A stretch of 64,000 nucleotides of DNA from a virus: positions 1 through 64,000 of the IMG/VR virus record IMGVR_UViG_3300021963_000109; one strand, written 5' to 3'. Below, piece after piece: positions 1 through 64,000 of the stretch. The notes under the pieces were generated by a model that was not told the origin of the DNA, searched no databases, and worked only from the letters and a program-made list of their open reading frames with translations. Positions within the stretch are counted from its first letter, which is position 1, and each line of letters opens with the position of its first letter. A program made the position numbers and the translations under genes.

Positions 1-396
1 CAGAAGTACCAGAAGTACCAGCAGCACCAGATTGTCCAGATGTTCCGGAAGTACCAGAGGTTCCGTCTAAACCAGAAGTACCAGAAGTACCAGCAGCACC
101 AGATTGTCCAGATGTTCCGGAAGTACCAGAGGTTCCGTCTAAACCAGAAGTACCAGAAGTACCAGCAGCACCAGATTGTCCAGATGTTCCGGAAGTACCA
201 GAGGTTCCGTCTAAACCAGAAGTACCAGAAGTACCAGCAGCACCAGATTGTCCAGATGTTCCGGAAGTACCTGGTTCTCCATCCTGTCCAGAAGTACCAG
301 CAGCACCAGATTGCCCAGATGTTCCAGAAGTACCAGCAGCACCAGATTGCCCAGATGTTCCAGAAGTACCAGCAGCACCAGATTGTCCAGATGTTC
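1..396 (-). repeat. Nested 72-nt and 36-nt tandem repeats in the collagen-like gene
   Basis: Near-identical 72-base units occupy 1-72, 73-144 and 145-216. A fourth (217-288) diverges in its last third. Three 36-base units follow at 289-324, 325-360 and 361-396, each matching the shared part of the longer unit. All units are multiples of 9 bases, so they preserve the Gly-X-Y frame; the 72-base unit encodes eight triplets. The array may continue beyond the window start. Such identity between neighbours points to recent slippage or unequal recombination. Confidence 0.92.
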
Positions 397-1033
397 CAGA
401 AGTACCGGATCCTCCACTAGTTCCACCTGAAATTGTAACAGTAACTATGCCTCCTCCAGAATCGGTCACAACCGCTCCTGAAAATTGAATTTCAGAAGGA
501 CCGGAAACAGAAGTTGTTCCATCAGAAACAGTAACTATAGACGAAGTCCCAGAGGTTCCTGAACTACCAGAAGTTCCAGATTCGCCAGATGTTCCGGATT
601 CACCAGAAGTACCTGAAGTACCAGGAGCGCCATCAGATCCAGCTACACCAGGAGATCCAGTGGGTCCAGCTTCACCTGTGGCTCCAGTTGCACCGGTAGG
701 ACCAACCTCACCATTTAAGCCATTAGATCCTGTTGCACCGGTTGCACCGGTTGCACCTGTTGACCCGGTTACCCCTGTAGATCCAGTAGCTCCGGTTGCA
801 CCGGTTGCACCGGTTGCACCTGTTGCCCCGTCAGATCCGGGTTCGCCGTCGGCACCAGTCGCACCAGTCGGACCAACAATTCCCTGAGGTCCAGTAGGTC
901 CGGTTACTCCCCCACCTAATGGATCTTCAAGAAGATTAAATGCACTATCAATTAAATCCTCAAAATCTTGTTGGGTTGGAATATCTCCTGTTTGAAATCG
1001 GATCTTGAGTTCCGGTCTGGTTCTTTGTGCCAA
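1..1033 (-). CDS. Collagen-like tail fibre protein (3' end outside window)
   Basis: Minus-strand frame open to the window edge, giving about 344 residues. No ATG is available: an in-frame stop lies two codons upstream of a TTG at 1031-1033, and the product then starts (M)[15 protein letters not shown], a typical phage fibre N-terminus. Residues to about 40 form the N-terminal head ([12 protein letters not shown]). Gly-X-Y triplets follow, rich in GATGAT and GPTGPT. A short non-collagen segment (around 415-540, with alternating V/T/S strands) interrupts them, and [13 protein letters not shown] repeats run to the edge. Such proteins are known to form trimeric fibres at virion tips or on the capsid. 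A GATATATA motif upstream and a terminator behind the preceding gene suggest independent transcription. The missing C-terminus would hold any receptor-binding domain. Confidence 0.85.
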
Positions 1034-1056
1034 CTCTTAACGCTTTTATTCTTACC

Positions 1057-1064
1057 TATATATC
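1057..1064 (-). promoter_or_regulatory. GATATATA motif upstream of the collagen-like gene
   Basis: Reads GATATATAGG on the minus strand and ends 23 bases before the TTG start. It matches the recurrent motif found before many genes here and lies just after a terminator, as expected for a promoter. Function is inferred from recurrence and position. Confidence 0.5.
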
Positions 1065-1096
1065 ATCTTTGCTAAAGATTCAATAGAATTGTCCAC

Positions 1097-1122
1097 AAAA
1101 AAAGAAGATTGTGAAATCTTCC
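1097..1122 (-). terminator. Rho-independent terminator after the NTP pyrophosphatase gene
   Basis: On the minus strand GAAGATT-tcac-AATCTTC (1104-1121) forms a 7-bp stem with a 4-base loop, followed by seven T (1103-1097). It lies 26 bases past the stop at 1148 and separates this unit from the collagen-like gene. Confidence 0.75.
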
Positions 1123-1147
1123 TTTTTAAAAACGAAAAAACACGAAT

Positions 1148-1627
1148 TTAATATCCACGTTTCTGTCTTTCCCTATTCTCTTTGTTCTTTGCAAAATACA
1201 TATTCATTAGATCTTGTGGGGTTAAACCCGCTGCTAACATCATATTAAATAAGAAATGCTGAATATCAATTAATTCCATTTGTAATTCCTTCTTATCATT
1301 CTCACTAAGATCATTAAAACTCATTTTAGGAGCTTGTTCATGATAGGATTTTTTCCAAGGCTTCCAGACACCATTTCCTATACCGTCTTTAATTCCACCC
1401 AATGCATCAAATGTTTCCCTTAATTCGTCCTGGATTGCATGGTAGTTCCAATCAAAAAATTGGCGGAATTCACTTAAAGACTTACCTCTAAGTTCGTCGA
1501 AGTTATAACCATATACAGTTTCCTGAATGTCCTTCTGTAAATTATATAAATCAGAAAGAGTATTATCTGAATTACTGAAAACATCTTCTACCTCGAGATG
1601 TGCACATGAATTATCTACGTTTGCCAT
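1148..1627 (-). CDS. All-alpha NTP pyrophosphatase (dUTPase-2/MazG-like)
   Basis: 159 residues, ATG start. The C-terminal half carries the helical metal-site signature of the dimeric dUTPase/MazG superfamily: an acidic helix with E and D spaced as in ELQMELIDIQHFL, then GLTP and a terminal YFAKNKENRERQKRGY. The K-N-x-x-N-x-x-R-Q-x-x-GY ending is typical of dUTPase_2-type proteins. These enzymes hydrolyse dUTP or related dNTPs to the monophosphate, and phages use them to keep uracil out of DNA or to bias nucleotide pools. It follows the polymerase half-gene by 49 bases and precedes a terminator, so it probably ends that transcript. The exact substrate cannot be read from sequence; dUTP, dCTP and dATP are all possible. 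Confidence 0.75.
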   Translation of the reverse strand: MANVDNSCAHLEVEDVFSNSDNTLSDLYNLQKDIQETVYGYNFDELRGKSLSEFRQFFDWNYHAIQDELRETFDALGGIKDGIGNGVWKPWKKSYHEQAPKMSFNDLSENDKKELQMELIDIQHFLFNMMLAAGLTPQDLMNMYFAKNKENRERQKRGY

Positions 1628-1676
1628 TTATTTGTGATTTACATAGATTATATTCAATGGCGGGAAGTTGTTTCAG

Positions 1677-3089
1677 TTATTTTCTAGATTTTAGAATTTC
1701 CTCTAATTCTGTTATCTTAGTTTCATATTCAATATATTTCTTCTTAGCGGATTTTCTCATGTCATATAGACTTTTAAGAACGTCTCTTAAAACTGGCTCT
1801 TCCCCTTCCTTGGGTAAAAAATAAGCTCCTCCTGCAGTTTTAATAGCACCTTCAGGAGGATTTGACAAATTTTTCCCAATATAGATCTCAGGAGATAAAC
1901 CCCATTGCATCATGGTATTGGGATACAGGGAGGCAAAGTCAAAACAAACTACCCATTCATGTAATCCTTTAATCGGTTGCTTCACATAAGCCCCTTCGAA
2001 TTTCGTGTGTTCTTCTTCGGATCTTTCCCAAACAATAACCCTGTTTTTAGCCTGGAATTTTCTTAACATCAAAACCTCTGTCGTCCAAACAGGAGAAAGA
2101 GCTCTGTTAATCTCTACACCACTTACGTTTGCGATTTTAAAGAACGTAGCAAGCGTATTTAGTTTCTGGTCAATGTAATGTACTAGACAAGAGTCAATGG
2201 CGTTATAAAAGATGTAGGTCTCAAAATCTGATTCATATAAATCTTTTAATGTTCCGTTGTATGTGATCTTAGAAACACCAAGTGCTGCATTAGAAACATA
2301 TGCTAATGAATCAGATTCTCTGATTTTAATTACTCTGTCCCATTTCTTGTAGATCTGAATGTAATCGACCATAAGTCCATGCATGGGAATTTGATCCTTT
2401 CCAAGAAGAATCCCACTCGGGGAACAAATCTTAGGATCAATACCTAATTTCCTAGCCCGATTAGTTAAATAAGGCCAGTCATATCCAAACCAGTTCCAGC
2501 CAGTAATTAAAGGCATCTTATGCATGAGTTTTGTCATGAAAGTATAAATCATATCAAACTCACTTTCAAAAGATCTATAATTGAAAGTCCATTGAGTATC
2601 ATAAGGAAGATCCTTAAAATGATCGTTAATTCTTTTTTCAATGTTTAGAATTTTTGGTGAATCCATTTTATCTAAACCAAGAACGAGAATTTTCCCAGTT
2701 GATGAGGCAATTGCAATTGTCAAAACTTTATTGTTAGCACGTAAGGTGTCTAATGAATCTGCACGATTGTCGGTGATCTCAACCTCGATGTCGACAAAAT
2801 ATTTTTTAGGCACTTGGGTTTCCCACAGAGGTTTAGTGGTTTCCTTATCAAAGTATTCCAGGAGTTCTGCTAATCTGTATTTGTCATACTTCAATGTGGA
2901 TTGCTTCTTAACAGGAAATCCGTCCCAAGAACCCCAGCCTTTTTCTCGACTGCGATCTGCTGCAGAGCACTTACGCCAAACATATCTTTCGGAAACCGGA
3001 ATTTTGAGATCTAAATAAGCTAGATCTCCTTCCCCTGTATAATAGGAAACCTTTAAACTTTCCCCTAAATTTTCAACATCGATTATCAT
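1677..3089 (-). CDS. Family B DNA polymerase, N-terminal half (split gp43-like)
   Basis: 470 residues, ATG start; T4 gp43 is about 900. The 3'-5' exonuclease is complete: Exo I FVDIEVEI (98-105, D100 and E102), Exo II NWFGYDWPYL (199-208, D204), Exo III YNAIDSCLV (295-303, D299). The palm begins with EGAYVKQPIKG (365-375) and motif A DFASLYPN (384-391). The frame ends after a charged helix (440-470) that would be the first helix of the fingers. Motif B (K...NSxYG) and motif C (DTD) are absent here and from every other frame in the window. Only 49 bases separate the stop from the next gene, so no frameshifted remainder exists locally. The best reading is a split polymerase whose C-terminal subunit is encoded elsewhere, as reported for some Aeromonas T4-like phages; a dead remnant is less likely because all exonuclease residues are intact. 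Confidence 0.88.
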   Translation of the reverse strand: MIIDVENLGESLKVSYYTGEGDLAYLDLKIPVSERYVWRKCSAADRSREKGWGSWDGFPVKKQSTLKYDKYRLAELLEYFDKETTKPLWETQVPKKYFVDIEVEITDNRADSLDTLRANNKVLTIAIASSTGKILVLGLDKMDSPKILNIEKRINDHFKDLPYDTQWTFNYRSFESEFDMIYTFMTKLMHKMPLITGWNWFGYDWPYLTNRARKLGIDPKICSPSGILLGKDQIPMHGLMVDYIQIYKKWDRVIKIRESDSLAYVSNAALGVSKITYNGTLKDLYESDFETYIFYNAIDSCLVHYIDQKLNTLATFFKIANVSGVEINRALSPVWTTEVLMLRKFQAKNRVIVWERSEEEHTKFEGAYVKQPIKGLHEWVVCFDFASLYPNTMMQWGLSPEIYIGKNLSNPPEGAIKTAGGAYFLPKEGEEPVLRDVLKSLYDMRKSAKKKYIEYETKITELEEILKSRK

Positions 3090-3130
3090 AGTAAGTATTA
3101 TATAAAGTTAAAGATGGGTTAGTTTCACCA

Positions 3131-3138
3131 GATATATA
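3131..3138 (+). promoter_or_regulatory. GATATATA motif before the plus-strand gene
   Basis: GATATATAAA on the plus strand, with six bases between the octamer and the ATG at 3145. It is the same motif as on the minus strand but turned with its gene, which argues that orientation matters. If it were a -10-like element the transcript would be nearly leaderless. Confidence 0.45.
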
Positions 3139-3144
3139 AATTGG

Positions 3145-3510
3145 ATGAATAAATTAGATATCAGTGAATTAAAAAACTTGAGTAAAGATGTCATCGAGGC
3201 TTGGAGATTAGAAGGTAAAGATTTAGAAGGAGCAGCTCAAGTTTTATTTTATCCAATTCGGGCAACGGTTGATTCCACAGCACAAAAACCTTCAAAAGAA
3301 GAAATTCAAGAAGCCATTGACAGTTTAACAGATATTCCAAGAATAGCACCATTGATTGTTATTTTTGTTTCTTCTCCTATTCCTGGTAGTTCTATTTTCT
3401 ATCTCTCTATTATTAGGCTTCTAGAAAAAATGACCGGCAATAGAATCAAAATGATTCCCCGTAGATTCAGGAAGATTCTTGAGAGGAAATTTCTTTCAAA
3501 TAAAGATTAA
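3145..3510 (+). CDS. Small membrane protein, weakly LETM1-like
   Basis: 121 residues, one of only two plus-strand genes. An N-terminal charged helical region is followed by a hydrophobic stretch (about 66-93, IAPLIVIFVSSPIPGSSIFY) and a basic tail ending KMIPRRFRKILERKF. The arrangement R-x-x-P, hydrophobic segment with PxPG, then IPxxF resembles the core of LETM1-like membrane proteins, but this is a weak visual match. Its last 44 bases overlap convergently with the glycosylase gene. Its opposite orientation and own GATATATAAA motif suggest separate transcription. Function unknown; an inner-membrane location is inferred. Confidence 0.6.
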   Translation: MNKLDISELKNLSKDVIEAWRLEGKDLEGAAQVLFYPIRATVDSTAQKPSKEEIQEAIDSLTDIPRIAPLIVIFVSSPIPGSSIFYLSIIRLLEKMTGNRIKMIPRRFRKILERKFLSNKD

Positions 3511-3868
3511 GCTTCTTATCGCAAGCAATAAAATTGGTTTTACCTTCAATAAAAATTTTCCAGGCATCTTTACCATATGGACCGATACCTGGAAAATTAT
3601 TTGGGTTGCGCTCTCCGGAATTCCATACCTGTGTGAATTTTATAATCCGGTTAGCTTTAACATTCTGAAATCCAGTTGGCTTTAATATTTCAGATATCTT
3701 AGTCATGCTTTCTTCATCAATTAAATTTGGGGTGGGAAAATTCTCAAAAAATTTCACAATCACCGGGCGGACTTGCTGATTGGTTGTTTGATTAAGAAGA
3801 ATGCATGAAATCATTATTTTCCAGGCATCTCCTAAATAGTGTGTTTGTATTAAATCGATTTTTCCCAC
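3467..3868 (-). CDS. MBD4-like HhH-GPD DNA glycosylase
   Basis: 133 residues, a compact helix-hairpin-helix glycosylase domain. WKIMISCILLNQTTNQQVRP (16-35) matches the first helices of the endonuclease III/MBD4 fold. The hairpin is FPGIGPYGKDAWKIF (92-106). D117 in ACDKKLNLYL is at the position of the catalytic aspartate of MBD4 (D-x-K-L-N-x-Y). There are no four-cysteine iron-sulphur residues, again as in MBD4. That family removes T or U opposite G. The frame starts at a GTG (3866-3868) with no ATG upstream in frame; the next internal Met would cut the first helix. It overlaps the plus-strand gene by 44 bases. It may work with the NTP pyrophosphatase in uracil or thymine control. Confidence 0.72.
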   Translation of the reverse strand: MGKIDLIQTHYLGDAWKIMISCILLNQTTNQQVRPVIVKFFENFPTPNLIDEESMTKISEILKPTGFQNVKANRIIKFTQVWNSGERNPNNFPGIGPYGKDAWKIFIEGKTNFIACDKKLNLYLKEISSQESS

Positions 3869-3886
3869 ATACCAAATATAATGAAA

Positions 3887-4261
3887 TTAATTCAAAGAGA
3901 TCTGACGTTTCTTCTCTTTTGTTTTAGGGTCTAGCTCTTTCAAATAAATGCTTAGAACTCCGTCTTCGATTTTAGCCTCAACAGCATCCAAATCAACGTT
4001 TCGAAGTCTATAATCTTTGATTGTTTTCTTAAGAGTTCTTTTCTTCCCGTTAATCTCTTTCTCACCTTCAATAGATATTAATCCTTCACTTTGATCTATC
4101 TCTAGTGTGATATCCTTTTTAGAAAATCCAGGAACATCTAAAGTTAATGTTCCATTTTCCACGGGAACGAAAGAATCTAAAGCGTTTTCTAGATCTGTAT
4201 AAAGATCAAATACCCTGGTTGGAAATAATGTTCTGATCATAGTTAATAAATTTATATTCAT
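3887..4261 (-). CDS. Small heat-shock protein, Hsp20/alpha-crystallin
   Basis: 124 residues. The alpha-crystallin domain covers roughly 35-115: the start GTLTLDVPGFSKKDITLEI is the canonical opening strand, SIEGEKE follows, and the family A-x-x-x-x-G-V-L signature is present as AKIEDGVLSIYL. The C-terminal tail is short and basic. Hsp20 proteins are ATP-independent holdases; T4-like cyanophages and other large phages carry them, probably to help fold virion proteins. Two starts are possible: the ATG at 4261 and an ATG seven codons on (4240, giving MIRTLFP); the second fits family length equally well. It lies 18 bases upstream of the glycosylase gene, so the two are probably co-transcribed, past a terminator that closes the preceding unit. 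Confidence 0.88.
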   Translation of the reverse strand: MNINLLTMIRTLFPTRVFDLYTDLENALDSFVPVENGTLTLDVPGFSKKDITLEIDQSEGLISIEGEKEINGKKRTLKKTIKDYRLRNVDLDAVEAKIEDGVLSIYLKELDPKTKEKKRQISLN

Positions 4262-4273
4262 TAGCTATAATGC

Positions 4274-4305
4274 AAAAAAAATGCCCTACAATATTTACAG
4301 GACAT
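4274..4305 (-). terminator. Rho-independent terminator after the 153-residue gene
   Basis: Minus strand ATGTCCT (4305-4299) pairs with AGGGCAT (4287-4281), including one G-U pair, across an 11-base AT-rich loop, followed by seven T (4280-4274). It lies about 40 bases past the stop at 4346 and just before the Hsp20 start. Confidence 0.65.
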
Positions 4306-4345
4306 TTTGTCGATAACTCTTTAGTAATCAAGACGTTATGTCATA

Positions 4346-4807
4346 TCATCCTTGGTTCTTAAGCATATTTTTCCTGAACTCATTCCATCCCATAACAGGA
4401 TTGGAAGGATTCTTACTTTTTTTCTTTCTACCTCCCTTAGCAGCAGGGGTGCCGGCTGTTAAAGCGGGAAAAACATCGCCAGATCCAATTGAATCCCTTG
4501 TTGGTGGTTGAACCTCTCCCATCCCCGGGGTTCCTTCTAAACTTGCCATTGCTCCCTCACTTTCGTTAATCTGAGAAACTTTATCTTTGAAAACACGGAA
4601 GGTTCCTCTTTCGTTGTTTAAAACGTATCCTATTACTTCACCCCTTGAATTTCTGATTGAGTCATTAATAGTCCCAGATCTTCCGTCAATTACCGTTGCC
4701 AATTTTCCAACGTTAGGGTCTTGCTGAAATGACGTTTGGGTAACAACTTCAGTCGGATTGCTAGATGCCCCGCATCCACAATCTTCATTAATTTTTTGGT
4801 GTTCCAT
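4346..4807 (-). CDS. Hypothetical protein with targeting-peptide-like N-terminus
   Basis: 153 residues from the ATG at 4807; a TTG one codon upstream is also open but unnecessary. The protein begins MEHQKINEDCGCGASS, in which I-N-E at 6-8 fits the (L/I)-x-E cleavage consensus of the T4 prohead protease. Residues 30-80 look folded (VGKLATVIDGRSGTINDSI, then EVIGYVLNNERGTFRVF). The C-terminal third is low-complexity, with Gly/Pro and a KGGRKKKSK basic patch, ending with a helix. No family recognised. It overlaps the upstream gene by 20 bases and is followed by a terminator. Packaging in the head as a DNA-associated internal protein is a guess based on the N-terminus and the basic patch. Confidence 0.7.
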   Translation of the reverse strand: MEHQKINEDCGCGASSNPTEVVTQTSFQQDPNVGKLATVIDGRSGTINDSIRNSRGEVIGYVLNNERGTFRVFKDKVSQINESEGAMASLEGTPGMGEVQPPTRDSIGSGDVFPALTAGTPAAKGGRKKKSKNPSNPVMGWNEFRKNMLKNQG

Positions 4808-5165
4808 CAAGGTCTTTTTTATTCTTCTTTTTGATGTGCTCTCTATAGTCGGAAAGGTTCGCTAGCGATCTTTCCCCTGATCTTGCATCATCATATTGAG
4901 CATCAGGCGATAGCTTATAGTATATGTCCTTTAGAACGCCTTCTTTTACCTCTTCGGGTAAATTCTTATGTTTGGTCTCAGCAAACTCTTTTAGCTTAGC
5001 TAAGGACACGCTATTAGCTAAATCCATTATTTCTTTCTTGTACTTAGGGTTGATGTCTTTGGGATTTATTCCCTTCTCCCCGTGGGAGCGTTTCCACATC
5101 TTTACTCCGTAAGCTTGTCCAAATAATCTTTGCTGAGTTCTAGAAAGGGATTTCTCGTTGATCAT
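4788..5165 (-). CDS. Hypothetical small basic protein (DUF3008-like?)
   Basis: 125 residues, ATG start. The N-terminus contains SLSRTQQRLFGQAYGVKMWK, and helices follow with KYKKEIMDLANSVSLAKLKEFAETKHKNLPEEV. The SxxQQRLFG...A opening followed by a lysine-rich helix and KxFAxTKHxxLPE is a pattern I associate with short phage structural or DUF3008-type proteins; the match is tentative. The C-terminus is strongly basic (HIKKKNKKDLDG). The gene overlaps the next by 20 bases, so translation is probably coupled. It starts MINEKSL, another M/I-N-E at the extreme N-terminus, but too short for a targeting peptide. Confidence 0.65.
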   Translation of the reverse strand: MINEKSLSRTQQRLFGQAYGVKMWKRSHGEKGINPKDINPKYKKEIMDLANSVSLAKLKEFAETKHKNLPEEVKEGVLKDIYYKLSPDAQYDDARSGERSLANLSDYREHIKKKNKKDLDGTPKN

Positions 5166-5182
5166 GGTAAGTTTTAATAATA

Positions 5183-5380
5183 CTATTTATCCTTACCTGA
5201 ATTCTTTTTCTTCGAATGCTGATCCAGTGTCCAAATAAATCTCCTGTAGTTTTTCTTAACCATTTTAAATCCAGTATCATTATCTGGAATTTTAACAGGA
5301 CTATCAGGAACCTCATAGTTATGTGTTTCTGCACTTCCTTCTTGGATTTGATCTTCTACAGGAGATTTAGGGTTTTTCAT
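5183..5380 (-). CDS. Hypothetical 65-residue protein
   Basis: ATG start two bases after the stop of the DUF4494-like gene and 17 bases before the next start, so it fits the operon tightly. Acidic, disordered first half (SPVEDQIQEGSAETHNYEV), basic second half (KMVKKNYRRFIWTLDQHSKKK). It was preferred to a 64-codon frame at 5140-5334 because of start position and spacing. No family recognised. Confidence 0.6.
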   Translation of the reverse strand: MKNPKSPVEDQIQEGSAETHNYEVPDSPVKIPDNDTGFKMVKKNYRRFIWTLDQHSKKKNSGKDK

Positions 5381-5382
5381 TT

Positions 5383-5601
5383 TTACTTTGTTTTTTCTTG
5401 CAACACCGATTCGATGTTAGACAATGAAACCGAGGTCACCTCAAAATCCATGATATCGGATTTTAAGTGCTCAGTGATCCTAGCTTCAGCTTCTGTTACT
5501 CCAGTAGCCTCTACTAACATCACAGTTTTAGTGATCATTGGTTTTCCTTGCTTGTTTGTTTCACCGGAATCAAACGTTACTTTACATTGATAATAAGCCA
5601 T
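5383..5601 (-). CDS. DUF4494-like small protein
   Basis: 72 residues, ATG start. MAYYQCKVTFDSGETNKQGK begins with a beta-strand pair, followed by ITKTVMLVEATGVTEAEARI and DFEVTSVSLSNIESVL. A Y-x-C/V-K-V start, a V-x-A-x-(S/G)-x-TEAEARI segment and an FEVTxxxxSNxxEI end match DUF4494, which I know mainly from Bacteroidetes genomes. Function is unknown. It is the first gene of a short operon preceded by GATATATA (5614-5621) and a terminator, giving a clear transcription start. Homology to a host-phylum family supports the host assignment. Confidence 0.7.
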   Translation of the reverse strand: MAYYQCKVTFDSGETNKQGKPMITKTVMLVEATGVTEAEARITEHLKSDIMDFEVTSVSLSNIESVLQEKTK

Positions 5602-5613
5602 AATTTATTGTTT

Positions 5614-5621
5614 TATATATC
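5614..5621 (-). promoter_or_regulatory. GATATATA motif upstream of the DUF4494-like gene
   Basis: Minus strand CGATATATAAAAC, ending 12 bases before the ATG at 5601 and lying about 50 bases past a strong terminator. An operon start is therefore independently expected here. Confidence 0.5.
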
Positions 5622-5674
5622 GATTAAAGTTGAAATTTGGTCAGTTGTTTCAAATTATCCATAGGCAAGGGCCA

Positions 5675-5698
5675 CAAAAAACCAGCCCGAAGGCTGGT
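5675..5698 (-). terminator. Strong rho-independent terminator after the histone H1-like gene
   Basis: Minus strand ACCAGCC-TTCG-GGCTGGT (5698-5681): a perfect 7-bp stem capped by the stable TTCG tetraloop, followed by six T (5680-5675). It lies 16 bases past the stop at 5715. Confidence 0.93.
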
Positions 5699-5714
5699 AT
5701 TTGTAAATTTCTTG

Positions 5715-5897
5715 TTATTCAGCAGTCTGCTTCTTAGCATTCTGAACATCCAAACGAAGTTCTTGTGCAAGCTTTTTAATCTCTTGGCATTGAGTTCTCA
5801 CTCTAGTGCCTGCTGATTTGTTGCCTTTGTCAAAAAACTTTTCTACGTTCTCTTTCATTGACTCTAGGAGTGCAACTAATTTTTCATAATTTTCCAT
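5715..5897 (-). CDS. Histone H1-like (Hc1-type) nucleoid protein
   Basis: 60 residues, ATG start. The pattern MENYEKLVALLESMKENVEKFF, then DKGNKSAGTRVRTQCQEIKK, then LAQELRLDVQNAKK closely follows the short Hc1/histone H1-like proteins I know from Bacteroidetes (F-x-(E/D)-KGNKxAGTRVR...Q(D/E)IKxLAQxIRxEV). Those proteins bind DNA without strong sequence preference. The central GNK-AGTRVR segment is the most conserved part. In a phage it could compact viral DNA, be packaged, or interfere with the host nucleoid. It sits between the winged-helix-like gene (16 bases upstream) and a strong terminator. Family assignment rests on visual pattern only but is fairly specific. Confidence 0.78.
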   Translation of the reverse strand: MENYEKLVALLESMKENVEKFFDKGNKSAGTRVRTQCQEIKKLAQELRLDVQNAKKQTAE

Positions 5898-5913
5898 AAA
5901 AAAACTTTATTTA

Positions 5914-6240
5914 TTATATTGTTTGGTTACCCTTTGTTTCACTCAAAATTAAGGATTTTGCGAATCTTTTTCCCAATTTTGTTAAAGAATATTGATTTGG
6001 GCCCTCTTCTGAGACCAAACACTTGATGAGGGGCTTGTTTCTAGCAATCCATCTACGGTCTACTACTGCTCCTGATTCCCCTAAGGTAGCAGCAAATTCA
6101 AAGATCTCTTTTCTGGTAGCTTGCCCCTTTTCGTGAAGGAACTTAACAATGGAATTTTTCAGCTGATTTTTAACACTCATGTACATCACCGGTGTTAAAG
6201 ACTCGTTGATAAACTCATTATATTTTAAAAGATTATCCAT
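5914..6240 (-). CDS. Hypothetical winged-helix-like protein with targeting-like N-terminus
   Basis: 108 residues, ATG start. It begins MDNLLKYNEFINESLTPVM, in which the F-I-N-E at 10-13 resembles the end of the T4 internal-protein targeting peptide. The rest has the predicted pattern of a winged helix: NSIVKFLHEKGQATRKEIFE, a recognition-helix-like segment with RRWIARNKPLIKCLV, and a wing EEGPNQYSLTKLGKRFA. A DNA-binding regulator or a packaged DNA-binding protein are both possible. It overlaps the upstream gene by 8 bases and lies 16 bases before the histone-like gene, so all three genes probably share a transcript. Confidence 0.65.
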   Translation of the reverse strand: MDNLLKYNEFINESLTPVMYMSVKNQLKNSIVKFLHEKGQATRKEIFEFAATLGESGAVVDRRWIARNKPLIKCLVSEEGPNQYSLTKLGKRFAKSLILSETKGNQTI

Positions 6241-6772
6241 GAGCAGTTTTGGTGTAAATTAGGCATTTGGAGGAAGATCCTGGTTGAATACTCCATCTTC
6301 CTTCGGACCAAGCAGAAACAATAGGTTTAATAAATTCTGTGTATTCTTCTATTCCCATTTCTAAGTTTTCCAAAACCTCATCGTAGATTTTAGTTACCTT
6401 AGGGTTCTTTTCTAAATAGTTATCTAAAGCTCTTTTGTAAATTTCAAAAGCCTGATTTAAAAGATCTTTAGGTAAAGCAAATTTTTCACCCTCTCTAGAT
6501 CTATACTCACTATCATTTACTAAGTAATCATCTAAATCATTAGCATCCATTTGTTCAATATGGACAACGCCATAAGATTTTTCAGTCTCCGAAATAACGG
6601 TGGATTCTGAAAATTTACCAATCTTGAAAATTAAACCAGTTTCAGATTCAGCTTCTCCCACTTTGAAATAATAACATTGGGTTTTTTCCTCTTTTTTATC
6701 AACAAAGTAATCGTTGCCGTATCCAGCTTCCTCGTTCATTGTATAACTTGGGAAATTCTTAATAAATTTCAT
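6233..6772 (-). CDS. Hypothetical protein with targeting-peptide-like N-terminus
   Basis: 179 residues, ATG start. It begins MKFIKNFPSYTMNEEAGYG: a short basic/aromatic leader ending M-N-E|E-A, similar to the N-termini of the MoxR ATPase and the 108-residue protein. A mixed alpha/beta region follows (YYFKVGEAESETGLIFKIG, VVHIEQMDANDLDDYL), then long helices (LLNQAFEIYKRALDNYLEK) and a final SAWSEGRWSIQPGSSSKCL strand pair. No known family. It begins a transcript: a GAATATATAAA element lies 18 bases upstream and a terminator lies beyond it. Confidence 0.65.
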   Translation of the reverse strand: MKFIKNFPSYTMNEEAGYGNDYFVDKKEEKTQCYYFKVGEAESETGLIFKIGKFSESTVISETEKSYGVVHIEQMDANDLDDYLVNDSEYRSREGEKFALPKDLLNQAFEIYKRALDNYLEKNPKVTKIYDEVLENLEMGIEEYTEFIKPIVSAWSEGRWSIQPGSSSKCLIYTKTAHG

Positions 6773-6790
6773 GTCTTGATCTTTTTACTT

Positions 6791-6799
6791 TATATATTC
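6791..6799 (-). promoter_or_regulatory. GAATATATA variant of the recurrent upstream motif
   Basis: Minus strand GAATATATAAAG, ending 18 bases before the ATG at 6772. It is identical over 11 bases (GAATATATAAA) to the element before the gene at 63804. It lies directly downstream of a terminator. Confidence 0.4.
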
Positions 6800-6821
6800 A
6801 AAAAATAAATCCTAGGCTCAC

Positions 6822-6851
6822 AAAAAACCCCTGATTTAAATCAGGGGTTTT
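6822..6851 (-). terminator. Rho-independent terminator after the MoxR-like ATPase gene
   Basis: CCCCTGATTTAAATCAGGGG (6828-6847) is a perfect 10-bp inverted repeat, preceded by AAAA and followed by six T on the minus strand (6827-6822). It begins four bases past the stop at 6855. The flanking A and T runs could let it act in both directions. Confidence 0.93.
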
Positions 6852-6854
6852 AAT

Positions 6855-8507
6855 TTATTTTGCTGCATTAATGTTTTGCTGTCTAAATTCTTCAAAGTCT
6901 ACTAAATAAGCCTGAGCGAATTTAGTTAGATTTCTTAAATAAGGCTTAGCCTCTGGACCAGTCTTAACATAATCATGTTTAGAGTTTAGCATGTTTATAA
7001 ATGCTGTAGCATACTCAGAAGCAAGATCTCCTAATGTTTCTTTAAGTCTAATACTCCAATCAACAGCGTTACCGTATTGCTCTGGAGTTAGTTTACCAAG
7101 ATCTCCTGATTTAGAAACTACCGCTGCCAACTTAGCCCAAATGTGATTTGGAGAATCTCCAGATTTTGGAATTGGTGCTTTGTCAGGATCACTAAATACT
7201 TTATCAACGTCAGCAGGAGGGAAATTCTTCACGATTTGATAGAATTCCATAAATGCTCTAGCTGCGGTTTGACCAACTGAAGCAGCGAAGATGTCAAAAA
7301 CTTCGTCTGCAGAAATTTCTTTCTTTCCAGTTTCTGCTTGAATTACTTTTAATTCAGAATATAGGGATTTAGATGCATCGATCCAACCTCTAGGAGTAGC
7401 GAATTTACGTCCGGATTGAACATTACCTGGATCAAGCGTGTGGAAATATTCTCTTGAGAATTGTAGGAAAGCAAGAAGCTCTGGTAATACAATTTCTCTT
7501 AATGGAGCACCTGCACCCCCGCTTGGAGCATAATCATAGGAAGATAATTTCTTGCCCTGAGGATCTACCCCAGTAACGTGTGAAACGAATCCTTCGATAG
7601 TTGGAATATAGTTAACAGCATCCACACGATCCCAGAAAGCTGTAGGCATTTCTTTAACCGCTTCCTCCACATCATCTGAGGGTCTGTTACCCGCTGCAAC
7701 GATTAACCATTTTCCTGGTAATTCGTATTCCATAACTCTTCTGCTTTGAAATAATTTCATACAACCAGTTACTACCGGTTGAATTGCTCTGTTCATTTCA
7801 TCGAAGAAGATAATTCCTCCTCTGTCTTTATATTTTTTTCCGTCATTGGTTCTAGGAAGCCAAACCGGAGGATTACCTCTGGTAACCCCTTCACCGTAAG
7901 CTTTATCTGATGCAACGTCTACAGTTTTTGGTACACCCAAAAAGTCTGCAGCTTCCATAAATTCTAGATCCACATATAAAACGTCCAAACCTAAATCTTC
8001 CGCCGCTTGAGCAACAATTTCAGTTTTTCCGATACCAGGAGATCCAAAGATAAAGATAGGTTTGCTGTAACCAGTAACTTCTCTTTCATCTTCTCCTTGC
8101 TTAACCTTAGTTGTATAATTTAAAGTTTTATATCTCTTTTTGATCATTTCCTTTAACTTCTCTGCACCTACATCAGTTGGACCTTCTTCACCTGGCCATG
8201 CAAGATGCGGAGAAATCTCTCCTTCATCTAAATCAACAGATTCTTTAAGTTTTGAATATTTACTACCGGAAAAGAAAGTGTCTAATTGACTTAGCATATT
8301 GCCATCTCCGTAAGCAAAATATCCAACCATTGGTAATCCTTCTTTCTTTCCCTGAGGATTAATAGGAACTAAGCCATCCTTGATTTTCGAAATCAGGGAA
8401 GAAACCCATCCTCCAACTTTAGAAAAAATGTTTTTGGCACCTTTTACAAGATCTCCAAACCCATAATCTTCATTGATGAAAGTGTTAAAATTTTTAATCT
8501 TCTGCAT
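6855..8507 (-). CDS. MoxR-family AAA+ ATPase with targeting-like N-terminus
   Basis: 550 residues, ATG start. AAA+ core: Walker A GSPGIGKT (155-162), Walker B GIIFFDE (231-237), sensor 1 AAGN (271-274) and FWDRVD (291-296) with a candidate arginine finger. This is the MoxR/CobS-type layout. MoxR ATPases remodel partner proteins together with VWA-domain proteins, and the next gene upstream encodes such a VWA protein. The first 20 residues, MQKIKNFNTFINEDYGFGDL, resemble a T4 capsid-targeting peptide (F-I-N-E). An amphipathic stretch (about 22-44) and a roughly 100-residue domain precede the ATPase. The C-terminal 250 residues are helical. It is preceded by GATATATA and followed by a strong terminator. 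T4-like cyanophages carry CobS-annotated ATPases of this type. The substrate is unknown. Confidence 0.88.
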   Translation of the reverse strand: MQKIKNFNTFINEDYGFGDLVKGAKNIFSKVGGWVSSLISKIKDGLVPINPQGKKEGLPMVGYFAYGDGNMLSQLDTFFSGSKYSKLKESVDLDEGEISPHLAWPGEEGPTDVGAEKLKEMIKKRYKTLNYTTKVKQGEDEREVTGYSKPIFIFGSPGIGKTEIVAQAAEDLGLDVLYVDLEFMEAADFLGVPKTVDVASDKAYGEGVTRGNPPVWLPRTNDGKKYKDRGGIIFFDEMNRAIQPVVTGCMKLFQSRRVMEYELPGKWLIVAAGNRPSDDVEEAVKEMPTAFWDRVDAVNYIPTIEGFVSHVTGVDPQGKKLSSYDYAPSGGAGAPLREIVLPELLAFLQFSREYFHTLDPGNVQSGRKFATPRGWIDASKSLYSELKVIQAETGKKEISADEVFDIFAASVGQTAARAFMEFYQIVKNFPPADVDKVFSDPDKAPIPKSGDSPNHIWAKLAAVVSKSGDLGKLTPEQYGNAVDWSIRLKETLGDLASEYATAFINMLNSKHDYVKTGPEAKPYLRNLTKFAQAYLVDFEEFRQQNINAAK

Positions 8508-8523
8508 CTTTTATTTTTTATTC

Positions 8524-8531
8524 TATATATC
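8524..8531 (-). promoter_or_regulatory. GATATATA motif upstream of the MoxR-like ATPase
   Basis: Minus strand AGATATATAG, ending 16 bases before the ATG at 8507. It sits in the 26-base gap after the VWA gene and could give the ATPase its own transcript within the cassette. Confidence 0.45.
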
Positions 8532-8533
8532 TT

Positions 8534-9442
8534 TTAAACTTTAGTAACCAAATCAAGCTTAGTGCCAAAAGGAACCTGTATATCGTTATTTGGTCTGTTC
8601 GGAGAAATTATCACCCAGAAAACATTTTTTGCATATTTATCTGTTCCATAATCACCTAAAGCAGGGAATGGTCCGAATCCATCAGTAAAATAAACGATAG
8701 GTCCTATTTTCTTCTTACCGAGAATATTCTCCTCTATCCATTTGAAAGGAGGTCTGAAATCTGTTCCTCCACCGCCTCTAGGTTCTCTCATTTTCCAAAG
8801 ATCCCCTGTTCCTTTTAAAACGTCAACGGGTAAATACATGGTTGCATCGCACCAAATAAGATATGTTTCTTTGGGCTTGTGTTCCTTCATGATATTTTGG
8901 GTCTCATTAATGAATTGCTGTAATTCATTTTTTCCAATAGATCCTGAGGTATCCGCTATAATAAAGAGGGTTTCGAATCCTTCCTTTTTTCTTTTAGATC
9001 CCCAAAGAATATCTCCACTGCCTAAAAATCTTTTATTAGGCATAAAGTATTCAACCTTAGAAGCCATCTTATTGACAAATCTCTTTAATAAGATTTTCCA
9101 ATCAATCACTGGCTTAGCGAACATATCCTCCAGAATAGTTACAAGGGCTCCTGGGATACTACCAGCATTTCTTTGTCTTGCCCTTTGAACATCTTCTCTC
9201 CAAGCTTCTTCTCCATCTTTTTTTGAATCAGTGATCTCGGGTGGAAGAGGCTCTCCCCCAGGAACGGGTATTCCCTCCGGACCCTCGCCTTCACCTCTCC
9301 CTATACGAGGTGGCTCGTCCCAAGCGGGTTCAGTCCCAGGAGGGGGAGGTGGAACCGGTCCTGTTGGAGGAGGTGGTGGGTTAGTACCATTATCCTCGAA
9401 ATCTACTACGACCTTTCTTAGATCTGCTGCTTTATATTTCAT
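8534..9442 (-). CDS. VWA-like (DUF2201-type) protein with proline-rich N-terminus
   Basis: 302 residues, ATG start. A proline/glycine-rich, probably disordered region covers 20-70 (runs of five prolines). The VWA-like domain spans about 155-300: metal-ion-dependent adhesion site DTSGS (164-168), GGGGTDFRP (223-231, T227 and D228) and FTDGFGPFP (252-260, D254). This pattern is that of the VWA half of DUF2201 proteins, which in bacteria are usually fused to an N-terminal metallopeptidase-like domain. Here that domain is the separate gene two bases upstream, so the two products probably associate. The MoxR ATPase is the next gene downstream. VWA proteins act as adaptors that present substrates to MoxR ATPases. 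The proline-rich linker could bind partners or tether the protein. Confidence 0.82.
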   Translation of the reverse strand: MKYKAADLRKVVVDFEDNGTNPPPPPTGPVPPPPPGTEPAWDEPPRIGRGEGEGPEGIPVPGGEPLPPEITDSKKDGEEAWREDVQRARQRNAGSIPGALVTILEDMFAKPVIDWKILLKRFVNKMASKVEYFMPNKRFLGSGDILWGSKRKKEGFETLFIIADTSGSIGKNELQQFINETQNIMKEHKPKETYLIWCDATMYLPVDVLKGTGDLWKMREPRGGGGTDFRPPFKWIEENILGKKKIGPIVYFTDGFGPFPALGDYGTDKYAKNVFWVIISPNRPNNDIQVPFGTKLDLVTKV

Positions 9443-9444
9443 AA

Positions 9445-10218
9445 TTAGTATATTGTTTTTACTTTTTGTCCTGACATTTTTTCAACCTCTGATGTCAATT
9501 CAGCTTTAGTCATAGGTTGCAGTTCAGCCTCTCCTGTATCCCCATCAATTGATATAACCTTTCCGTATTGGCCAGAGGAGGTTGCAACAAAATCACCGAC
9601 TTTTGCAAACTTTTTCCCAGTTCCTGCTGATGTTCCTCCTCCACCGCCTTTTTTAAGTGGAACAGGAGGTAATACACCGCCATAGTTCCATCCCTCATCA
9701 GGGGGTAACTGAACGTCATTTTCGATTAAAAATTGATAGATGTCTTCTGCTCTCATTCCGTCAAACTTAGGATCTCTTAAAGCTCCCTCAACCATTTTTC
9801 CTAATTTTGAACTTTGTTCTCTGTTTGCAGGATTGCTAGGATCTATTAAAGCATTAAGTGCATAATCACAGGCAGCATTCCAAACGCGAGGGTCTGGCAT
9901 CTTTCTAGCAAAGTGAAAAAGAACACAGTGCATTACTTCATGGATAATAACCCACTCAATTTCAGGACCGGTTTTCTCTAAAGCAAAATTAGGATCGTAA
10001 TAAAGATTATTACCATCAGTAGCCATTGTTTTATATGGAAGATCAAGCCTTTCCTGAAAAACAAGCTTCATAGCCAAATGGCCAAAAAATGGATTGTTTT
10101 TTACAACCTGCATTCTACAGAATTGCATCTTTTTAAATGCTCTGCTACTAATGTCTGATGTGTTTTCTAGAACCGGATTGGAATTTTTAAATTGGGACCA
10201 ATTTGATATTTTAGACAT
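9445..10218 (-). CDS. DUF2201-N-type putative metallopeptidase
   Basis: 257 residues, ATG start. WVIIHEVMHCVLFHFAR (89-105) contains the zinc-binding HExxH at 93-97. WNAACDYALNALID (113-126) matches the conserved A-x-D-x-x-x-N helix of the putative metallopeptidase domain found before VWA in DUF2201 proteins. A Gly/Ser linker near 195-205 leads to a small SH3/KOW-like tail (AKVGDFVATSSGQYGKVISI). The gene begins the peptidase-VWA-ATPase cassette: GATATATA precedes it by 17 bases, and the VWA gene starts two bases after its stop. The N-terminus (MSKISNWSQFKNSNPVLENT) only loosely resembles the targeting-like leaders. Peptidase activity is inferred from the motif; the family is biochemically obscure. 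Confidence 0.78.
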   Translation of the reverse strand: MSKISNWSQFKNSNPVLENTSDISSRAFKKMQFCRMQVVKNNPFFGHLAMKLVFQERLDLPYKTMATDGNNLYYDPNFALEKTGPEIEWVIIHEVMHCVLFHFARKMPDPRVWNAACDYALNALIDPSNPANREQSSKLGKMVEGALRDPKFDGMRAEDIYQFLIENDVQLPPDEGWNYGGVLPPVPLKKGGGGGTSAGTGKKFAKVGDFVATSSGQYGKVISIDGDTGEAELQPMTKAELTSEVEKMSGQKVKTIY

Positions 10219-10235
10219 TTCTTAGATTTTTGATT

Positions 10236-10243
10236 TATATATC
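10236..10243 (-). promoter_or_regulatory. GATATATA motif upstream of the peptidase-VWA-ATPase cassette
   Basis: Minus strand TGGGATATATAAATC, ending 17 bases before the ATG at 10218. It lies in a 72-base gap after the fusion-enzyme gene and so probably starts the cassette transcript. Confidence 0.5.
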
Positions 10244-10290
10244 CCAAATATAAATCACAACTACGGAAAGATCCGGATGACAGGATTTAT

Positions 10291-12231
10291 CTAAAATTTA
10301 CGGGAGATCTCTTCCCAAAGGGAATGAATCGATTTTGGAACGTGCTTTTTAAAATCTATGTAATTCTTCTCCTTTAAGGAGTTATTTACTATAGTAGATG
10401 ATATCCATTCAGGAGCAGCTTGCACGCTGAAGTCCTCTGGAACTCTGTCCTTTCTTTTAAGCGATCTAGATTGAAGTAAATAGTTATCTAGTCTTTTCTT
10501 ACCTACAGTTAATGTTTTAGGAATTAATGATTTATCCAAATTGTCCAAAGCAGTTGCTAGAAGATCATCATCTACATAATTAACGGAAGAAATTATCCCG
10601 GACAATTCATCAGCAACCAGGTGCATCATTTTCTTTACAGTTTCCTGGTCTATAATTTCTCTTTTAGGTTTAGTTACAAACACACAAACGGGAAGTCCGT
10701 TGTGTTGATTTGCTTTCTTTATCAGTTTAAGATGTCCGTTATTAAAAGGATGAAATTTACCAATCACAATATTAACATCATTTCCAGTTTCGCTTGGAAT
10801 TTGCTTTTGGTGATCGGTGTTTAGAATGGATTTAATTCTATCAACTATCTCAGGATCAACTTCGCTTTCTGGGCTAGCTTCAATCTCCTCGAAGTCCTCA
10901 ATCCTTTCTTCTTGCTCTGGATCAGCAGGAACTTCCTCCACCTCTGCCTCTACTTCTTCCTCGTCATCAGACTCAACTTCCTCTTGAGGTACAAATACTT
11001 TCTTTTCTTTTCTAAATTGATCGAAAGTAGGAATCATAGATTCCACCACGATGTTCTTTCTATTTAGGTATTCGGAAATTTCTCTAACTAGAATATTAAA
11101 CTGTTCAACAGCTCCTTGTGTAAAGAATCCACCAGGCTTCTTTTTCAGTTTTCTAAATGCAGAAAGAATAAGTCTAAAAAGAGATTGGTAGCTCTCATCT
11201 TCACTAAGTAATTCCCTAGTTTTATCATCACTAATTAATTCGAGATTAATATCATTTTCAGTTTGCTTTAAATAGTCAGGCTCTTGAAAGTCCAAGCCCA
11301 AATATTTTTCTCCGTTTTTTTCTATGAAAGAATTAAAAACTGAACAGATGTATGAAATGTATTTGTCATTAGGATCTTCACCAGTATAATCAAAAGAATC
11401 TATCCCTTCATCAAGAATGAAGTTCATCACCTCTAAAATGGTAATCCCGTAAATATCATTCGGAAAATAACTAGTTTTCTTAAGATTGTTTTGTTTAGTG
11501 ATATCGGAAAAAATAGGATCTAAAATTTTGGCAGTAAAAGATTCACCAGCACCATCTAAAGGTCCAAATCTGAAAACTACTCCTTCGATGGGTTCTTCTA
11601 AAGAATCATGAAGGAAGCTTTTATCTAATTCAGGATTTAAAACTGTTATTAAATATTTAGCAAAGCTTTCTGTTCCGTGACTCTTTTTAAGAACGTCGTT
11701 TGGTGAATTAATAAAATCATTAACAGCAACTTTTTGTTCATCTGATAACTTTCCCTGAAAAATAATCGGGGATTTTTCAACTCCAATAAGATCTGCCCAG
11801 TAATCTAACTCGTCCCTATTAACAATAGTTCTTTCTACATCCCCGAATTGATTCTTAACTATGATATGAGTTAAAACTAAACTGTTCTTTGGCATCCTTT
11901 GATACGAAAGAACAACCGGACTGCTATTGATAAAAAATTCCATTCCAAATCTCCATCCGCTTGGAATTTCGTTTAGAATATTTTCCGGAAGATTTTTTAT
12001 GTAAGAAATTGGCTTATCATAATAATTCATCAAAACCCTATCGATCTTGGAAATAGGATTGTTCTGATCCCTCTTATAAAAATATATTGTACCATCAAAA
12101 GGATTTCTTTCAAAGGAGAAAGACATTCCGTTTAACTTTTCAGATACAGTAACTTCCTTACTAAAAAGATCATTCAGGAATTCAACTCCCTGCTTCTTAT
12201 AAATCTCACTTAAATGTTTTATCCCTGACAT
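10291..12231 (-). CDS. Ligase-like adenylation domain fused to NMN/nicotinate adenylyltransferase-like domain
   Basis: 646 residues, ATG start. The N-terminal domain (about 1-260) shows covalent nucleotidyltransferase motifs: SEKLNGMSF (30-38, K32 as the candidate adenylated lysine in KxxG), FGMEFF (95-100), EGVVFRFG (216-223) and a motif V-like FTAKILDP (232-239). A helical region and a very acidic linker (about 415-470, rich in E/D) follow. The C-terminal domain (about 484-646) is a HxGH nucleotidyltransferase: GKFHPFNNGH (491-500), TVGKKR near 575-580 and WISSTIVNN (609-617), the ISST signature of NadM/NadR-type enzymes. Reading: an RNA/DNA-ligase-like protein joined to an NMN adenylyltransferase-like protein. 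NAD synthesis, NAD-linked RNA end chemistry or nucleic acid repair are possible; none is shown by sequence alone. Confidence 0.75.
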   Translation of the reverse strand: MSGIKHLSEIYKKQGVEFLNDLFSKEVTVSEKLNGMSFSFERNPFDGTIYFYKRDQNNPISKIDRVLMNYYDKPISYIKNLPENILNEIPSGWRFGMEFFINSSPVVLSYQRMPKNSLVLTHIIVKNQFGDVERTIVNRDELDYWADLIGVEKSPIIFQGKLSDEQKVAVNDFINSPNDVLKKSHGTESFAKYLITVLNPELDKSFLHDSLEEPIEGVVFRFGPLDGAGESFTAKILDPIFSDITKQNNLKKTSYFPNDIYGITILEVMNFILDEGIDSFDYTGEDPNDKYISYICSVFNSFIEKNGEKYLGLDFQEPDYLKQTENDINLELISDDKTRELLSEDESYQSLFRLILSAFRKLKKKPGGFFTQGAVEQFNILVREISEYLNRKNIVVESMIPTFDQFRKEKKVFVPQEEVESDDEEEVEAEVEEVPADPEQEERIEDFEEIEASPESEVDPEIVDRIKSILNTDHQKQIPSETGNDVNIVIGKFHPFNNGHLKLIKKANQHNGLPVCVFVTKPKREIIDQETVKKMMHLVADELSGIISSVNYVDDDLLATALDNLDKSLIPKTLTVGKKRLDNYLLQSRSLKRKDRVPEDFSVQAAPEWISSTIVNNSLKEKNYIDFKKHVPKSIHSLWEEISRKF

Positions 12232-12234
12232 ATA

Positions 12235-12660
12235 CTAGTTTAATACTATAATTTCTTTTTTTCCGTTCAGATTAAAAATAAAAAATTCACCTAAACTGAT
12301 AGGCTTATTAACTTTAACTTCCGCATTAAGAAGTAAAAATTCAATCGAAAGAAGTAATTGATCGACAAGAACATCTGATCTATATTTTAATCCTTTCTTT
12401 TTTAATTTTAATAGCTTCTTATAATACTTATCTATCGGGGGTTGTTTTTTTGCTTCACAAAAAATAGAAAAAAGAACATCCTCAATTTCAGCTACCTTTT
12501 CTTCCTCTATTAGTAAATCCCAATCCCCTGACAAATTTCTTTCAATTTTTCCACCCTGTCCAAGCATGGTTTTAAATTGAACGACCTCTTCATCCCTCTC
12601 GACTCCGACTACTCGAATTCCAATATAGTGTTCGATGATAGGATAAAGTATATCGTACAT
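12235..12660 (-). CDS. Hypothetical protein
   Basis: 141 residues from the ATG at 12660. A TTG six codons upstream is open but lies inside the preceding gene; the ATG follows an A-rich leader and the previous stop by four bases, so it is preferred. MYDILYPIIEHYIGIRVVGV begins an alpha/beta domain, a basic helix pair follows (IDKYYKKLLKLKKKGLKYR), and the end is hydrophobic strands (FFIFNLNGKKEIIVLN). No family recognised. It lies three bases upstream of the ligase/adenylyltransferase fusion gene, so the two are almost certainly co-translated. Confidence 0.62.
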   Translation of the reverse strand: MYDILYPIIEHYIGIRVVGVERDEEVVQFKTMLGQGGKIERNLSGDWDLLIEEEKVAEIEDVLFSIFCEAKKQPPIDKYYKKLLKLKKKGLKYRSDVLVDQLLLSIEFLLLNAEVKVNKPISLGEFFIFNLNGKKEIIVLN

Positions 12661-12664
12661 ATTT

Positions 12665-12928
12665 TTATTTTTTACCAAAAGGCTTTGAACTCTTCGTTAC
12701 AATCCCGTGTTTTTCTTTATAATCAGACCATTCTTTTCCTAGATCCTCCATGAATTTTTCTTGGGCTTTTTTATCCTCTCTGAACTTTTCATCAAATGGA
12801 CCGGAAACTCCATGCTTCTTATAATACTTTTTTGCAAAAGTTAAATATTTATTAGTCTCATCAATTTTTGAAATAGTCTTTAGTTTTTCAATCTTGATGC
12901 TCTCTTGGATCTGTGATACCTTTTTCAT
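12665..12928 (-). CDS. Small lysine-rich protein with targeting-like N-terminus
   Basis: 87 residues, ATG start. It begins MKKVSQIQESIKIEKLKTIS, in which I-Q-E|S at 7-10 fits the (L/I)-x-E consensus. The body is highly charged (KYYKKHGVSGPFDEKFREDK, then KEWSDYKEKHGIVTKSSKPF) and ends GKK. It lies upstream of the 141-residue gene with a four-base gap. Small basic proteins with such leaders are typical of internal head proteins in T4-like phages, but no homology is visible. Confidence 0.6.
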   Translation of the reverse strand: MKKVSQIQESIKIEKLKTISKIDETNKYLTFAKKYYKKHGVSGPFDEKFREDKKAQEKFMEDLGKEWSDYKEKHGIVTKSSKPFGKK

Positions 12929-12957
12929 TTATATCTATTATATTATGATTTTATTTT

Positions 12958-13611
12958 TTAATTCCCCATCGGGATATTTGCTGGATTTATCCCAGTAGAA
13001 ACTGGTGTTTCTGCTGTGATTGCGGGAGCTGCTGGTAAAACCCCTCTTTTGCTATTTAAATATGTATTAGCAATAGTTGCTGCCCCTGTGTCAACCTCTT
13101 TGTTTATTCCGGGTTTAACTCCTGCGTGTTTATAGTAATCCCAAACATATTCTTTAAAATCATCATCGCTTTTGATCTTAGGAAGATCGTTCTTCATAAA
13201 AGAATCATTCATTAATCTTTGATGTTCAGTCTTGATTGTCATGTCGCTAGCAGAGGTTCCGGCCCCGGAGGTTGCTGGATCTTTCTTAATCACCTTTCCC
13301 CAGCCAGCAGGTTTAAATATCTTGGAAGCCACGTTAGCAGCAAGGGATCCCGCTGTTCCTATCAGCCACCCCATTCCAGTATCGATTGGTCTGCCGTTAA
13401 TATCCTTAACCGCAATATTTTGCTGGTAATAGGTGTCAAATCTTTCGAATCTATCCTCTAGATTTTTAAACGTGTTATAAAGCCAATCCTTCCATCCAGG
13501 TGCGGTATTTGACCCAGAAACACTGGTATAGTCAGAATCAGTATAGCTATCAAAAAATCTATTGGGATTCTTCTTGGCCTCAAAAATCTTAAAGGAATCT
13601 ATATGTTTCAT
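12958..13611 (-). CDS. Hypothetical protein with targeting-peptide-like N-terminus
   Basis: 217 residues, ATG start nine bases past a GATATATA motif. It begins MKHIDSFKIFEAKKNPNRFF: a basic/aromatic leader with I-F-E|A at 9-12, the closest match here to the T4 cleavage site form (I-x-E|A). The middle contains a Gly/Ala-rich hydrophobic segment (GMGWLIGTAGSLAANVASKI, about 78-98) that could insert in a membrane. Aromatic helices follow (FKEYVWDYYKHAGVKPGI) and the tail is Pro/Ala-rich. No family recognised. It heads the run of genes leading to the fusion enzyme. Confidence 0.65.
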   Translation of the reverse strand: MKHIDSFKIFEAKKNPNRFFDSYTDSDYTSVSGSNTAPGWKDWLYNTFKNLEDRFERFDTYYQQNIAVKDINGRPIDTGMGWLIGTAGSLAANVASKIFKPAGWGKVIKKDPATSGAGTSASDMTIKTEHQRLMNDSFMKNDLPKIKSDDDFKEYVWDYYKHAGVKPGINKEVDTGAATIANTYLNSKRGVLPAAPAITAETPVSTGINPANIPMGN

Positions 13612-13620
13612 TTTTATTTT

Positions 13621-13628
13621 TATATATC
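13621..13628 (-). promoter_or_regulatory. GATATATA motif upstream of the 217-residue gene
   Basis: Minus strand AGGATATATAAAAATAAAA running directly into the ATG at 13611, with nine bases between. It lies in the 37-base gap after uvsW. The leader would be very short if this is a -10-like element. Confidence 0.42.
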
Positions 13629-13648
13629 CTAACCGGGAGGGGGAACCT

Positions 13649-15175
13649 TTATAAAGTCACATCGTAGATTTTATACTCGAATTTTTCCCTCTTGTAGATC
13701 TCTATTCTTTCGGCGGAATGCTTCAGCAGATAGTTAGCAGATCCATTCCAGGAAAAATCGTCAACAAAATCGATCACATTGACTTTTTCTTTTCCTTCGT
13801 ACAATCTCATTCCCCTTCCAAGGCTTTGCTTGATAAGAACCTCAGATTTGTATGATTCAGTTAGAAATAGATTGTGGATATTTTTAACCGACACACCGGT
13901 ACTTAGTGTACCAAAGCTGGCAACTAAAATCTTATTGGTTCCCTCTTCTAGTTTGGTCTTGAAAAAATCTCTTTGACTAGGATCAGTGTCACCGTCCACG
14001 TAGTAGATTTCTTTTTCAGATTGGATCTCTCTTAATAAATCATAGATTCTTTTTCCGTATCCCTCCCCGACAGACTGGAAAAGGACCAGAGAGTTTTTAC
14101 TGGTCTTAGAGATGAAATCAACAATATAGTTTAATCTTTTATCAGAGGAAATTACCAGCTTTCTTTCCACATTGAAAATCTCATTTCCGTCTAGATCTTG
14201 TTTATTAGTTCTTAGTTGATATAGCTTTTCTTTATAATCCTCCTGGAGCCAATTCATTTTAACCACCTTAATCGAAACAGGGGTAGCGTACTTGTTATCA
14301 AACAGGAACTTAGGACTGATCTCCATGGTCAAAGGACCAAGATATTGCTGGATAGTTAGATGCTCAGCAGTATTTCTATTAGTAAGGGTTCCAGAAAGTC
14401 CAAATCGATATCTAGAGTCTTTACATTTAGAAATAACCTCTTTAATTGACTTAGAATGACTCTGATGTGATTCGTCAACAAAGATAGCTTCAACCCCATC
14501 AAAAAAAGAATCATCTTGTTTAACCAGAGATTGATATGTCCCAATCATTAGACCAGATGAAATCTTGTTCTTATTTCCCCCATGAATTAATTGAATGTCA
14601 CAATTTTCAACTTCTTTTAGACCATATTCCTCAAAATCTTCTGCTCCTTGAATAATCAGAGTTGTATTAGGAACAATCATTAGAAATTTATTAATGTCCT
14701 TTACTTTCTTTAAGTACGAAAGAACGATAAAAGCTATTAGGGTTTTACCGGAAGAGGTTGCAATTTCTAAACAGGAATATCTGAACTTAACAATCTTCCA
14801 TGCTGCTTCTATTTGATAGTCTCTAGGACTGAATTTTTTATCTTTGAAAAAATCATTACACCATTCGGTAAAATCTTCTAAACTTAGTTCATTTTCTATA
14901 ATATACTCTAGACCTAAGATCTCTACGTCTATTTTATATTTCTCACAAATATCAAAAACTTCACTCCATAGACCCACCGGAATTTTCCACAATGGACCTC
15001 TTTTATCAACAAAACAAATAGCTCCATCCCAGTGCTTCTTTTTAACTAGAGGATGGAAAAAATAGTTATGGATTTTTCTAGTGAGCGAAATCTCCAGCTG
15101 TTTACGATCTACCTCTTCGTCATAATCTTGAAGAATCAGCCATTGTAAATCCTCCGATACAATAAATTTTAGCAT
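13649..15175 (-). CDS. uvsW: UvsW-like SF2 helicase
   Basis: 508 residues, ATG start (T4 UvsW is near 500). The N-terminal double-stranded-DNA-binding region is 1-105. Helicase motifs: Q-like PRDYQIEAAW (117-126), Walker A ATSSGKT (139-145), motif II VDESH (233-237), motif III LSGTL (260-264), motif V-like FGTLSTGVS and motif VI QSLGRGMRL. T4 UvsW unwinds R-loops and D-loops, regresses forks and shifts replication from origin-dependent to recombination-dependent initiation. The UvsY-like gene lies immediately upstream (7 bases), as the uvsW/uvsY neighbourhood in T4 would predict. All motifs appear intact. Confidence 0.93.
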   Translation of the reverse strand: MLKFIVSEDLQWLILQDYDEEVDRKQLEISLTRKIHNYFFHPLVKKKHWDGAICFVDKRGPLWKIPVGLWSEVFDICEKYKIDVEILGLEYIIENELSLEDFTEWCNDFFKDKKFSPRDYQIEAAWKIVKFRYSCLEIATSSGKTLIAFIVLSYLKKVKDINKFLMIVPNTTLIIQGAEDFEEYGLKEVENCDIQLIHGGNKNKISSGLMIGTYQSLVKQDDSFFDGVEAIFVDESHQSHSKSIKEVISKCKDSRYRFGLSGTLTNRNTAEHLTIQQYLGPLTMEISPKFLFDNKYATPVSIKVVKMNWLQEDYKEKLYQLRTNKQDLDGNEIFNVERKLVISSDKRLNYIVDFISKTSKNSLVLFQSVGEGYGKRIYDLLREIQSEKEIYYVDGDTDPSQRDFFKTKLEEGTNKILVASFGTLSTGVSVKNIHNLFLTESYKSEVLIKQSLGRGMRLYEGKEKVNVIDFVDDFSWNGSANYLLKHSAERIEIYKREKFEYKIYDVTL

Positions 15176-15182
15176 CCATAAA

Positions 15183-15629
15183 TTATTTTATTACCTCTCC
15201 CCTCATAAACGATTCTAATGCAATTCTGGATTTAACTCCATATAGCATATGATCTACTGTTTGAATCGTTTCTTTCACAAAACTTATATGATTGTCAACT
15301 ATGTCAATTTTTTTCTTTTGTTCGTTTAAGTCGCCTTCGATGAGAGCAGTTTTTTCATTGGCTCCATATCTAACATTATGTTCCTCTGAATAATACACCA
15401 TCTTATTTCTTCTTTCAGTTTTATACTTGGAATTTTGTCTTGCTATAACTTGTCCTAATTTATAGTTATATTCTAGCAATCTTTGGCGATCTGAATAAAG
15501 CTCAACCTGAACTTCACCGATCTCTCTAATATTTTTCATTCGAATGGAAAGTTCTCTAATTCTTTCTGTCCATTCAGTCCTTTCCCTAGTAAACAGATCT
15601 TCGTAATTTTCTTGATTTTGATCACTCAT
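15183..15629 (-). CDS. uvsY: UvsY-like recombination mediator
   Basis: 148 residues, ATG start (T4 UvsY is 137). The protein is almost entirely helical. The pattern KYKTERRNKMVYYSEEHNVR (80s to about 100), then EKT..IEGD and a helix ending VKSRIALESFMRGE, parallels UvsY: K-x-R-x-x-YYxG, EKTxLxGD, and a final IKxRxxxIxxxxxFxAG. UvsY loads UvsX recombinase onto gp32-coated single strands. The setting supports the call: uvsW lies 7 bases downstream, and primase and gp32 lie upstream. The similarity is at pattern level only, so a profile search should decide; no other family fits as well. It overlaps the 73-residue gene by 8 bases. Confidence 0.65.
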   Translation of the reverse strand: MSDQNQENYEDLFTRERTEWTERIRELSIRMKNIREIGEVQVELYSDRQRLLEYNYKLGQVIARQNSKYKTERRNKMVYYSEEHNVRYGANEKTALIEGDLNEQKKKIDIVDNHISFVKETIQTVDHMLYGVKSRIALESFMRGEVIK

Positions 15630-15843
15630 ATAACGAATTGCTTTTATTCTTTTTCTTTTTCAAATCAACGACAGTTGGTTTAACCTTCTCTTTTCTCTTT
15701 ATCTTTTCGGGTTTAAAATTGTTTTCCAAATCTGGAAATTCTAAAGCATCGTCAACCTTGTATGATATATGACCCTTTAATAGGGATTTCTTTTTATCCA
15801 GAGCTTCTATCTCTTCCTTTGTTAAACTAAAATCGTGTCCCAT
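15622..15843 (-). CDS. Small lysine-rich hypothetical protein
   Basis: 73 residues, ATG start. It overlaps the primase by 22 bases and the UvsY-like gene by 8, so translation is coupled through all three. A first helix (SLTKEEIEALDKKKSLLKGH) is followed by an acidic segment and a strongly basic tail (PEKIKRKEKVKPTVVDLKKK). It could be a replication accessory factor judging by its place between primase and recombination mediator. No family recognised. Confidence 0.6.
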   Translation of the reverse strand: MGHDFSLTKEEIEALDKKKSLLKGHISYKVDDALEFPDLENNFKPEKIKRKEKVKPTVVDLKKKKNKSNSLYE

Positions 15844-16874
15844 TTATCTTGAGAAAAATATTTATCAGGTCTATTTATTTTATTACCGGTAGATCTTACA
15901 TAATTTACTACATCATTCCAATCCCATTTATCCCTCTCTGGAAGGTGATTATCATCAATGAATTTCTTCCAAAGAAAAACTTTCTCCCCCTCTGCCAGTT
16001 TTTTTCTTAAGGCTTCTCTTCCTGCTTCGTCTCCGTCAAAGAACCATCTCTTATTAGATATGTCGAAAGGAAATTGATTATTCACAGAACAAAGACCAAC
16101 CGAATTATGAAAAAGAAATGAATCTAACGGTCCTTCAAAAATAGTTACCTCATCATCTAAATTAACATAGCTAAATCCAAAGACTGTCGAGATTGGATCT
16201 AACTGTTCTGCTTTTTCGATAATATCAGGGGTATTAATTCTAAAGAGATTTTTATAGATACCACTGAGCTTATACGTAAAGTATTTATTCGTTGCCCATT
16301 TGTTCATGTTTCTAAGCTGAAGTCCAAGAATGTAGTTTCCATCGGAAGTCAGATTTAAAATATGAAGGGAATTTTTATCAGGCGAAAAAAGATATCTGGA
16401 ATCTATTGTTTGATTTCTTCTTCTTAGATATTCTCTAATATTATTAGGAAGTTCAACTAATCCCAGTTTGTTTTTATAATCCTCTCTAGAGATTAGAACA
16501 TCTTTGAAATTATCAAGAATGAAAACATCAATCTTAGCAGAAATTCTTCTTGATGTTTTCTTAGAATTTATAGTGTTTTTAGCTTCCTCTATTTGCTCAA
16601 CAGTTAGTTCCCTGTTAAGACCATGGTCATATAAGAAGCCAATAAGATCTTTGAACGTTCCACATCCACCATTATAACACTTAAAAGAGAGGCTATCTAC
16701 GTATAGATTGCCTCTCTTTTTTCTAGCATCATTAGAATCCCCGCAATAAGGACAGGAAAAATTTAATCTATTCTGTGAAGAGTAGATAATCTGCTTCTGA
16801 TGGTTCCCTGGAAATGATTTCTGGAGAACCTTCAAAATTAGATTCTTGACTTCTTCTAATCCTAACTTTTGCAT
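15822..16874 (-). CDS. gp61: DNA primase, T4 gp61-like
   Basis: 350 residues, ATG start (T4 gp61 is 342). N-terminal zinc ribbon: C41 and C44 (SCPYCGDSND), C66 and C71 (KCYNGGCGTF). The TOPRIM domain has FEGPLDSF (246-253, catalytic glutamate E247) and FFDGDEAGREAL (278-289, D280 and D282). gp61 makes RNA primers for lagging-strand synthesis together with the gp41 helicase, which is not in this window. It lies 21 bases downstream of the gp32-like gene. All catalytic motifs are present and the length is normal. Confidence 0.92.
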   Translation of the reverse strand: MQKLGLEEVKNLILKVLQKSFPGNHQKQIIYSSQNRLNFSCPYCGDSNDARKKRGNLYVDSLSFKCYNGGCGTFKDLIGFLYDHGLNRELTVEQIEEAKNTINSKKTSRRISAKIDVFILDNFKDVLISREDYKNKLGLVELPNNIREYLRRRNQTIDSRYLFSPDKNSLHILNLTSDGNYILGLQLRNMNKWATNKYFTYKLSGIYKNLFRINTPDIIEKAEQLDPISTVFGFSYVNLDDEVTIFEGPLDSFLFHNSVGLCSVNNQFPFDISNKRWFFDGDEAGREALRKKLAEGEKVFLWKKFIDDNHLPERDKWDWNDVVNYVRSTGNKINRPDKYFSQDKWDTILV

Positions 16875-16895
16875 ACGATCTCATCTTTTTTGATA

Positions 16896-17855
16896 TTAAA
16901 GATCGTTGTAAAGGTCATCTAGACTGTTTCCAGAAGATTTAGTAGGTGCTGCTTTAGCAGGCGCTGATTCCTCCTCGGTATCATTACCGAAGAAATCTTC
17001 CTCCTGTTTCTTAGTTTCTTTTTTAAGTGGATTATTAGATGCAGATGAGGTTGGTTTAGAGTCAGGCGATCCTGAAAGAATTTCAGAAACCATACGTCCA
17101 TCTGGAACTGTATTTCTGATGATGCTCATGATCTTTTCTCTTTCCTCCTCTGTCCATTCTCTGTAATCGTATTTTTCAACCAGATCCTGAGGACCTGCTT
17201 TTAAATATTCTACAATTCTTTTTTGGTCTGCTTCAGATTTTTCAACAGGTTGACCGTTGATAGAAATTGGTCCTTTCTCTCCAACAAATTGGCAAAGATC
17301 GTAATTGTTCCAATCCCCAACCTTTCTTACATGTATTCCGAAGTTTTTACCATCGAATAAATCGTAAGGGTTGCAAGGTGATCCATACTCTGGTTTGATT
17401 TGTTGCTCAATTAGATCAGCAACTTTCTTACCAAATTTGAAGACCATAACTTTACCCTCTAATTCAGGCTTATTAGGATCTTTAACCACTTGGATTAAAG
17501 AATAATAATCTTCCTTACGTGAGAAGGATTTAGCAAGTTCTTGATCTTTTGCTGAAGGAGAATTTTTCAATTTCCAAAAGATGTCCTTCAAAATAGATTT
17601 TTTACCTACCGTTGATGGGCAATCTGCCACCAAATTGCTATTGTCCACTGGATCTTTCAACCACACATAATATTTGTGGATTTTAGATTTCTTGGGATTT
17701 GCAATGTTGGGTAAAAATCTGATTAGTGCTTTGTAAACTCCGTCCTTTCCTAGTTCAGGATAAGGTTTGTAGATGTTGGAGTCGCCGGTGTTGGTCTGAG
17801 CTTCTGGTTTTAAAAAGTCCTCGTTGTCCAAACTAAAGATGTCAAAATTTTCCAT
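16896..17855 (-). CDS. gp32: Single-stranded DNA-binding protein, T4 gp32-like
   Basis: 319 residues, ATG start (T4 gp32 is 301). The OB-fold core matches gp32: RFLPNIANP near 45, YYSLIQVVKDPNKPELEGKV (about 137-156) and FKFGKKVADLIEQQI. The C-terminus is acidic and Ser/Ala-rich (EEDFFGNDTEEESAP..., ending SLDDLYNDL), as in gp32, where this tail recruits replication proteins. T4 gp32 holds a zinc ion through one His and three Cys; the corresponding segment here (around 80-110, NLVADCPSTVGKKSILKDIF) has a single Cys and no C-x-x-C, so the zinc site seems lost. The gene leads the primase-UvsY-UvsW group and lies 56 bases after the RuvC-like gene. The gap contains GGTATAAATTAGG, close to the T4 late promoter core, though weakly supported. 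Confidence 0.88.
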   Translation of the reverse strand: MENFDIFSLDNEDFLKPEAQTNTGDSNIYKPYPELGKDGVYKALIRFLPNIANPKKSKIHKYYVWLKDPVDNSNLVADCPSTVGKKSILKDIFWKLKNSPSAKDQELAKSFSRKEDYYSLIQVVKDPNKPELEGKVMVFKFGKKVADLIEQQIKPEYGSPCNPYDLFDGKNFGIHVRKVGDWNNYDLCQFVGEKGPISINGQPVEKSEADQKRIVEYLKAGPQDLVEKYDYREWTEEEREKIMSIIRNTVPDGRMVSEILSGSPDSKPTSSASNNPLKKETKKQEEDFFGNDTEEESAPAKAAPTKSSGNSLDDLYNDL

Positions 17856-17911
17856 GTTTTTTCAAGTTTTATTTAAATGTTTAAAATTATCCTAATTTAT
17901 ACCTAAGTGTT

Positions 17912-18580
17912 CTAAAAAGTTTCCCCTAAAAGTGATTTTCCAAATAAACTAATCCAAGTTGCATCTATCAAATCCGAACAGGGGGTTTCTACCTCCTTGC
18001 TCTTCTTTATCCAGGTGTCCCTGTTTTGTTTCAGAGGTTCAACTAGCGGACTTAGAATTTGGTCTTCACTATATTTATCCAAAAGTGCGTTGTATAATTC
18101 GTCTTTTTTTGCATTGCCCTTAAAAGCAAATTTTTTAATCGCTGTCGGGGAATAGATGTTTAGATTGCTGTATCCTACTAATTCTACTATTCTTTCCCTT
18201 ACTAAAGCAGTGCACATCGATATATCAATAAGGGAGTTACCAGAACTTCCAAAAGAAATACCCTCCATGAAAACCACGGTTTCATCATCTATGATCTTGT
18301 CTAGCATAAAAGTGAAGCTATCTGCGATCGTGACAAAATTTTCAATTTTCTTTCTTTCTATTTCCCAGTATTCACCCTCTGCCTTCTCCTTCTCAATAAT
18401 TTGGATTAGAAAATTAGGGCTTTCGGAAAACACCTTGAACGGTGAGGCCTCCGCGGATAACATCCGATCAATCTTTTTTGTAGTTCTGTGGAAGGATCCC
18501 CATTTCGCCTCATCCTTGGATAAAAGACACCAAGCTGGACTATTTAGGGAGAAGTCTATTCCCAATATTTTTTTAGCCAA
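17912..18580 (-). CDS. RuvC-like Holliday junction resolvase (RNase H fold)
   Basis: 222 residues starting at a TTG (18578-18580): the product reads MAKKILGIDFSLNSPAW, the exact opening of a RuvC-type RNase H fold, and no ATG is near. Candidate catalytic acids are D9 (GIDFS), E106 (VFMEGISFG) and D203/D206 (CSDLIDATW). SPTAIKKFAFKGNAKKDEL (144-162) matches the RuvC segment that precedes the final helices. Such enzymes cut four-way junctions during recombination or before packaging; T4 uses the unrelated endonuclease VII. It overlaps the tail-tube-like gene by 8 bases (TTGGCTAA provides both start and stop), so it is translationally coupled to a structural gene. Confidence 0.78.
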   Translation of the reverse strand: MAKKILGIDFSLNSPAWCLLSKDEAKWGSFHRTTKKIDRMLSAEASPFKVFSESPNFLIQIIEKEKAEGEYWEIERKKIENFVTIADSFTFMLDKIIDDETVVFMEGISFGSSGNSLIDISMCTALVRERIVELVGYSNLNIYSPTAIKKFAFKGNAKKDELYNALLDKYSEDQILSPLVEPLKQNRDTWIKKSKEVETPCSDLIDATWISLFGKSLLGETF

Positions 18581-19124
18581 TCTCTAGTTTTATTTTTACG
18601 TAGTTGCATCTGAAGCCCACGCTAAAAGTGGAAAACTGAGGAGTCGTGCTGGAATAGTTTAATTGTACCTCGGATAACGATGTATATATCGGTTGCTGAA
18701 ATTCAACGCTAGCCATAATAATCCCCTCATGGTCTAGCAAATGAAGTTTTAAATCCGGAAGATATTGTTCTTCATTATTAAAATCTAGGAAGTTAACCAT
18801 GTGCTCATACATGATCCAATAGTTAATGAATCCCTCTCCGAGTTTAAAGGAAACACTGAAGTCTCTCCTGATTAAATTTTGAATATTAGTAGCACTCTTA
18901 TATGATTGCTTATATCCGCCGGGTCTGGTTTGTTCTACATGATCTATTCCTTGAAAGGTCGGAAAAGAAACCTGCTGGATTGTCGAATTCATAAAATCCT
19001 TCAGGGTGTCCCATGGGATAGGCATTCTGTTTACATAGGCATTGTATTTCTCTTCCAAGGATGTTCCAAAATATCCTCTTGGGAAATTAAAAATAAAACC
19101 ATTCTGCCTAGAATTTAATAACAT
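18573..19124 (-). CDS. Tail-tube-like protein (gp19/gp48/gp54 fold)
   Basis: 183 residues, ATG start. It begins with MLLNSRQNGFIFNFPRGYFG, and the end VQLNYSSTTPQFSTFSVGFR resembles the closing strands of T4 gp19 (LQLDxxxxxEIQTFxVTLxxDY). Central segments (FPTFQGIDHVEQTRPGGYKQ; RDFSVSFKLGEGFINYWIMY) also fit the two-sheet tube fold. It could be the main tube protein or one of the tube-initiating baseplate proteins; the setting does not decide. It follows the 775-residue structural gene by six bases and overlaps the resolvase by 8. Confidence 0.6.
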   Translation of the reverse strand: MLLNSRQNGFIFNFPRGYFGTSLEEKYNAYVNRMPIPWDTLKDFMNSTIQQVSFPTFQGIDHVEQTRPGGYKQSYKSATNIQNLIRRDFSVSFKLGEGFINYWIMYEHMVNFLDFNNEEQYLPDLKLHLLDHEGIIMASVEFQQPIYTSLSEVQLNYSSTTPQFSTFSVGFRCNYVKIKLEIG

Positions 19125-19130
19125 GTAGTA

Positions 19131-21458
19131 TTAAAGAAATATTTGATTCGTATATCCATTATCGTTTCTCAGACCTCCGTCTTCACCCCTAGAGGTGTAT
19201 CCATATCCGCCACCCCCTCCTCCTCCTCCGGCTGTATATTTTACATTCTCATACGGATCGTAAATCTTTTTAAGATAATTTGAATACTTCAGGAATTCAG
19301 GACTTCTTGTACCTGAAATATCCGGATGAACTAGTCTTACCGCATTTAAGAAGAACATAGTTGTGATTCCCTCAAAAAGATTATTACCAGGATTTCCTGG
19401 AATTGTATAATAATCTGCAATTTCTTTAAAAGATTTTCCTGCTGATTCGTCCATACTAATTGCATTAGCTAAAGAATCAACATCGACCCTCAATGGTCTT
19501 GCAGGAACTACAACTGGCTCTTCCGCTGTTGTTACCGAAACTGAAGTTGGTTCTACATTGAGAATTACAGGATCTGTTTTAATGTCAAAATAATCTTTAG
19601 GTTGCTCCGGTATAACATTAACTACTGGTTCAGTAGTTTCTACAGTTGTTCCAATAACAACTGGGGTAGGTGCAGGAGCAGGACTAGCAGTTACTGTTGC
19701 AACTGGCTTCTGATCTCTTTCACTTGGAAGAATCCAATATCCGTGATAGATTGAAGTTTCTATTCCATTATTTGTTTTACTTACAATATGAAAATCTCTT
19801 CCGGTAAAAGCCAAAACTTTTTTAGAATCACCCTCAACAAGTCTGAAGACTAATTCTCCTTTAGTTGGATTTTGGAATGTGCTATCAGACATACTTGCAA
19901 CTTTAACAGTTTTATCATTTCCACCTTCGAAGACTAGATAAAATTCTGTGTTACTTCCAAGATCCAGAATTGTATTCTCTTTGCCATCATTCTTAGTAAA
20001 AATTCTGAATTTGTAATAGTTATCGTAAGGGTTTACCACGATTTTTGCATTGCCCTGTCCAAATGCTACAGTTGCGTCAGTAGTTGGGGATTGTGTTAGT
20101 CCACCTAAAGTATCGATGGTTAAATTCTCTTCTGAAATATTTACACTTTCTCTCTCGAAGAAAGCTGGAACGTATTTAGTAATTACCCTTTCTATCGGGT
20201 TCACATTAAGAGTATACGCCTTAGAAACTACCGGCTCGACAACTTTATTATAAACCTTTTGCGGATATGGCTGATGTAATAGTGTAATCTTTTTTAATCC
20301 AGGTCCGTACTTATCAACCTCTGTACTTGTAACTGTTGCAGTTCTTAAAATGGAGACATTAGAATTCTTGTTTACTAACCTAAGAGTATATGAAATACTA
20401 AAACTCGTTGCTTTAGGATTTAAGACCACTGGTCTATAAACATACGGAGAATTAAAATCCTTATCTTGAAGAACTTGAATTTTCTGAGTGGTAATTTGTC
20501 TCATTCCCACTTGCTCCCTTAATTCTATATCATGGATAACATAATAGATATTACCTAAGCTATTTTCCACATACAGAAAATCTTCAATGTAATTTCCTTG
20601 CCATGAAGGATAATATTCGAAATAATCAAAGGATGTGTTTTCTACAACATTAGCAGCAAGATCTCCAAATTCATCAGATGGAGTAATTGTTGCTACGCTG
20701 TTTAACTGTGTATTGTAATAATAGAATCCATTTAAATTCTGGGTCGTCTCTATTTCGTAAAGACTGATGGTAAAAGGCTGGTTCTTAATGAATCCCTGTC
20801 CATCAGAACTTAACTTTGCAGCAGTAGTTTGACTTACTGTTGGCGTATTCATTTGGGTCTCAAATTCATAAGTTATTGAAGAATAACTAGGAATCTTAAC
20901 CTCTATAAAATTATCATAAATGCCTGCGTTAAAATAAATCGGATTAGGATTAGCTCTTATGATATCAATGTCTCCCTTTTCGTAGGTAATTTGAGAAATA
21001 GTGGATTTCTTACCATTTCTTTCCTGAAATTGAACTTGAAGAATTACTCCATCAGAAATACCAAAATCAAATCCACTTAAAAAGTGATATCTGATAGTGT
21101 CATAATAAACATTAAGGTTAGTATCAAATTGGACAGGAAGATTAGCAACGTCTGTTAATTTGTTATCATAATCAAGAAATTGAACCAATCTATCAATATC
21201 AAGTCTGACAAAAGTATTTTTAGAAATTTGAACAGAACTAAGATCTCTTACATTTCCTGTTGTTTGTTGATCGCTATTCCTATTGGTGATCTGAACAGCG
21301 TTATCTAAATAGCCATTCACTATTTTTTCAAAACCAACCGAATTAGTTCCATAAATTGCAGGGTGATATTCCGGATTAGGGGAAACACCATATCTGTACT
21401 CCATAAGTAAATATGGAGCCAGACTAAAAAATTTACTTGTGTAGGTGAAGCTTGACAT
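19131..21458 (-). CDS. Large virion structural protein, function unknown
   Basis: 775 residues, ATG start seven bases past a GATATATA motif. Mostly beta-rich and aromatic (FTYTSKFFSLAPYLLMEYRY at the N-terminus). A Pro/Val/Thr-rich linker covers roughly 580-660. A small helical domain follows (NAISMDESAGKSFKEIADYY, VRLVHPDISGTRSPEFLKYS), and the C-terminal 30 residues hold a run of eight glycines (about 745-752). No enzymatic motifs. Its position between lysis-like genes and the tube-like gene and its composition suggest a tail or decoration protein. Confidence 0.6.
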   Translation of the reverse strand: MSSFTYTSKFFSLAPYLLMEYRYGVSPNPEYHPAIYGTNSVGFEKIVNGYLDNAVQITNRNSDQQTTGNVRDLSSVQISKNTFVRLDIDRLVQFLDYDNKLTDVANLPVQFDTNLNVYYDTIRYHFLSGFDFGISDGVILQVQFQERNGKKSTISQITYEKGDIDIIRANPNPIYFNAGIYDNFIEVKIPSYSSITYEFETQMNTPTVSQTTAAKLSSDGQGFIKNQPFTISLYEIETTQNLNGFYYYNTQLNSVATITPSDEFGDLAANVVENTSFDYFEYYPSWQGNYIEDFLYVENSLGNIYYVIHDIELREQVGMRQITTQKIQVLQDKDFNSPYVYRPVVLNPKATSFSISYTLRLVNKNSNVSILRTATVTSTEVDKYGPGLKKITLLHQPYPQKVYNKVVEPVVSKAYTLNVNPIERVITKYVPAFFERESVNISEENLTIDTLGGLTQSPTTDATVAFGQGNAKIVVNPYDNYYKFRIFTKNDGKENTILDLGSNTEFYLVFEGGNDKTVKVASMSDSTFQNPTKGELVFRLVEGDSKKVLAFTGRDFHIVSKTNNGIETSIYHGYWILPSERDQKPVATVTASPAPAPTPVVIGTTVETTEPVVNVIPEQPKDYFDIKTDPVILNVEPTSVSVTTAEEPVVVPARPLRVDVDSLANAISMDESAGKSFKEIADYYTIPGNPGNNLFEGITTMFFLNAVRLVHPDISGTRSPEFLKYSNYLKKIYDPYENVKYTAGGGGGGGGYGYTSRGEDGGLRNDNGYTNQIFL

Positions 21459-21465
21459 ATGTCAT

Positions 21466-21473
21466 TATATATC
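21466..21473 (-). promoter_or_regulatory. GATATATA motif upstream of the 775-residue structural gene
   Basis: Minus strand TTGATATATAATGACAT, ending seven bases before the ATG at 21458. It lies in a 98-base gap, which marks a likely transcription start. The same gap holds a weak 6-bp hairpin (21496-21516). Confidence 0.42.
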
Positions 21474-21556
21474 AAGTTTTTTATCTCCTGATAATATTGT
21501 GATAAATTCACACAATAATTTCTTTGGACTTTTTGATACCCTCATTATTTACGGGA

Positions 21557-22324
21557 TTATTTTACTGCAATAATTCCTATAGTTAAACCAACAGCTAAGC
21601 CAACTGCTGTGCCCTTAATTTTGTTCCAGAATGCCTTTTTCTTAGCAGTTTTTAAATCTTCCTTAAGTAAATCACTCACTTTTTGTTGTAATTCGAATTG
21701 CTTAGATCTAGCTGCAATTGCTGAATCTGCGCTAACTAGTGCAGATTTAGAAAAATTTAAAGATGTCTGTAAGGTATTAACCTGGGTTGTTAGAGTATTG
21801 GAAAGATCCTGAGATGTTTTTAATTCACCTACTAAATGATCTTTTTCGACTAGCTCTACAACTATTGCATTTCCTACATTTTTATCCAGTTCTAGGCCAA
21901 TATCTGACTTAGGAACATCAGCATATCTTTTAATAAAAAATGTATCAATTACATCCTTGGGTAAATTTTGTAATGCTGCTAGTGCTGCTTCTTTATCTTT
22001 CTTTTCCTTTGCAGCCTTTGCTCTGAATTTATCAGCTTCTAATCCAGCTTCTTCAGCTAGATTTTCATAGACTAAAGAAGAATCCTTGTATTTTTCTTTC
22101 TCTATTACTGCGGAATCAAATTTCTTTTGAACCACTGTAATTTCTTTCTCTAAAGCTTTGATTTCTTTCTTGTGGTAATCGTTGTTGAATGTACCGTATA
22201 TTAAAAATCCAACTATGAAAAGAGCTGCTATTATAAGAAGCTTTTTATTGTCGTTTTTGAATTTTTGTACCACCTCAATTTGTTTTTCCACTTTTTCTTT
22301 TACCTCTGTTTGTAATTTTTTCAT
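21557..22324 (-). CDS. Membrane-anchored coiled-coil protein, candidate spanin-like
   Basis: 255 residues, ATG start. A single N-terminal membrane segment (about 29-46, LLIIAALFIVGFLIYGTF) is preceded by a basic helix. Long charged heptad-like helices follow (50-130 and 165-230), and a second hydrophobic Gly/Ala segment closes the protein (about 238-254, GTAVGLAVGLTIGIIAV). An N-terminal anchor plus a periplasmic coiled coil is the layout of i-spanins such as lambda Rz, which fuse inner and outer membranes at lysis; the second hydrophobic segment is unusual for Rz. A tail-associated or superinfection role remains possible. It lies between a small coiled-coil gene (33 bases upstream) and a structural gene. 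Confidence 0.6.
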   Translation of the reverse strand: MKKLQTEVKEKVEKQIEVVQKFKNDNKKLLIIAALFIVGFLIYGTFNNDYHKKEIKALEKEITVVQKKFDSAVIEKEKYKDSSLVYENLAEEAGLEADKFRAKAAKEKKDKEAALAALQNLPKDVIDTFFIKRYADVPKSDIGLELDKNVGNAIVVELVEKDHLVGELKTSQDLSNTLTTQVNTLQTSLNFSKSALVSADSAIAARSKQFELQQKVSDLLKEDLKTAKKKAFWNKIKGTAVGLAVGLTIGIIAVK

Positions 22325-22357
22325 AACTCTTTTTTTATTATTGCTTCTTCATTTTAA

Positions 22358-22645
22358 TCAGAAGTTTTTAATTTTATATTCCAGTGTATTTACATCAAGA
22401 TCTCCGGGACCATATTTTTCTTCCAGCATCTTGGAAAGATTGTTTTCTCTTTGTCTTTCCTCAGTAAGCTTACTTATACAATTTCTAATTTTTGATCCAA
22501 GATCTAAAATATAGACAGGATCCTTTTCTCCTGATGATGTGAATACCTCCAGTTTCTTTTCGTAGAAATTCAAAGAATCATGAAGTTCCTTGTAGGATTT
22601 CATGATACTTGTGATCTCTACTATTTCCAAATTTGATAGAATCAT
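22358..22645 (-). CDS. Small coiled-coil hypothetical protein
   Basis: 95 residues, ATG start. Almost entirely helical, with heptad-like spacing (YKELHDSLNFYEKKLEVF; KIRNCISKLTEERQRENNLS). One cysteine and no membrane segment. It sits 11 bases after the collar-fibre gene and 33 bases before the membrane coiled-coil gene, so the three are probably transcribed together. It could be a fibre chaperone by position, like the small proteins that follow T4 fibre genes, but nothing in the sequence proves this. Confidence 0.58.
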   Translation of the reverse strand: MILSNLEIVEITSIMKSYKELHDSLNFYEKKLEVFTSSGEKDPVYILDLGSKIRNCISKLTEERQRENNLSKMLEEKYGPGDLDVNTLEYKIKNF

Positions 22646-22656
22646 AGCCTATTATA

Positions 22657-25600
22657 TTACGGGGTTATAACTAAAGTTACAGTTCCTGAACATTGTGATG
22701 ATGTTAATCCTCCAGTAACTATCGTATTATAATTTGGAGCTCCCCCTGATAAAGAGTTTAGATCTGTATAAGGATATTGGGTATTCACGCACGCTTGCCA
22801 AGCAACCCCTGACATTCCACTATTTATCGTAAACGGAGCAGTTGCCCAGGTTCCGCTTGTTCCTGTATCATAATCATACCAGGTACCAGTCAGGGTTACA
22901 CTGTATGTACATACTGCTGGCTCATTTAGGTATAATCTAACACTCTCTCCCGTACCTCTAACTATTGTGTATCCTGTTTTAGTACTAGCAGGAGGAGCAA
23001 TTATAGTATATGTATCGGTGCCTGAGTATGATGAAGTAGCAGGGGATCCTGAGCAATTGGTCTGTAATCTATAATATGTCGTTACAATCGGCTCAGTTAT
23101 TGTGATCGGACTAGTTGTTCCTGCTGTACTTTGTGTCCATGTCGAATTATCAATTGACGATTCAAGGGTTACTGAAGTAGCATTAGTTCCGCTGTTTGCA
23201 AGGGTGAAGACAATTGATATTTGTCCTCCTCCAATGGAAGTTATTGTATCTATAGAAGGAGCACTATCACAAGCAGAAGCAGGTGATGGCGTCGGTGTTG
23301 GTGGCGTTGGCGGTGTCGGCGTTGGCGTCGGACTAGGACTAGGAGCAGGTGTTCCTGAATATTTAGTAGAGCTCGTAGTAAAATAGGAGAAGTTTCCATA
23401 TAGGTACGAAGTAACGCCAGATCCAGCAGGAATATTGGAAACATTTAAATTTCCGCTTCCGTTATAGATATAAAGTCTTCCACTACCTTCATTAACAAAA
23501 GCACCAGAAAATTCAGCCTGCGTAGAAGAGCCGCTCGCGGAACCAACATAAATGATATAATTCATTGCCATGTTGATTGGACGAGTTTCCTGAGCAATTA
23601 GTGCTTCTGAATTTGCATCCTGTCCAGTATATTCAGTAATACCAGTAAGTTTATTAGGAGGATCACCAAATCCTTCTGTATTTTTGATAGCTGAGGTGTG
23701 TCCAAAGCTTGAATTCGTTGATCCCCTTTGTGAATATTGCCACCAATGAATTCCGTGTCTGTGTTGCTTAATAGCATCTTCCTGTGTTGTTCCCAAAGAT
23801 GCAGAATCACCCCCAAGGCCTCTGACAAATTTACCTGATAGATTAGGTATATTAAAGGTTGAAAATCCGTCTCCTGATCCGTATGTTGTCCCGATTGCTG
23901 AGTATAAATCAGCGTAGCTAGATCTTGATACAGCAGAACCGTCACAAATCATCCAACCAACAGGAGCAGAAGCACCTGGATAAATTTGTATTGTTCCTAC
24001 AGGATTAACTCCACCTGTGCTAGTAACGTTTCCAAATCCCGATGCCTTCAATGAAATTAAAGGCATCGCAGGTGCAGAATATGAATTTGTAGCAGTTCCT
24101 AATCTAACCCTACTAAAATCTGGTGTATATGGGAATCCCGCTAAATACATATATCCATCAGGGGCAGAAGCAGATACACCAGAGGTTAAAGCATCAATCT
24201 TTACAACAAAGTCTACTTGAACAGTGTCACCTATTCTAGTGTATCTTGATTTAACTATTTTATATTTAGAGGAGTTCCAACCGGATTGTGTAACTCGAGG
24301 AACAAGTTCTAAAGTTCCAGACCAGTCACCCTCATCATAATAGTCCAAATTATTTGCAGCAGAAGAAAGGACAGAAGATAGATCAGAAGCGGAAGTAAAG
24401 GGTACACCCTTTGTTAAATATCCGTCGCTATCAAAACCAAAGAATGTAGTGTCGTCTGCTTTCTTTAATTGCAAAACATCGCCTCCAGCAATTCCGTCTG
24501 AGGTATCTTTTACTACTAAAGCAGCATCAACAGTAGCACTTTCTGCTAATCCTATTGCAACACCAGTAACATTAGTTTTATTAGCTAAAGGTGGATGTAT
24601 ATAAACACTTCCGCCCATTGCAGATCCTGCAGCAGGAACAAACCCCGGTCCTATAACAATATTACCACTTTTGCCACTAAGGGAGCCGCCAGTTCCACCC
24701 GCCAAATATAATGATCCACCGCCGTAACTTCCCCCTTGGCTGGATCCTGCTTTTACTGAAACGTTTGCTCCAGTATCAGTTCCCGAGGCTTCCTGGATAT
24801 AAATAAGGGAGTCTCTATCAGCTCCAGTTATTGATCCAAATCTGAATTGAAGATTTCCAATTCTATCTAATCTTAATCTAGTTATGTCATATCCCCCCGA
24901 TGAACTGCTTGTAGCAAAATCTATTCTAGAATCAGCTGCTGTGGATCCATCGATTGCAAAGGATATTCCAGCTGCTGCTATTGATGATGATTGTCCCTCT
25001 GCAACAATTCTTCCGTAAACTGAATTATTGGTAGTAACTGCTGCTTTCAAAACTAACGCTCTTCCAGCAGAGGTTGAAGATGATGAAATAACTAATCCTT
25101 TTGTGCCTGATGTAGAAACAGAGTCACCAACAATAAAATTACCAGATGATAATCCGTAGTTAGGGCTGTATCTCATTACAGATCCCTCTGCGTAATAAGC
25201 ACCAGTTCCATAGTTATTGAAAGAGTTTGTGGACCCGGCTCTTGTTATTGTAACATTCAAAGCATTAGCCTGAATATTACTGGAAGCTACAAAAGAAATA
25301 TTATTGGAAAGTGGGACATTAAAATCATTACCAGGGGTTTTGATGTTAAAATTTCCTCCGGGATTTGTAAAATCAAGATTATAACCGCTTGCAGAGGTCC
25401 AAAGAAATCTTGGATTTTTTCCTTGACTATAAGATGGACTTGAATAGTTGATAGCGTCTTGATCTGCCCTACCAAAAGAGAGCAGGGTTGCCATAGCGGA
25501 AGAAGGATCCGTAGCAATTTTTAACTTAGCTCTTTCACTGTTTAAACCGAATTGACCAAGGTTGGTATAGTTATATCCAGGTGCACCTCCAGAAGCTCCG

Positions 25601-26097
25601 TAATCGCTTAATAACAAGCCATACGTGTGACTAAATTGGGTGTTATGTAATAAAACTCTTTCTCCAGCACTAAGATTAATATCATCAACCGCAGTAAAAG
25701 CAGACTGGGTATCAATATAAACGCCAGAATAATCCCAGCCTAATGTTCCGCCACCTAAATCATTATAAACATATATTCCATAAGGATTTGCCCCAGTTTC
25801 ACCGGCTAACCAGTAATCACCCAATTCAGGTTCACCCCAAGGAGTTGGATACGTGCCAACATTTAAAGCAGAGGGGGCAACTGGTTGAACATACCATCTA
25901 GCTCCTCTTAGTCCTTGAGGACCAGTAGGTCCTTGAATTCCTTGAGGACCGATAGGACCGGTAGCGCCTCTAATTCCTTGTGATCCCTGAGGTCCACCCC
26001 CAGCAGTCAAAATCTGATCAAAGTTATAATTAACTTTGTCAATAAGAATTGTTTGGCTGTCACCGGAAAGTATATTCAATAGATTAATCTTTGGCAT
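22657..26097 (-). CDS. Tail fibre with collagen-like stem and tail-collar domain
   Basis: 1146 residues, ATG start. The N-terminal attachment segment is MPKINLLNILSGDSQTILID. A short Gly-X-Y stretch (about 33-66, GPQGIQGPTGPQGLRG) follows, then a long beta-rich shaft. A tail-collar domain lies near 700-790 (IYPGASAPVGWMICDGSAVS, then NIPNLSGKFVRG), as in T4 gp12 and many tail-tip fibres. A histidine/tryptophan pair occurs at HRHGIHWW. A Pro/Thr/Ser linker (about 917-942) leads to two Ig- or fibronectin-like C-terminal modules (about 945-1146). T4 gp12 is the short fibre that locks on lipopolysaccharide; this could be the analogue or an adhesin with host-facing modules at its tip. It follows the 1896-residue gene after a GATATATA motif. 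Confidence 0.85.
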   Translation of the reverse strand: MPKINLLNILSGDSQTILIDKVNYNFDQILTAGGGPQGSQGIRGATGPIGPQGIQGPTGPQGLRGARWYVQPVAPSALNVGTYPTPWGEPELGDYWLAGETGANPYGIYVYNDLGGGTLGWDYSGVYIDTQSAFTAVDDINLSAGERVLLHNTQFSHTYGLLLSDYGASGGAPGYNYTNLGQFGLNSERAKLKIATDPSSAMATLLSFGRADQDAINYSSPSYSQGKNPRFLWTSASGYNLDFTNPGGNFNIKTPGNDFNVPLSNNISFVASSNIQANALNVTITRAGSTNSFNNYGTGAYYAEGSVMRYSPNYGLSSGNFIVGDSVSTSGTKGLVISSSSTSAGRALVLKAAVTTNNSVYGRIVAEGQSSSIAAAGISFAIDGSTAADSRIDFATSSSSGGYDITRLRLDRIGNLQFRFGSITGADRDSLIYIQEASGTDTGANVSVKAGSSQGGSYGGGSLYLAGGTGGSLSGKSGNIVIGPGFVPAAGSAMGGSVYIHPPLANKTNVTGVAIGLAESATVDAALVVKDTSDGIAGGDVLQLKKADDTTFFGFDSDGYLTKGVPFTSASDLSSVLSSAANNLDYYDEGDWSGTLELVPRVTQSGWNSSKYKIVKSRYTRIGDTVQVDFVVKIDALTSGVSASAPDGYMYLAGFPYTPDFSRVRLGTATNSYSAPAMPLISLKASGFGNVTSTGGVNPVGTIQIYPGASAPVGWMICDGSAVSRSSYADLYSAIGTTYGSGDGFSTFNIPNLSGKFVRGLGGDSASLGTTQEDAIKQHRHGIHWWQYSQRGSTNSSFGHTSAIKNTEGFGDPPNKLTGITEYTGQDANSEALIAQETRPINMAMNYIIYVGSASGSSTQAEFSGAFVNEGSGRLYIYNGSGNLNVSNIPAGSGVTSYLYGNFSYFTTSSTKYSGTPAPSPSPTPTPTPPTPPTPTPSPASACDSAPSIDTITSIGGGQISIVFTLANSGTNATSVTLESSIDNSTWTQSTAGTTSPITITEPIVTTYYRLQTNCSGSPATSSYSGTDTYTIIAPPASTKTGYTIVRGTGESVRLYLNEPAVCTYSVTLTGTWYDYDTGTSGTWATAPFTINSGMSGVAWQACVNTQYPYTDLNSLSGGAPNYNTIVTGGLTSSQCSGTVTLVITP

Positions 26098-26116
26098 CTC
26101 TAATTCTTAGTTTTTA

Positions 26117-26124
26117 TATATATC
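26117..26124 (-). promoter_or_regulatory. GATATATA motif upstream of the collar-fibre gene
   Basis: Minus strand GATGATATATATAAAAACTAAG, ending 19 bases before the ATG at 26097. It lies in the 42-base gap after the 1896-residue gene. Confidence 0.48.
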
Positions 26125-26139
26125 ATCTTTTTAGCTCCC

Positions 26140-29100
26140 TTATATTTTTCCTATTAAAAATGAGAAGGCTACTGAATAATCATAAGCCGGGTCCTTCTGA
26201 AATCTAAATTCGTATTGTAAGGATCCCCTTTTTGTTATGTTATTATTAGTGGATTTCACAAATCCATTTTTCATTTTGTCAAAATCAGCAAGATCACTTA
26301 CTATAGGTGGTAAATCAATTCCAGCGGTTTTTTGGATCTTTTTAATCCAGACTGATATTTCTTTTGCTTCGTACTGAGGTATAACATTTAATTTTATATA
26401 CTCATCAACATCATCAGATAAGACGGTCTCACTTCCAACACCAAACTCTGATACTAATAAGGAATAAAATTTCTTACCAATTCCTCCATCATTAAAATGT
26501 TTAATTGCAGTCCTGTCGGCAAGAAGTAAAGCCTTGATTTCATTTTCAGTTTCTTCCCAAAGAATTTCATATTTAGGATACAAATCAATTTGTACATTGA
26601 ATACATCATTGATAGAAGAGACATATTTTAATTGTAAAGGCTCTTTTATCGTATTCGGGGTTTTCATTACCTTACTTCCAAAAAATGATTTTTGCTCTAG
26701 CATATTTTTAGATCCGGGAAGATTTGAAAATGATTTGGAAGAAATATATTCTTTGTATCTTCCAGGGTCCCAGGTACTTTCAAATATGAATAAATCTCTT
26801 CGGTCTATTGGGGTTTCTCCTATAAGATTATATTCTGGTTTATATCCGCTCTTTGGATCAATTCTAAAAGGATTGTTTTTAGCATACTTATAATAATTAG
26901 TATTTCTAATAAATCCAAAAAATTCTTTATTTACCCCTAGAGTCACATTCTTATACTCTAATCCTTCCGTGACAATAGAAACGTTTCCAGCATATCCTTC
27001 GCCCTGAATTTCATAATAGATATTCTCCGGAGCATCTTGTGGAACAATGAAATATGCTCCGGTCAAACCAGAATTAAAGTAAAAACCATCTGCGTATAAA
27101 TCAGAGGTATCTCCAGAATCCTTAACTTGAGAAAGAACAAAATTTTTCTTAACTGGGAATAGATCAGGAGAAGCTGAATATCCCAAACCTGCAAAATTTT
27201 CAAAATTAAAATAATATGTATTTCCTCTTACTAGTCTTAACTTTTTTCTTGTATCTCCATCTATTAAAATCTCATAATTAGATCCAACTCCATAGAAAGA
27301 TGAATCTTTTGTTTTTTCTTTTAATGATACAGTGAATTCAAATCCTCCTGTAGTATTTTGATCATAAGAAAATACATCATTCTTGATACTATCAAAATGT
27401 AAAACATCTCTAAATTTAGGAGAATATCCCCCGCCATATCTAAAGAATTCCGTTAATGCGTCTTCTTCCGCTATTTGATATCCAACGAGAGTACTAGAAA
27501 AATCTTCAGGCTTAATTGTTTCTTCTATAGGAATTTTTCTAGTAGTTTGTAAGAATGATGAAGGTTTTACAAATTCCAAAACAAAAGTATTAGAATCAAT
27601 GACAGTTTGATTTGTGTCTGCATCCCAATAGCTTCTAGTATATTTAATGTATCTACTATCCTCCTTAAATAATTTATAAATTTCAGGAAATGATATTTTA
27701 GTAAAAACTGAATCCCAATAATTTTCACCGGCTAAAGATTGATATACAGCTAAATCATCTATGGTATTATATGAAACGGGAATTGGAACGTTTATAAACG
27801 TTGGTGCTGAATATCCTAAATTGGTATAATCAAAATAATATCCAGTTCCGCCTCCGTAGTATACCTCATTAAAATTAAGATAATTCTTACCGGTTCCAAC
27901 TGGCCAAGGAGCTCTCATTAAATAAGTTCCTGGCGTATTTCTTTTAGGAGAGAAAAGGGTATATGGATAAATGACACCGTTTAGTTTCAAAGCATCTCTA
28001 CTTCCGATTCCAGTAACTGGTGTAATTGGGGAATAAAACTTAACCTCCTCTCTTAAATCAGTATCATAATCAGGATTAGATGCGATAGGAACAATACCTG
28101 TCCCATTAGCTGTTGAAGAGTTTACTAAAGGTAAAATTCCTATAGTGCCCCTTGAAGAATAATTTAATCCGCTACTTAATTTTATAAAGGTGTTACTAGA
28201 AAAAAGAACACCACCAGATGATCCCCTCTCATACTCCGTTGTCCCAGTACCACCTCTAACAGAGTGTCTAACTTTATTTTTTAACGAGTATAATCCGAAA
28301 TAATCAGATCCGCCATAAATTCCTGTTGGATTATAATACCAGGATCCTGTTGCGTTACTAAACGTTGCATTTGCATCAGTTCCTGCATCGTATATTAAGG
28401 ATGCAAATTTTTCAGGGTCAATGAATCTGCTATCATTATTAACGACAGTAATAAGAAGGGTCACAGTCTTGAATTGATCATTCTGATGAACCTTAAAAGT
28501 TATAGGGGCATTAACAATATATGGGTCCGGATCGTCTATTGATTTTAAAACACAGGTAAATTTGTAGTCTTTAAATTTCTGATCCCCGAATTTAAATGAA
28601 TTTCTATTGCTGGTTTGAACTGAAAAATCTGTCCTTTCTTTAATTCTAACCTTCACCCCTCTAAACAGGGTTTCAGAATATCCCGATGATTGATTATAAT
28701 CAAAATAGGTATAAAATGATTCAGCAGGTTTTTTTCTAACATCGCTAAACCTTACATTATCTAAATTATAGTAATCCTCCCCATCGACAGTAAAATAATC
28801 TTCAAAATAATCTCGAGAAGAAGGGTCTGTATTCTGTAAATCAGATAAACTAATCCCTCCTGTAGGTCCAGGACAATAATTCGAGGTATTCTTTAAAAGG
28901 TTAGAAGTTGCATCAATAGGAACTTTCTCTAGCACATACCATTCGTTGGTAAAATATAAGGGATCTCTTCCAGAGCTAAAGAAGCTAGGCGAAAAATTCA
29001 AAGGTGTAAAGGTATTACTCGAATTCAGTCTATAATCATTTCCTCTTGCATCTATACCTCCCTCATATACCCATTTAGTAATATAAGGATTTATTCTAGA

Positions 29101-31830
29101 TTTTAAAGTTAATGATCTTTGATAATTTTCCTTAAGTACATCATATTCATTGGAAGCCTTCCCGAATTCCATTTGTTCTTTTTTAGTGGAAATTCCGTCT
29201 CCGTCATTTAGATATTTAATTTCCTGCAATCCAACAAATCCTGGGAATCTGTCTATGTCTACTAAAGGATCATTAATTCCGTCACTAATTGCATCGGTAA
29301 TTGAATTAACATAAAGGGAAGGAACTACATTAGATCTTGATGAGGTAGATGATTGTATAAGAGTATATGATGTTACCCCGGCAACACCTCTAAAAATAAA
29401 ATTGGAAGAAGGCCCGTAATTAACCCCATTATATCTAACGATGGCACCAGAAGCAACAGCATAATCTATTCCCTCTCTAATTGAATCGGTACCTGGCTGA
29501 ATATCAACATATCTAAAATATTCATCAGTTGGTGTATTTCCATATTTACTAGACCAAAAATCAATATCCAAATCTTTCAGCGGATAAATTGAAAATGCCC
29601 CAGATTCTACTTCTATTAGCTGTTCAACAATGATAGTTCCTAAACTACCGAAAAGAATAGTATGTGTATGATCTTCTATCTCTATAATTGAATGGGTAGA
29701 ATAATCCTTAATTATTCCATTGGATAATTCTGATTCATCCTCATCAATGCATTTACCTATAAATTTAATCTTAGATAAACCGGAATTAGTTTTTATATAA
29801 TTAGAGGTTGTGATTTTTGCAGCATCCTCTTTTTTAATTTTTATTCTAGTATTTGAATATTTAGATCCTCCAATAAATTTATAAGGAGCTGTTATATCAA
29901 TTGAATCTATTTCATCTATAAAAATTTTACCAGAAGATGTAAAATTTACTTGATTATAATAATCTGCATAAACATAAACAGAAAATATATCATCATTTCT
30001 AACATCACTTCCCTCTGTTCTTATTACAATTTCATTTCCTATATTGAATGCCTTGTAAGATTTATAATTAACACTGTTAAGTACCCCTGCTATTGCTTCA
30101 GCAATCTGCTCTTTGGTACCGAATGGATGAAAATAATATGCTCCACTTTCATCAGTAAAACTTCCAACACCCCATCCAGGTTTAACATATGTCATATCAG
30201 ATGCAACAAAATAATCATATCTCTTGTTACCTGAAATATATTGACCGAAGGGGTGATATAAAATTATTGCATTGTTCGGTGTAAGCTCTCCTTCTATTCT
30301 TACTATAGTATAGGATCTACCAGTATCCTTAGCAAGTTCTGCCTTGTACTCTTTTGTTTTTTCTGGATCTGCTCCTGAAAATACTGAAAGATCTAGATTT
30401 TTATTCTTAAGAATAATTAGATTTTCTTGAGCTGTTCCCGTACCCCATTTATCATCATCAACAGCTGATCCTGAGTAATCTTTAATTTGTTTAAAAGAAT
30501 AAAAGTCGTCGTTCTTATCCTTAACATAAAGAATCTTAAGCCTATCGTTTACGTGAACATCCTCCGATGTTGGGATGTGTCCCCAGGTGGTTTCGGAATC
30601 TATAAATACTCTTATTCCATTTTCATTCTCCTGATAAAAAGGAGAAGTCATTATCTTAGAAATTTGTAACGGGGATTTTGGCTCCGGAAAATTTCCAACA
30701 GAGATCGATTGATTATAGAATAAATCCCCAGAGATTTGAAATTTACCAGTAGGAATATCGTCAACATATAATCCAAAGTATCTATTTATACTATAAAGAT
30801 CCGCATTAGGATCGTCAAATAAAAATTCAAGATTTAATAAATTATAAGAGACTATTCCATTTCTTCTAAATCCATCAGTAATATATTCTTCAAATTCTAT
30901 AATGTTAGAATCATTGTTAAATATATTATAAATGTATTCTCCTTTTTTTGCAAAAACCCCATCTTTAATAGAAGCTCCACTATAAGTTGTTAAAGAATCC
31001 TTTTCAAATCTAACATCAATAAGGGATTGGGTATAGTTAGAAAAATTTTGAATTTTTCTTAAATATTTTCCAATATTAGAATCTTCCTGTAATGAATATG
31101 TGGATACTATCGAAGATTTAGGAAGGATGTTATCGATAAAATGCTCTTGGATGTTTCCAATTTTTGAAGTATTATATTCTGCATCAATTAGAATAACACT
31201 ACCATTTCCCTGGATCTCACTAAATGTTGCTATTGTAGCAGTAAAAGATTCACCAGCAGAATATTGAACTCCTCCTGATGATATAGTGTACTTGCTGTAA
31301 TTAGATGAAGTCGTATCAACATCATAATCTTCCAAAACCTTGTAGACCTTTCCTATCTCAAGTGAAGTAACTTTAATTACGTAAGAAAAATCTATCGGAT
31401 CGTCTATTCTAAAAATTACAAAATATTTAGGAATTTTTTTCCCGAGCCAAAAGGGTGATATGTATGAAAAATTTTCATTGTAAACATCAGAAATCAAAGG
31501 AACTGCTCCCGCATGATAAAATCCGTCATACTGATCAACTAAGGTATTAGTATAAGTATCTTTTAATCTATCTTCGTTTTTTAATCCAAAAATAAAATTA
31601 TAAGGGGTTTTACCTTGTGAAAAGAAATTATATAGGTCCTGAGCATAATTAGTATCTGAGGATATCTTAAATCCCTTGTATTGATTTTTTGACATCTCGT
31701 CATTTGAATCAATAGAATTAAGCCAAAGATTCTCTGAAGAATCTACTGTAATTTTTACGTTTCCAGAAATTCTAGGATTGGATCTGACGATTCCAAACGA
31801 AGATTTGTATTTTTCTTTTTTATCTGCCAT
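26140..31830 (-). CDS. Giant virion structural protein with cupredoxin-like motif
   Basis: 1896 residues, ATG start. The N-terminus (MADKKEKYKSSFGIVRSNPR, then SGNVKITVDSSENLWLNSID) and the whole length are beta-rich with many Tyr, Ser and Gly and no enzymatic motifs. Near 1535-1620 a segment reads LRLVRGNTYYFNFENF, then VPQDAPENIYYEIQGEGYAG; the order RGxTYxF, VPxxAPxxIYYxIxxxGxxGxVSI resembles the short plastocyanin-like modules seen in large phage structural proteins, without the copper ligands. It lies in a block of four adjoining giant genes (two to five bases apart downstream of PhoH) and is probably part of the baseplate periphery or fibre network. Confidence 0.68.
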   Translation of the reverse strand: MADKKEKYKSSFGIVRSNPRISGNVKITVDSSENLWLNSIDSNDEMSKNQYKGFKISSDTNYAQDLYNFFSQGKTPYNFIFGLKNEDRLKDTYTNTLVDQYDGFYHAGAVPLISDVYNENFSYISPFWLGKKIPKYFVIFRIDDPIDFSYVIKVTSLEIGKVYKVLEDYDVDTTSSNYSKYTISSGGVQYSAGESFTATIATFSEIQGNGSVILIDAEYNTSKIGNIQEHFIDNILPKSSIVSTYSLQEDSNIGKYLRKIQNFSNYTQSLIDVRFEKDSLTTYSGASIKDGVFAKKGEYIYNIFNNDSNIIEFEEYITDGFRRNGIVSYNLLNLEFLFDDPNADLYSINRYFGLYVDDIPTGKFQISGDLFYNQSISVGNFPEPKSPLQISKIMTSPFYQENENGIRVFIDSETTWGHIPTSEDVHVNDRLKILYVKDKNDDFYSFKQIKDYSGSAVDDDKWGTGTAQENLIILKNKNLDLSVFSGADPEKTKEYKAELAKDTGRSYTIVRIEGELTPNNAIILYHPFGQYISGNKRYDYFVASDMTYVKPGWGVGSFTDESGAYYFHPFGTKEQIAEAIAGVLNSVNYKSYKAFNIGNEIVIRTEGSDVRNDDIFSVYVYADYYNQVNFTSSGKIFIDEIDSIDITAPYKFIGGSKYSNTRIKIKKEDAAKITTSNYIKTNSGLSKIKFIGKCIDEDESELSNGIIKDYSTHSIIEIEDHTHTILFGSLGTIIVEQLIEVESGAFSIYPLKDLDIDFWSSKYGNTPTDEYFRYVDIQPGTDSIREGIDYAVASGAIVRYNGVNYGPSSNFIFRGVAGVTSYTLIQSSTSSRSNVVPSLYVNSITDAISDGINDPLVDIDRFPGFVGLQEIKYLNDGDGISTKKEQMEFGKASNEYDVLKENYQRSLTLKSRINPYITKWVYEGGIDARGNDYRLNSSNTFTPLNFSPSFFSSGRDPLYFTNEWYVLEKVPIDATSNLLKNTSNYCPGPTGGISLSDLQNTDPSSRDYFEDYFTVDGEDYYNLDNVRFSDVRKKPAESFYTYFDYNQSSGYSETLFRGVKVRIKERTDFSVQTSNRNSFKFGDQKFKDYKFTCVLKSIDDPDPYIVNAPITFKVHQNDQFKTVTLLITVVNNDSRFIDPEKFASLIYDAGTDANATFSNATGSWYYNPTGIYGGSDYFGLYSLKNKVRHSVRGGTGTTEYERGSSGGVLFSSNTFIKLSSGLNYSSRGTIGILPLVNSSTANGTGIVPIASNPDYDTDLREEVKFYSPITPVTGIGSRDALKLNGVIYPYTLFSPKRNTPGTYLMRAPWPVGTGKNYLNFNEVYYGGGTGYYFDYTNLGYSAPTFINVPIPVSYNTIDDLAVYQSLAGENYWDSVFTKISFPEIYKLFKEDSRYIKYTRSYWDADTNQTVIDSNTFVLEFVKPSSFLQTTRKIPIEETIKPEDFSSTLVGYQIAEEDALTEFFRYGGGYSPKFRDVLHFDSIKNDVFSYDQNTTGGFEFTVSLKEKTKDSSFYGVGSNYEILIDGDTRKKLRLVRGNTYYFNFENFAGLGYSASPDLFPVKKNFVLSQVKDSGDTSDLYADGFYFNSGLTGAYFIVPQDAPENIYYEIQGEGYAGNVSIVTEGLEYKNVTLGVNKEFFGFIRNTNYYKYAKNNPFRIDPKSGYKPEYNLIGETPIDRRDLFIFESTWDPGRYKEYISSKSFSNLPGSKNMLEQKSFFGSKVMKTPNTIKEPLQLKYVSSINDVFNVQIDLYPKYEILWEETENEIKALLLADRTAIKHFNDGGIGKKFYSLLVSEFGVGSETVLSDDVDEYIKLNVIPQYEAKEISVWIKKIQKTAGIDLPPIVSDLADFDKMKNGFVKSTNNNITKRGSLQYEFRFQKDPAYDYSVAFSFLIGKI

Positions 31831-31832
31831 CT

Positions 31833-34800
31833 TTAGATCTGAGCTAATCTTCTATAGCCGAGGTTATCTCTGAAACTTGAATAAATCGGTGAAGTTAGAG
31901 CAGTCTTAGTATAGCTACCACTAACAACCAAGTCAAAGGAGAATAGTTCCTCGTTGCTTACCTTTATATCTATTCCTAATTTTTTAGAGTATGTTATATT
32001 ACGAATAGTTCCAGTTGATCTATATCCTCCGATATAACCTAGTTTATCTTGGGATCTCATCTGGAATATAACAGGAATAACAATTGCATTCTGTGTTCCA
32101 GATTCTAGAGATTTAACAGCAAGAGTTGTTGATCCTTCAACCTGTATTGGAGAGTGACTAGAAGGAGCCATGAACAAATAAGCTCCGCATGAATATTTTC
32201 CTAAAAGGTACTCGTCATTTGATTCAAATCCTAATTTTCCAGGATATGCATGATTATCAGTTCCATAACTTGTATTATTAATCTGGGTATAAGCTAGTTG
32301 TTGATAATGCTTAGTCTGATTAGTAATAGAAGGATCAAAGCTGTCTGAAGTAGAAGCCTGGAATCCAGCAGCATGTCTAAATGCAGGATAATTAAATCCG
32401 GTTGTTCCTTGTGTTGGTCTAACAAAATTTCCAAAATATTTTGGAGTAGGTGTAGAAGGAGTTGCAGCTTCTGCTACAATAACTGGGTGATTTATATGTA
32501 CACAAAATTCATTAAGTCTTCCATTTCCGTCTGGTGTTCCTCCACTGTAAGTTCCTATCCAAACACTGCTGTTAGAACTTCCTGGAGTAGAAGTACCCCC
32601 AGGTAAGAATGGAACTAAAACGCCCTGATCTTGTGGAACGTAGCTTGATCCTGATGTTACTCCGGTTTGATCGTTCCAGGTAGTTGAAGTAACAGGTGTA
32701 AAATAAACATCCTCATCCAGTCCAACTGATTTATATCTCGAGTAAATAAATTGAGAATTTGAATTTCCAGATTGATAAGGAGCTGCCTGAATAAATGCAG
32801 AAGATCCTGATATATTAGGTCTTACATCAGATGGTTTAATTCCAGTTAAGGATATTGGAGTTAAATCATACTTTCTAACAGAAGAATAATCTGCAGTAGC
32901 TTTAGGATCTGTATTTGCCAAAGCTATCACATTTTGACCTCCTGGAATTATAGAAGCAAGCTCTAGCTTAGAAGCAGTTTCGTTTCTTAGCTCTATTGTA
33001 TATTGTGTGCTTACTATTTTTCCATAATTTGACGTATTAGTAAGATCTAAAAGCTCATCGTAATATCCTGCAAATAATTCAATTACTGATCCCCTCTTAG
33101 CAGGAATAAGATTTGTTCCATCGTTAATATAAACAGTAAGAATTCCTTTAGCAACATTAATCATTGCTTTCAAGTTAGCTATTTCCTGATCCATCGAAAG
33201 CAGTTTCTGGTAAAGATCCAGGGATTTTCCTGTACTGTCATAAAATCCAGAAAAGATTGTATCCCCAACGTGTGCATAATACTTATCTCCGCTATTGAAA
33301 GAGGTCGAAAGATGAGCATCAAGTCCTCTTGATGTTAAATCCTGCTGTAAAGCAACAAGAACCTGATCATTTTTATTCTGATCAACATACTGGGTATTTC
33401 CGTTTCCTGTTGTTAATTCCTCCGGAAAATCTATAAGGACTGAAGTAGAAAAATCAGATTCAGCCGGATTCATAGGCCATCCAGCTTCAGAAATAGAAGA
33501 AACCTTGATTTCTACTTTTTCTCCAGCATTAATAGGAATATCCAATTGGTTTATATTAGGAACGTCACCGTTCTGAACATCCTCATCTAACCAATAATAT
33601 TTTTTAGTTGTTGTATTGTATCCCTTTTTTCTAATGTCTGTTTTATACTCAATCCAGTTACTGTATGTTCCTCTTCTTTCCGTCCCATCATTATCAGAGA
33701 ATTTAATCTCATCAGCAGAGGTTGCATTTCCCTGTTTAGTCAAATATCTATATCTAACTCTAAATTGTATTACCTCTTGAGATCCTGTTTTTGCATCAGT
33801 AACTGCTTCAGGAATAGGCCAGAATCCTCTAACTCTATATTTAGGTGATTCTGATATTTCAGGTGCACTTGAAGTGATATTATTTAGATCTTGAATAATG
33901 GTTTGCAATAAAGAGGTCTTAGTTGCTTTTTCCTTAGTTAATGAATCTATTTTAGCAAGTAAACTTTCCCTAGTTGAGCTAGAAGACTTTGTTATAGAAT
34001 CACTAACAATTGCAGATATTTCATTTCTTGTTTGATCTATAGATTTGTTAATTGCTTCTATCTCATTTTGAATCTTAACTTTGGTTTGTACACTACTAGA
34101 AAACTTATCAGAAGTAGTTGTTTGTGTTATCTGCTTGTTAATCTGAACTACCTTGAAATTAGCAGAACTTAATACAGGAGAATTTGGAACAATAGAATAA
34201 ACCGAAGGAATTACCTTTTCTTTCGTGTTTGATAAAAATTGAGATCCAAAATCTGAAACCTGATTTTTATAAAAATCATCCAATGTCATAGTTCCCTCTG
34301 ATGTGTTTATTAACATCTCATTGGAATAAAAAACTACACCATTGCTGTATGAAGATCCAGTAACATGGTATTCATCATTAATAGCTTTAATAAAAACTGC
34401 CTGTCTTTCATCGTGACCGAGATTAACATTAACCTGGAGTGGTGAAAGAACTTCGGAATCAAGCTTTAATGCACCATCCCCAATTGGAACTGGTTCATAT
34501 CCGCTAATTCTTCTTAATACTACAGTAGATTCGGATAGATCAATATTAGTAATTTCAAATCTACTTCCCCCCGACGTCATAAGTTTATCACCAACCTTAA
34601 GTTGTCTGTCAGCATTGGAAGAGCTTGCTATGATATCTTTATATGAGGTTAAATCTAATTTGTATTTTCTTACATTTTGATTTATTGTTTGTCCACCTAC
34701 TGTAACAGGGATGGTTTGATCAAATACTCTAAGTACAGAAAAAGATCCGGTATATCTAATAACCTGCAAAGGTAGTTCAACTGTATCCTCGTCTATAAAA

Positions 34801-35381
34801 TAGGTAATTCCCTGGCCAGTTAGCTCAGTCATGAATTGTAGATCCGAGATATCATTTCTTCCCTTCAGATTAGTATCAAAATAATTTTTCTGAGCATCTG
34901 AAGTGGTATTAGCAATTATTCTTTTAACATAAACCCTCTTTGTTCCAGCTTCTACCTGACCATCAAGATCGAAGGTAACAAATAAAAGAGGATTTAAAAA
35001 GCTTTCAAAGAAATAATTGCTTCTAAATTTAAACCCAGAAGGAACCTGTAAATTAGCAGGTGCAATTGGATCAACTAAAGGAGTAGATTGGTAAATTCTG
35101 GAAACAGTTCCATCAGCATTTCTAACATTAGCATTACCGTCATCTAATCCACTTAAAGCTTTGATATTGGAATCAAGTCTTTTAATTTCGTTTAGAATAT
35201 ATCCCCAAGATGGTATTGATACCGTACTCGTTTGATTGTTATCATCTAGAAACTCAACGCTAACTATGTCTTGGTTTGAAGTTGTTGCGTTACTCAGCTT
35301 ATTAATAATCTCCATAGAATTCTTCTGGAGTCTAAGAAACTGTGCTAATAGTGAGCTTATAGAATTTTTGGTTCCTGCCAT
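31833..35381 (-). CDS. Giant virion structural protein, probably baseplate/fibre
   Basis: 1182 residues, ATG start one base past the previous stop. A helical N-terminus (SISSLLAQFLRLQKNSMEII) and a loop with the fibre-like phrase ILNEIKRLDSNIKALSGLDD come first. A long coiled coil lies at about 415-490 (IEAINKSIDQTRNEISAIVS, SLLAKIDSLTKEKATKTSLL). Beta-rich fibronectin-like regions follow (RYRYLTKQGNATSADEIKFS, then INAGEKVEIKVSSISEAGWP). The coiled coil suggests a trimeric shaft. No enzymatic motifs; no specific family recognised. Confidence 0.66.
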   Translation of the reverse strand: MAGTKNSISSLLAQFLRLQKNSMEIINKLSNATTSNQDIVSVEFLDDNNQTSTVSIPSWGYILNEIKRLDSNIKALSGLDDGNANVRNADGTVSRIYQSTPLVDPIAPANLQVPSGFKFRSNYFFESFLNPLLFVTFDLDGQVEAGTKRVYVKRIIANTTSDAQKNYFDTNLKGRNDISDLQFMTELTGQGITYFIDEDTVELPLQVIRYTGSFSVLRVFDQTIPVTVGGQTINQNVRKYKLDLTSYKDIIASSSNADRQLKVGDKLMTSGGSRFEITNIDLSESTVVLRRISGYEPVPIGDGALKLDSEVLSPLQVNVNLGHDERQAVFIKAINDEYHVTGSSYSNGVVFYSNEMLINTSEGTMTLDDFYKNQVSDFGSQFLSNTKEKVIPSVYSIVPNSPVLSSANFKVVQINKQITQTTTSDKFSSSVQTKVKIQNEIEAINKSIDQTRNEISAIVSDSITKSSSSTRESLLAKIDSLTKEKATKTSLLQTIIQDLNNITSSAPEISESPKYRVRGFWPIPEAVTDAKTGSQEVIQFRVRYRYLTKQGNATSADEIKFSDNDGTERRGTYSNWIEYKTDIRKKGYNTTTKKYYWLDEDVQNGDVPNINQLDIPINAGEKVEIKVSSISEAGWPMNPAESDFSTSVLIDFPEELTTGNGNTQYVDQNKNDQVLVALQQDLTSRGLDAHLSTSFNSGDKYYAHVGDTIFSGFYDSTGKSLDLYQKLLSMDQEIANLKAMINVAKGILTVYINDGTNLIPAKRGSVIELFAGYYDELLDLTNTSNYGKIVSTQYTIELRNETASKLELASIIPGGQNVIALANTDPKATADYSSVRKYDLTPISLTGIKPSDVRPNISGSSAFIQAAPYQSGNSNSQFIYSRYKSVGLDEDVYFTPVTSTTWNDQTGVTSGSSYVPQDQGVLVPFLPGGTSTPGSSNSSVWIGTYSGGTPDGNGRLNEFCVHINHPVIVAEAATPSTPTPKYFGNFVRPTQGTTGFNYPAFRHAAGFQASTSDSFDPSITNQTKHYQQLAYTQINNTSYGTDNHAYPGKLGFESNDEYLLGKYSCGAYLFMAPSSHSPIQVEGSTTLAVKSLESGTQNAIVIPVIFQMRSQDKLGYIGGYRSTGTIRNITYSKKLGIDIKVSNEELFSFDLVVSGSYTKTALTSPIYSSFRDNLGYRRLAQI

Positions 35382-35382
35382 T

Positions 35383-37560
35383 TTATCTTATTTGATCTAT
35401 TTCGAAAACTAGATTCTTTTCATCGACACAAACAATATCAAAAATAGGTTTGTTATCAGAAGAACTGAAAATGTTTTGGGTGAATCCTCCAACTAAAATA
35501 CTATAATAAACTCCAGACGGGGTTGCTAATGGGTAAAGACCAGTAGAATCCGTATAGATTAAAATATTATTCCCGTTAAGGATAATCTTATCATCAAAGA
35601 CTAATCTGAAGGTTTGACCCTTTTTCCATTTGTTATTGGTATCGTCTATTTTGATTATAAGATCATTTGTTAGTGTTATGGTTAATCCAAAATTAGTATG
35701 CTTATAATAATTGCTGAAAGATTTCAATGTAAGAGAATTTCCACTTACAGAATTAACAGTAAAATTATATCCATCTTCATCTGGTAAATTATAATGTTGA
35801 ACATTATTGTTTAGAACTAATCTATTAGGAGTTGATCTATCTACGTTTACTCCTTCGCCGCTCTTAATCAAATCTAAATCATAAGAAAGCTTAATATTTG
35901 TTCTACCGTTTAGAATATCTTTAACCATCGTATAATTTCTCTCGATCAGTCCTAAAATATCCTGGGTATTTCTAAATAAAGCTTGATTTGCAACCATAGA
36001 ATCTTCTAATGCTTTTAGCCTTGCATTAATGGAAGTATTATCATCCATTGTAACGACCAATCCCTCTAAAGTGTTTACTCTATCAGCAAGGTTTATAATT
36101 TCGGTAGTTTGATCATTTAAAGTTCTAGCAGCCTCCTGTAAAACATTAGCTGCATCCATAAACATTGAAAGAGAGAAAGAAGAATAATCATTAACAGCAA
36201 GTTCTACCCCTGTACTTTCTATGTCAGTATCAAATTTAATATTAACCTTCAGTCCGTAAGAATTACCATTTAGCTTAGTAATTGGATCTGGTTTATACTT
36301 TTTAAATACAGGAATTCTACCAGCGCTATTTGAAATAGGTTCTATATCTTCTAAGAAGAGAATACCATATAGATTTGTCTCCGCATCAGCAGGATTATTT
36401 GGATCATATACATCATAATACAAAAGAACAGCATTAAACTCGAAAGAATCAGAATCAACAGTTGAGTTATATTCTTCGATCGTGCTGATTGAAGGATTAT
36501 CAACTATAGGTTTGTAATTATCAGGATTGAAATCTAATTGAATTCCATCAAGTTTACTTCTTTTATATTCTGCTTGATACGTCTGATAATGTTTTACCAT
36601 TGAATCTGTATCAGCATCAAAAAAAGAATTATCAGTATAATAGGAATTTGCAGTGTTTCTTGGATAATACCATTGATTAGTAAAAGTTGCACCAGTTGCG
36701 GATGTTCCAGTTATTCCTGGCTGTCCAACAACATCTTGATCAAAGATAGCCAAACGGGGAAGTCCGTTAGGACCATATAATCCATCAGCTGCGCTCCTCC
36801 CTTGAAAATACTCTCTATCTAAAGGATCAGTTGGATTATTTGTTATTGTTTGTCCAGGATAATAATTTTCATCAGCCTGGGTCTTAAACATCACCAAAGG
36901 TGTGTGTCCATCGCTAGTTGGTACGTGGATATAAACCTCCGAATAAGAATTGTTTTTGCTTTGTACAGAATTTACAATGTCGCATTCCCCGATATATTTT
37001 ACGACCCTAGAGTATCTTGGGGTAACCGATCCGTTTCCTGTTAGGAAATCGTCCTCTTCTGTCCATCTTTTATCAGAATATGGGAATCCTCCAGTAAGAC
37101 CTGTTGCATTTTGATCCAAAGAAGGTATTACCTCGTTTGAATTTGCTGGTCTAAATCTAATAGATCCCATTTCTTTCAGCCACTTCCAAAAAACTCTTTC
37201 TGAGACATTCCTTTTTAAAGTCGGATTGTATCCATCAGATGAAAGTAGAGAAGCTTCCAAGTTAAGACAATAGTTTTGAAAAGAGACTTCCAAATTTGGA
37301 CTTAAATTGTTAGGGTTGACTAAATCAAAGCTTCCCTCAGCTACGTCCAGAAATGAGCTGTCTATGGTGTTAAATTGGATGGTATTCTCCCCATATAACG
37401 GGGATCTAAATTCAGGAAGATTCAAAAGAACGTATTTTGAAAATCTGAACTTATTGACCGTGTTGTTAAAAGTTAGAGCAAGATCCTCCGCAGCAGAACT
37501 AAAGGTATAAAAAGTTCCACCTTGTACTTGGAGAGGTCTTATGTATGGGGTTTTAGCCAT
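35383..37560 (-). CDS. Virion structural protein, probably baseplate/fibre
   Basis: 725 residues, ATG start. MAKTPYIRPLQVQGGTFYTF opens a beta-rich N-terminal half that includes YVLLNLPEFRSPLYGENTIQ. A helical stretch at about 465-540 (AANVLQEAARTLNDQTTEII, VNTLEGLVVTMDDNTSINAR, LKALEDSMVANQALFRNTQD) looks like a trimeric coiled coil, and a C-terminal beta domain follows. The arrangement mirrors the 1182-residue neighbour: globular N-terminus, coiled coil, beta tip. It starts 15 bases after the fibre gene at 37576 and ends one base before the 1182-residue gene. No enzymatic motif seen. Confidence 0.66.
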   Translation of the reverse strand: MAKTPYIRPLQVQGGTFYTFSSAAEDLALTFNNTVNKFRFSKYVLLNLPEFRSPLYGENTIQFNTIDSSFLDVAEGSFDLVNPNNLSPNLEVSFQNYCLNLEASLLSSDGYNPTLKRNVSERVFWKWLKEMGSIRFRPANSNEVIPSLDQNATGLTGGFPYSDKRWTEEDDFLTGNGSVTPRYSRVVKYIGECDIVNSVQSKNNSYSEVYIHVPTSDGHTPLVMFKTQADENYYPGQTITNNPTDPLDREYFQGRSAADGLYGPNGLPRLAIFDQDVVGQPGITGTSATGATFTNQWYYPRNTANSYYTDNSFFDADTDSMVKHYQTYQAEYKRSKLDGIQLDFNPDNYKPIVDNPSISTIEEYNSTVDSDSFEFNAVLLYYDVYDPNNPADAETNLYGILFLEDIEPISNSAGRIPVFKKYKPDPITKLNGNSYGLKVNIKFDTDIESTGVELAVNDYSSFSLSMFMDAANVLQEAARTLNDQTTEIINLADRVNTLEGLVVTMDDNTSINARLKALEDSMVANQALFRNTQDILGLIERNYTMVKDILNGRTNIKLSYDLDLIKSGEGVNVDRSTPNRLVLNNNVQHYNLPDEDGYNFTVNSVSGNSLTLKSFSNYYKHTNFGLTITLTNDLIIKIDDTNNKWKKGQTFRLVFDDKIILNGNNILIYTDSTGLYPLATPSGVYYSILVGGFTQNIFSSSDNKPIFDIVCVDEKNLVFEIDQIR

Positions 37561-37575
37561 TCAATTTTTTATTTA

Positions 37576-38517
37576 TTAGAAGAAGTCGCTAGCTACAAAT
37601 CCACTGTTGGATATAACCACCCAAGATCCGTTTTGTGTAGTAGCTCCTTTACCTATTCTATTCTCCCACTGAAGGGTTAAAGTATTTTTATAAGGAATAC
37701 TAGCAGCTGTAGTAATACCAGCTGGCTGATAAAGTCCATTACCTGTGCTAAATCCAGTATAGTATGTGCTTCCTGCTGGTCCGGTAACTCCAGTAGCAAT
37801 TAATCCAGAGTTAAGTGCGGTATTAACAATAGTTAATCTATATCCCTGTGGTACTGCTGGTGGGTTTCCCGAAGGGGCTGCTCCTGTAGCAACATAAAAG
37901 AAAAATCCTTGAGTAAATCCGGCATCCGCTGAATCGGTACTGGTATATGAGCAGTTAGCATAAATTACACTTTCATCGAAAGTTAAAGGATATGGATTGC
38001 TATATGTTCCAGTAACCCCGCCTCCCCCGTTTGCAGGTGATAAAAATGCGTTGGTTGAACCCGATGCACCTATCGAGTTTTTTTCAATAAATGATCCAGT
38101 TGGCCCATTTGTTACAGCAGAGTTGAAAACAACATCACCGTTAAATGTACCAGTTGCTCCAAATACTGCAGGACCCGATGCATTTACCTGATTGAAAGAA
38201 CCAGTAGCAGAAAGGGTTAGTTGAGAGGCTGAAACTATACCGGAGAAAGATGCATTTCCTGCACTAGCCCCCGTACCATAAATATTAACAGTAGCGGTCC
38301 CAGAAGATGGGAAGGTTGCTTGATTAGCAAAAAACGTCTTGACTTTTAGCTGTCCGCTTGTTGCTTGAGACATGTCCATCGATCCAGTAACAACGTTTAT
38401 ATTAAAAACGTCCTCTAGATCGTTGATTTCATTCTCAATAAGTAGAAAGTTAGAATTAATGGTTAGTCTCGATGGTGCAATCGAGTCAGTTCCTAGTATC
38501 TCTTGAATAGTAATCAT
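37576..38517 (-). CDS. Tail-fibre-like structural protein
   Basis: 313 residues from the ATG at 38517. A longer open frame reaches 38706, but that extension overlaps the divergent PhoH gene and the promoter-like motif; the shorter start gives MITIQEILGTDSIAPSRLTI, a normal phage structural N-terminus, after an A-rich leader. The N-terminus includes NSNFLLIENEINDLEDVFNI. The body is rich in Gly/Ser/Thr/Ala with repeating FSG, FNG and TGTFNGDVVF strands typical of fibre shafts. The end resembles a small knob (LTLQWENRIGKGATTQNGSW). Being first of its transcript, it probably starts the fibre block. Confidence 0.7.
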   Translation of the reverse strand: MITIQEILGTDSIAPSRLTINSNFLLIENEINDLEDVFNINVVTGSMDMSQATSGQLKVKTFFANQATFPSSGTATVNIYGTGASAGNASFSGIVSASQLTLSATGSFNQVNASGPAVFGATGTFNGDVVFNSAVTNGPTGSFIEKNSIGASGSTNAFLSPANGGGGVTGTYSNPYPLTFDESVIYANCSYTSTDSADAGFTQGFFFYVATGAAPSGNPPAVPQGYRLTIVNTALNSGLIATGVTGPAGSTYYTGFSTGNGLYQPAGITTAASIPYKNTLTLQWENRIGKGATTQNGSWVVISNSGFVASDFF

Positions 38518-38539
38518 TTTTAGTTTTTTATTCCGAATA

Positions 38540-38547
38540 TATATATC
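38540..38547 (-). promoter_or_regulatory. GATATATA motif upstream of the 313-residue fibre gene
   Basis: Minus strand TTTGATATATATATTCGG, ending 22 bases before the ATG at 38517, in the 120-base divergent gap shared with PhoH. No exact plus-strand copy precedes PhoH here, so that gene may use another promoter class. Confidence 0.5.
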
Positions 38548-38637
38548 AAATAAGCTCGAGCGAAGAAATAAATCCGCTATGCTAAGATCATACAGAGAAA
38601 AACTTATTAGTTTCTTAAAAATTAACACTAAAGATTT

Positions 38638-39318
38638 ATGCAAAAACAAGAGAAGGAAACCCCTGCTAAAGGGAGAGTTAAAGGCCCGATTAAATTCAAA
38701 ATTCAACTAAATGAAGAGCAAAAAGAAGCAAAATCTTTAATCCTAGAAAATCCAGTTACAGTCATCCGAGGGATGGCAGGTTCAGGTAAGACCCTTTTAG
38801 CTTGTCAAATAGCTTTGGATCTTCTTTTTAGTAGGGATGTTGAAAAGATAATAATTACAAGACCTACTGTAGCTAAAGAAGATATTGGATTTCTACCTGG
38901 GGATTTAAAAGAAAAGATGGATCCATGGTTAGCTCCAATTTATTCCAATCTGTACCTACTTTATGAGAAGGAAAAAGTCGATAAATTAGTGGAGGAAAAT
39001 GTAATAGAAATTTTACCTTTCCCGTTTATGAGAGGAAGAACATTTCTAAATGCATGTGTTATTGTAGATGAAGCCCAAAACGTTACCAATAATCAAATGG
39101 AGATGGTATTAGGAAGATTGGGTGTGGCATCTAAAATTATGATCTGTGGTGATATTTCTCAGATTGATCTGAAAGTCAAAAAAGATTCAGGTTTGGATTT
39201 TTTAAATACTGTAGAATCAAGAGTAGAGGGAGTTAAAATAATCTCGCTTAAAAAGAATCACAGACATCCTATCGTACCAGAGATTTTAGGAATTTACACA
39301 GAGTATAGAGACAGATAA
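38638..39318 (+). CDS. phoH: PhoH-like P-loop ATPase
   Basis: 226 residues, ATG start, plus strand. Walker A GMAGSGKT (45-52), the PhoH signature TRPTVAKEDIGFLPGDLKEK (about 74-93), PFPFMRGRTF and Walker B CVIVDEAQN. GDISQIDL and KKNHRHPIV complete the core. PhoH proteins are common in phages; an RNA-helicase-related or RNA-metabolism role has been suggested, but their job in infection is unsettled. It is one of only two plus-strand genes and splits the baseplate block: its stop lies one base from the convergent stop of the 2510-residue gene, and its start diverges from the fibre gene. The strand choice suggests different timing from the structural genes. Confidence 0.93.
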   Translation: MQKQEKETPAKGRVKGPIKFKIQLNEEQKEAKSLILENPVTVIRGMAGSGKTLLACQIALDLLFSRDVEKIIITRPTVAKEDIGFLPGDLKEKMDPWLAPIYSNLYLLYEKEKVDKLVEENVIEILPFPFMRGRTFLNACVIVDEAQNVTNNQMEMVLGRLGVASKIMICGDISQIDLKVKKDSGLDFLNTVESRVEGVKIISLKKNHRHPIVPEILGIYTEYRDR

Positions 39319-39319
39319 T

Positions 39320-42300
39320 TTATGCTAATTGTGGAAATGTTTTAGCTTCATAGATAGCTCTTTTTCTAAATATTTCGCTATTAACATACTCTATAATTTC
39401 CCCAGATGGTGCATTTTTGTGATCAATGATTCTGATGTATCCTTTCTTATCAAAAACAGAAAGGTTACCGTTACTGTCCTCTACTTGTAGATAGAGACTA
39501 TAGAATCCCGGCTTATTAAATGTCCAGATGAAGGATTTAACATCCTTAACATTGATTAACTCCTCTCCAGATCCATCATAAATTAATTTCCAAACATGAT
39601 TTCTTTTTCCAGGAATTAAAGAATCTAAAGGATTAAATACTACAGTCGATCCCATTGGTGCCTCAAATTCTTTGTGAGTTATTTTATCATCCCCGATTTC
39701 CCAAGTCTGTGAACCAAATAGGGAGAACGGATCTCCAATTTTTTTACCCGTTTTGTATTTTAAATTTGAGATCTTACCTACAAAAGCATCTTCTCCCCCA
39801 CCAGGAGAAACTACCCAATTAGAGAAATTAGACTGGCCAGTCACATATCCAGTTAAATAAATATTGTCATCCTTATCGAAAGAAATTGACATTCCCTCGT
39901 CTCTACCAAGTCCTCCAGAATCCACTATATCTAAAAGAGTTCCATCCGGATCATATTTAAACATAATAACATCAAGATTTCCTTGCGGGGAAGGATAGTA
40001 ATTAGGGGAAGAATAATTAGGAGAAGCCGTAACATATCCGGAATAAGATCCCAATACAAAAATACTTCCTTCTGAATCTATTCCGATGTCTTGACAAAAA
40101 TCAGAATATAAGGATCCAACGTTTTTACCCCATAAAGGTCTATATCCGTTAAACTTAAATACCGCAATATCGGAATCACCTATAGAGGTGAATGAAATAT
40201 CATCAACAGTAAGTTTTCCTTTAAAGCTAGCGCCCAAAGCTATTTCCCCGTTTTTAGAGACCCTAATATGAGGCTTAGTAGTAAATGTTCCGAAATCAGT
40301 GTTAGATATTGTTTTAGACCACTCAGAATTAAAATCGTAGCTTGTGTATCTGTTTAGGTAAATCTTTTGGTCCGATCCAGATTTAGAATTAAAAGCTATG
40401 TATAGATCCTCATAAGATTCTCCTATATGAAGAGAAGGATCGCTTTCTTCTCCCGCCGTGTTCATTTTCTTTAGCCATTTAATGCTTCCGTCACCTTCAA
40501 CTCTAGCAGCAAAAACCTCTTGTGTTGAAGTTGCACTCGTTATTGTTTTAGTTCCAGAAGTGATAGTTCCTGTAAAATTACCGGCAACATAAACATTACC
40601 AACCCTATCAATAGCAAGATCACTGATAATCTCTGTATCATTTATAGTTGGCGACGTAAATAAAGAAGTAGCGGTCACTAATTGTGCATCTCCGTTCCAT
40701 TTAATATAAAGATTATCAGATAATTCTCCAGATGTGTTATTTCTAACTTTGTTTTTGTATCCAACTACAATTACATTTCCAAGATGATCTACTTTGATAC
40801 CCATCGGTGTATAGTCATAATCTCTAGATCCTGAAGTTCCATCTTCTCCGTATTTCCTAGCCCATTGAATTACCCCGACCTGATTATATTTTGCAACAAA
40901 GATTGATCTACATCCAGTAGAAGAAAGAGTTGTGTTTGCCCCAGATGGCAGATTATTTTTAGCACCAAAATATGCTGTGTCCTGGAAATATCCAGTTACA
41001 TAAACATATCCATCTTCACCTACAAAAACTCTCATTCCTCTATCATCAGATCCGTCTCCTATTTTAATAACCCATTCAAAGCTGTCTATTATATTTCCCA
41101 AATTTTTATCAGAGCTTCTAATTAAATTAGAATTTCTCCAATATGGCTCTTTACTAGCTATGCCACTTTCTATATCTCTTAAAGGAGCATCTAGGAAAAG
41201 GTCATCCGAATTAATATTAGGATGAGCATCAGTGATTTTACTAAAATCGTAATTTAACCAATGAGGCATTTTCCAAGATCTACTATCTGCATAAGGAAGT
41301 TGTGGGTCCTTGCCTATATTAACTGATGACGTATAGAGAGGACCAACAAGGAAGTTAAAATTAATTTCGGTTTCACTAATTCCTTTTAGCTTTAAATAAA
41401 TTGGATCTGGTACGGGTCTATACGAAAGATGATAAACAAAATCCCATCCTCCCGGACCAGTATACTTAGAAGATGCATGAATATAAGGTATAGTATAACT
41501 TACCTTTCTCATGTAAAGATTTTGGGTTTGATAATAAGTTCCTGTATATGTAGGATTCCAATATCCAGGAACCACATAATTTTGTCCTATTCTATAAACA
41601 TCTCCCAAATACATGATATCACCTGGGTATCTGGTAAATGTTCCATCAATATATTTAACCTCATTCATCATGAAGTAAAGATCCTCATAATCAAAATCTA
41701 AATAATTGGCAGGAGCAAATTGATTAGTTGTACCAGGATCGTAATCATAAACCTTGATTGTTATTCCATTAAAGTAAACTAATTTATAATTCTGACTTCC
41801 TGTCTGTGCTATACAGAATATTCTTCCATTTCCTAAATTAACAATGTTTCTATATTTAGCTATTGGTAACTCCGATCTAGATGAAGGTGTCCAGCATCCC
41901 CATCTTCCATTATCATAATAAGCCATACCATCGGAAGTTCCTATCCATTTAGCATTTGTCTCGTCTATTGTAATTGCATAAACATCGTTTGTGTGTAATC
42001 CTGAATCGGAAATATCAAGAGATGAGATTCTAACACCGTCGTATGTTTTAATACCATTATTAGTAGCCATCCAAAGCTTAGAATATTTTCCAAAATATTC
42101 ATACTTAAGTTGTCTAATATAGATGACACTGGTATCTAATTTCGTTAGAGGATCCTGATCTATTATCTCCCAACTGCTTGCAGATGTTGATGGATTATTT
42201 CCAATATTAGAGTTGATTAAAGAAATATACGATTCACCATTATAAGTAATAATGCTGCCTTGATCGTATGTTTTAATTATGGTCCAAATCGGACCTTGAA

Positions 42301-45300
42301 CTGAAAGATTTTTAAACTCCTTGGTAGAAGCATTAAATTCTAAAAGTCTAAATACGTTATCGGTTGCAGCAGGTGATATAGAATATGTCTGCTGATACTT
42401 TACGTACATAGTAAAATTGTCAGTCAATTTATCAATCCCCAGACACAAAATTTGAAAACTGGAAACTGGTAAAGGAACTATATAATTTAATCCAGGATTA
42501 GCAAAAGAAGTAACTGGAGATGTACTAAAAATTAAAGTGTTCTCTGGGTAATATCTGTCATAAACAACTAAAGGAACTGTACAGCTTTCTCCGTAGCACC
42601 ACCATCTATGATATTCATCAACCTGAACTTTTCTTGGAACAGATCCTGGGTATAGTGCAGAGATTGGATAATTATCAAAATCGGTAGGTGATTTAAAAAC
42701 TCTTACATCATATACACCACCCATAATAATGTCACCGTTCTTATCAGGGAACATTGAGGTAGCTGCTCCTGCACCCGGAGATGCCCCGGTTTGAACATCA
42801 AAAGATTCGCTCTCCTCGTTATAAGGGATAGCTAATGTAATTAGCGGAGATCCTATAGGACTACCTTGAAAATTAAAGTTATTTCCTAGCTTTGAAAATC
42901 CTCTAACCTCATAGTTAAATTTAGATATTCCGGGATCTCTCGAAGCATTTAGTTGATCACAAGCTTCGTTTAAGTCTAAATAATTAGGGCTAAGATCCGG
43001 GGAGCTCATGTTTCCTAACACGATTCCTCTTGATCCAGATCCCACTCTAAGCTTATCCCCACTTTGTAAATTATAAAGGGAAAATCCTCCTAGCCATCCT
43101 TCATGAAAATCATAAGATCCCCAAGTCTGAGAATATAAATTTTCCCACTCTAATTGATCAAAAGCATCCCAGTTCAATGCCTTTGTTCCATAATATCTCA
43201 TGTTTTCAACAGGAAGGTCCCCATTAAAATCAAAATCTACGTATTGGTCATAAGGATTTACTCCTCCAGAAATTTCAGCTTGGGCAGTTCTCCCGACCGA
43301 TGTTCCATCATAAACATATAATCCACCTGTTGTAGTTACATCCAATTTTTTACCATTAAAAGTTTCTCCGGTCCCTATTGGTGCTTTAAACATTACTTCC
43401 ATCCATTCTTGTACAGTGACAGAAGATACAGTGGTATCGGTAATGGTATCAATAGCAAATTGAGGATCTTTTAGAACGTTATTAAAAGCACTCATTAAAT
43501 TTCCCAGTGTAGTATCTAATCTGCCATTAAAATTAATATTAGCATATGTTTTACCTTCATACTGAACTTTTATAGATCCAGTTTTGATAACACTAAACTG
43601 AGAAGCTGTTACGGAAGAATTAAGAACTATTGGCAGGGTAAAACCAGTCGATGTGACATTAAATATGTTGTACTGACCAGAAAGATTCCCAGTCACATTG
43701 TAATTATCTATTAATGTTATTTTCTCGCCATTTGTAAAAGAATGTGGAAGGTACGAAGGATTTATAGTAACTAATACAGGTCCTATTCCTCCTCCTGGAT
43801 AAGTACTCGTGAATCCACTAAGTACCATTTTTTGTAATCCGAATTTTAATGGTGCTGATCCTATGGTTTCTCCAAATCTTTTTAGAACCTTACATTCTTG
43901 ACCTTCATTAAATTGATTTCCATATTCAGCGGGCGTTAATATCTCCTTACTTGTTTTATGTTTATCGTCTTGATTTTTTTCAATTGGAAAAACCCAGAGA
44001 GAACTATGATCGTCCCATGTTTTAGAAACATTCTCCCAGGTATAAACTTCTGACTCTCTATATCTAGCAACATTTGCAACTTCAAGATCCCTAGTTTTTA
44101 CCTCGATAGAGTTTTCGTAATGAACAGCACAGATATCGTTAAAACCATCCCATACTCTGCATTTAACGGAGTATATTCCAGAATAAGGTAATATGATTGG
44201 AAGTTTATAATAGTCGCTTATTTTGCCTCTAAATTCGTATTTATAAGGTCTATCGTCCTTCTTTGTGATAGTCCATTCAACTTCATAAAAACCAGCAAAT
44301 CTTAAATTGTCCCAAGCATAGAATCCATCAGAATTGAAGGAATAATCATAGTATTCGAAATCTAGATTCTGTGAAAATAAATTTACAATTTCAACCTTCC
44401 AATCATCTAGAATGATCGGAGTTTCTTTAAGCCAAAGGAGCTTAATATTAGCAATTCCTGTGGATTGACTATAGGTTTGAACCTCTGCTAAAAATGCATA
44501 AGCAGCATCATCGTTAGAAGTAAATTTAAGTTGGACTTTACCAGTAGATGCTATTAGGTATGTTATACTAGTTGGCAAAGTAACATCGAATAAATCACCA
44601 AATTTTAAAGTGTTGTCAAAAGTGTGATTAACAGACGATGAAATGAGATTGTCTCCGGTATATCCAGTCAAATCACTAACAGAAGCTAATGTTGTTGAAT
44701 ATGTTGATACGTTTCTGTCTAGTCCTTCCCATTTGTTATTTAGCTCGTCCCAAGAAAGATTAAATGAGGTTATTTCCAGAACAGTTGGAAATCCAGAAGG
44801 AATTTCATAATCCTGTCCATCGGAAAGTTTTCTATATTTCTGATTGTCTCCTAGATTTAACTTAGGTAGACCCGATGTGTTTCTTTCTTTATAAAAATTA
44901 GAAATTGCATCAGCAAGTTTTTTTGAATTTTTTCCACTAATAACAGGATTTGAACTAGACGGAAGAGTAAGATTTCCGTATGTTGAATAGGTATATGTAA
45001 AAGGATTAGGTCCAACATAAGGAACTGTAGGAATACTATCGTTAGGTCTAAGATTAAAATATCTTAAATCTTCGATATAACCAAAATCCGGACTAAAAGA
45101 AAGTTCTATATCTAAACCCTGATCTAATTGGTCTATCTTTAAATTATCAATCCATCCTCTAGTTTTATAAACTGTGAAATAAACGCCCTCCCCAGTGATG
45201 TCTATAATTCTAGCATTAAGAGGAAGATATTCTTTTTTAAGTTTTTCTTTAAGCCCAAAGAGTTTAATTAAAACCTCATCTGGGGAAAAAACAAAAGCAT

Positions 45301-46852
45301 TTTCCACAACTGGATAATCAAACTGATCATATCTGTTTTCTACAACTCTGTTGATATCATAGAATAAACCAAATAAAGCAGTTTTCTTAAAGCTGGAAGA
45401 AGGAAATAATTTTTCAATTGGAGATTTTAAACCATATGTCCCGTCGTCTTTTTTTCCATATATTTCTACCTGCTTATACTTATCAGAGTTTTCATCATCA
45501 AGTAAGCTTGCAATAAGGGTGCTTTGACTTTGAGTTTGAGAACTCATAGAATCTAAAACAGCCTGATTTTCCTCTAAAGCGCTTTTTGGAGATTCTGATT
45601 TTTTAATATTTAACCAATATTCCTTTACTCTTAAATCTTGATATCCAAAAAATCTAATTGCGTTTATAAGACCTTTATAAGATCCAACGTAAGGAAAAAT
45701 CTCATGTCCCTCTAAAAGAAGTTCCTTCCTTTTTACGTTTAAAATTTCATAATCTGTTAATGGCTCTTTTGGATCAGCATCTCTTAAAACATAGGTATCC
45801 TCCGCATTTAATTTTCTTCCGAAGTTACTTAATAAAGTTTTATATCTTTCGTCTTCACCCTCTGTCTCTGCATGAATCTCTATTCTTGCAACAATTTTTG
45901 GGTATCCTAATGATAAATCCTCGATCACTAAGGTTCTTCCAAATATTCCCTCTTCTGCTGAATTAAGAGCAAGGTTAATTGAAACGCTAGATGAATCTAC
46001 ATTTCCACTTACTCTTAGATCATCAACTATAGTTTCTGAAGAATCGTATCCGATTTTAAAATATGCAGTCTGTAATGAATTTAAAACCGGAGCATCTAAT
46101 TTGGAATCTTCAAGAAGCTCGTATTGATAGATGTATTCAGACACATCGTTTTTTTCCTCCACTGGATAAACAAAAATCTTTGTGCTATCTAAACTTTGAG
46201 TGCATATCTTATTAAGGTAAATGTTTTTTCCACTAACGCTGGTAATCCTAGCGTCTTTGGGAATTCCATCCCCCAGTATCATAAGTTCTTCTTCACTTTC
46301 TGATATAGCAGATAGATTTATGTTTGTAGTAATATAATCTTTCCCAGCTACTATTTTAGCATCAAAAGAATCAAATGCATCAAAATCTAAAACGTTTCTA
46401 GTGGTTTCAAATGATGATCTCCAAAGATTAAAAAGCAGAGGAGCGCCATTAACAGTAGTTGTTGCGTTATTCTGAAGAGTTATTGATTTTAATGTTGTAT
46501 CAACTGCTGTAATAGTATTACCATTAGGAAATTGATCACAAAAAAGCTTTGCCCCAACATATTCAGAAATTGGGGTTATGTCAGTATAAACTACATTACT
46601 TCCGCTTTTAAAATTACCATAAATTCCAGATCCTGAATTATTAGAAGAAACGTCCGGGGTAATGTGTGGATATCCATAAACAATATTTCCCAGAGAGTCC
46701 TTGAATTTTTCAATGATAAAAAAGTGCTCTATCTCAAAAAGACCAACAGATACCTTAGGAAGCAATAATCTTGCCTCCCAAAAATTTCCATTCCAAATTA
46801 AATTTGTTTGGTTACCAGATTTATTAAAGAATAAAAGATTTTTATAATTCAT
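39320..46852 (-). CDS. Giant baseplate-wedge/fibre protein with beta-propeller repeats (gp7 position)
   Basis: 2510 residues, ATG start overlapping the previous stop by one base. The N-terminal part is baseplate-like, with INAIRFFGYQDLRVKEYWLN near 400. Around 1590-1640 is a two-component-regulator-type propeller segment (LWMATNNGIKTYDGVR, AKWIGTSDGMAYYDNGRWG). From about 1945 to 2360 there are repeated blades of the type GYVYVTGYFQDTAYFG...FVAKYNQVGVIQW, NVYVAGNFTGT and IFVLGSYSG. A PKD/Ig-like domain (FYSLYLQVEDSNGNLSVFDK) closes the protein. Gene order gp25-gp6-small-this matches T4 gp25/gp6/gp7, so a wedge role with added surface propellers is inferred. Propellers of this kind often bind glycans or proteins. 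Confidence 0.72.
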   Translation of the reverse strand: MNYKNLLFFNKSGNQTNLIWNGNFWEARLLLPKVSVGLFEIEHFFIIEKFKDSLGNIVYGYPHITPDVSSNNSGSGIYGNFKSGSNVVYTDITPISEYVGAKLFCDQFPNGNTITAVDTTLKSITLQNNATTTVNGAPLLFNLWRSSFETTRNVLDFDAFDSFDAKIVAGKDYITTNINLSAISESEEELMILGDGIPKDARITSVSGKNIYLNKICTQSLDSTKIFVYPVEEKNDVSEYIYQYELLEDSKLDAPVLNSLQTAYFKIGYDSSETIVDDLRVSGNVDSSSVSINLALNSAEEGIFGRTLVIEDLSLGYPKIVARIEIHAETEGEDERYKTLLSNFGRKLNAEDTYVLRDADPKEPLTDYEILNVKRKELLLEGHEIFPYVGSYKGLINAIRFFGYQDLRVKEYWLNIKKSESPKSALEENQAVLDSMSSQTQSQSTLIASLLDDENSDKYKQVEIYGKKDDGTYGLKSPIEKLFPSSSFKKTALFGLFYDINRVVENRYDQFDYPVVENAFVFSPDEVLIKLFGLKEKLKKEYLPLNARIIDITGEGVYFTVYKTRGWIDNLKIDQLDQGLDIELSFSPDFGYIEDLRYFNLRPNDSIPTVPYVGPNPFTYTYSTYGNLTLPSSSNPVISGKNSKKLADAISNFYKERNTSGLPKLNLGDNQKYRKLSDGQDYEIPSGFPTVLEITSFNLSWDELNNKWEGLDRNVSTYSTTLASVSDLTGYTGDNLISSSVNHTFDNTLKFGDLFDVTLPTSITYLIASTGKVQLKFTSNDDAAYAFLAEVQTYSQSTGIANIKLLWLKETPIILDDWKVEIVNLFSQNLDFEYYDYSFNSDGFYAWDNLRFAGFYEVEWTITKKDDRPYKYEFRGKISDYYKLPIILPYSGIYSVKCRVWDGFNDICAVHYENSIEVKTRDLEVANVARYRESEVYTWENVSKTWDDHSSLWVFPIEKNQDDKHKTSKEILTPAEYGNQFNEGQECKVLKRFGETIGSAPLKFGLQKMVLSGFTSTYPGGGIGPVLVTINPSYLPHSFTNGEKITLIDNYNVTGNLSGQYNIFNVTSTGFTLPIVLNSSVTASQFSVIKTGSIKVQYEGKTYANINFNGRLDTTLGNLMSAFNNVLKDPQFAIDTITDTTVSSVTVQEWMEVMFKAPIGTGETFNGKKLDVTTTGGLYVYDGTSVGRTAQAEISGGVNPYDQYVDFDFNGDLPVENMRYYGTKALNWDAFDQLEWENLYSQTWGSYDFHEGWLGGFSLYNLQSGDKLRVGSGSRGIVLGNMSSPDLSPNYLDLNEACDQLNASRDPGISKFNYEVRGFSKLGNNFNFQGSPIGSPLITLAIPYNEESESFDVQTGASPGAGAATSMFPDKNGDIIMGGVYDVRVFKSPTDFDNYPISALYPGSVPRKVQVDEYHRWWCYGESCTVPLVVYDRYYPENTLIFSTSPVTSFANPGLNYIVPLPVSSFQILCLGIDKLTDNFTMYVKYQQTYSISPAATDNVFRLLEFNASTKEFKNLSVQGPIWTIIKTYDQGSIITYNGESYISLINSNIGNNPSTSASSWEIIDQDPLTKLDTSVIYIRQLKYEYFGKYSKLWMATNNGIKTYDGVRISSLDISDSGLHTNDVYAITIDETNAKWIGTSDGMAYYDNGRWGCWTPSSRSELPIAKYRNIVNLGNGRIFCIAQTGSQNYKLVYFNGITIKVYDYDPGTTNQFAPANYLDFDYEDLYFMMNEVKYIDGTFTRYPGDIMYLGDVYRIGQNYVVPGYWNPTYTGTYYQTQNLYMRKVSYTIPYIHASSKYTGPGGWDFVYHLSYRPVPDPIYLKLKGISETEINFNFLVGPLYTSSVNIGKDPQLPYADSRSWKMPHWLNYDFSKITDAHPNINSDDLFLDAPLRDIESGIASKEPYWRNSNLIRSSDKNLGNIIDSFEWVIKIGDGSDDRGMRVFVGEDGYVYVTGYFQDTAYFGAKNNLPSGANTTLSSTGCRSIFVAKYNQVGVIQWARKYGEDGTSGSRDYDYTPMGIKVDHLGNVIVVGYKNKVRNNTSGELSDNLYIKWNGDAQLVTATSLFTSPTINDTEIISDLAIDRVGNVYVAGNFTGTITSGTKTITSATSTQEVFAARVEGDGSIKWLKKMNTAGEESDPSLHIGESYEDLYIAFNSKSGSDQKIYLNRYTSYDFNSEWSKTISNTDFGTFTTKPHIRVSKNGEIALGASFKGKLTVDDISFTSIGDSDIAVFKFNGYRPLWGKNVGSLYSDFCQDIGIDSEGSIFVLGSYSGYVTASPNYSSPNYYPSPQGNLDVIMFKYDPDGTLLDIVDSGGLGRDEGMSISFDKDDNIYLTGYVTGQSNFSNWVVSPGGGEDAFVGKISNLKYKTGKKIGDPFSLFGSQTWEIGDDKITHKEFEAPMGSTVVFNPLDSLIPGKRNHVWKLIYDGSGEELINVKDVKSFIWTFNKPGFYSLYLQVEDSNGNLSVFDKKGYIRIIDHKNAPSGEIIEYVNSEIFRKRAIYEAKTFPQLA

Positions 46853-47106
46853 TATCTAACATACTTATTATTCTTAGGAACACGATAGTTGAAGAAATTT
46901 TTAATATCCTTAGTTTTTTCGACTAAAGCAAAAACTACTTTTTCTAAAGATTTAAGAATGGACTTTCTATTTCCATCACCATCTAAGGTAACAGACGAGA
47001 GGGTTTTTTCAAAGATTTTTCCTTCGTAATCAAAACCAACATTAGTTCTCCTGTCCTGTGTTGAATTTATATAGTCGTAGTAACTTTTTCTTCCTGTATT
47101 AAACAT
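46852..47106 (-). CDS. Small baseplate-operon protein
   Basis: 84 residues, ATG start overlapping the gp6 stop by one base, and its stop overlaps the next start by one base. Basic (N-terminal MFNTGRKSYYDYINSTQDRR; C-terminal FNYRVPKNNKYVR) with a central helix (NRKSILKSLEKVVFALVEKT). The strict coupling to gp6 and the gp7-position gene suggests a small wedge component or assembly factor. No family recognised. Confidence 0.65.
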   Translation of the reverse strand: MFNTGRKSYYDYINSTQDRRTNVGFDYEGKIFEKTLSSVTLDGDGNRKSILKSLEKVVFALVEKTKDIKNFFNYRVPKNNKYVR

Positions 47107-48839
47107 TATAGGGTATTAGTATTGGAATTTTTAAGTAACTGTTTGTTCTTATAATTTATTTCAGTGTTATAAGTAACAGGAACTACCTTTCTGATGTCTA
47201 TATTTATAGATGAAAGTTTATTGAGATCTGCACCTTTATCGTAGAAAAGACCTGCTCTATCAGACCATCCACCAGTTACAATAACAATTTCATCTTTGTC
47301 AAACAGGATATCTCCAAAATCATCAAGTCCTAAAACTATTTTTTTCTTAGGATCGGTGTCTTCAAGATCTGCAACACTTAGTGCATATTTTTCATTCTTT
47401 TCAGAAACAAAGAAAATAGTAACGGAATCAACACCAGTTATTGATTCTACAACTGAAATTAAATCAGATCTAGGAATTTTATCTCTCCTTCTGATATTAA
47501 TAAAGTAATTACTCATTGCATCTACAATTTGTCCTCTAACTGTATCCGGGTCATTTCCTTCAAAAATTGTTATTAGAATATTAATAACATATCTGGAAAT
47601 TTTAGGCTCAAGAATTTTTACCTCAGTTGTTACAATCTTCTGTCCGCTTTCTTCTATAGAATTTAGTAATCTATTTTTTTGAAATTCGGTTAATCTAAAT
47701 TCTGTCTCTTTAATATCAAAATAGGTTTCATTAGTTTTTAATTTTTTAGTTATGTCTGGAACTAATAAAACATAAATTATGTTATCGTCATCTAAATACT
47801 GATCATCAAAAGTTGAAAATGCTTCTATAATGGAAAATGTTCCAAATTTTTCAAAAAATGTGATATAGCTATCAGGGTTTGCTAGCACATAAGATCTAGA
47901 TGTTTTAGGTGCTAAAATTCTTGTTAATTCTATAGATTCTCTGTTTGTTCCAAGCTGTGGAGCAACTGTGCATGCAACATTTAAATATTCCTTCAGAGAA
48001 ACACTATTTCCAAAAGCATCAGTACCCTCGTCTTCAAATTCAAAAGGAATTTTACCTGCTTCTAACGAATTAATATTTCCTAAAATTCCTGAGGTCTCTA
48101 AATATCTAACTTCGATTGTTGTACCGGGTTCTGGAATTTTCCCAAAATTTTTATTTCCGAAAATAACATCTATTCCATTATTGATTCCTGTTTTAACAAG
48201 ACATCCTTTTTGATTGAAAGGAATATCATATAAAGAATCATATATTTTCCACTCTTCACTATTAACAAAGACTCTAACCTCAAAATTATCAACAGCAGAT
48301 GTAATTCTATCCGAAACGTTATAGCTTTGTAAAACTTCGCCAGTTCCTGTGAATAAAGCAGCTCTAACACTACCTTCAATTATTTCACAGGAAACTTTAG
48401 AGGTTGAATTGAGATTAATCCTCACATAATCCTGTGTTAGGTTTAGGACATAGCTAATTCCCGAGTTTTGAAATTTAATGCTTGCATATTTAGGAATGAG
48501 AATTGCACCCCCACCTACTGTGGTAGAATCTGTTCCATTCCATGAAATATCAACTTGTCCTCTGGCGGAACTACTTCTAGAAGCGTTGTGTCCAGTTAAA
48601 GCTGCAAGTCCATAAATTGAACTTTCTCTAGTGGCCTTTTTAATGTCCAGCTCCGTTATGGAATCCTCAATAAAAAACAGGATTAATTGAGAAAGGTTTT
48701 GAAGTACAAATAGGATTTGTCCCCAGGCAGATGCTACCGTAAATAGCTGATTTGCTTGGTTATATCTTCTTTGGATCAAAGTAAGCGAATCCTGTACTAG
48801 GTCCTGTATTTTCGCTCTGTTCTTTTTAAATAAATCCAT
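47106..48839 (-). CDS. gp6: Baseplate wedge protein gp6 (baseplate J-like)
   Basis: 577 residues, ATG start (T4 gp6 is 660). The N-terminal region has the J-like opening SIYGLAALTGHNASRSSSAR and GQVDISW. The core NKNFGKIPEPGTTIEVRYLE followed by TSGILGNINS is the conserved baseplate-J hallmark. C-terminal domains include IVDAMSNYFINIRRRDKIPR, as in other J proteins (VxxAIxxYFxxLxxGxxIxxSxLxxxI). gp6 forms the iris-like ring that holds the wedges together. It follows gp25 by one base, as in P2 and T4-type clusters. Confidence 0.87.
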   Translation of the reverse strand: MDLFKKNRAKIQDLVQDSLTLIQRRYNQANQLFTVASAWGQILFVLQNLSQLILFFIEDSITELDIKKATRESSIYGLAALTGHNASRSSSARGQVDISWNGTDSTTVGGGAILIPKYASIKFQNSGISYVLNLTQDYVRINLNSTSKVSCEIIEGSVRAALFTGTGEVLQSYNVSDRITSAVDNFEVRVFVNSEEWKIYDSLYDIPFNQKGCLVKTGINNGIDVIFGNKNFGKIPEPGTTIEVRYLETSGILGNINSLEAGKIPFEFEDEGTDAFGNSVSLKEYLNVACTVAPQLGTNRESIELTRILAPKTSRSYVLANPDSYITFFEKFGTFSIIEAFSTFDDQYLDDDNIIYVLLVPDITKKLKTNETYFDIKETEFRLTEFQKNRLLNSIEESGQKIVTTEVKILEPKISRYVINILITIFEGNDPDTVRGQIVDAMSNYFINIRRRDKIPRSDLISVVESITGVDSVTIFFVSEKNEKYALSVADLEDTDPKKKIVLGLDDFGDILFDKDEIVIVTGGWSDRAGLFYDKGADLNKLSSINIDIRKVVPVTYNTEINYKNKQLLKNSNTNTL

Positions 48840-48840
48840 T

Positions 48841-49212
48841 TTAAATTACCTTTATTCCTAAAACCGGGTTTCCCTTGATGCCAAATTCTATAACGCAAGA
48901 ATCTCTAGTTTCACCCTGAAAAAACCCAAGACTAAAATCGACCTTAAGAATATCTCTAGCGAATGGGCAGTATGTATAAAGTTGTAGCTCTATAGCATCT
49001 TCTAACTCAGTCTGAGAAACCTCAAAATCAAATACCAAAGATTCCAGATCTATACCAAAAAATGGGTCTCCTAAAACAGAACCAGGCTTAGTCAGCATGA
49101 TCTGTTTTATCATCCCTATAGTAGATTCTACTACATCGTCAGTCTCCAGTTTGTTAGGAACATACAGGGGATCGTCGGGATTTCTGGGATATATGTCTGT
49201 TATTTTGATCAT
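48841..49212 (-). CDS. gp25: Baseplate wedge protein gp25
   Basis: 123 residues, ATG start (T4 gp25 is 132). MIKQIMLTKPGSVLGDPFFG and IDLESLVFDFE match the GPW/gp25 family core (I-x-x-I-L-x-T-x-P-G-x-R-x-x-x-P-x-F-G-x-x-L). gp25 connects wedges to the sheath and is among the most conserved contractile-injection components. The gene begins after a 50-base gap holding an AT-rich hairpin and two ATATAT elements, so a transcript may start here; gp6 follows one base after its stop. Confidence 0.9.
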   Translation of the reverse strand: MIKITDIYPRNPDDPLYVPNKLETDDVVESTIGMIKQIMLTKPGSVLGDPFFGIDLESLVFDFEVSQTELEDAIELQLYTYCPFARDILKVDFSLGFFQGETRDSCVIEFGIKGNPVLGIKVI

Positions 49213-49223
49213 TATCTTCCCTT

Positions 49224-49242
49224 ATATATTTAGAAAATATAT
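49224..49242 (-). other. AT-rich inverted repeat upstream of gp25
   Basis: ATATATTT-AGA-AAATATAT is a perfect 8-bp inverted repeat with a 3-base loop, ending 11 bases before the gp25 start codon at 49212. The minus strand contains AATATATAAG, a variant of the recurrent upstream motif. It could be a promoter with dyad symmetry, an operator, or a leader hairpin. AT-richness makes chance possible. Confidence 0.35.
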
Positions 49243-49262
49243 CTAGAAGATATTTATCCAGA

Positions 49263-50036
49263 TTAATTCCACTGTAAAAAGTAACTTGGGGTGTTTTCGC
49301 TTTTGATCATATCCATTACCTCGGTTCTTTCTGCTGATCCTTGCTCCTTAATTGCAGCAGCATTAATGGTTACTCCCCCTGGTAATTGATATCCAAACGT
49401 TCCTAATAATCGACCTATGTTAATTTTTGCCTCTGCCAAGCAGTATCTTACAAAAAGCTCATCGGAATAAAGATTCTCTTCAGGGATAGCAACATATGCT
49501 CTAACCCCGACATCTTTACCGCCAAGAGCTAATCCAGTCGATGTGGTACGATTAGGATCGCGTCCTAATATGGTTAATTTCTTCGTATTTTTGTTATAAT
49601 TGAAAGCGAATGTTTCTAATAGGTAAGCTTTTGCAAGGTCAAAAAAGGAGTATAAAACTGTCCTATACACTAGGTTATCCCCAACAAATGGACTTAGCAT
49701 TAATTCTGATCCTAATAATTTAGAATCTCCAAAGTCCCTATCTGGGGTTCCTACGATTCCAGCTCCCCCTACTTCTCTCACGTCATAGACACTAACTATG
49801 CATTCAGGTAGTTGAATTTGTCTGGTTGCTCTAAAAGAAGCATGGCTAAATAGTTCTTTTCCCAAAACAAAAATTCTATCTTCCACTGCATATTGATAAT
49901 TGTCATAGAAGAATGCCTTGGCTCTTTTGATAATTCTCTTAATCTCCCCATCGTTTAAAGCATAGGGAAGAGCACATGAGTGGGAAAGATCGTCTTTTAC
50001 CTCCTGAATTAATTCTTGTTCTGTAGTTATAGCCAT
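49263..50036 (-). CDS. Virion structural protein, possibly neck or baseplate
   Basis: 257 residues, ATG start. A helical N-terminus (TTEQELIQEVKDDLSHSCAL; DGEIKRIIKRAKAFFYDNYQ) precedes a beta domain (RQIQLPECIVSVYDVREVGG). A C-terminal helix pair follows (LFVRYCLAEAKINIGRLLGT, then YQLPGGVTINAAAIKEQGSA), in which LPGG-x-x-I-N-x-x-x-x-x-x-EG is a recurring ending in phage structural proteins. The two-part helical layout also fits head-tail connector or neck proteins. No specific T4 counterpart assigned. It follows the amidoligase-like gene by one base and precedes gp25. Confidence 0.6.
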   Translation of the reverse strand: MAITTEQELIQEVKDDLSHSCALPYALNDGEIKRIIKRAKAFFYDNYQYAVEDRIFVLGKELFSHASFRATRQIQLPECIVSVYDVREVGGAGIVGTPDRDFGDSKLLGSELMLSPFVGDNLVYRTVLYSFFDLAKAYLLETFAFNYNKNTKKLTILGRDPNRTTSTGLALGGKDVGVRAYVAIPEENLYSDELFVRYCLAEAKINIGRLLGTFGYQLPGGVTINAAAIKEQGSAERTEVMDMIKSENTPSYFLQWN

Positions 50037-50037
50037 T

Positions 50038-51495
50038 TTAAATGTTCTTATTTAGATATCTATTCGCAGAGTAGGAAGGAAGTTTATCATTTAAGTTAGT
50101 AAATCTTTCTTTACCTGCTAGGAAGCTATCTTCGTTTCTATCAGGGAAAATCTCAGTTCTAACCATTTTATCTCCTTTTCCTTTGCCCTTGCCTTTGGCG
50201 TCGCCTGTGCTACTAATAACCTCTGTGTTGTCTGAAATAATAGCAGTTGATGTAACATATCCTGATCTAATAACTCCACCAGTAACCTCACATCCAATTT
50301 CTCTTTCTTTAGAGTCTATGTAACTATTTTCAATTTTGTTAGAAAATCCAAGGTCACAATCTGTTAATTTTGAATCGTATACATCATTATTCATCACGAG
50401 GTTTGAATCCTCTACTTGACAGTTTTTAATTTCACACCCAAAAAGCCTGCAGTTAGCAACGTTTCCTTCGATCTTACATTCTATTAGATCCAGGTTCTTA
50501 ATAATGTTAGCAGATTGTGTTTCTGCATCTTTTAATTGGTATCTAGAAATTTGTGTATCGTAATTCAGAAATCCCTTGCTTATTTGATTGTCTACAATTA
50601 AGTTATAAAGGATATCCTTTAACTCATGAAAATATGTCTTTATAATTTGAATGTCCTCCCTTAAATCAATCGTAATATGAAAATCTGGATAGTTCTTCAT
50701 GAAGGACTCCGGGTCTATAAAAGTCTCGGCTTCTTTATGAGCCTTGGAAATTAATTCGCTAAGTGTAGCAGTTTCCTTCTGATTTAATGTGTCATTCTCT
50801 AATAGACATCTAAAAGAATATTCTACTACATAATCGATAATGTCTTTGACTTCGGTATATTTCTTCTGATAATCAGTTCCACCCATATACCTTATTTCGA
50901 TATACCCCTCCTTAAGTTTGGTTAAATTAACCCCCATATTCTTTTCAACAAACACGGAATATGAATTTTTATCACCTAATGGGTTTTTAAAATTCCTAAC
51001 AAATTTATTGGAAGGGGTAACTCTCTTTATAGATTTAGCATATAGGGATCCTCTTCTTTCTGGAAATTTGTTCCAAATAAATTCTTCATCAAAACCAAGA
51101 ACAAATTTTAATGGATTTAAATTTTTGAAATCGGTAAGGTTGGGATATTTGTCACGATCAAAGCTAATGCTAAATTGCAAAGCGCATTTATCATTAGTAT
51201 AGCCGTTTTCGTCAATCCATTTCAGAATTCTAATTAAAACAGGAATTGCCTCGTAATAGTCCATTGGACCGGTTACGAGTTCAACCATTTTAAGACCACC
51301 TGAAAAATCAGGCTCTAGCTTGTAAATATCACGAGTTGGGGAAAATTTAGAGTGGTATTTCTTGAATACCTTTATCTTTTTCCCTAAATTTTCCCCAAGT
51401 TTTTCGGCTATCTCGTCCCTTCTAAAAGAGGACATGAACTCGAATTCAAATCCGATTTTAGAAGCGTAGAAGAAGTTTTGATCAAGTATTTTCAA
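50038..51495 (-). CDS. Amidoligase-like protein with C-terminal repeat (beta-helix-like) tail
   Basis: 485 residues, starting at a TTG (51493-51495) inside the end of the S1-like gene (14-base overlap); the next Met (residue 21) would remove the conserved opening. FYASKIGFEFEF (9-20) resembles the G-x-E-x-E start of amidoligase/carboxylate-amine ligase folds. ALQFSISFD (about 102-110) sits where those enzymes have a second strand motif, though without the usual histidines. YIEIRYMGGTDYQ (about 197-209) resembles the E-x-R-x-x-x-G-T signature. From about 330 to 425 a Cys/Asn-rich repeat (DLIECKIEG, NCRLFGCEIKNCQVEDSNL) looks like a pentapeptide or right-handed beta-helix solenoid. A KGKGKGKG stretch follows. 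It could ligate or modify a peptide or virion protein. Activity is uncertain. Confidence 0.55.
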   Translation of the reverse strand: MKILDQNFFYASKIGFEFEFMSSFRRDEIAEKLGENLGKKIKVFKKYHSKFSPTRDIYKLEPDFSGGLKMVELVTGPMDYYEAIPVLIRILKWIDENGYTNDKCALQFSISFDRDKYPNLTDFKNLNPLKFVLGFDEEFIWNKFPERRGSLYAKSIKRVTPSNKFVRNFKNPLGDKNSYSVFVEKNMGVNLTKLKEGYIEIRYMGGTDYQKKYTEVKDIIDYVVEYSFRCLLENDTLNQKETATLSELISKAHKEAETFIDPESFMKNYPDFHITIDLREDIQIIKTYFHELKDILYNLIVDNQISKGFLNYDTQISRYQLKDAETQSANIIKNLDLIECKIEGNVANCRLFGCEIKNCQVEDSNLVMNNDVYDSKLTDCDLGFSNKIENSYIDSKEREIGCEVTGGVIRSGYVTSTAIISDNTEVISSTGDAKGKGKGKGDKMVRTEIFPDRNEDSFLAGKERFTNLNDKLPSYSANRYLNKNI

Positions 51496-52606
51496 TTTTT
51501 TCTTTTAGATACAGTTTAGAACTTTGTAGTTCAACATCCATAATTGTACAATTGATCTCAGATCCAACTTCATACTCCTTAGGATTTTTAGCTAACCAGT
51601 CCTTTTCTACAAGTCCAACGATGTTATTTTCGAGCTTAACAAAAACTCCAAAATTCTTAACCTTGGACACTGTACCTCTATATATTTTATTTTCCTTGTC
51701 TTCCGATAAAGAAACATCTTTTAGTTCCTGAAGATCCCTGTCCTTCCCCTCAGGAGCGGTTAATCTCAACACAATTCTTGTTGGATTTCTAAAATCAGAA
51801 ACATAGAAAGAAACAGACCCACCTGGTTCTATTCCCATGTTTTTGCCGGATGTTTCAAATTCTTCGGCGGGAATTAAGCCAGTATAATACTCGTCCCACT
51901 CAACAAATACCCCTGCAGTTGATGTTCCTGTAACGGTTCCTGTATATTCTTGGGTTAAAGAAAGCTCTTCAACTTTTCTGTCGATGATATGCTTTAGATA
52001 CTTTTTAAATGAAACTACAAATATGTCTCTTCTTTCATCGTAGGTTTCAATCATTACGTTAATTGTTTTACCAACGAAAGATTGGAAATCTATAATTCTA
52101 TTTGCAGCAGCAAGAGAACCAGGAAGGAAACACTTGATTCCTGACAGGTTAACCATGAATCCACCAGGACAGGTAGATTCTATTCTACATGCATATGCAG
52201 AGGCTTCGTCTTTAATCGATTTAAGTAAATCTGATTTAAGAGCATTTTCATAACCAGCAGCCAATGATCCATTGTAGGATCCGCTCTTTCCAGAAAAAAC
52301 AACCACATCAAGTTCGCTTCCTAGAGTTACCTCAATTGGAGGGAATCCAAGCCTTTTTATGGCTTTTTCTTCCTTAGCAAGATCAATCGAAACAGATTGT
52401 CCTACACTTGTTTCTCCAATAGCTCTATTTCCCGCTATGGTTGATATTTTGACTCTAAGAACCTGATTTTCTTCAAGTTCTTTACTTGTCATTTCTATGG
52501 ATTTGGAATAAAAATTTCTCTGATAGTGTCCTTCGTACAGCTCATCCATGAGAGCTCTTTCTTCGGGAGAATACTCATCCCTTGTGTAATTTCTTTTTTT
52601 AGCCAT
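51482..52606 (-). CDS. Ribosomal protein S1-like protein with three S1 domains
   Basis: 374 residues, ATG start. Three S1 (OB-fold) domains: about 136-201 (ESTCPGGFMVNLSGIKCFLP), 219-283 (EYTGTVTGTSTAGVFVEWDE) and 306-370 (YRGTVSKVKNFGVFVKLENN, then GLVEKDWL). A fourth, degenerate one may lie at 45-115. Bacterial S1 has four to six such domains and brings A/U-rich leaders to the 30S subunit. In a phage with mostly Shine-Dalgarno-less starts, a shortened S1 could favour viral mRNAs, though a structural or RNA-protecting role is also possible. It sits in the tail block between the 1442-residue gene and the amidoligase-like gene, which it overlaps by 14 bases. Confidence 0.8.
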   Translation of the reverse strand: MAKKRNYTRDEYSPEERALMDELYEGHYQRNFYSKSIEMTSKELEENQVLRVKISTIAGNRAIGETSVGQSVSIDLAKEEKAIKRLGFPPIEVTLGSELDVVVFSGKSGSYNGSLAAGYENALKSDLLKSIKDEASAYACRIESTCPGGFMVNLSGIKCFLPGSLAAANRIIDFQSFVGKTINVMIETYDERRDIFVVSFKKYLKHIIDRKVEELSLTQEYTGTVTGTSTAGVFVEWDEYYTGLIPAEEFETSGKNMGIEPGGSVSFYVSDFRNPTRIVLRLTAPEGKDRDLQELKDVSLSEDKENKIYRGTVSKVKNFGVFVKLENNIVGLVEKDWLAKNPKEYEVGSEINCTIMDVELQSSKLYLKEKIENT

Positions 52607-52629
52607 TTTTTTTGTTTTAAAAATGAGTT

Positions 52630-55600
52630 TTAACTTATGGTTATTTTAGTACCAAACCCCAAATTAATTTCAGAATCTGGGAGAGGATAAAATAATTTTC
52701 CTGCACCGATAAAGAATTTAAATCCTCCCGAAATATCTGTAGCTGATCTTAAGAACTCGTCGAGGAAAACTACATAGAAAGGATTTCTTAAAGACATCCT
52801 ATCCCATCTGGGAATATCTTCTTTGTTCCATAAAGGATTAAGAATATTAACAACGTTTCTGCCAAGTAGCACTATTACTGGCCAGGGAATCTTAGAAAAT
52901 ATTGCATCTTGTACTTTTAAATACTCTTCTAAAAATCCTCCAGGAATCGGAATTCTTGAAGGAGCCTTAAATTTAGTCCAGAGAGCAGTGAAAGCTATAT
53001 CAGAAAACGGATGAGTTGGTAAAAAATTCATCGTGAATTCTATGTAATCCTGAGGTCTGGAAGTAATCGGAATTTTTGGAAGATTTTCAATAACAGGTAT
53101 TTTGGCACTCTTAGAAAAATTTTTAATTAAATTATCAGAAACAACTTTTAAATCGCTATCAGTTAATGATTCAAAATTTTCAAGTCCACCTGGAAGAATT
53201 TTATCAAAACTGGAAGTATCTAATGAAGACATTAGACCATCCACTAAAAATTTGCCAATAGCCTTACCGGGAATAATTATTTGAGGAATTCCGCCAGGAA
53301 GCAAAGGAGCAGAAGGTAATGAACTTTTTTTAGGAGGAATTTTTGGAAGATCCAACGAGGAAGAAAGATTGGAAAAAGATTTAACCATGCCTGTTATACT
53401 AGCAGGATCTGGTATTATAAAATTTTTAAGATCACCTCCAGGAAATGCAGATAGAGTTTTATTTAAAACATTCTTGGTAAGCATTTTAATATCTTTCTGC
53501 CTTAGAACTTTATTTTCCCCGATTGATAAATTCTCAATGGACTCTTTTATTTGTTCCGGTTTAAAATTTAAATTACTTGAAATATAATTTTTTAAAGTTT
53601 GTGTTATTGGGTTTGGTATTTCTTCTAAAGAGCTAGGGACTGGAACACCTGCTCCTGCTATTCTAGGTGCAGGATTTATCTTAGCTTTAAATGAAGAAAG
53701 ACTTTTGCTAGAAATCGGGGATTTTTTCCCTTCAAATACTTTTTTTACCCCACCAGAAACAAGATCTGAGATCTTTTTCATGGACTCTGGATTTTTGTTT
53801 ATGTCTTTTAGTTTTTCATCAAACCTAGCAACAATCTTAGAATCTTTTGATAAACCTTTATTAATATCATCAAATTCCGCAGGCGTTGGATATTTTACAT
53901 TATCTACGGATCTTAATATATTGGAAAGGAGATTTATTTTTTTAGGACTAGGAGTAATAGCAGGGATAATCCCAAGCTTCTTCTTATTCGCTACATCCTG
54001 AGCATTCTTTATGACGGAGGGTATTTCAAATACTAAATTTTTTGAATTCTTAGGAAAAGGAATATCTGGTAAATCGACCGCTCCTACCAAGTATTCATTT
54101 ATACATTCTTTAACTGCTTCTATTTTTTCCTTGTCTATAGATTTTAAAAATTCTTTAACCCCTTCCTGCTCTTTTTTGATATCGCCACCCTCTAAGGCCA
54201 TTCTTCTTTTCTTTTCTAAAATCTTCTTGTTTGTCTCTTCTTTTTTCTTAGTGATCTTATCCTGTATTTTTTGAATCTTCCCCATGTCAGGAAGTTTCTT
54301 ATAATTAGCAAGTCTCTTGTCTATGTTATCCTTTATCTCTTTAATAACCCTAGCAGGATCGTCCACGTTATCCTTTCCTAGATTAGGGAAGGGAAAAAGA
54401 AAATTTGGAATTCCTCTAGAAATCATCTTCTTATAATTCTCAAGTGGATCTCTAGCTATAGGATCTGATTTTCTTGGAATGAATCTAAATCCTCTCATAC
54501 CTAATAAGAAGATATTATTACCAGTCAGAAAATCGTGGAAATAAACTAAAGGACTAGGCATAAATCCACCAACGAAAGGAATGAAAATAACAATCACACC
54601 TATTCCAATCGGAATAACAATAGGATCCACTTTGGTCCAAACCATTGGCATTGGAATTCTAATAAAAGGAAGTCCATCAAGTGGATTAACTATCGGCGGG
54701 GGTAAGGGAATAAATGAAGGCGGTAAATAACCAACCGGCCAATATTTTAAACCAATATTAGGTAAAAATCCAGCAGGATTTTCAATTGGGGGAAGTCCAG
54801 CGGGAAGAGGAAGAAGACCCACTTTGTTTAGATTTTTACAAAACTCTTTCCAATAACAAACTGTAAATAAATTTGGACAATCAGGAGCTCCGGGAAAGGT
54901 ACACGTTTTGCTTATATTAATACTTTGTCCAGCCGGTCCACAGCAATCACTAGGACAAGGTGCTTTCTGCGGAGGATTTGCGCATGATATTGCAGATGCC
55001 TTAGAAGATAAATTATCTGCGGAATTTTCCTGATCTAATTTTGTAATTCTCTCAGCAATATCTAATAATTGATTCTCAATCGAAGAAACTCTCTTTGATA
55101 TTTCCTCAGAAGCACCTTTTAACATTGAAAGATTATTAGAAGCAGAATTTAGATTTACAGTGAAATAATAATCTGCTAATTTTTCAACGAAAATATCGGA
55201 AAGGCTCTTTATCTCTAGAATCTTTTTTTCTACCTCTTCTTTTCTTAGCGTGTATTTTTTATCCCACGATGTTTTATAATCTTGCCAAAAAGATTCAAAT
55301 TCTTTGTTTGGGTTACCCTCTTTGTCTGTTTTAGCAGGTTTTATATCTGAAGATTTTCTTGCATCATTATCTCCCCTCTCTTCTTTATTAAAAAACAACC
55401 AAGGGCTAGCAGATGTTTCAATTAAATTAGAATATAAAAAACCATGATCAATTTGTATTTCCTTGAGTATTTGTTCTTTTGATTTTGTTGTATTTTCTAT
55501 GTCACTCACAAAATTAAAATAATCTTTAGCGTTCTTCGGATTTTCATCTTTTACTGATATAAAATTTTTAAAATCTTTGAAAAAGTCTTTATTCCTTCCT

Positions 55601-56958
55601 GCTAAAACACCCTTAGAGGAAAACTCCATTCCCAACTGTAATTTTGTAATATCAACTCTTTGGTAATCCTGGGAGAGAAGGTCGTTATTTATATCCATTT
55701 TGACTTTCTCGAATGGTATTTCTTTTCCCAATCCATGGGGAAACTGTAAGGAAAAAGATATTCCAACATATCCAGATAATAGTGCTATCTCTTCCCTTTT
55801 AGATTCTTTAAATCTAGAAGAAAAAGATTTTATCGATTTCATAAAATTATTAGCTGCTTCAGAGTTCATCACCAAAACAGAAGTCAGAAGAAGGGGGTTT
55901 CCCTTTTTTCCTGCAGATTGTTTTTTCTGAAATTGCTCATATAATCCATAATAATAATTTTTGACTATCTTATAATGAAACAGAATTTCCTCTAATTCTT
56001 TTTCCGCTTTTTGTAATCTTGATTTTTCTTCGTTCTTTTCTCTGATATCATTAAATATAGATTTTGTCTGTTTTAGACAAGAATTTATTTTATCTGAGAT
56101 ATCTTCTATTGGGGGAATTTCTGGATTCTCTATAGGGTCCGGCTCCGGATCTGGTTCACATATTTCCTGAAGGAATTTATTCAAATCATTCTTTGTGAAA
56201 AGAGGTTCTCCTGTTTCTGGATTAATCGGAATGTTGGGTTCGCAGAAAAGATCCTCTACAATTTCTCCTATGTCATTATAGTCTTTTTCTTGATCCAAAA
56301 GATCTTCTAGGTCTTTGATGAGCTCATCGTCATCAATCATGGTCTTTTGTAGCTTCTTCTCGCAATCTTTAGTTTTTTTACTTTTTGCCCTTATCTTTAA
56401 TTTCTCAAGTATTTTAGCAAGGGAAAGCTTAGGAGGTGCGATATGAAAAAAGAGGGGTTTTCCTAAGTGGGTTATTATATTCAATGGAAAACTAAATCCA
56501 GCAATTTTAAAATTCCTTATTTTTAAATTAGCTTTTTTAAATTTAATTCCTGTTAAGTCTAAATCCAGATTATCGGAAATCATCTCCTTAGCCCTCTGTA
56601 ATCTATCTGATAGATTTTTTTTCTCAAAAAAAGAATCAAATGAATCATTGTTTGAAAAATTTGGTAGCTCTTTAATATCTGTAGTAAGACCCAGCTTTTC
56701 TAAACATCTCCACAGAATTCTGTTCCCCAATTCTTCCCCTTCGTATTGGCAAAGAATATCATTAATCTCATCATCGCTTAATACTAACTCCTCGGGTTCT
56801 AAAGATTTATTAATTTCTTCACCCATCGATATAATCTCATCTTCGCTAGGCAAGGGATCTTTTCCAGGAACTATCTTAGAAGCAAGTTCCTCTGGTGTTA
56901 TCTCCCCTCTATTTAAACTATCAATTAGAGCTTGTATTTTTTCTAAATTATTGTCCAT
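52630..56958 (-). CDS. Large tail/baseplate protein with Cys-rich and hydrophobic segments
   Basis: 1442 residues, ATG start overlapping the gp5-like stop by 11 bases. An acidic helical N-terminus (NNLEKIQALIDSLNRGEITP) and coiled coils around 295-350 and 595-655 come first. A cluster of eight cysteines lies near 656-703 (APCPSDCC, KTCTFPGAPDC, TVCYWKEFC). A proline-rich region and a hydrophobic stretch follow near 773-800 (PIVIPIGIGVIVIFIPFVGG). More Pro/Gly/Lys-rich helical sequence leads to a folded C-terminus (PRWDRMSLRNPFYVVFLDEF). The combination could suit a tape-measure or hub-associated protein; neither is proven. It directly follows the hub/spike genes gp27-like and gp5-like. Confidence 0.62.
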   Translation of the reverse strand: MDNNLEKIQALIDSLNRGEITPEELASKIVPGKDPLPSEDEIISMGEEINKSLEPEELVLSDDEINDILCQYEGEELGNRILWRCLEKLGLTTDIKELPNFSNNDSFDSFFEKKNLSDRLQRAKEMISDNLDLDLTGIKFKKANLKIRNFKIAGFSFPLNIITHLGKPLFFHIAPPKLSLAKILEKLKIRAKSKKTKDCEKKLQKTMIDDDELIKDLEDLLDQEKDYNDIGEIVEDLFCEPNIPINPETGEPLFTKNDLNKFLQEICEPDPEPDPIENPEIPPIEDISDKINSCLKQTKSIFNDIREKNEEKSRLQKAEKELEEILFHYKIVKNYYYGLYEQFQKKQSAGKKGNPLLLTSVLVMNSEAANNFMKSIKSFSSRFKESKREEIALLSGYVGISFSLQFPHGLGKEIPFEKVKMDINNDLLSQDYQRVDITKLQLGMEFSSKGVLAGRNKDFFKDFKNFISVKDENPKNAKDYFNFVSDIENTTKSKEQILKEIQIDHGFLYSNLIETSASPWLFFNKEERGDNDARKSSDIKPAKTDKEGNPNKEFESFWQDYKTSWDKKYTLRKEEVEKKILEIKSLSDIFVEKLADYYFTVNLNSASNNLSMLKGASEEISKRVSSIENQLLDIAERITKLDQENSADNLSSKASAISCANPPQKAPCPSDCCGPAGQSINISKTCTFPGAPDCPNLFTVCYWKEFCKNLNKVGLLPLPAGLPPIENPAGFLPNIGLKYWPVGYLPPSFIPLPPPIVNPLDGLPFIRIPMPMVWTKVDPIVIPIGIGVIVIFIPFVGGFMPSPLVYFHDFLTGNNIFLLGMRGFRFIPRKSDPIARDPLENYKKMISRGIPNFLFPFPNLGKDNVDDPARVIKEIKDNIDKRLANYKKLPDMGKIQKIQDKITKKKEETNKKILEKKRRMALEGGDIKKEQEGVKEFLKSIDKEKIEAVKECINEYLVGAVDLPDIPFPKNSKNLVFEIPSVIKNAQDVANKKKLGIIPAITPSPKKINLLSNILRSVDNVKYPTPAEFDDINKGLSKDSKIVARFDEKLKDINKNPESMKKISDLVSGGVKKVFEGKKSPISSKSLSSFKAKINPAPRIAGAGVPVPSSLEEIPNPITQTLKNYISSNLNFKPEQIKESIENLSIGENKVLRQKDIKMLTKNVLNKTLSAFPGGDLKNFIIPDPASITGMVKSFSNLSSSLDLPKIPPKKSSLPSAPLLPGGIPQIIIPGKAIGKFLVDGLMSSLDTSSFDKILPGGLENFESLTDSDLKVVSDNLIKNFSKSAKIPVIENLPKIPITSRPQDYIEFTMNFLPTHPFSDIAFTALWTKFKAPSRIPIPGGFLEEYLKVQDAIFSKIPWPVIVLLGRNVVNILNPLWNKEDIPRWDRMSLRNPFYVVFLDEFLRSATDISGGFKFFIGAGKLFYPLPDSEINLGFGTKITIS

Positions 56959-57733
56959 TCTCTTTTGTTAGCTTGATCACGCTTGATGTAGATAATTGTT
57001 CATAACTTTCTGCCAATGTTGTCATACATCCAGGACAGGAAGGTACTTTAGCATCAACTGCTGCTGCTAGTTGTTTTAAAAACATCCAAAGTGGCTCAGC
57101 AAGGACAGCAGAATAAACGGGAACGTGTCCTAGCTTTGTTACTTTTCCATCTGACCAAACTTCATTACTGCTTTGTTTAATTCTAGTTACTGCAGTGCTT
57201 TCTATTTCAGAATTAGCATATTCAGTGATTTTTCCGCCTCTGAATTCTAGTGTTGCAGTTTGTCCCGCATGGGTAACAGTTATGGAGTTGTCGTTAGATA
57301 TTATTATGGTCGAATCTTTTAAATCTATAACCAATCCTTTAGCTACTGTATAATATATTTTTAGCTGTTCTATTCCATCATAGATTAAAGAGTGAGCACC
57401 TTCGTAAGATGCCTTTATTTCATTAATAAGATCCGTAGATAATTCCTGAACTGCTTTGTATTCAGGAGCATAATAATTTCCATTGTTAAATTGAACATGA
57501 ACTATGGATCCTACTTTAGGAATACTAACTCTTCCCGATCCTCCACCTTCCCCGAAAGAAATATCAAATCTTTGAAATGCCCAAGGAAGATTTTCGTCTG
57601 CTATATCATCATACATTCCAAAGACTCTAACCTTACATCTAGCTCGAAATTCTGGGTCTTTGTTGTCAATGATGACACCAAGAAAATGTTGGGATCTTTC
57701 TATATTGGATTCCTGTAAATTATCTAAAGACAT
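56948..57733 (-). CDS. gp5: Baseplate spike protein, gp5-like OB fold without lysozyme
   Basis: 261 residues, ATG start. Residues 16-97 form the gp5/VgrG OB domain: HFLGVIIDNKDPEFRARCKV, RVFGMYDDIADENLPWAFQR, then IPKVGSIVHVQFNNGNYYAP. A short beta-helix-like region follows (IIISNDNSITVTHAGQTATL, EFRGGKITEYANSEI), ending with a small Cys-containing helical tail (VPSCPGCMTTL). T4 gp5 (575 residues) carries a lysozyme between OB domain and helix; here there is no room for one, so peptidoglycan digestion must come from another protein or be unneeded. It lies downstream of the gp27-like hub with one gene between, and upstream of the 1442-residue gene (11-base overlap). Confidence 0.8.
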   Translation of the reverse strand: MSLDNLQESNIERSQHFLGVIIDNKDPEFRARCKVRVFGMYDDIADENLPWAFQRFDISFGEGGGSGRVSIPKVGSIVHVQFNNGNYYAPEYKAVQELSTDLINEIKASYEGAHSLIYDGIEQLKIYYTVAKGLVIDLKDSTIIISNDNSITVTHAGQTATLEFRGGKITEYANSEIESTAVTRIKQSSNEVWSDGKVTKLGHVPVYSAVLAEPLWMFLKQLAAAVDAKVPSCPGCMTTLAESYEQLSTSSVIKLTKENGQ

Positions 57734-57773
57734 AGCTCGGATTTTACTTTATGTATCCCGAATTTAAAATGCC

Positions 57774-58340
57774 TTATTTATAGACGTTTTCTGAAATCGT
57801 GGGGTATGTTCTTTTTGGAACTCCAAGATCAGATCCTGGAATATTTCCATAAACATCATCTTTGTTTACTGGATATGTTCTATCGGGTAGTCCTAAATCA
57901 CCACCTGGGTTATTTTCATAAATGTCATCGGAAATGCTAGGATAGGTTCTATCTGGAGCTCCAAGATCTTTTCCGGGTACTTCATTATACATGTCTTGCT
58001 TTACTGTACCATAAACTCTCTTGGGAAGTCCTAGATCAGCACCCGGACTTTCTTTGTAAACATCATCAGATGTTTTAGTGTAAATTCTATCAGGAACACC
58101 AAGATCCTTGTTATCTAAATCTCCACCAACGTTTCTATATTCATCCTGTTTAACAACTGGATATGCTCTGTCAGGTAATCCGAGATCAGTCCCAGGGTTA
58201 TTTGGATAAACGTCAGTCTTTCCTAAACCATTTCCAGTGCCACCCTGTGGATATTGATTGCCAAGATTAGATGGGGAAGACCCAGGAACAGTAGGATAAA
58301 CATCTTCTTTGATGGTGGGATAATTTCTTTCAGTTGGACC
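57774..58340 (-). repeat. Degenerate 69-nt (23-residue) tandem repeat
   Basis: Encodes the repeated C-terminus of the 686-residue protein. At least five successive units share LGxP(D/K)RxY and PGxD at fixed 23-residue spacing, with more degenerate units before them. The units differ at many bases, so this array is old or selected for the protein pattern rather than freshly expanded, unlike the collagen-like array at 1-396. Confidence 0.8.
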
Positions 58341-59834
58341 CCCTAATCCCTTAGACTGTGGCTTGTTGTCCTGAAAAGGTGATTTTATTGTTTTTATTCC
58401 ATTAAGAAGATCCTGTGCAGAATTTAAGGATCTAACCTCGTCAGCAATATTAAATCCATAAGCATTACCTAAAATCTGTCGAGTTACTATCGGAGACACC
58501 TGCTGTTGTACAACAGAAGCAACCGAATTATTAATAAAATTATTAGCTAGCTTTCTGAAAAGATCTACGTTGTTATTTAAATTAACCCCCTTCATCATAA
58601 TTTTAGAACCAGCCATATTCCAGCTATCCTGAACTAATATAGGGGCAAATGAAGATTCGTTCTTTAATAAATCTGAAAGAATATTATATTGAAGTTTATA
58701 TTCTCTTATATTTCCAACGTGAACTTTAAATTTATTTTCAACTGCGTTTCGGTTTTCTGCGTTATTTAAAGTGGTAAAAGGATACGATTCGTCGAAGTTA
58801 AATTCACATAGATCCAATTGATACATTAAAATGTAAGGGGTAAGCTTTTCGAAGGACTTAACGAAGGATTCTAAATCATTACTAGGATTTTTAGATTGAT
58901 TAGCACCGCCGTCTAATAATCCTGTTCCTTGCCCAATATCTCTAATTGTTTCTGCAATTCCTCTTACACCAGGGAGATTGAAAGGATTTAAAACATCAGC
59001 CAAATTTCTTTGAAGATCAATTTGTCTTATTTCGGTAACTATGATCCACATTCTGAATTTTCTCAGATTGGACGGAATGGTTTCTCTCTGATATTGGTAA
59101 TCGTAAGTGGCTTTTCTGTATAGATCTGCCATAGCATTAACTCTTAGATCAATTGAATCCATACAGTTAAAAGTTAATACGCCAGATCTTTGTTCTCTAT
59201 ATCCACTATTTTGACCAATTTGTCTAGGAATTAGATTTTTTAGTACCCCATCTAATCCATCAATGCTTTTGATAAACCACGGACTTTTTTCGTTTATACT
59301 AAACAATAAATTTCTAAATCCAACCAAAGCATCCGCTCTGTGGGAAACCCCAGCACCACTAAAACTGTTAGCATCTAGAGGAATAACTTTTCCAGTGGCA
59401 TCTCTTGTTATTCCGCCGAGTCCATTCTCTTCTAAGCTTCTTCTTTCCCTTAAATAAGCTTCTGCGGTCATGTATTGCATGTCTGCAGTGTAATTGGGAA
59501 AACTTGTGATTTTATTTTGGGAAAGATTAAAAAAGTCTCTAGGAATAGGTTCCGGTGTTTTCATTCCTTTTATTGGACCAACTATCTGATTACTTCCGTT
59601 TGAAAATAAAGGACTAATAGGAAGGTAGGATTCAGGATCAACTAAACCACCATAACCCATATCGAACATAATTCTAAATCCGGTGTAGGTAGGATCTTCT
59701 TTTTGACCTGAAGAAGTTGTTTTAAGACCTTTTAAGAACGTAGTTCTTCCTCTATCAATTCCTTTATTAAAAATTTGATTCGGATCAGCTACACTGCTTA
59801 AATTGTCTTTAATATCGTTTAGAAAATTGGCCAT
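57774..59834 (-). CDS. Baseplate/tail protein with C-terminal 23-residue repeats
   Basis: 686 residues, ATG start two bases past the hub stop. The first 490 residues are a mixed domain with DPTYTGFRIMFDMGYGGLVD near 46-65 and SPWFIKSIDGLDGVL near 190. From about 498 to the end a 23-residue repeat occurs, clearest in the last five copies: LG-(L/V/A)-P-(D/K)-R-x-Y-x4-(D/E)-x-Y-x3-PG-x-D. Earlier copies are degenerate. The repeat tail is Pro/Gly/Tyr/Asp-rich and probably extended, presenting multiple identical binding sites. Position between the gp27-like hub and the gp5-like spike suggests a central baseplate or tail-tip role. No family recognised. Confidence 0.66.
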   Translation of the reverse strand: MANFLNDIKDNLSSVADPNQIFNKGIDRGRTTFLKGLKTTSSGQKEDPTYTGFRIMFDMGYGGLVDPESYLPISPLFSNGSNQIVGPIKGMKTPEPIPRDFFNLSQNKITSFPNYTADMQYMTAEAYLRERRSLEENGLGGITRDATGKVIPLDANSFSGAGVSHRADALVGFRNLLFSINEKSPWFIKSIDGLDGVLKNLIPRQIGQNSGYREQRSGVLTFNCMDSIDLRVNAMADLYRKATYDYQYQRETIPSNLRKFRMWIIVTEIRQIDLQRNLADVLNPFNLPGVRGIAETIRDIGQGTGLLDGGANQSKNPSNDLESFVKSFEKLTPYILMYQLDLCEFNFDESYPFTTLNNAENRNAVENKFKVHVGNIREYKLQYNILSDLLKNESSFAPILVQDSWNMAGSKIMMKGVNLNNNVDLFRKLANNFINNSVASVVQQQVSPIVTRQILGNAYGFNIADEVRSLNSAQDLLNGIKTIKSPFQDNKPQSKGLGGPTERNYPTIKEDVYPTVPGSSPSNLGNQYPQGGTGNGLGKTDVYPNNPGTDLGLPDRAYPVVKQDEYRNVGGDLDNKDLGVPDRIYTKTSDDVYKESPGADLGLPKRVYGTVKQDMYNEVPGKDLGAPDRTYPSISDDIYENNPGGDLGLPDRTYPVNKDDVYGNIPGSDLGVPKRTYPTISENVYK

Positions 59835-59836
59835 TT

Positions 59837-61360
59837 TTAATTTTTAACTACTGGGTCGGGATCTGATCCTCTACCGTCGTTAATCATCCATTCTCTTTTT
59901 CCGAGAATAAACGATTGAACTATTTTACTGTTTATATACTCAATATATGATCCCATAACCATATAAACCCCACTTAGAAATTTATTATCAACCTTAGCTC
60001 CTACTTCATGTTGCTTAGAATCGTATGGTTGTCCTCCTCCTTCCTCTTGCGATGCCATTTTAGCCTGTGCAGCATTTGCATGAACTATTCTAGTAGGTAC
60101 TGTTTGCCCTCTGTAGATCCAAGGAATAAAAGAATGCATCTGAGTCTCAAGGTAAACTTTAAAATTTTCGTATCTGTTGATTCTGTTTTGTATTAAAGCT
60201 TGTTGTAAATTTTGGTGTTGATTCTCACCATATTGTGTTCCTACCCAGGTTCTTTTCTTCTCCTTCTTGTACACCTCTTCGTTCACCCTTCCTTTAAAAA
60301 TAATACTTCCAGGTCCTAAGTTTTTTTCGGTCACATATTCAACCTCATATTTAACATACTTATTAATCGGACGATCGCTTACTAATTTAGTATCGTAAAA
60401 TTGAAGATCCCTGGCATATCCAAAACTGTTTGAAATATTTCCAGAAGCATTTTTTACTGAATAAGCGGTGATGAAAAAAGAGTAGGTTCGATAAAAAGCA
60501 TCATTAGTGATAAACAGAGGAAGATCAACTTCACCGGGTTTTGTATTACCATCTACACCGCCAGGAAGTCCCATTCCATCTGAAACTGATTGAAGAACCA
60601 TTTGGTCGTCAACACTTTTTTCTAATAGCTGTTTTCTAAGATTGACAAAATTTAAAATATAATTATGATCTATCCACCAATCAAAAAAATCTTCTTCTCC
60701 TTGCCAAGCAGAATTACAAACATCATCCAGGAATTTATAATAGGTTTTGTAAGGACAAAGCCAGTTCATTTTATCGTTAGTTCCTTTCTCGTTAGAAGCA
60801 AATCCTAAACCAAGTTCTTTCGCAATTTCTCTCATCACTTCATAAGATGTCTTATCCTTAAATGATTTTGAAACATGTTCAAATAAACCAGGAATTCTCA
60901 TCTGAGCTTTAATTGTAAAATGTGTATCATTGGCATTTGCTCTATCATCGATTGGAAATCCACCACTTCCTGCAATAGGGAACGTATTTAAAACCTCGGT
61001 GATCAAAAGATCCATTCTCACAGGTTTATATAGTTGAGATGAAGATCTAATGAAGAGAGAAACTAAATCGCCGTCTTTAGGATAGGAGGTAAAAAGAAAC
61101 GTTTCATCTTCTGGGGTAAATCTAAAAATTAAGGTAGGAATTTTACTTGTCATATCAAGTTTGAAGTAACTTAGATTTACAACCTGATATGAATTTATTT
61201 TAATTAAGGGAATTCCGTACCCGTTTGTTGTTTCTTCTCTGTTTTGGGATGCGTCAACTGAGGATTTAACCCCAGCATTCATGTCATCAGAGATTGATAA
61301 CTCGTCGAGGATTATTGTTTCCTTCTCGTACTGTAAAATTGTTTTTTTACTGTCTATCAT
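59837..61360 (-). CDS. Baseplate hub protein, gp27/gpD-like
   Basis: 507 residues, ATG start overlapping the gp53-like stop by four bases. A beta-rich N-terminal domain (IKINSYQVVNLSYFKLDM; DGDLVSLFIRSS) is followed by KSFKDKTSYEVMREIAKELG and LGFAS (about 166-189) and NWLCPYKTYYKFLDDVC (199-215). This is the typical hub segment in which a helix S-x-x-(E/D)-V-(M/L)-x-x-(I/V)-A-x-x-L-G-L precedes the second tube-like domain. gp27-type hubs form a trimer that adapts the six-fold tube to the three-fold gp5 spike, and a gp5-like gene lies two genes on. Length exceeds T4 gp27 (391) by about 115 residues. Confidence 0.72.
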   Translation of the reverse strand: MIDSKKTILQYEKETIILDELSISDDMNAGVKSSVDASQNREETTNGYGIPLIKINSYQVVNLSYFKLDMTSKIPTLIFRFTPEDETFLFTSYPKDGDLVSLFIRSSSQLYKPVRMDLLITEVLNTFPIAGSGGFPIDDRANANDTHFTIKAQMRIPGLFEHVSKSFKDKTSYEVMREIAKELGLGFASNEKGTNDKMNWLCPYKTYYKFLDDVCNSAWQGEEDFFDWWIDHNYILNFVNLRKQLLEKSVDDQMVLQSVSDGMGLPGGVDGNTKPGEVDLPLFITNDAFYRTYSFFITAYSVKNASGNISNSFGYARDLQFYDTKLVSDRPINKYVKYEVEYVTEKNLGPGSIIFKGRVNEEVYKKEKKRTWVGTQYGENQHQNLQQALIQNRINRYENFKVYLETQMHSFIPWIYRGQTVPTRIVHANAAQAKMASQEEGGGQPYDSKQHEVGAKVDNKFLSGVYMVMGSYIEYINSKIVQSFILGKREWMINDGRGSDPDPVVKN

Positions 61361-61944
61361 GATTCAAAAATTTGTCTTTGAGCAAATCTTGATTTTATAG
61401 TTGCAACTGATTTATTCTGCTGAATTTTTGTTCTACAAACTCCAATATCAGATCCAAATATTAATTTTCCATTTTCAACCTTGAATTGTTCAGATCCCTC
61501 CGGAGTAACATTAGGAGGCAGTACAGCAGCTTGGCTGATGTTAACCGAGTTTAAATACTCTTTTCTTTCCTCAGAAACCTTAGAAATTCTTTCTTGTAAT
61601 TTTTTTCTAAAAGATTTTCTTATATCATCCTGTAATTCGGGTGTTTGTTTTCTTGGTAATTTATTTATAGTTTCACTGTCTGGAATGAATAGAACTTCAT
61701 TGCTATCAATAGAAAAAGGATTCGAAATTGAATTAACTTTTAGAAGGATTCCCATATTTTTTTGATTTCCACAATACATTGCAGAAACTAGATCTGGTCT
61801 CATAATATGCTCTTCAGTTGTCATTATTAATCTAGAAAATCCGATCTTAACCTCAGTGTCAACTGAGGGAGTAGTTAAATCTAGAATTTCCTCCCCGTTA
61901 ATAACCCTTGTTTTCTTATTTTCTAAAATGTCTATATGTAACAT
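61357..61944 (-). CDS. gp53: LysM-containing baseplate protein, gp53-like
   Basis: 195 residues, ATG start. Residues 48-90 form a LysM-like wedge motif: RPDLVSAMYCGNQKNMGILL then NSISNPFSIDSNEVLFIPD, matching the RPDL-x-Y-x-Y-G-(D/N)-x-x-x-(W/M)-x-(I)-L-x-x-N-x-I-x-(D/N)PF pattern of T4 gp53 and P2 gpX-type proteins. A charged helical C-terminal half follows (PELQDDIRKSFRKKLQERIS). gp53 sits in the wedge/hub contact in T4. It is coupled to the hub gene by a four-base overlap and follows the 615-residue gene by 12 bases. Confidence 0.74.
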   Translation of the reverse strand: MLHIDILENKKTRVINGEEILDLTTPSVDTEVKIGFSRLIMTTEEHIMRPDLVSAMYCGNQKNMGILLKVNSISNPFSIDSNEVLFIPDSETINKLPRKQTPELQDDIRKSFRKKLQERISKVSEERKEYLNSVNISQAAVLPPNVTPEGSEQFKVENGKLIFGSDIGVCRTKIQQNKSVATIKSRFAQRQIFES

Positions 61945-61956
61945 AATTATTGTTTA

Positions 61957-63804
61957 TTAATAATCAAAAGGATTTGCCAGACTTCCTCCGTTTTTAGCAT
62001 CACTAAGATCAACCTGAGCGATATCTTGTTTAGATTGGGCTGTAATGTTAGCATTTTTGCTTTCGTCAGATCTAGCAACTTTACCAAGATAAAGTCTACC
62101 GTTTCCTCTATTAAACATACTTTCAAAATCACCTCTATGTTTCTGTCTAGCAGGCTTAAGAGTATATGTTGCTGTCATCTCCGTTGGAAAATCGTCTGGA
62201 CCTAAAACATTATTCAGTTTTATTTTAACACCGGAGCAAATAAGATTTCCAATCATAGCTATAGGATTTAAAGGATTTCCCACAACTACATGCCATTCTC
62301 CTGTTGGATATCCAGAAAGCATAATCGGTTCAAATTTTAGATTTGTTAAAAGTTGATCTGAAAGTAAAGCAGTTAATGTTTTATAAACAACTCCATCCTT
62401 AGGAAGCTTTGTTCCTTTTTTTAATCCTTCAAGTTCGCTCTTAGCTTTTTTAACTCTGTCTTCTAAAGTCTGCTTTTTAGCTTGCATCATAGAGCTCCAG
62501 TTAATATCAAGCATATCATTCAAAAATTCAACAGGTTGAAGAAGGGATTTAATATACCCAGCGGATCCTAGAGGAAATCCTATGCCTTGTCTGTTTGAAT
62601 TTACTAATAACTGAGGGGTAAGGAATTTACCATAATCAGTACCAATAGTTAAAAGATTAGCTAGAAGATCAATAAAAAGCATTCTGCTATTCACTGTTCC
62701 AACACTAGTTAATGAGTAGGTAAAAGTCAATGTGATCGGGGATTTACCTCCTTCAAATCCAATTGCCCTAGTATACATCTGATTCACAGTGTTAACATCA
62801 ACGAAGATTTTTTTACTTAGTGGGCCATCACCTGAGGTTAATTTGTCAAAGAAAACTCTTTTAATTCTTTGATCAACATTTTCTGGATCTGTAAATGTTC
62901 CAATTGCGTTACTGATTCCCTGAGCATTCTTTGCTACATCATCCCCAGCAACCCCTTGTAGGTATTTACCAATCGAACTATCTAAAAAGCCCCTATCGTT
63001 TCCCTGGGCATTAAGTAAGGTAGCTTGTGTGTTTTCTTTCCAGTTTAATCCAGAATCAATGCTGAGGATTTCAGAAAGATTATTGCCTGTTCCCTCCCCG
63101 AAAAAAGTAACAGCTTGTGCAACTGGAAGACCTACACCAGTTCTTTCCATATCTCCCCTTGTAATACCCTGGCTATTTATTTCCTGAACGGAGGTCTTGC
63201 CATCCTTAGAAACCAACTCTGGTCTTGGTCCAGGAGTGGGTACTCTTAGATTATCCATAATAGGATGGGGAAATCTCCTTAAAGTAATCATTCTATTATT
63301 TGGGATAACACCGTAGTGCTTACAAAAAATAAAGTCTTTTACGTTATATGGTTGGGAAACGTATCTGCTCTTAGGATCTAGATAAGCCCCATTTGCTGTG
63401 GTTTTTTCAATGATATTATGAGCTGTTGGATTTCTACTGACCTCGGTGGTTACCATTTTATTCATCTGATACGTTTCAGATTTAATATAGGTAAACTTAC
63501 CTCCACCCTCAGCAGATCTAGAATCTCCTATTACATAGTAATTAAAAAGACCGGATCTTCCATCCTCTGATGTTTGTGCTTCGTAAAAAAGAGATCCAGG
63601 AAGAGTACTTTTAGCGTCGTTAAGATTTTCGAAAACCCCATATTCTGTATCAGAAACAGTTTTATAGATATTCCCATCAATCTCTGATGATTTGTCTATT
63701 GCTTTATCAACGTATTTACTAGTGGTGTTTGCACCAGTATTGATTACTCCAGATTTCTCAAGAGGATTGTTTCTTAAAGAAGTAACAAAATCAAAATTAA
63801 ACAT
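61957..63804 (-). CDS. Virion structural protein, probably tail/baseplate
   Basis: 615 residues, ATG start; a GAATATATAAA element 22 bases upstream marks it as the probable first gene of the baseplate transcript. Features include FIFCKHYGVIPNNRMITLRR FPHP in two adjoining pieces (about 155-180), a helical region (DWVVV-type strands are absent; SSMMQAKKQTLEDRVKKAKS near 435), and a C-terminal beta domain (HVVVGNPLNPIAMIGNLICS, then FPTEMTATYTLKPARQKHRG) that resembles tube-type domains. No enzymatic motif and no confident T4 counterpart. Confidence 0.62.
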   Translation of the reverse strand: MFNFDFVTSLRNNPLEKSGVINTGANTTSKYVDKAIDKSSEIDGNIYKTVSDTEYGVFENLNDAKSTLPGSLFYEAQTSEDGRSGLFNYYVIGDSRSAEGGGKFTYIKSETYQMNKMVTTEVSRNPTAHNIIEKTTANGAYLDPKSRYVSQPYNVKDFIFCKHYGVIPNNRMITLRRFPHPIMDNLRVPTPGPRPELVSKDGKTSVQEINSQGITRGDMERTGVGLPVAQAVTFFGEGTGNNLSEILSIDSGLNWKENTQATLLNAQGNDRGFLDSSIGKYLQGVAGDDVAKNAQGISNAIGTFTDPENVDQRIKRVFFDKLTSGDGPLSKKIFVDVNTVNQMYTRAIGFEGGKSPITLTFTYSLTSVGTVNSRMLFIDLLANLLTIGTDYGKFLTPQLLVNSNRQGIGFPLGSAGYIKSLLQPVEFLNDMLDINWSSMMQAKKQTLEDRVKKAKSELEGLKKGTKLPKDGVVYKTLTALLSDQLLTNLKFEPIMLSGYPTGEWHVVVGNPLNPIAMIGNLICSGVKIKLNNVLGPDDFPTEMTATYTLKPARQKHRGDFESMFNRGNGRLYLGKVARSDESKNANITAQSKQDIAQVDLSDAKNGGSLANPFDY

Positions 63805-63826
63805 GGAACTCTTCCCTTATTTGATT

Positions 63827-63835
63827 TATATATTC
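63827..63835 (-). promoter_or_regulatory. GAATATATA variant upstream of the baseplate block
   Basis: Minus strand GGAATATATAAATC, ending 22 bases before the ATG at 63804. It shares 11 bases with the element at 6791-6799. It lies in the 53-base gap after the partial gene at the window edge. Confidence 0.42.
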
Positions 63836-63857
63836 CAAAAAAGATAAACCAAATAAA

Positions 63858-64000
63858 TTAAGAATTTAAGATTTCTACTTGAACTGGGGTGATTTTGTGA
63901 TCCCTGAGTAATTCTTTGAAGGATTTAACACTATTTTTATTGGGATCTTTAATAGTGACCAGTATTTTTTCGGCTTTAGATGTCACAAATCCTTCAATTT
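63858..64000 (-). CDS. C-terminal fragment of an unidentified protein
   Basis: The final 46 or so codons of a minus-strand gene entering from beyond the window; the stop is at 63858-63860. The readable end includes GFVTSKAEKILVTIKDPNKN and SFKELLRDHKITPVQVEIL, an alternating strand-helix-strand pattern. The other two minus frames are broken by stops at once. It is too short to assign. Confidence 0.55.
   Translation of the reverse strand, partial: IEGFVTSKAEKILVTIKDPNKNSVKSFKELLRDHKITPVQVEILNS

What the first reader, a model, noticed from the sequence alone, without database searches (positions are those of the whole stretch)
1677..3089. DNA polymerase split between motif A and motif B
The gene encodes an intact exonuclease and palm motif A but ends within the fingers; motifs B and C are absent from the whole window, and only 49 bases precede the next gene. 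Split gp43 genes with a break in the fingers are known in some Aeromonas T4-like phages. Here the second half must lie far away, so the two polypeptides would have to find each other, or the exonuclease half works alone.
Basis: partly seen in the sequence, partly recalled or inferred. Interest (0 to 1): 0.66.

Follow-up and report, generated by a model that had tools for sequence, protein, structure and literature searches.

The report
Two-piece DNA polymerase of giant phages
This gene is the front half of a viral DNA-copying enzyme that a whole lineage of giant, probably Bacteroidota-infecting phages makes from two separate genes, usually 13-24 thousand bases apart; the back half is missing here only because the assembled fragment stops too early.

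Summary
Window 1677-3089(-) encodes 470 aa of a T4-type family B DNA polymerase: exonuclease, palm motif A and the first fingers helix, then a stop. Motifs B and C are absent from the whole 68,223-b record. This is neither an assembly error nor a remnant. All 79 of 80 IMG/VR relatives whose 3' end is held (53-91% identity) stop at the same place, and the gene is under strong purifying selection. In 43 contigs that hold both halves, a separate 382-410-aa gene with KLTxNSIYG and DTDS lies 12.9-23.9 kb downstream on the same strand. In the window that position falls left of base 1, where the record begins inside a tandem repeat. The same split occurs in Lak phages, LR7565xx megaphages, PAU, MA9V-1 and pT24. 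Large relatives show no second family B polymerase, Pol A or Pol III alpha. The catalytic aspartates and four fingers residues are shared out between the two chains, so an obligate heterodimer is most likely. One single-chain relative (L178) is nested inside the split clade, which suggests re-fusion. Fingers-tip splits are known from Aeromonas phages. New here are the lineage-wide conservation, the distance and the re-fusion.

The parts
1677..3089 (-). N-terminal half of a split T4-type family B DNA polymerase (470 aa)
   Evidence: (phrog_2062, E 3e-69)
2784..2792 (-). Exo I motif, D100-I-E102
   Evidence: invariant in 81 sequences; T4 D112/E114
2478..2480 (-). Exo II catalytic D204
   Evidence: T4 D219
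2193..2207 (-). Exo III motif Y295-D299
   Evidence: T4 Y320/D324
1920..1940 (-). Palm motif A DFASLYP (catalytic D384)
1683..1793 (-). First fingers helix, the last element of the protein; carries the dNTP-site residues R445 and K449 (codons 1743-1757). The break follows at the fingers tip
   Evidence: helix in the AlphaFold2 model; alignment to T4 about residue 504
1628..1676 (.). 49-base gap between the half gene and the next gene; no intron or RNA family found
1148..1627 (-). dUTPase-like gene directly 3' of the N half; neighbour in 78 of 80 relatives and in phage PAU
1..406 (-). 72-b tandem repeat (5.8 copies, 90% alike) at the very end of the record; the likely reason the contig stops before the C-half gene

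Best explanation
The gene is the N-terminal subunit (exonuclease, palm motif A, first fingers helix) of a constitutively two-subunit, T4-gp43-like replicative polymerase. The C-terminal subunit (second fingers helix with motif B, palm motif C, thumb) is a separate gene about 13-24 kb downstream on the same strand, beyond the left end of this record. The two chains are made apart and assemble without covalent joining. The two fingers helices pack as the usual antiparallel pair, the palm sheet is completed between the chains, and each chain brings one catalytic aspartate and two of the four conserved fingers dNTP-site residues, so neither half can polymerise alone. Shown: the gene, its conservation and constraint, the location of the C half in relatives, the residue distribution, and a fused natural homologue. 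Inferred: that this phage has the C half, that the halves assemble, and that the product is the replicase.
For: Same stop position in all 79 relatives with a held 3' end. C-half ORFs in relatives with KLTxNSIYG and DTDS, 43 of 43 on the same strand, gap 12,871-23,887 b, median 17,871. Catalytic and fingers residues invariant in 80-81 N halves; K...N and DTDS in 79 of 79 C halves. dN/dS about 0.04-0.05. Only the two PF00136 halves, and no intact family B gene, in relatives of 319-434 kb; no PF00476 or PF07733 match over the cut-off in ten records checked. One relative, L178, encodes both halves as one 889-aa chain; its predicted structure matches RB69 gp43 over its length (TM 0.78), with two antiparallel fingers helices and a lower-confidence linker where the others are split. 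The motif A strand is below pLDDT 50 in the N half alone but confident in the fused homologue. The split gp43 of Aeromonas phage 25 co-purifies and is active (review PMC2988022).
Against: The C half of this very phage is not held: the record ends 1.7 kb past the stop, and no contig of a near relative (84-91%) reaches far enough. There is no biochemical or complex-structure evidence for this lineage. The two AlphaFold runs used different alignments, so the motif A contrast is suggestive only. Absence of other polymerases was tested for two Pfam families in ten records, none shown to be complete.
Confidence: 0.9

Rival explanations
1. The N half works alone as a free 3'-5' exonuclease (a proofreading or processing subunit of another polymerase).
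For: The exonuclease domain is present and folds with high predicted confidence by itself. PhiKZ-type jumbo phages encode a separate exonuclease (PMC7824862).
Against: Motif A and fingers residues R445/K449, useless to a bare exonuclease, are invariant in 80 sequences. The matching C half is found in the large contigs that reach it. No Pol A or Pol III alpha over the cut-off in ten records.
Confidence: 0.04
2. Remnant: a decaying polymerase gene beside an intact replacement elsewhere in the genome.
For: The N half alone lacks half of the polymerase active site.
Against: Strong purifying selection; identical end in 79 relatives; a family B search of relatives up to 434 kb finds only the two halves.
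Confidence: 0.02
3. Assembly error or contig-end deletion made a whole gene look split.
For: The record is a metagenomic fragment that ends in a tandem repeat 1.7 kb away.
Against: Independent assemblies and isolate genomes (PAU, MA9V-1, pT24) show the same break, with a dUTPase-like gene next in 78 of 80 relatives and in PAU.
Confidence: 0.01
4. The halves are rejoined covalently by a split intein or by trans-spliced RNA.
For: Pseudomonas phage MIJ3 has a PolB split by an intein (PMC6892783); relatives of this phage carry split inteins, but at motif C.
Against: The N half ends about 25 residues after R445 with no intein sequence; C halves begin 28-56 residues before motif B with no intein remnant; no RNA family found by Rfam in 1-8000; 13-24 kb lie between the halves.
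Confidence: 0.03

Closest known systems
Split gp43 (43/43B) of Aeromonas phages 44RR2.8t and 25 (Petrov, Ratnayaka & Karam 2010, through PMC2988022)
   Same: T4-type family B polymerase broken at the fingers tip, N half 498 aa and C half 391 aa in 44RR. In phage 25 the halves co-purify and are active.
   Different: There the halves are neighbours with a short insert or a seg homing endonuclease. On the N-half tree 44RR groups with T4, so its split is independent. Here the halves are far apart and the split marks a whole lineage.
Annotated but undiscussed halves in PAU (gp105/gp110), MA9V-1 (ORF135/ORF138) and pT24 (gp165/gp168); PHROGs phrog_2062 and phrog_1918
   Same: Same split lineage and break; both halves are labelled DNA polymerase in the records, and N and C halves have their own PHROG families.
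   Different: Halves only 1-2.5 kb apart. The held MA9V-1 and pT24 papers do not use the word split.
'Moraphages', large aquatic phages (PMC12619734)
   Same: Core list includes two families both called DNA-directed DNA polymerase and a dUTPase; heat shock proteins present, hosts placed in Bacteroidota.
   Different: That the two families are the two halves is my inference; their genomes were not compared here.
Split Pol III alpha of group 2.2 jumbo phages (PMC7824862)
   Same: A jumbo-phage polymerase encoded by two distant genes, in a group that includes Lak-B8 and PTm1.
   Different: A different polymerase family. The passages read treat family B as one enzyme.
Split PolB of Methanothermobacter (Kelman 1999, cited in PMC3984812) and intein-split PolB of phage MIJ3 (PMC6892783)
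   Same: Family B polymerase made as two polypeptides.
   Different: The first is archaeal and its break position was not compared here; MIJ3 uses an intein with an adjacent HNH gene, absent at this break.

Membership tests
T4-type family B DNA polymerase (gp43), N-terminal half | 3'-5' exonuclease motifs I-III with catalytic acidic residues | tested here: met
   D100, E102, D204, D299 invariant in 81 sequences; align to T4 D112, E114, D219, D324
T4-type family B DNA polymerase (gp43), N-terminal half | Palm motif A (DxxSLYP) | tested here: met
   DFASLYP, D384 in all 80 comparable sequences
T4-type family B DNA polymerase (gp43), N-terminal half | Overall fold of RB69/T4 gp43 | tested here: met
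   phmmer 1clq E 2e-28; Foldseek of the N-half model 2dtu E 1e-22, TMq 0.70
Two-gene family B polymerase | Motifs B and C on a second gene of the same genome | tested here: inconclusive
   Seen in the 43 relatives' contigs that hold both halves; absent from this record, which ends before the expected place
Aeromonas-type split gp43 | Break at the fingers tip | tested here: met
   N half ends near T4 residue 504; C halves begin near T4 520-530, as in 44RR
Aeromonas-type split gp43 | Halves adjacent, separated by a short spacer or a homing endonuclease | tested here: not met
   13-24 kb apart in IMG/VR relatives; the next gene in the window is dUTPase-like
Aeromonas-type split gp43 | Halves co-purify and have polymerase activity | not testable with these tools
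   needs protein; known for phage 25 (PMC2988022)
Intein-split polymerase (MIJ3 type) | Intein N part at the end of the N half, intein C part at the start of the C half | tested here: not met
   no intein domain in the N half and no room for one; C halves of relatives start just before motif B
Pseudogene or remnant | Relaxed selection and variable ends | tested here: not met
   dN/dS about 0.04-0.05; constant end

The most novel reading that the evidence does not exclude
A jumbo-phage lineage replicates with an anciently and stably heterodimeric family B polymerase. The split is older than the divergence of Lak phages, marine megaphages and the window's clade; the genes have drifted from about 1 kb to hundreds of kb apart; at least one member (L178) has re-fused the halves at the same fingers-tip site. 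In some members inteins at motif C cut the C half again, so three chains are translated and two are trans-spliced.
Probability: 0.7. Interest if true: 0.62.

Novelty: new variant of a known kind. Interest (0 to 1): 0.5.

Why it matters
A replicative DNA polymerase that builds each active site from two separately encoded chains, kept that way across a large lineage of giant phages, is a natural test of how an essential enzyme tolerates and perhaps exploits being split: separate dosage of proofreading and synthesis, or simply freedom from gene order. The fused relative nested among split ones makes gain and loss of a split directly testable. Practically, marker-gene trees and annotations of jumbo phages that use 'DNA polymerase' may be using half an enzyme, or counting the two halves as two polymerases.

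Tried and rejected
Assembly error: rejected (79 of 79 relatives and three isolate genomes). Remnant with an intact replacement: rejected. Intein or intron at the break: rejected. Back-translation search with the diverse N-half alignment A1 failed for lack of conserved stretches, so distant N halves were found through their C halves instead. The gene upstream of the C half in some relatives looked clamp-like to me but matched nothing in Pfam, PHROGs or PDB, so it is not claimed. Residue numbers printed for alignments A1, A3 and A4 and the N-half model are one too low because the first codon was left out (corrected; one search printed the uncorrected columns). MaF61 (single chain, long branch), MA9V-1 and two near-copies were left out of the careful tree; in the quick tree MaF61's place relative to the split rows is unresolved.

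Full report
WHAT IS THERE. The ORF at 1677-3089 on the minus strand encodes 470 aa. Pfam finds the family B exonuclease domain and only positions 16-142 of the 453-position polymerase domain. PHROGs matches it over most of its length with phrog_2062, a 502-position 'DNA polymerase' family, and with the first half of the 856-position phrog_262. The closest solved structures by sequence are RB69 gp43, and the AlphaFold2 model of the protein matches RB69 gp43 by fold. The exonuclease residues, motif A, and R445/K449 of the first fingers helix are invariant in all comparable sequences of an 81-row alignment. The protein ends with a single long helix, at about T4 residue 504, the tip of the fingers. 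The next gene, dUTPase-like, begins 49 bases on.

NO SECOND HALF IN THE RECORD. The window is part of a 68,223-base linear virus record. PF00136 finds only the N half in it and a profile of C halves finds nothing. The record begins at window base 1 inside a 72-b tandem repeat of almost six copies, only 1.7 kb past the stop of the N half. Contigs of the nearest relatives also stop soon after the N half: L002, L004 and L029 within about 2 kb, L003 within about 3.4 kb, L005 about 16.5 kb on.

THE SPLIT IS REAL AND CONSERVED. Of 80 relatives found in IMG/VR (53-91% identity), 79 have the stop codon at the same place, 465-472 residues for complete genes; the 80th runs into its contig end. dN is 0.057-0.074 and dS about 1.4 (near saturation) against the three closest relatives, a ratio of about 0.04-0.05. 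A dUTPase-like gene follows the N half in 78 of the 80 and in phage PAU. This removes assembly error and decay as explanations.

WHERE THE SECOND HALF IS. Searching 36 relatives' whole records with PF00136 gave in most of them, besides the N half, a second ORF, mostly 382-397 aa, that matches the rest of the family from about position 126 on. These ORFs carry KLTxNSIYG and DTDS. In 43 contigs that hold both halves the C half is always on the same strand and downstream, 12,871 to 23,887 b after the N half, median 17,871. Applied to the window, the C half would lie well left of base 1. Records of 319-434 kb contain only these two family B pieces, so no intact second family B polymerase is seen, and ten records searched (the window's own and nine large relatives) have no Pol A or Pol III alpha match over the curated cut-off.

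HOW WIDE THE SPLIT IS. It occurs in LR756500, 501, 502 and 504 (462-735 kb), in Lak phages, in Sphingomonas phage PAU (gp105 and gp110), Chryseobacterium phage MA9V-1 (ORF135 and ORF138) and Tenacibaculum phage pT24 (gp165 and gp168). Spacing varies from 1.2-2.4 kb in pT24, PAU and MA9V-1 to about 13 kb in LR756500, and to over 100 kb on opposite strands in LR756502, LR756504, LR756501 and Lak-A2 (coordinates). Flavobacterium phage MaF61 has a single 994-aa enzyme.

ONE SPLIT, ONE RE-FUSION. One IMG/VR relative, L178, encodes both halves in one 889-aa chain, 40% identical to the window's N half. Its own nearest relatives (L234 at 52%, L235 and L237 at 46%) are split. On a careful N-half tree L178 lies inside the split clade beside L234, L229 and Lak-C1, and a tree in which all split rows of this lineage exclude L178 is rejected (AU p 0.0007). 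One early split plus one re-fusion is the shortest history within the lineage. But Aeromonas phage 44RR and cyanophage ACG-2014f are split too, and each groups with single-chain phages on the tree, so the fingers tip is a place where splits arise repeatedly, and repeated splitting in this lineage is not excluded.

HOW IT MOST LIKELY WORKS. Family B polymerases need the motif A aspartate (here on the N chain) and the motif C aspartate (C chain) to hold the metal ions, and two fingers helices to grip the dNTP: R and K on the first (N chain), K and N of motif B on the second (C chain). These assignments rest on the alignment to T4 and on established knowledge of RB69 gp43. All are conserved in both halves, so neither half can polymerise alone and both are under selection as parts of one site. 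In the N-half model the motif A region is below pLDDT 50 (model residues 357-387), whereas in the model of the fused homologue L178 the matching strand is confident and the fingers form two antiparallel helices (441-474 and 499-534) with a less certain linker where the others are cut; that model matches RB69 gp43 over its length. The alignments behind the two models differ, so this contrast is only suggestive. I infer non-covalent assembly, as shown for the split gp43 of Aeromonas phage 25, whose halves co-purify and are active (PMC2988022). No intein, intron or homing endonuclease was found at this break.

COMPARISON WITH WHAT IS KNOWN. A fingers-tip split of gp43 is known from Aeromonas phages. 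The present lineage shares the break but not the adjacency. Papers held on MA9V-1, pT24 and the moraphages list polymerase genes without using the word split, and the passages read in the jumbo-phage survey treat family B as one enzyme. The moraphage core list has two families called DNA-directed DNA polymerase, which I suspect are the two halves (not tested). The Jug-phage preprint says DNA polymerase genes there are often split by endonuclease sequences (PMC12363816). The literature searched is open-access only, so an earlier description elsewhere is possible.

VERDICT. The finding is real and correctly read as a split polymerase; the missing half is best explained as a contig-end effect. 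It is a new variant of a known kind: an old, lineage-wide, two-gene polymerase with the genes far apart and one apparent re-fusion.

Noticed in passing
L184:707-2374, L190:2971-4659, L143:972-3828, L183, L186, L179; L125 and L126 (Lak-A2, LR756500): The C half of some relatives carries an intein at motif C (between DTD and S). In L184 and L190 it is in frame; in L143, L183, L186, L179 and LR756500 the gene is broken by a free-standing endonuclease-like ORF (about 380-570 aa; phrog_22677 or weak MTES_1575 hits) between split-intein halves, so the C subunit itself would need trans-splicing. Lak-A2 is also interrupted there.
   Followed up: partly
L212:1085-4101: Cyanophage ACG-2014f (Syn7803US26) also has gp43 split in the fingers (491 and 389 aa) with two small ORFs between; it groups with single-chain HTVC008M, so this looks like an independent split.
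   Followed up: partly
window 1-1036, minus strand: Collagen-like repeat coding stretch at the record's end with a 72-b tandem repeat; likely breaks assembly in this phage group.
   Followed up: partly
window 3467-3868(-) and 3887-4261(-): Small HhH-GPD base-excision glycosylase-like gene and an HSP20 chaperone gene just upstream of the polymerase half.
   Followed up: no
L143:212-976, L190:2196-2975: An ORF of about 255 aa directly upstream of the C half in some relatives has no Pfam, PHROG or PDB match; its pattern looks sliding-clamp-like to the eye only.
   Followed up: partly
window 8534-9442(-): Endonuclease gene (phrog_1314, HNH endonuclease, E 2e-38) 5.4 kb upstream of the N half, not beside the break.
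   Followed up: no
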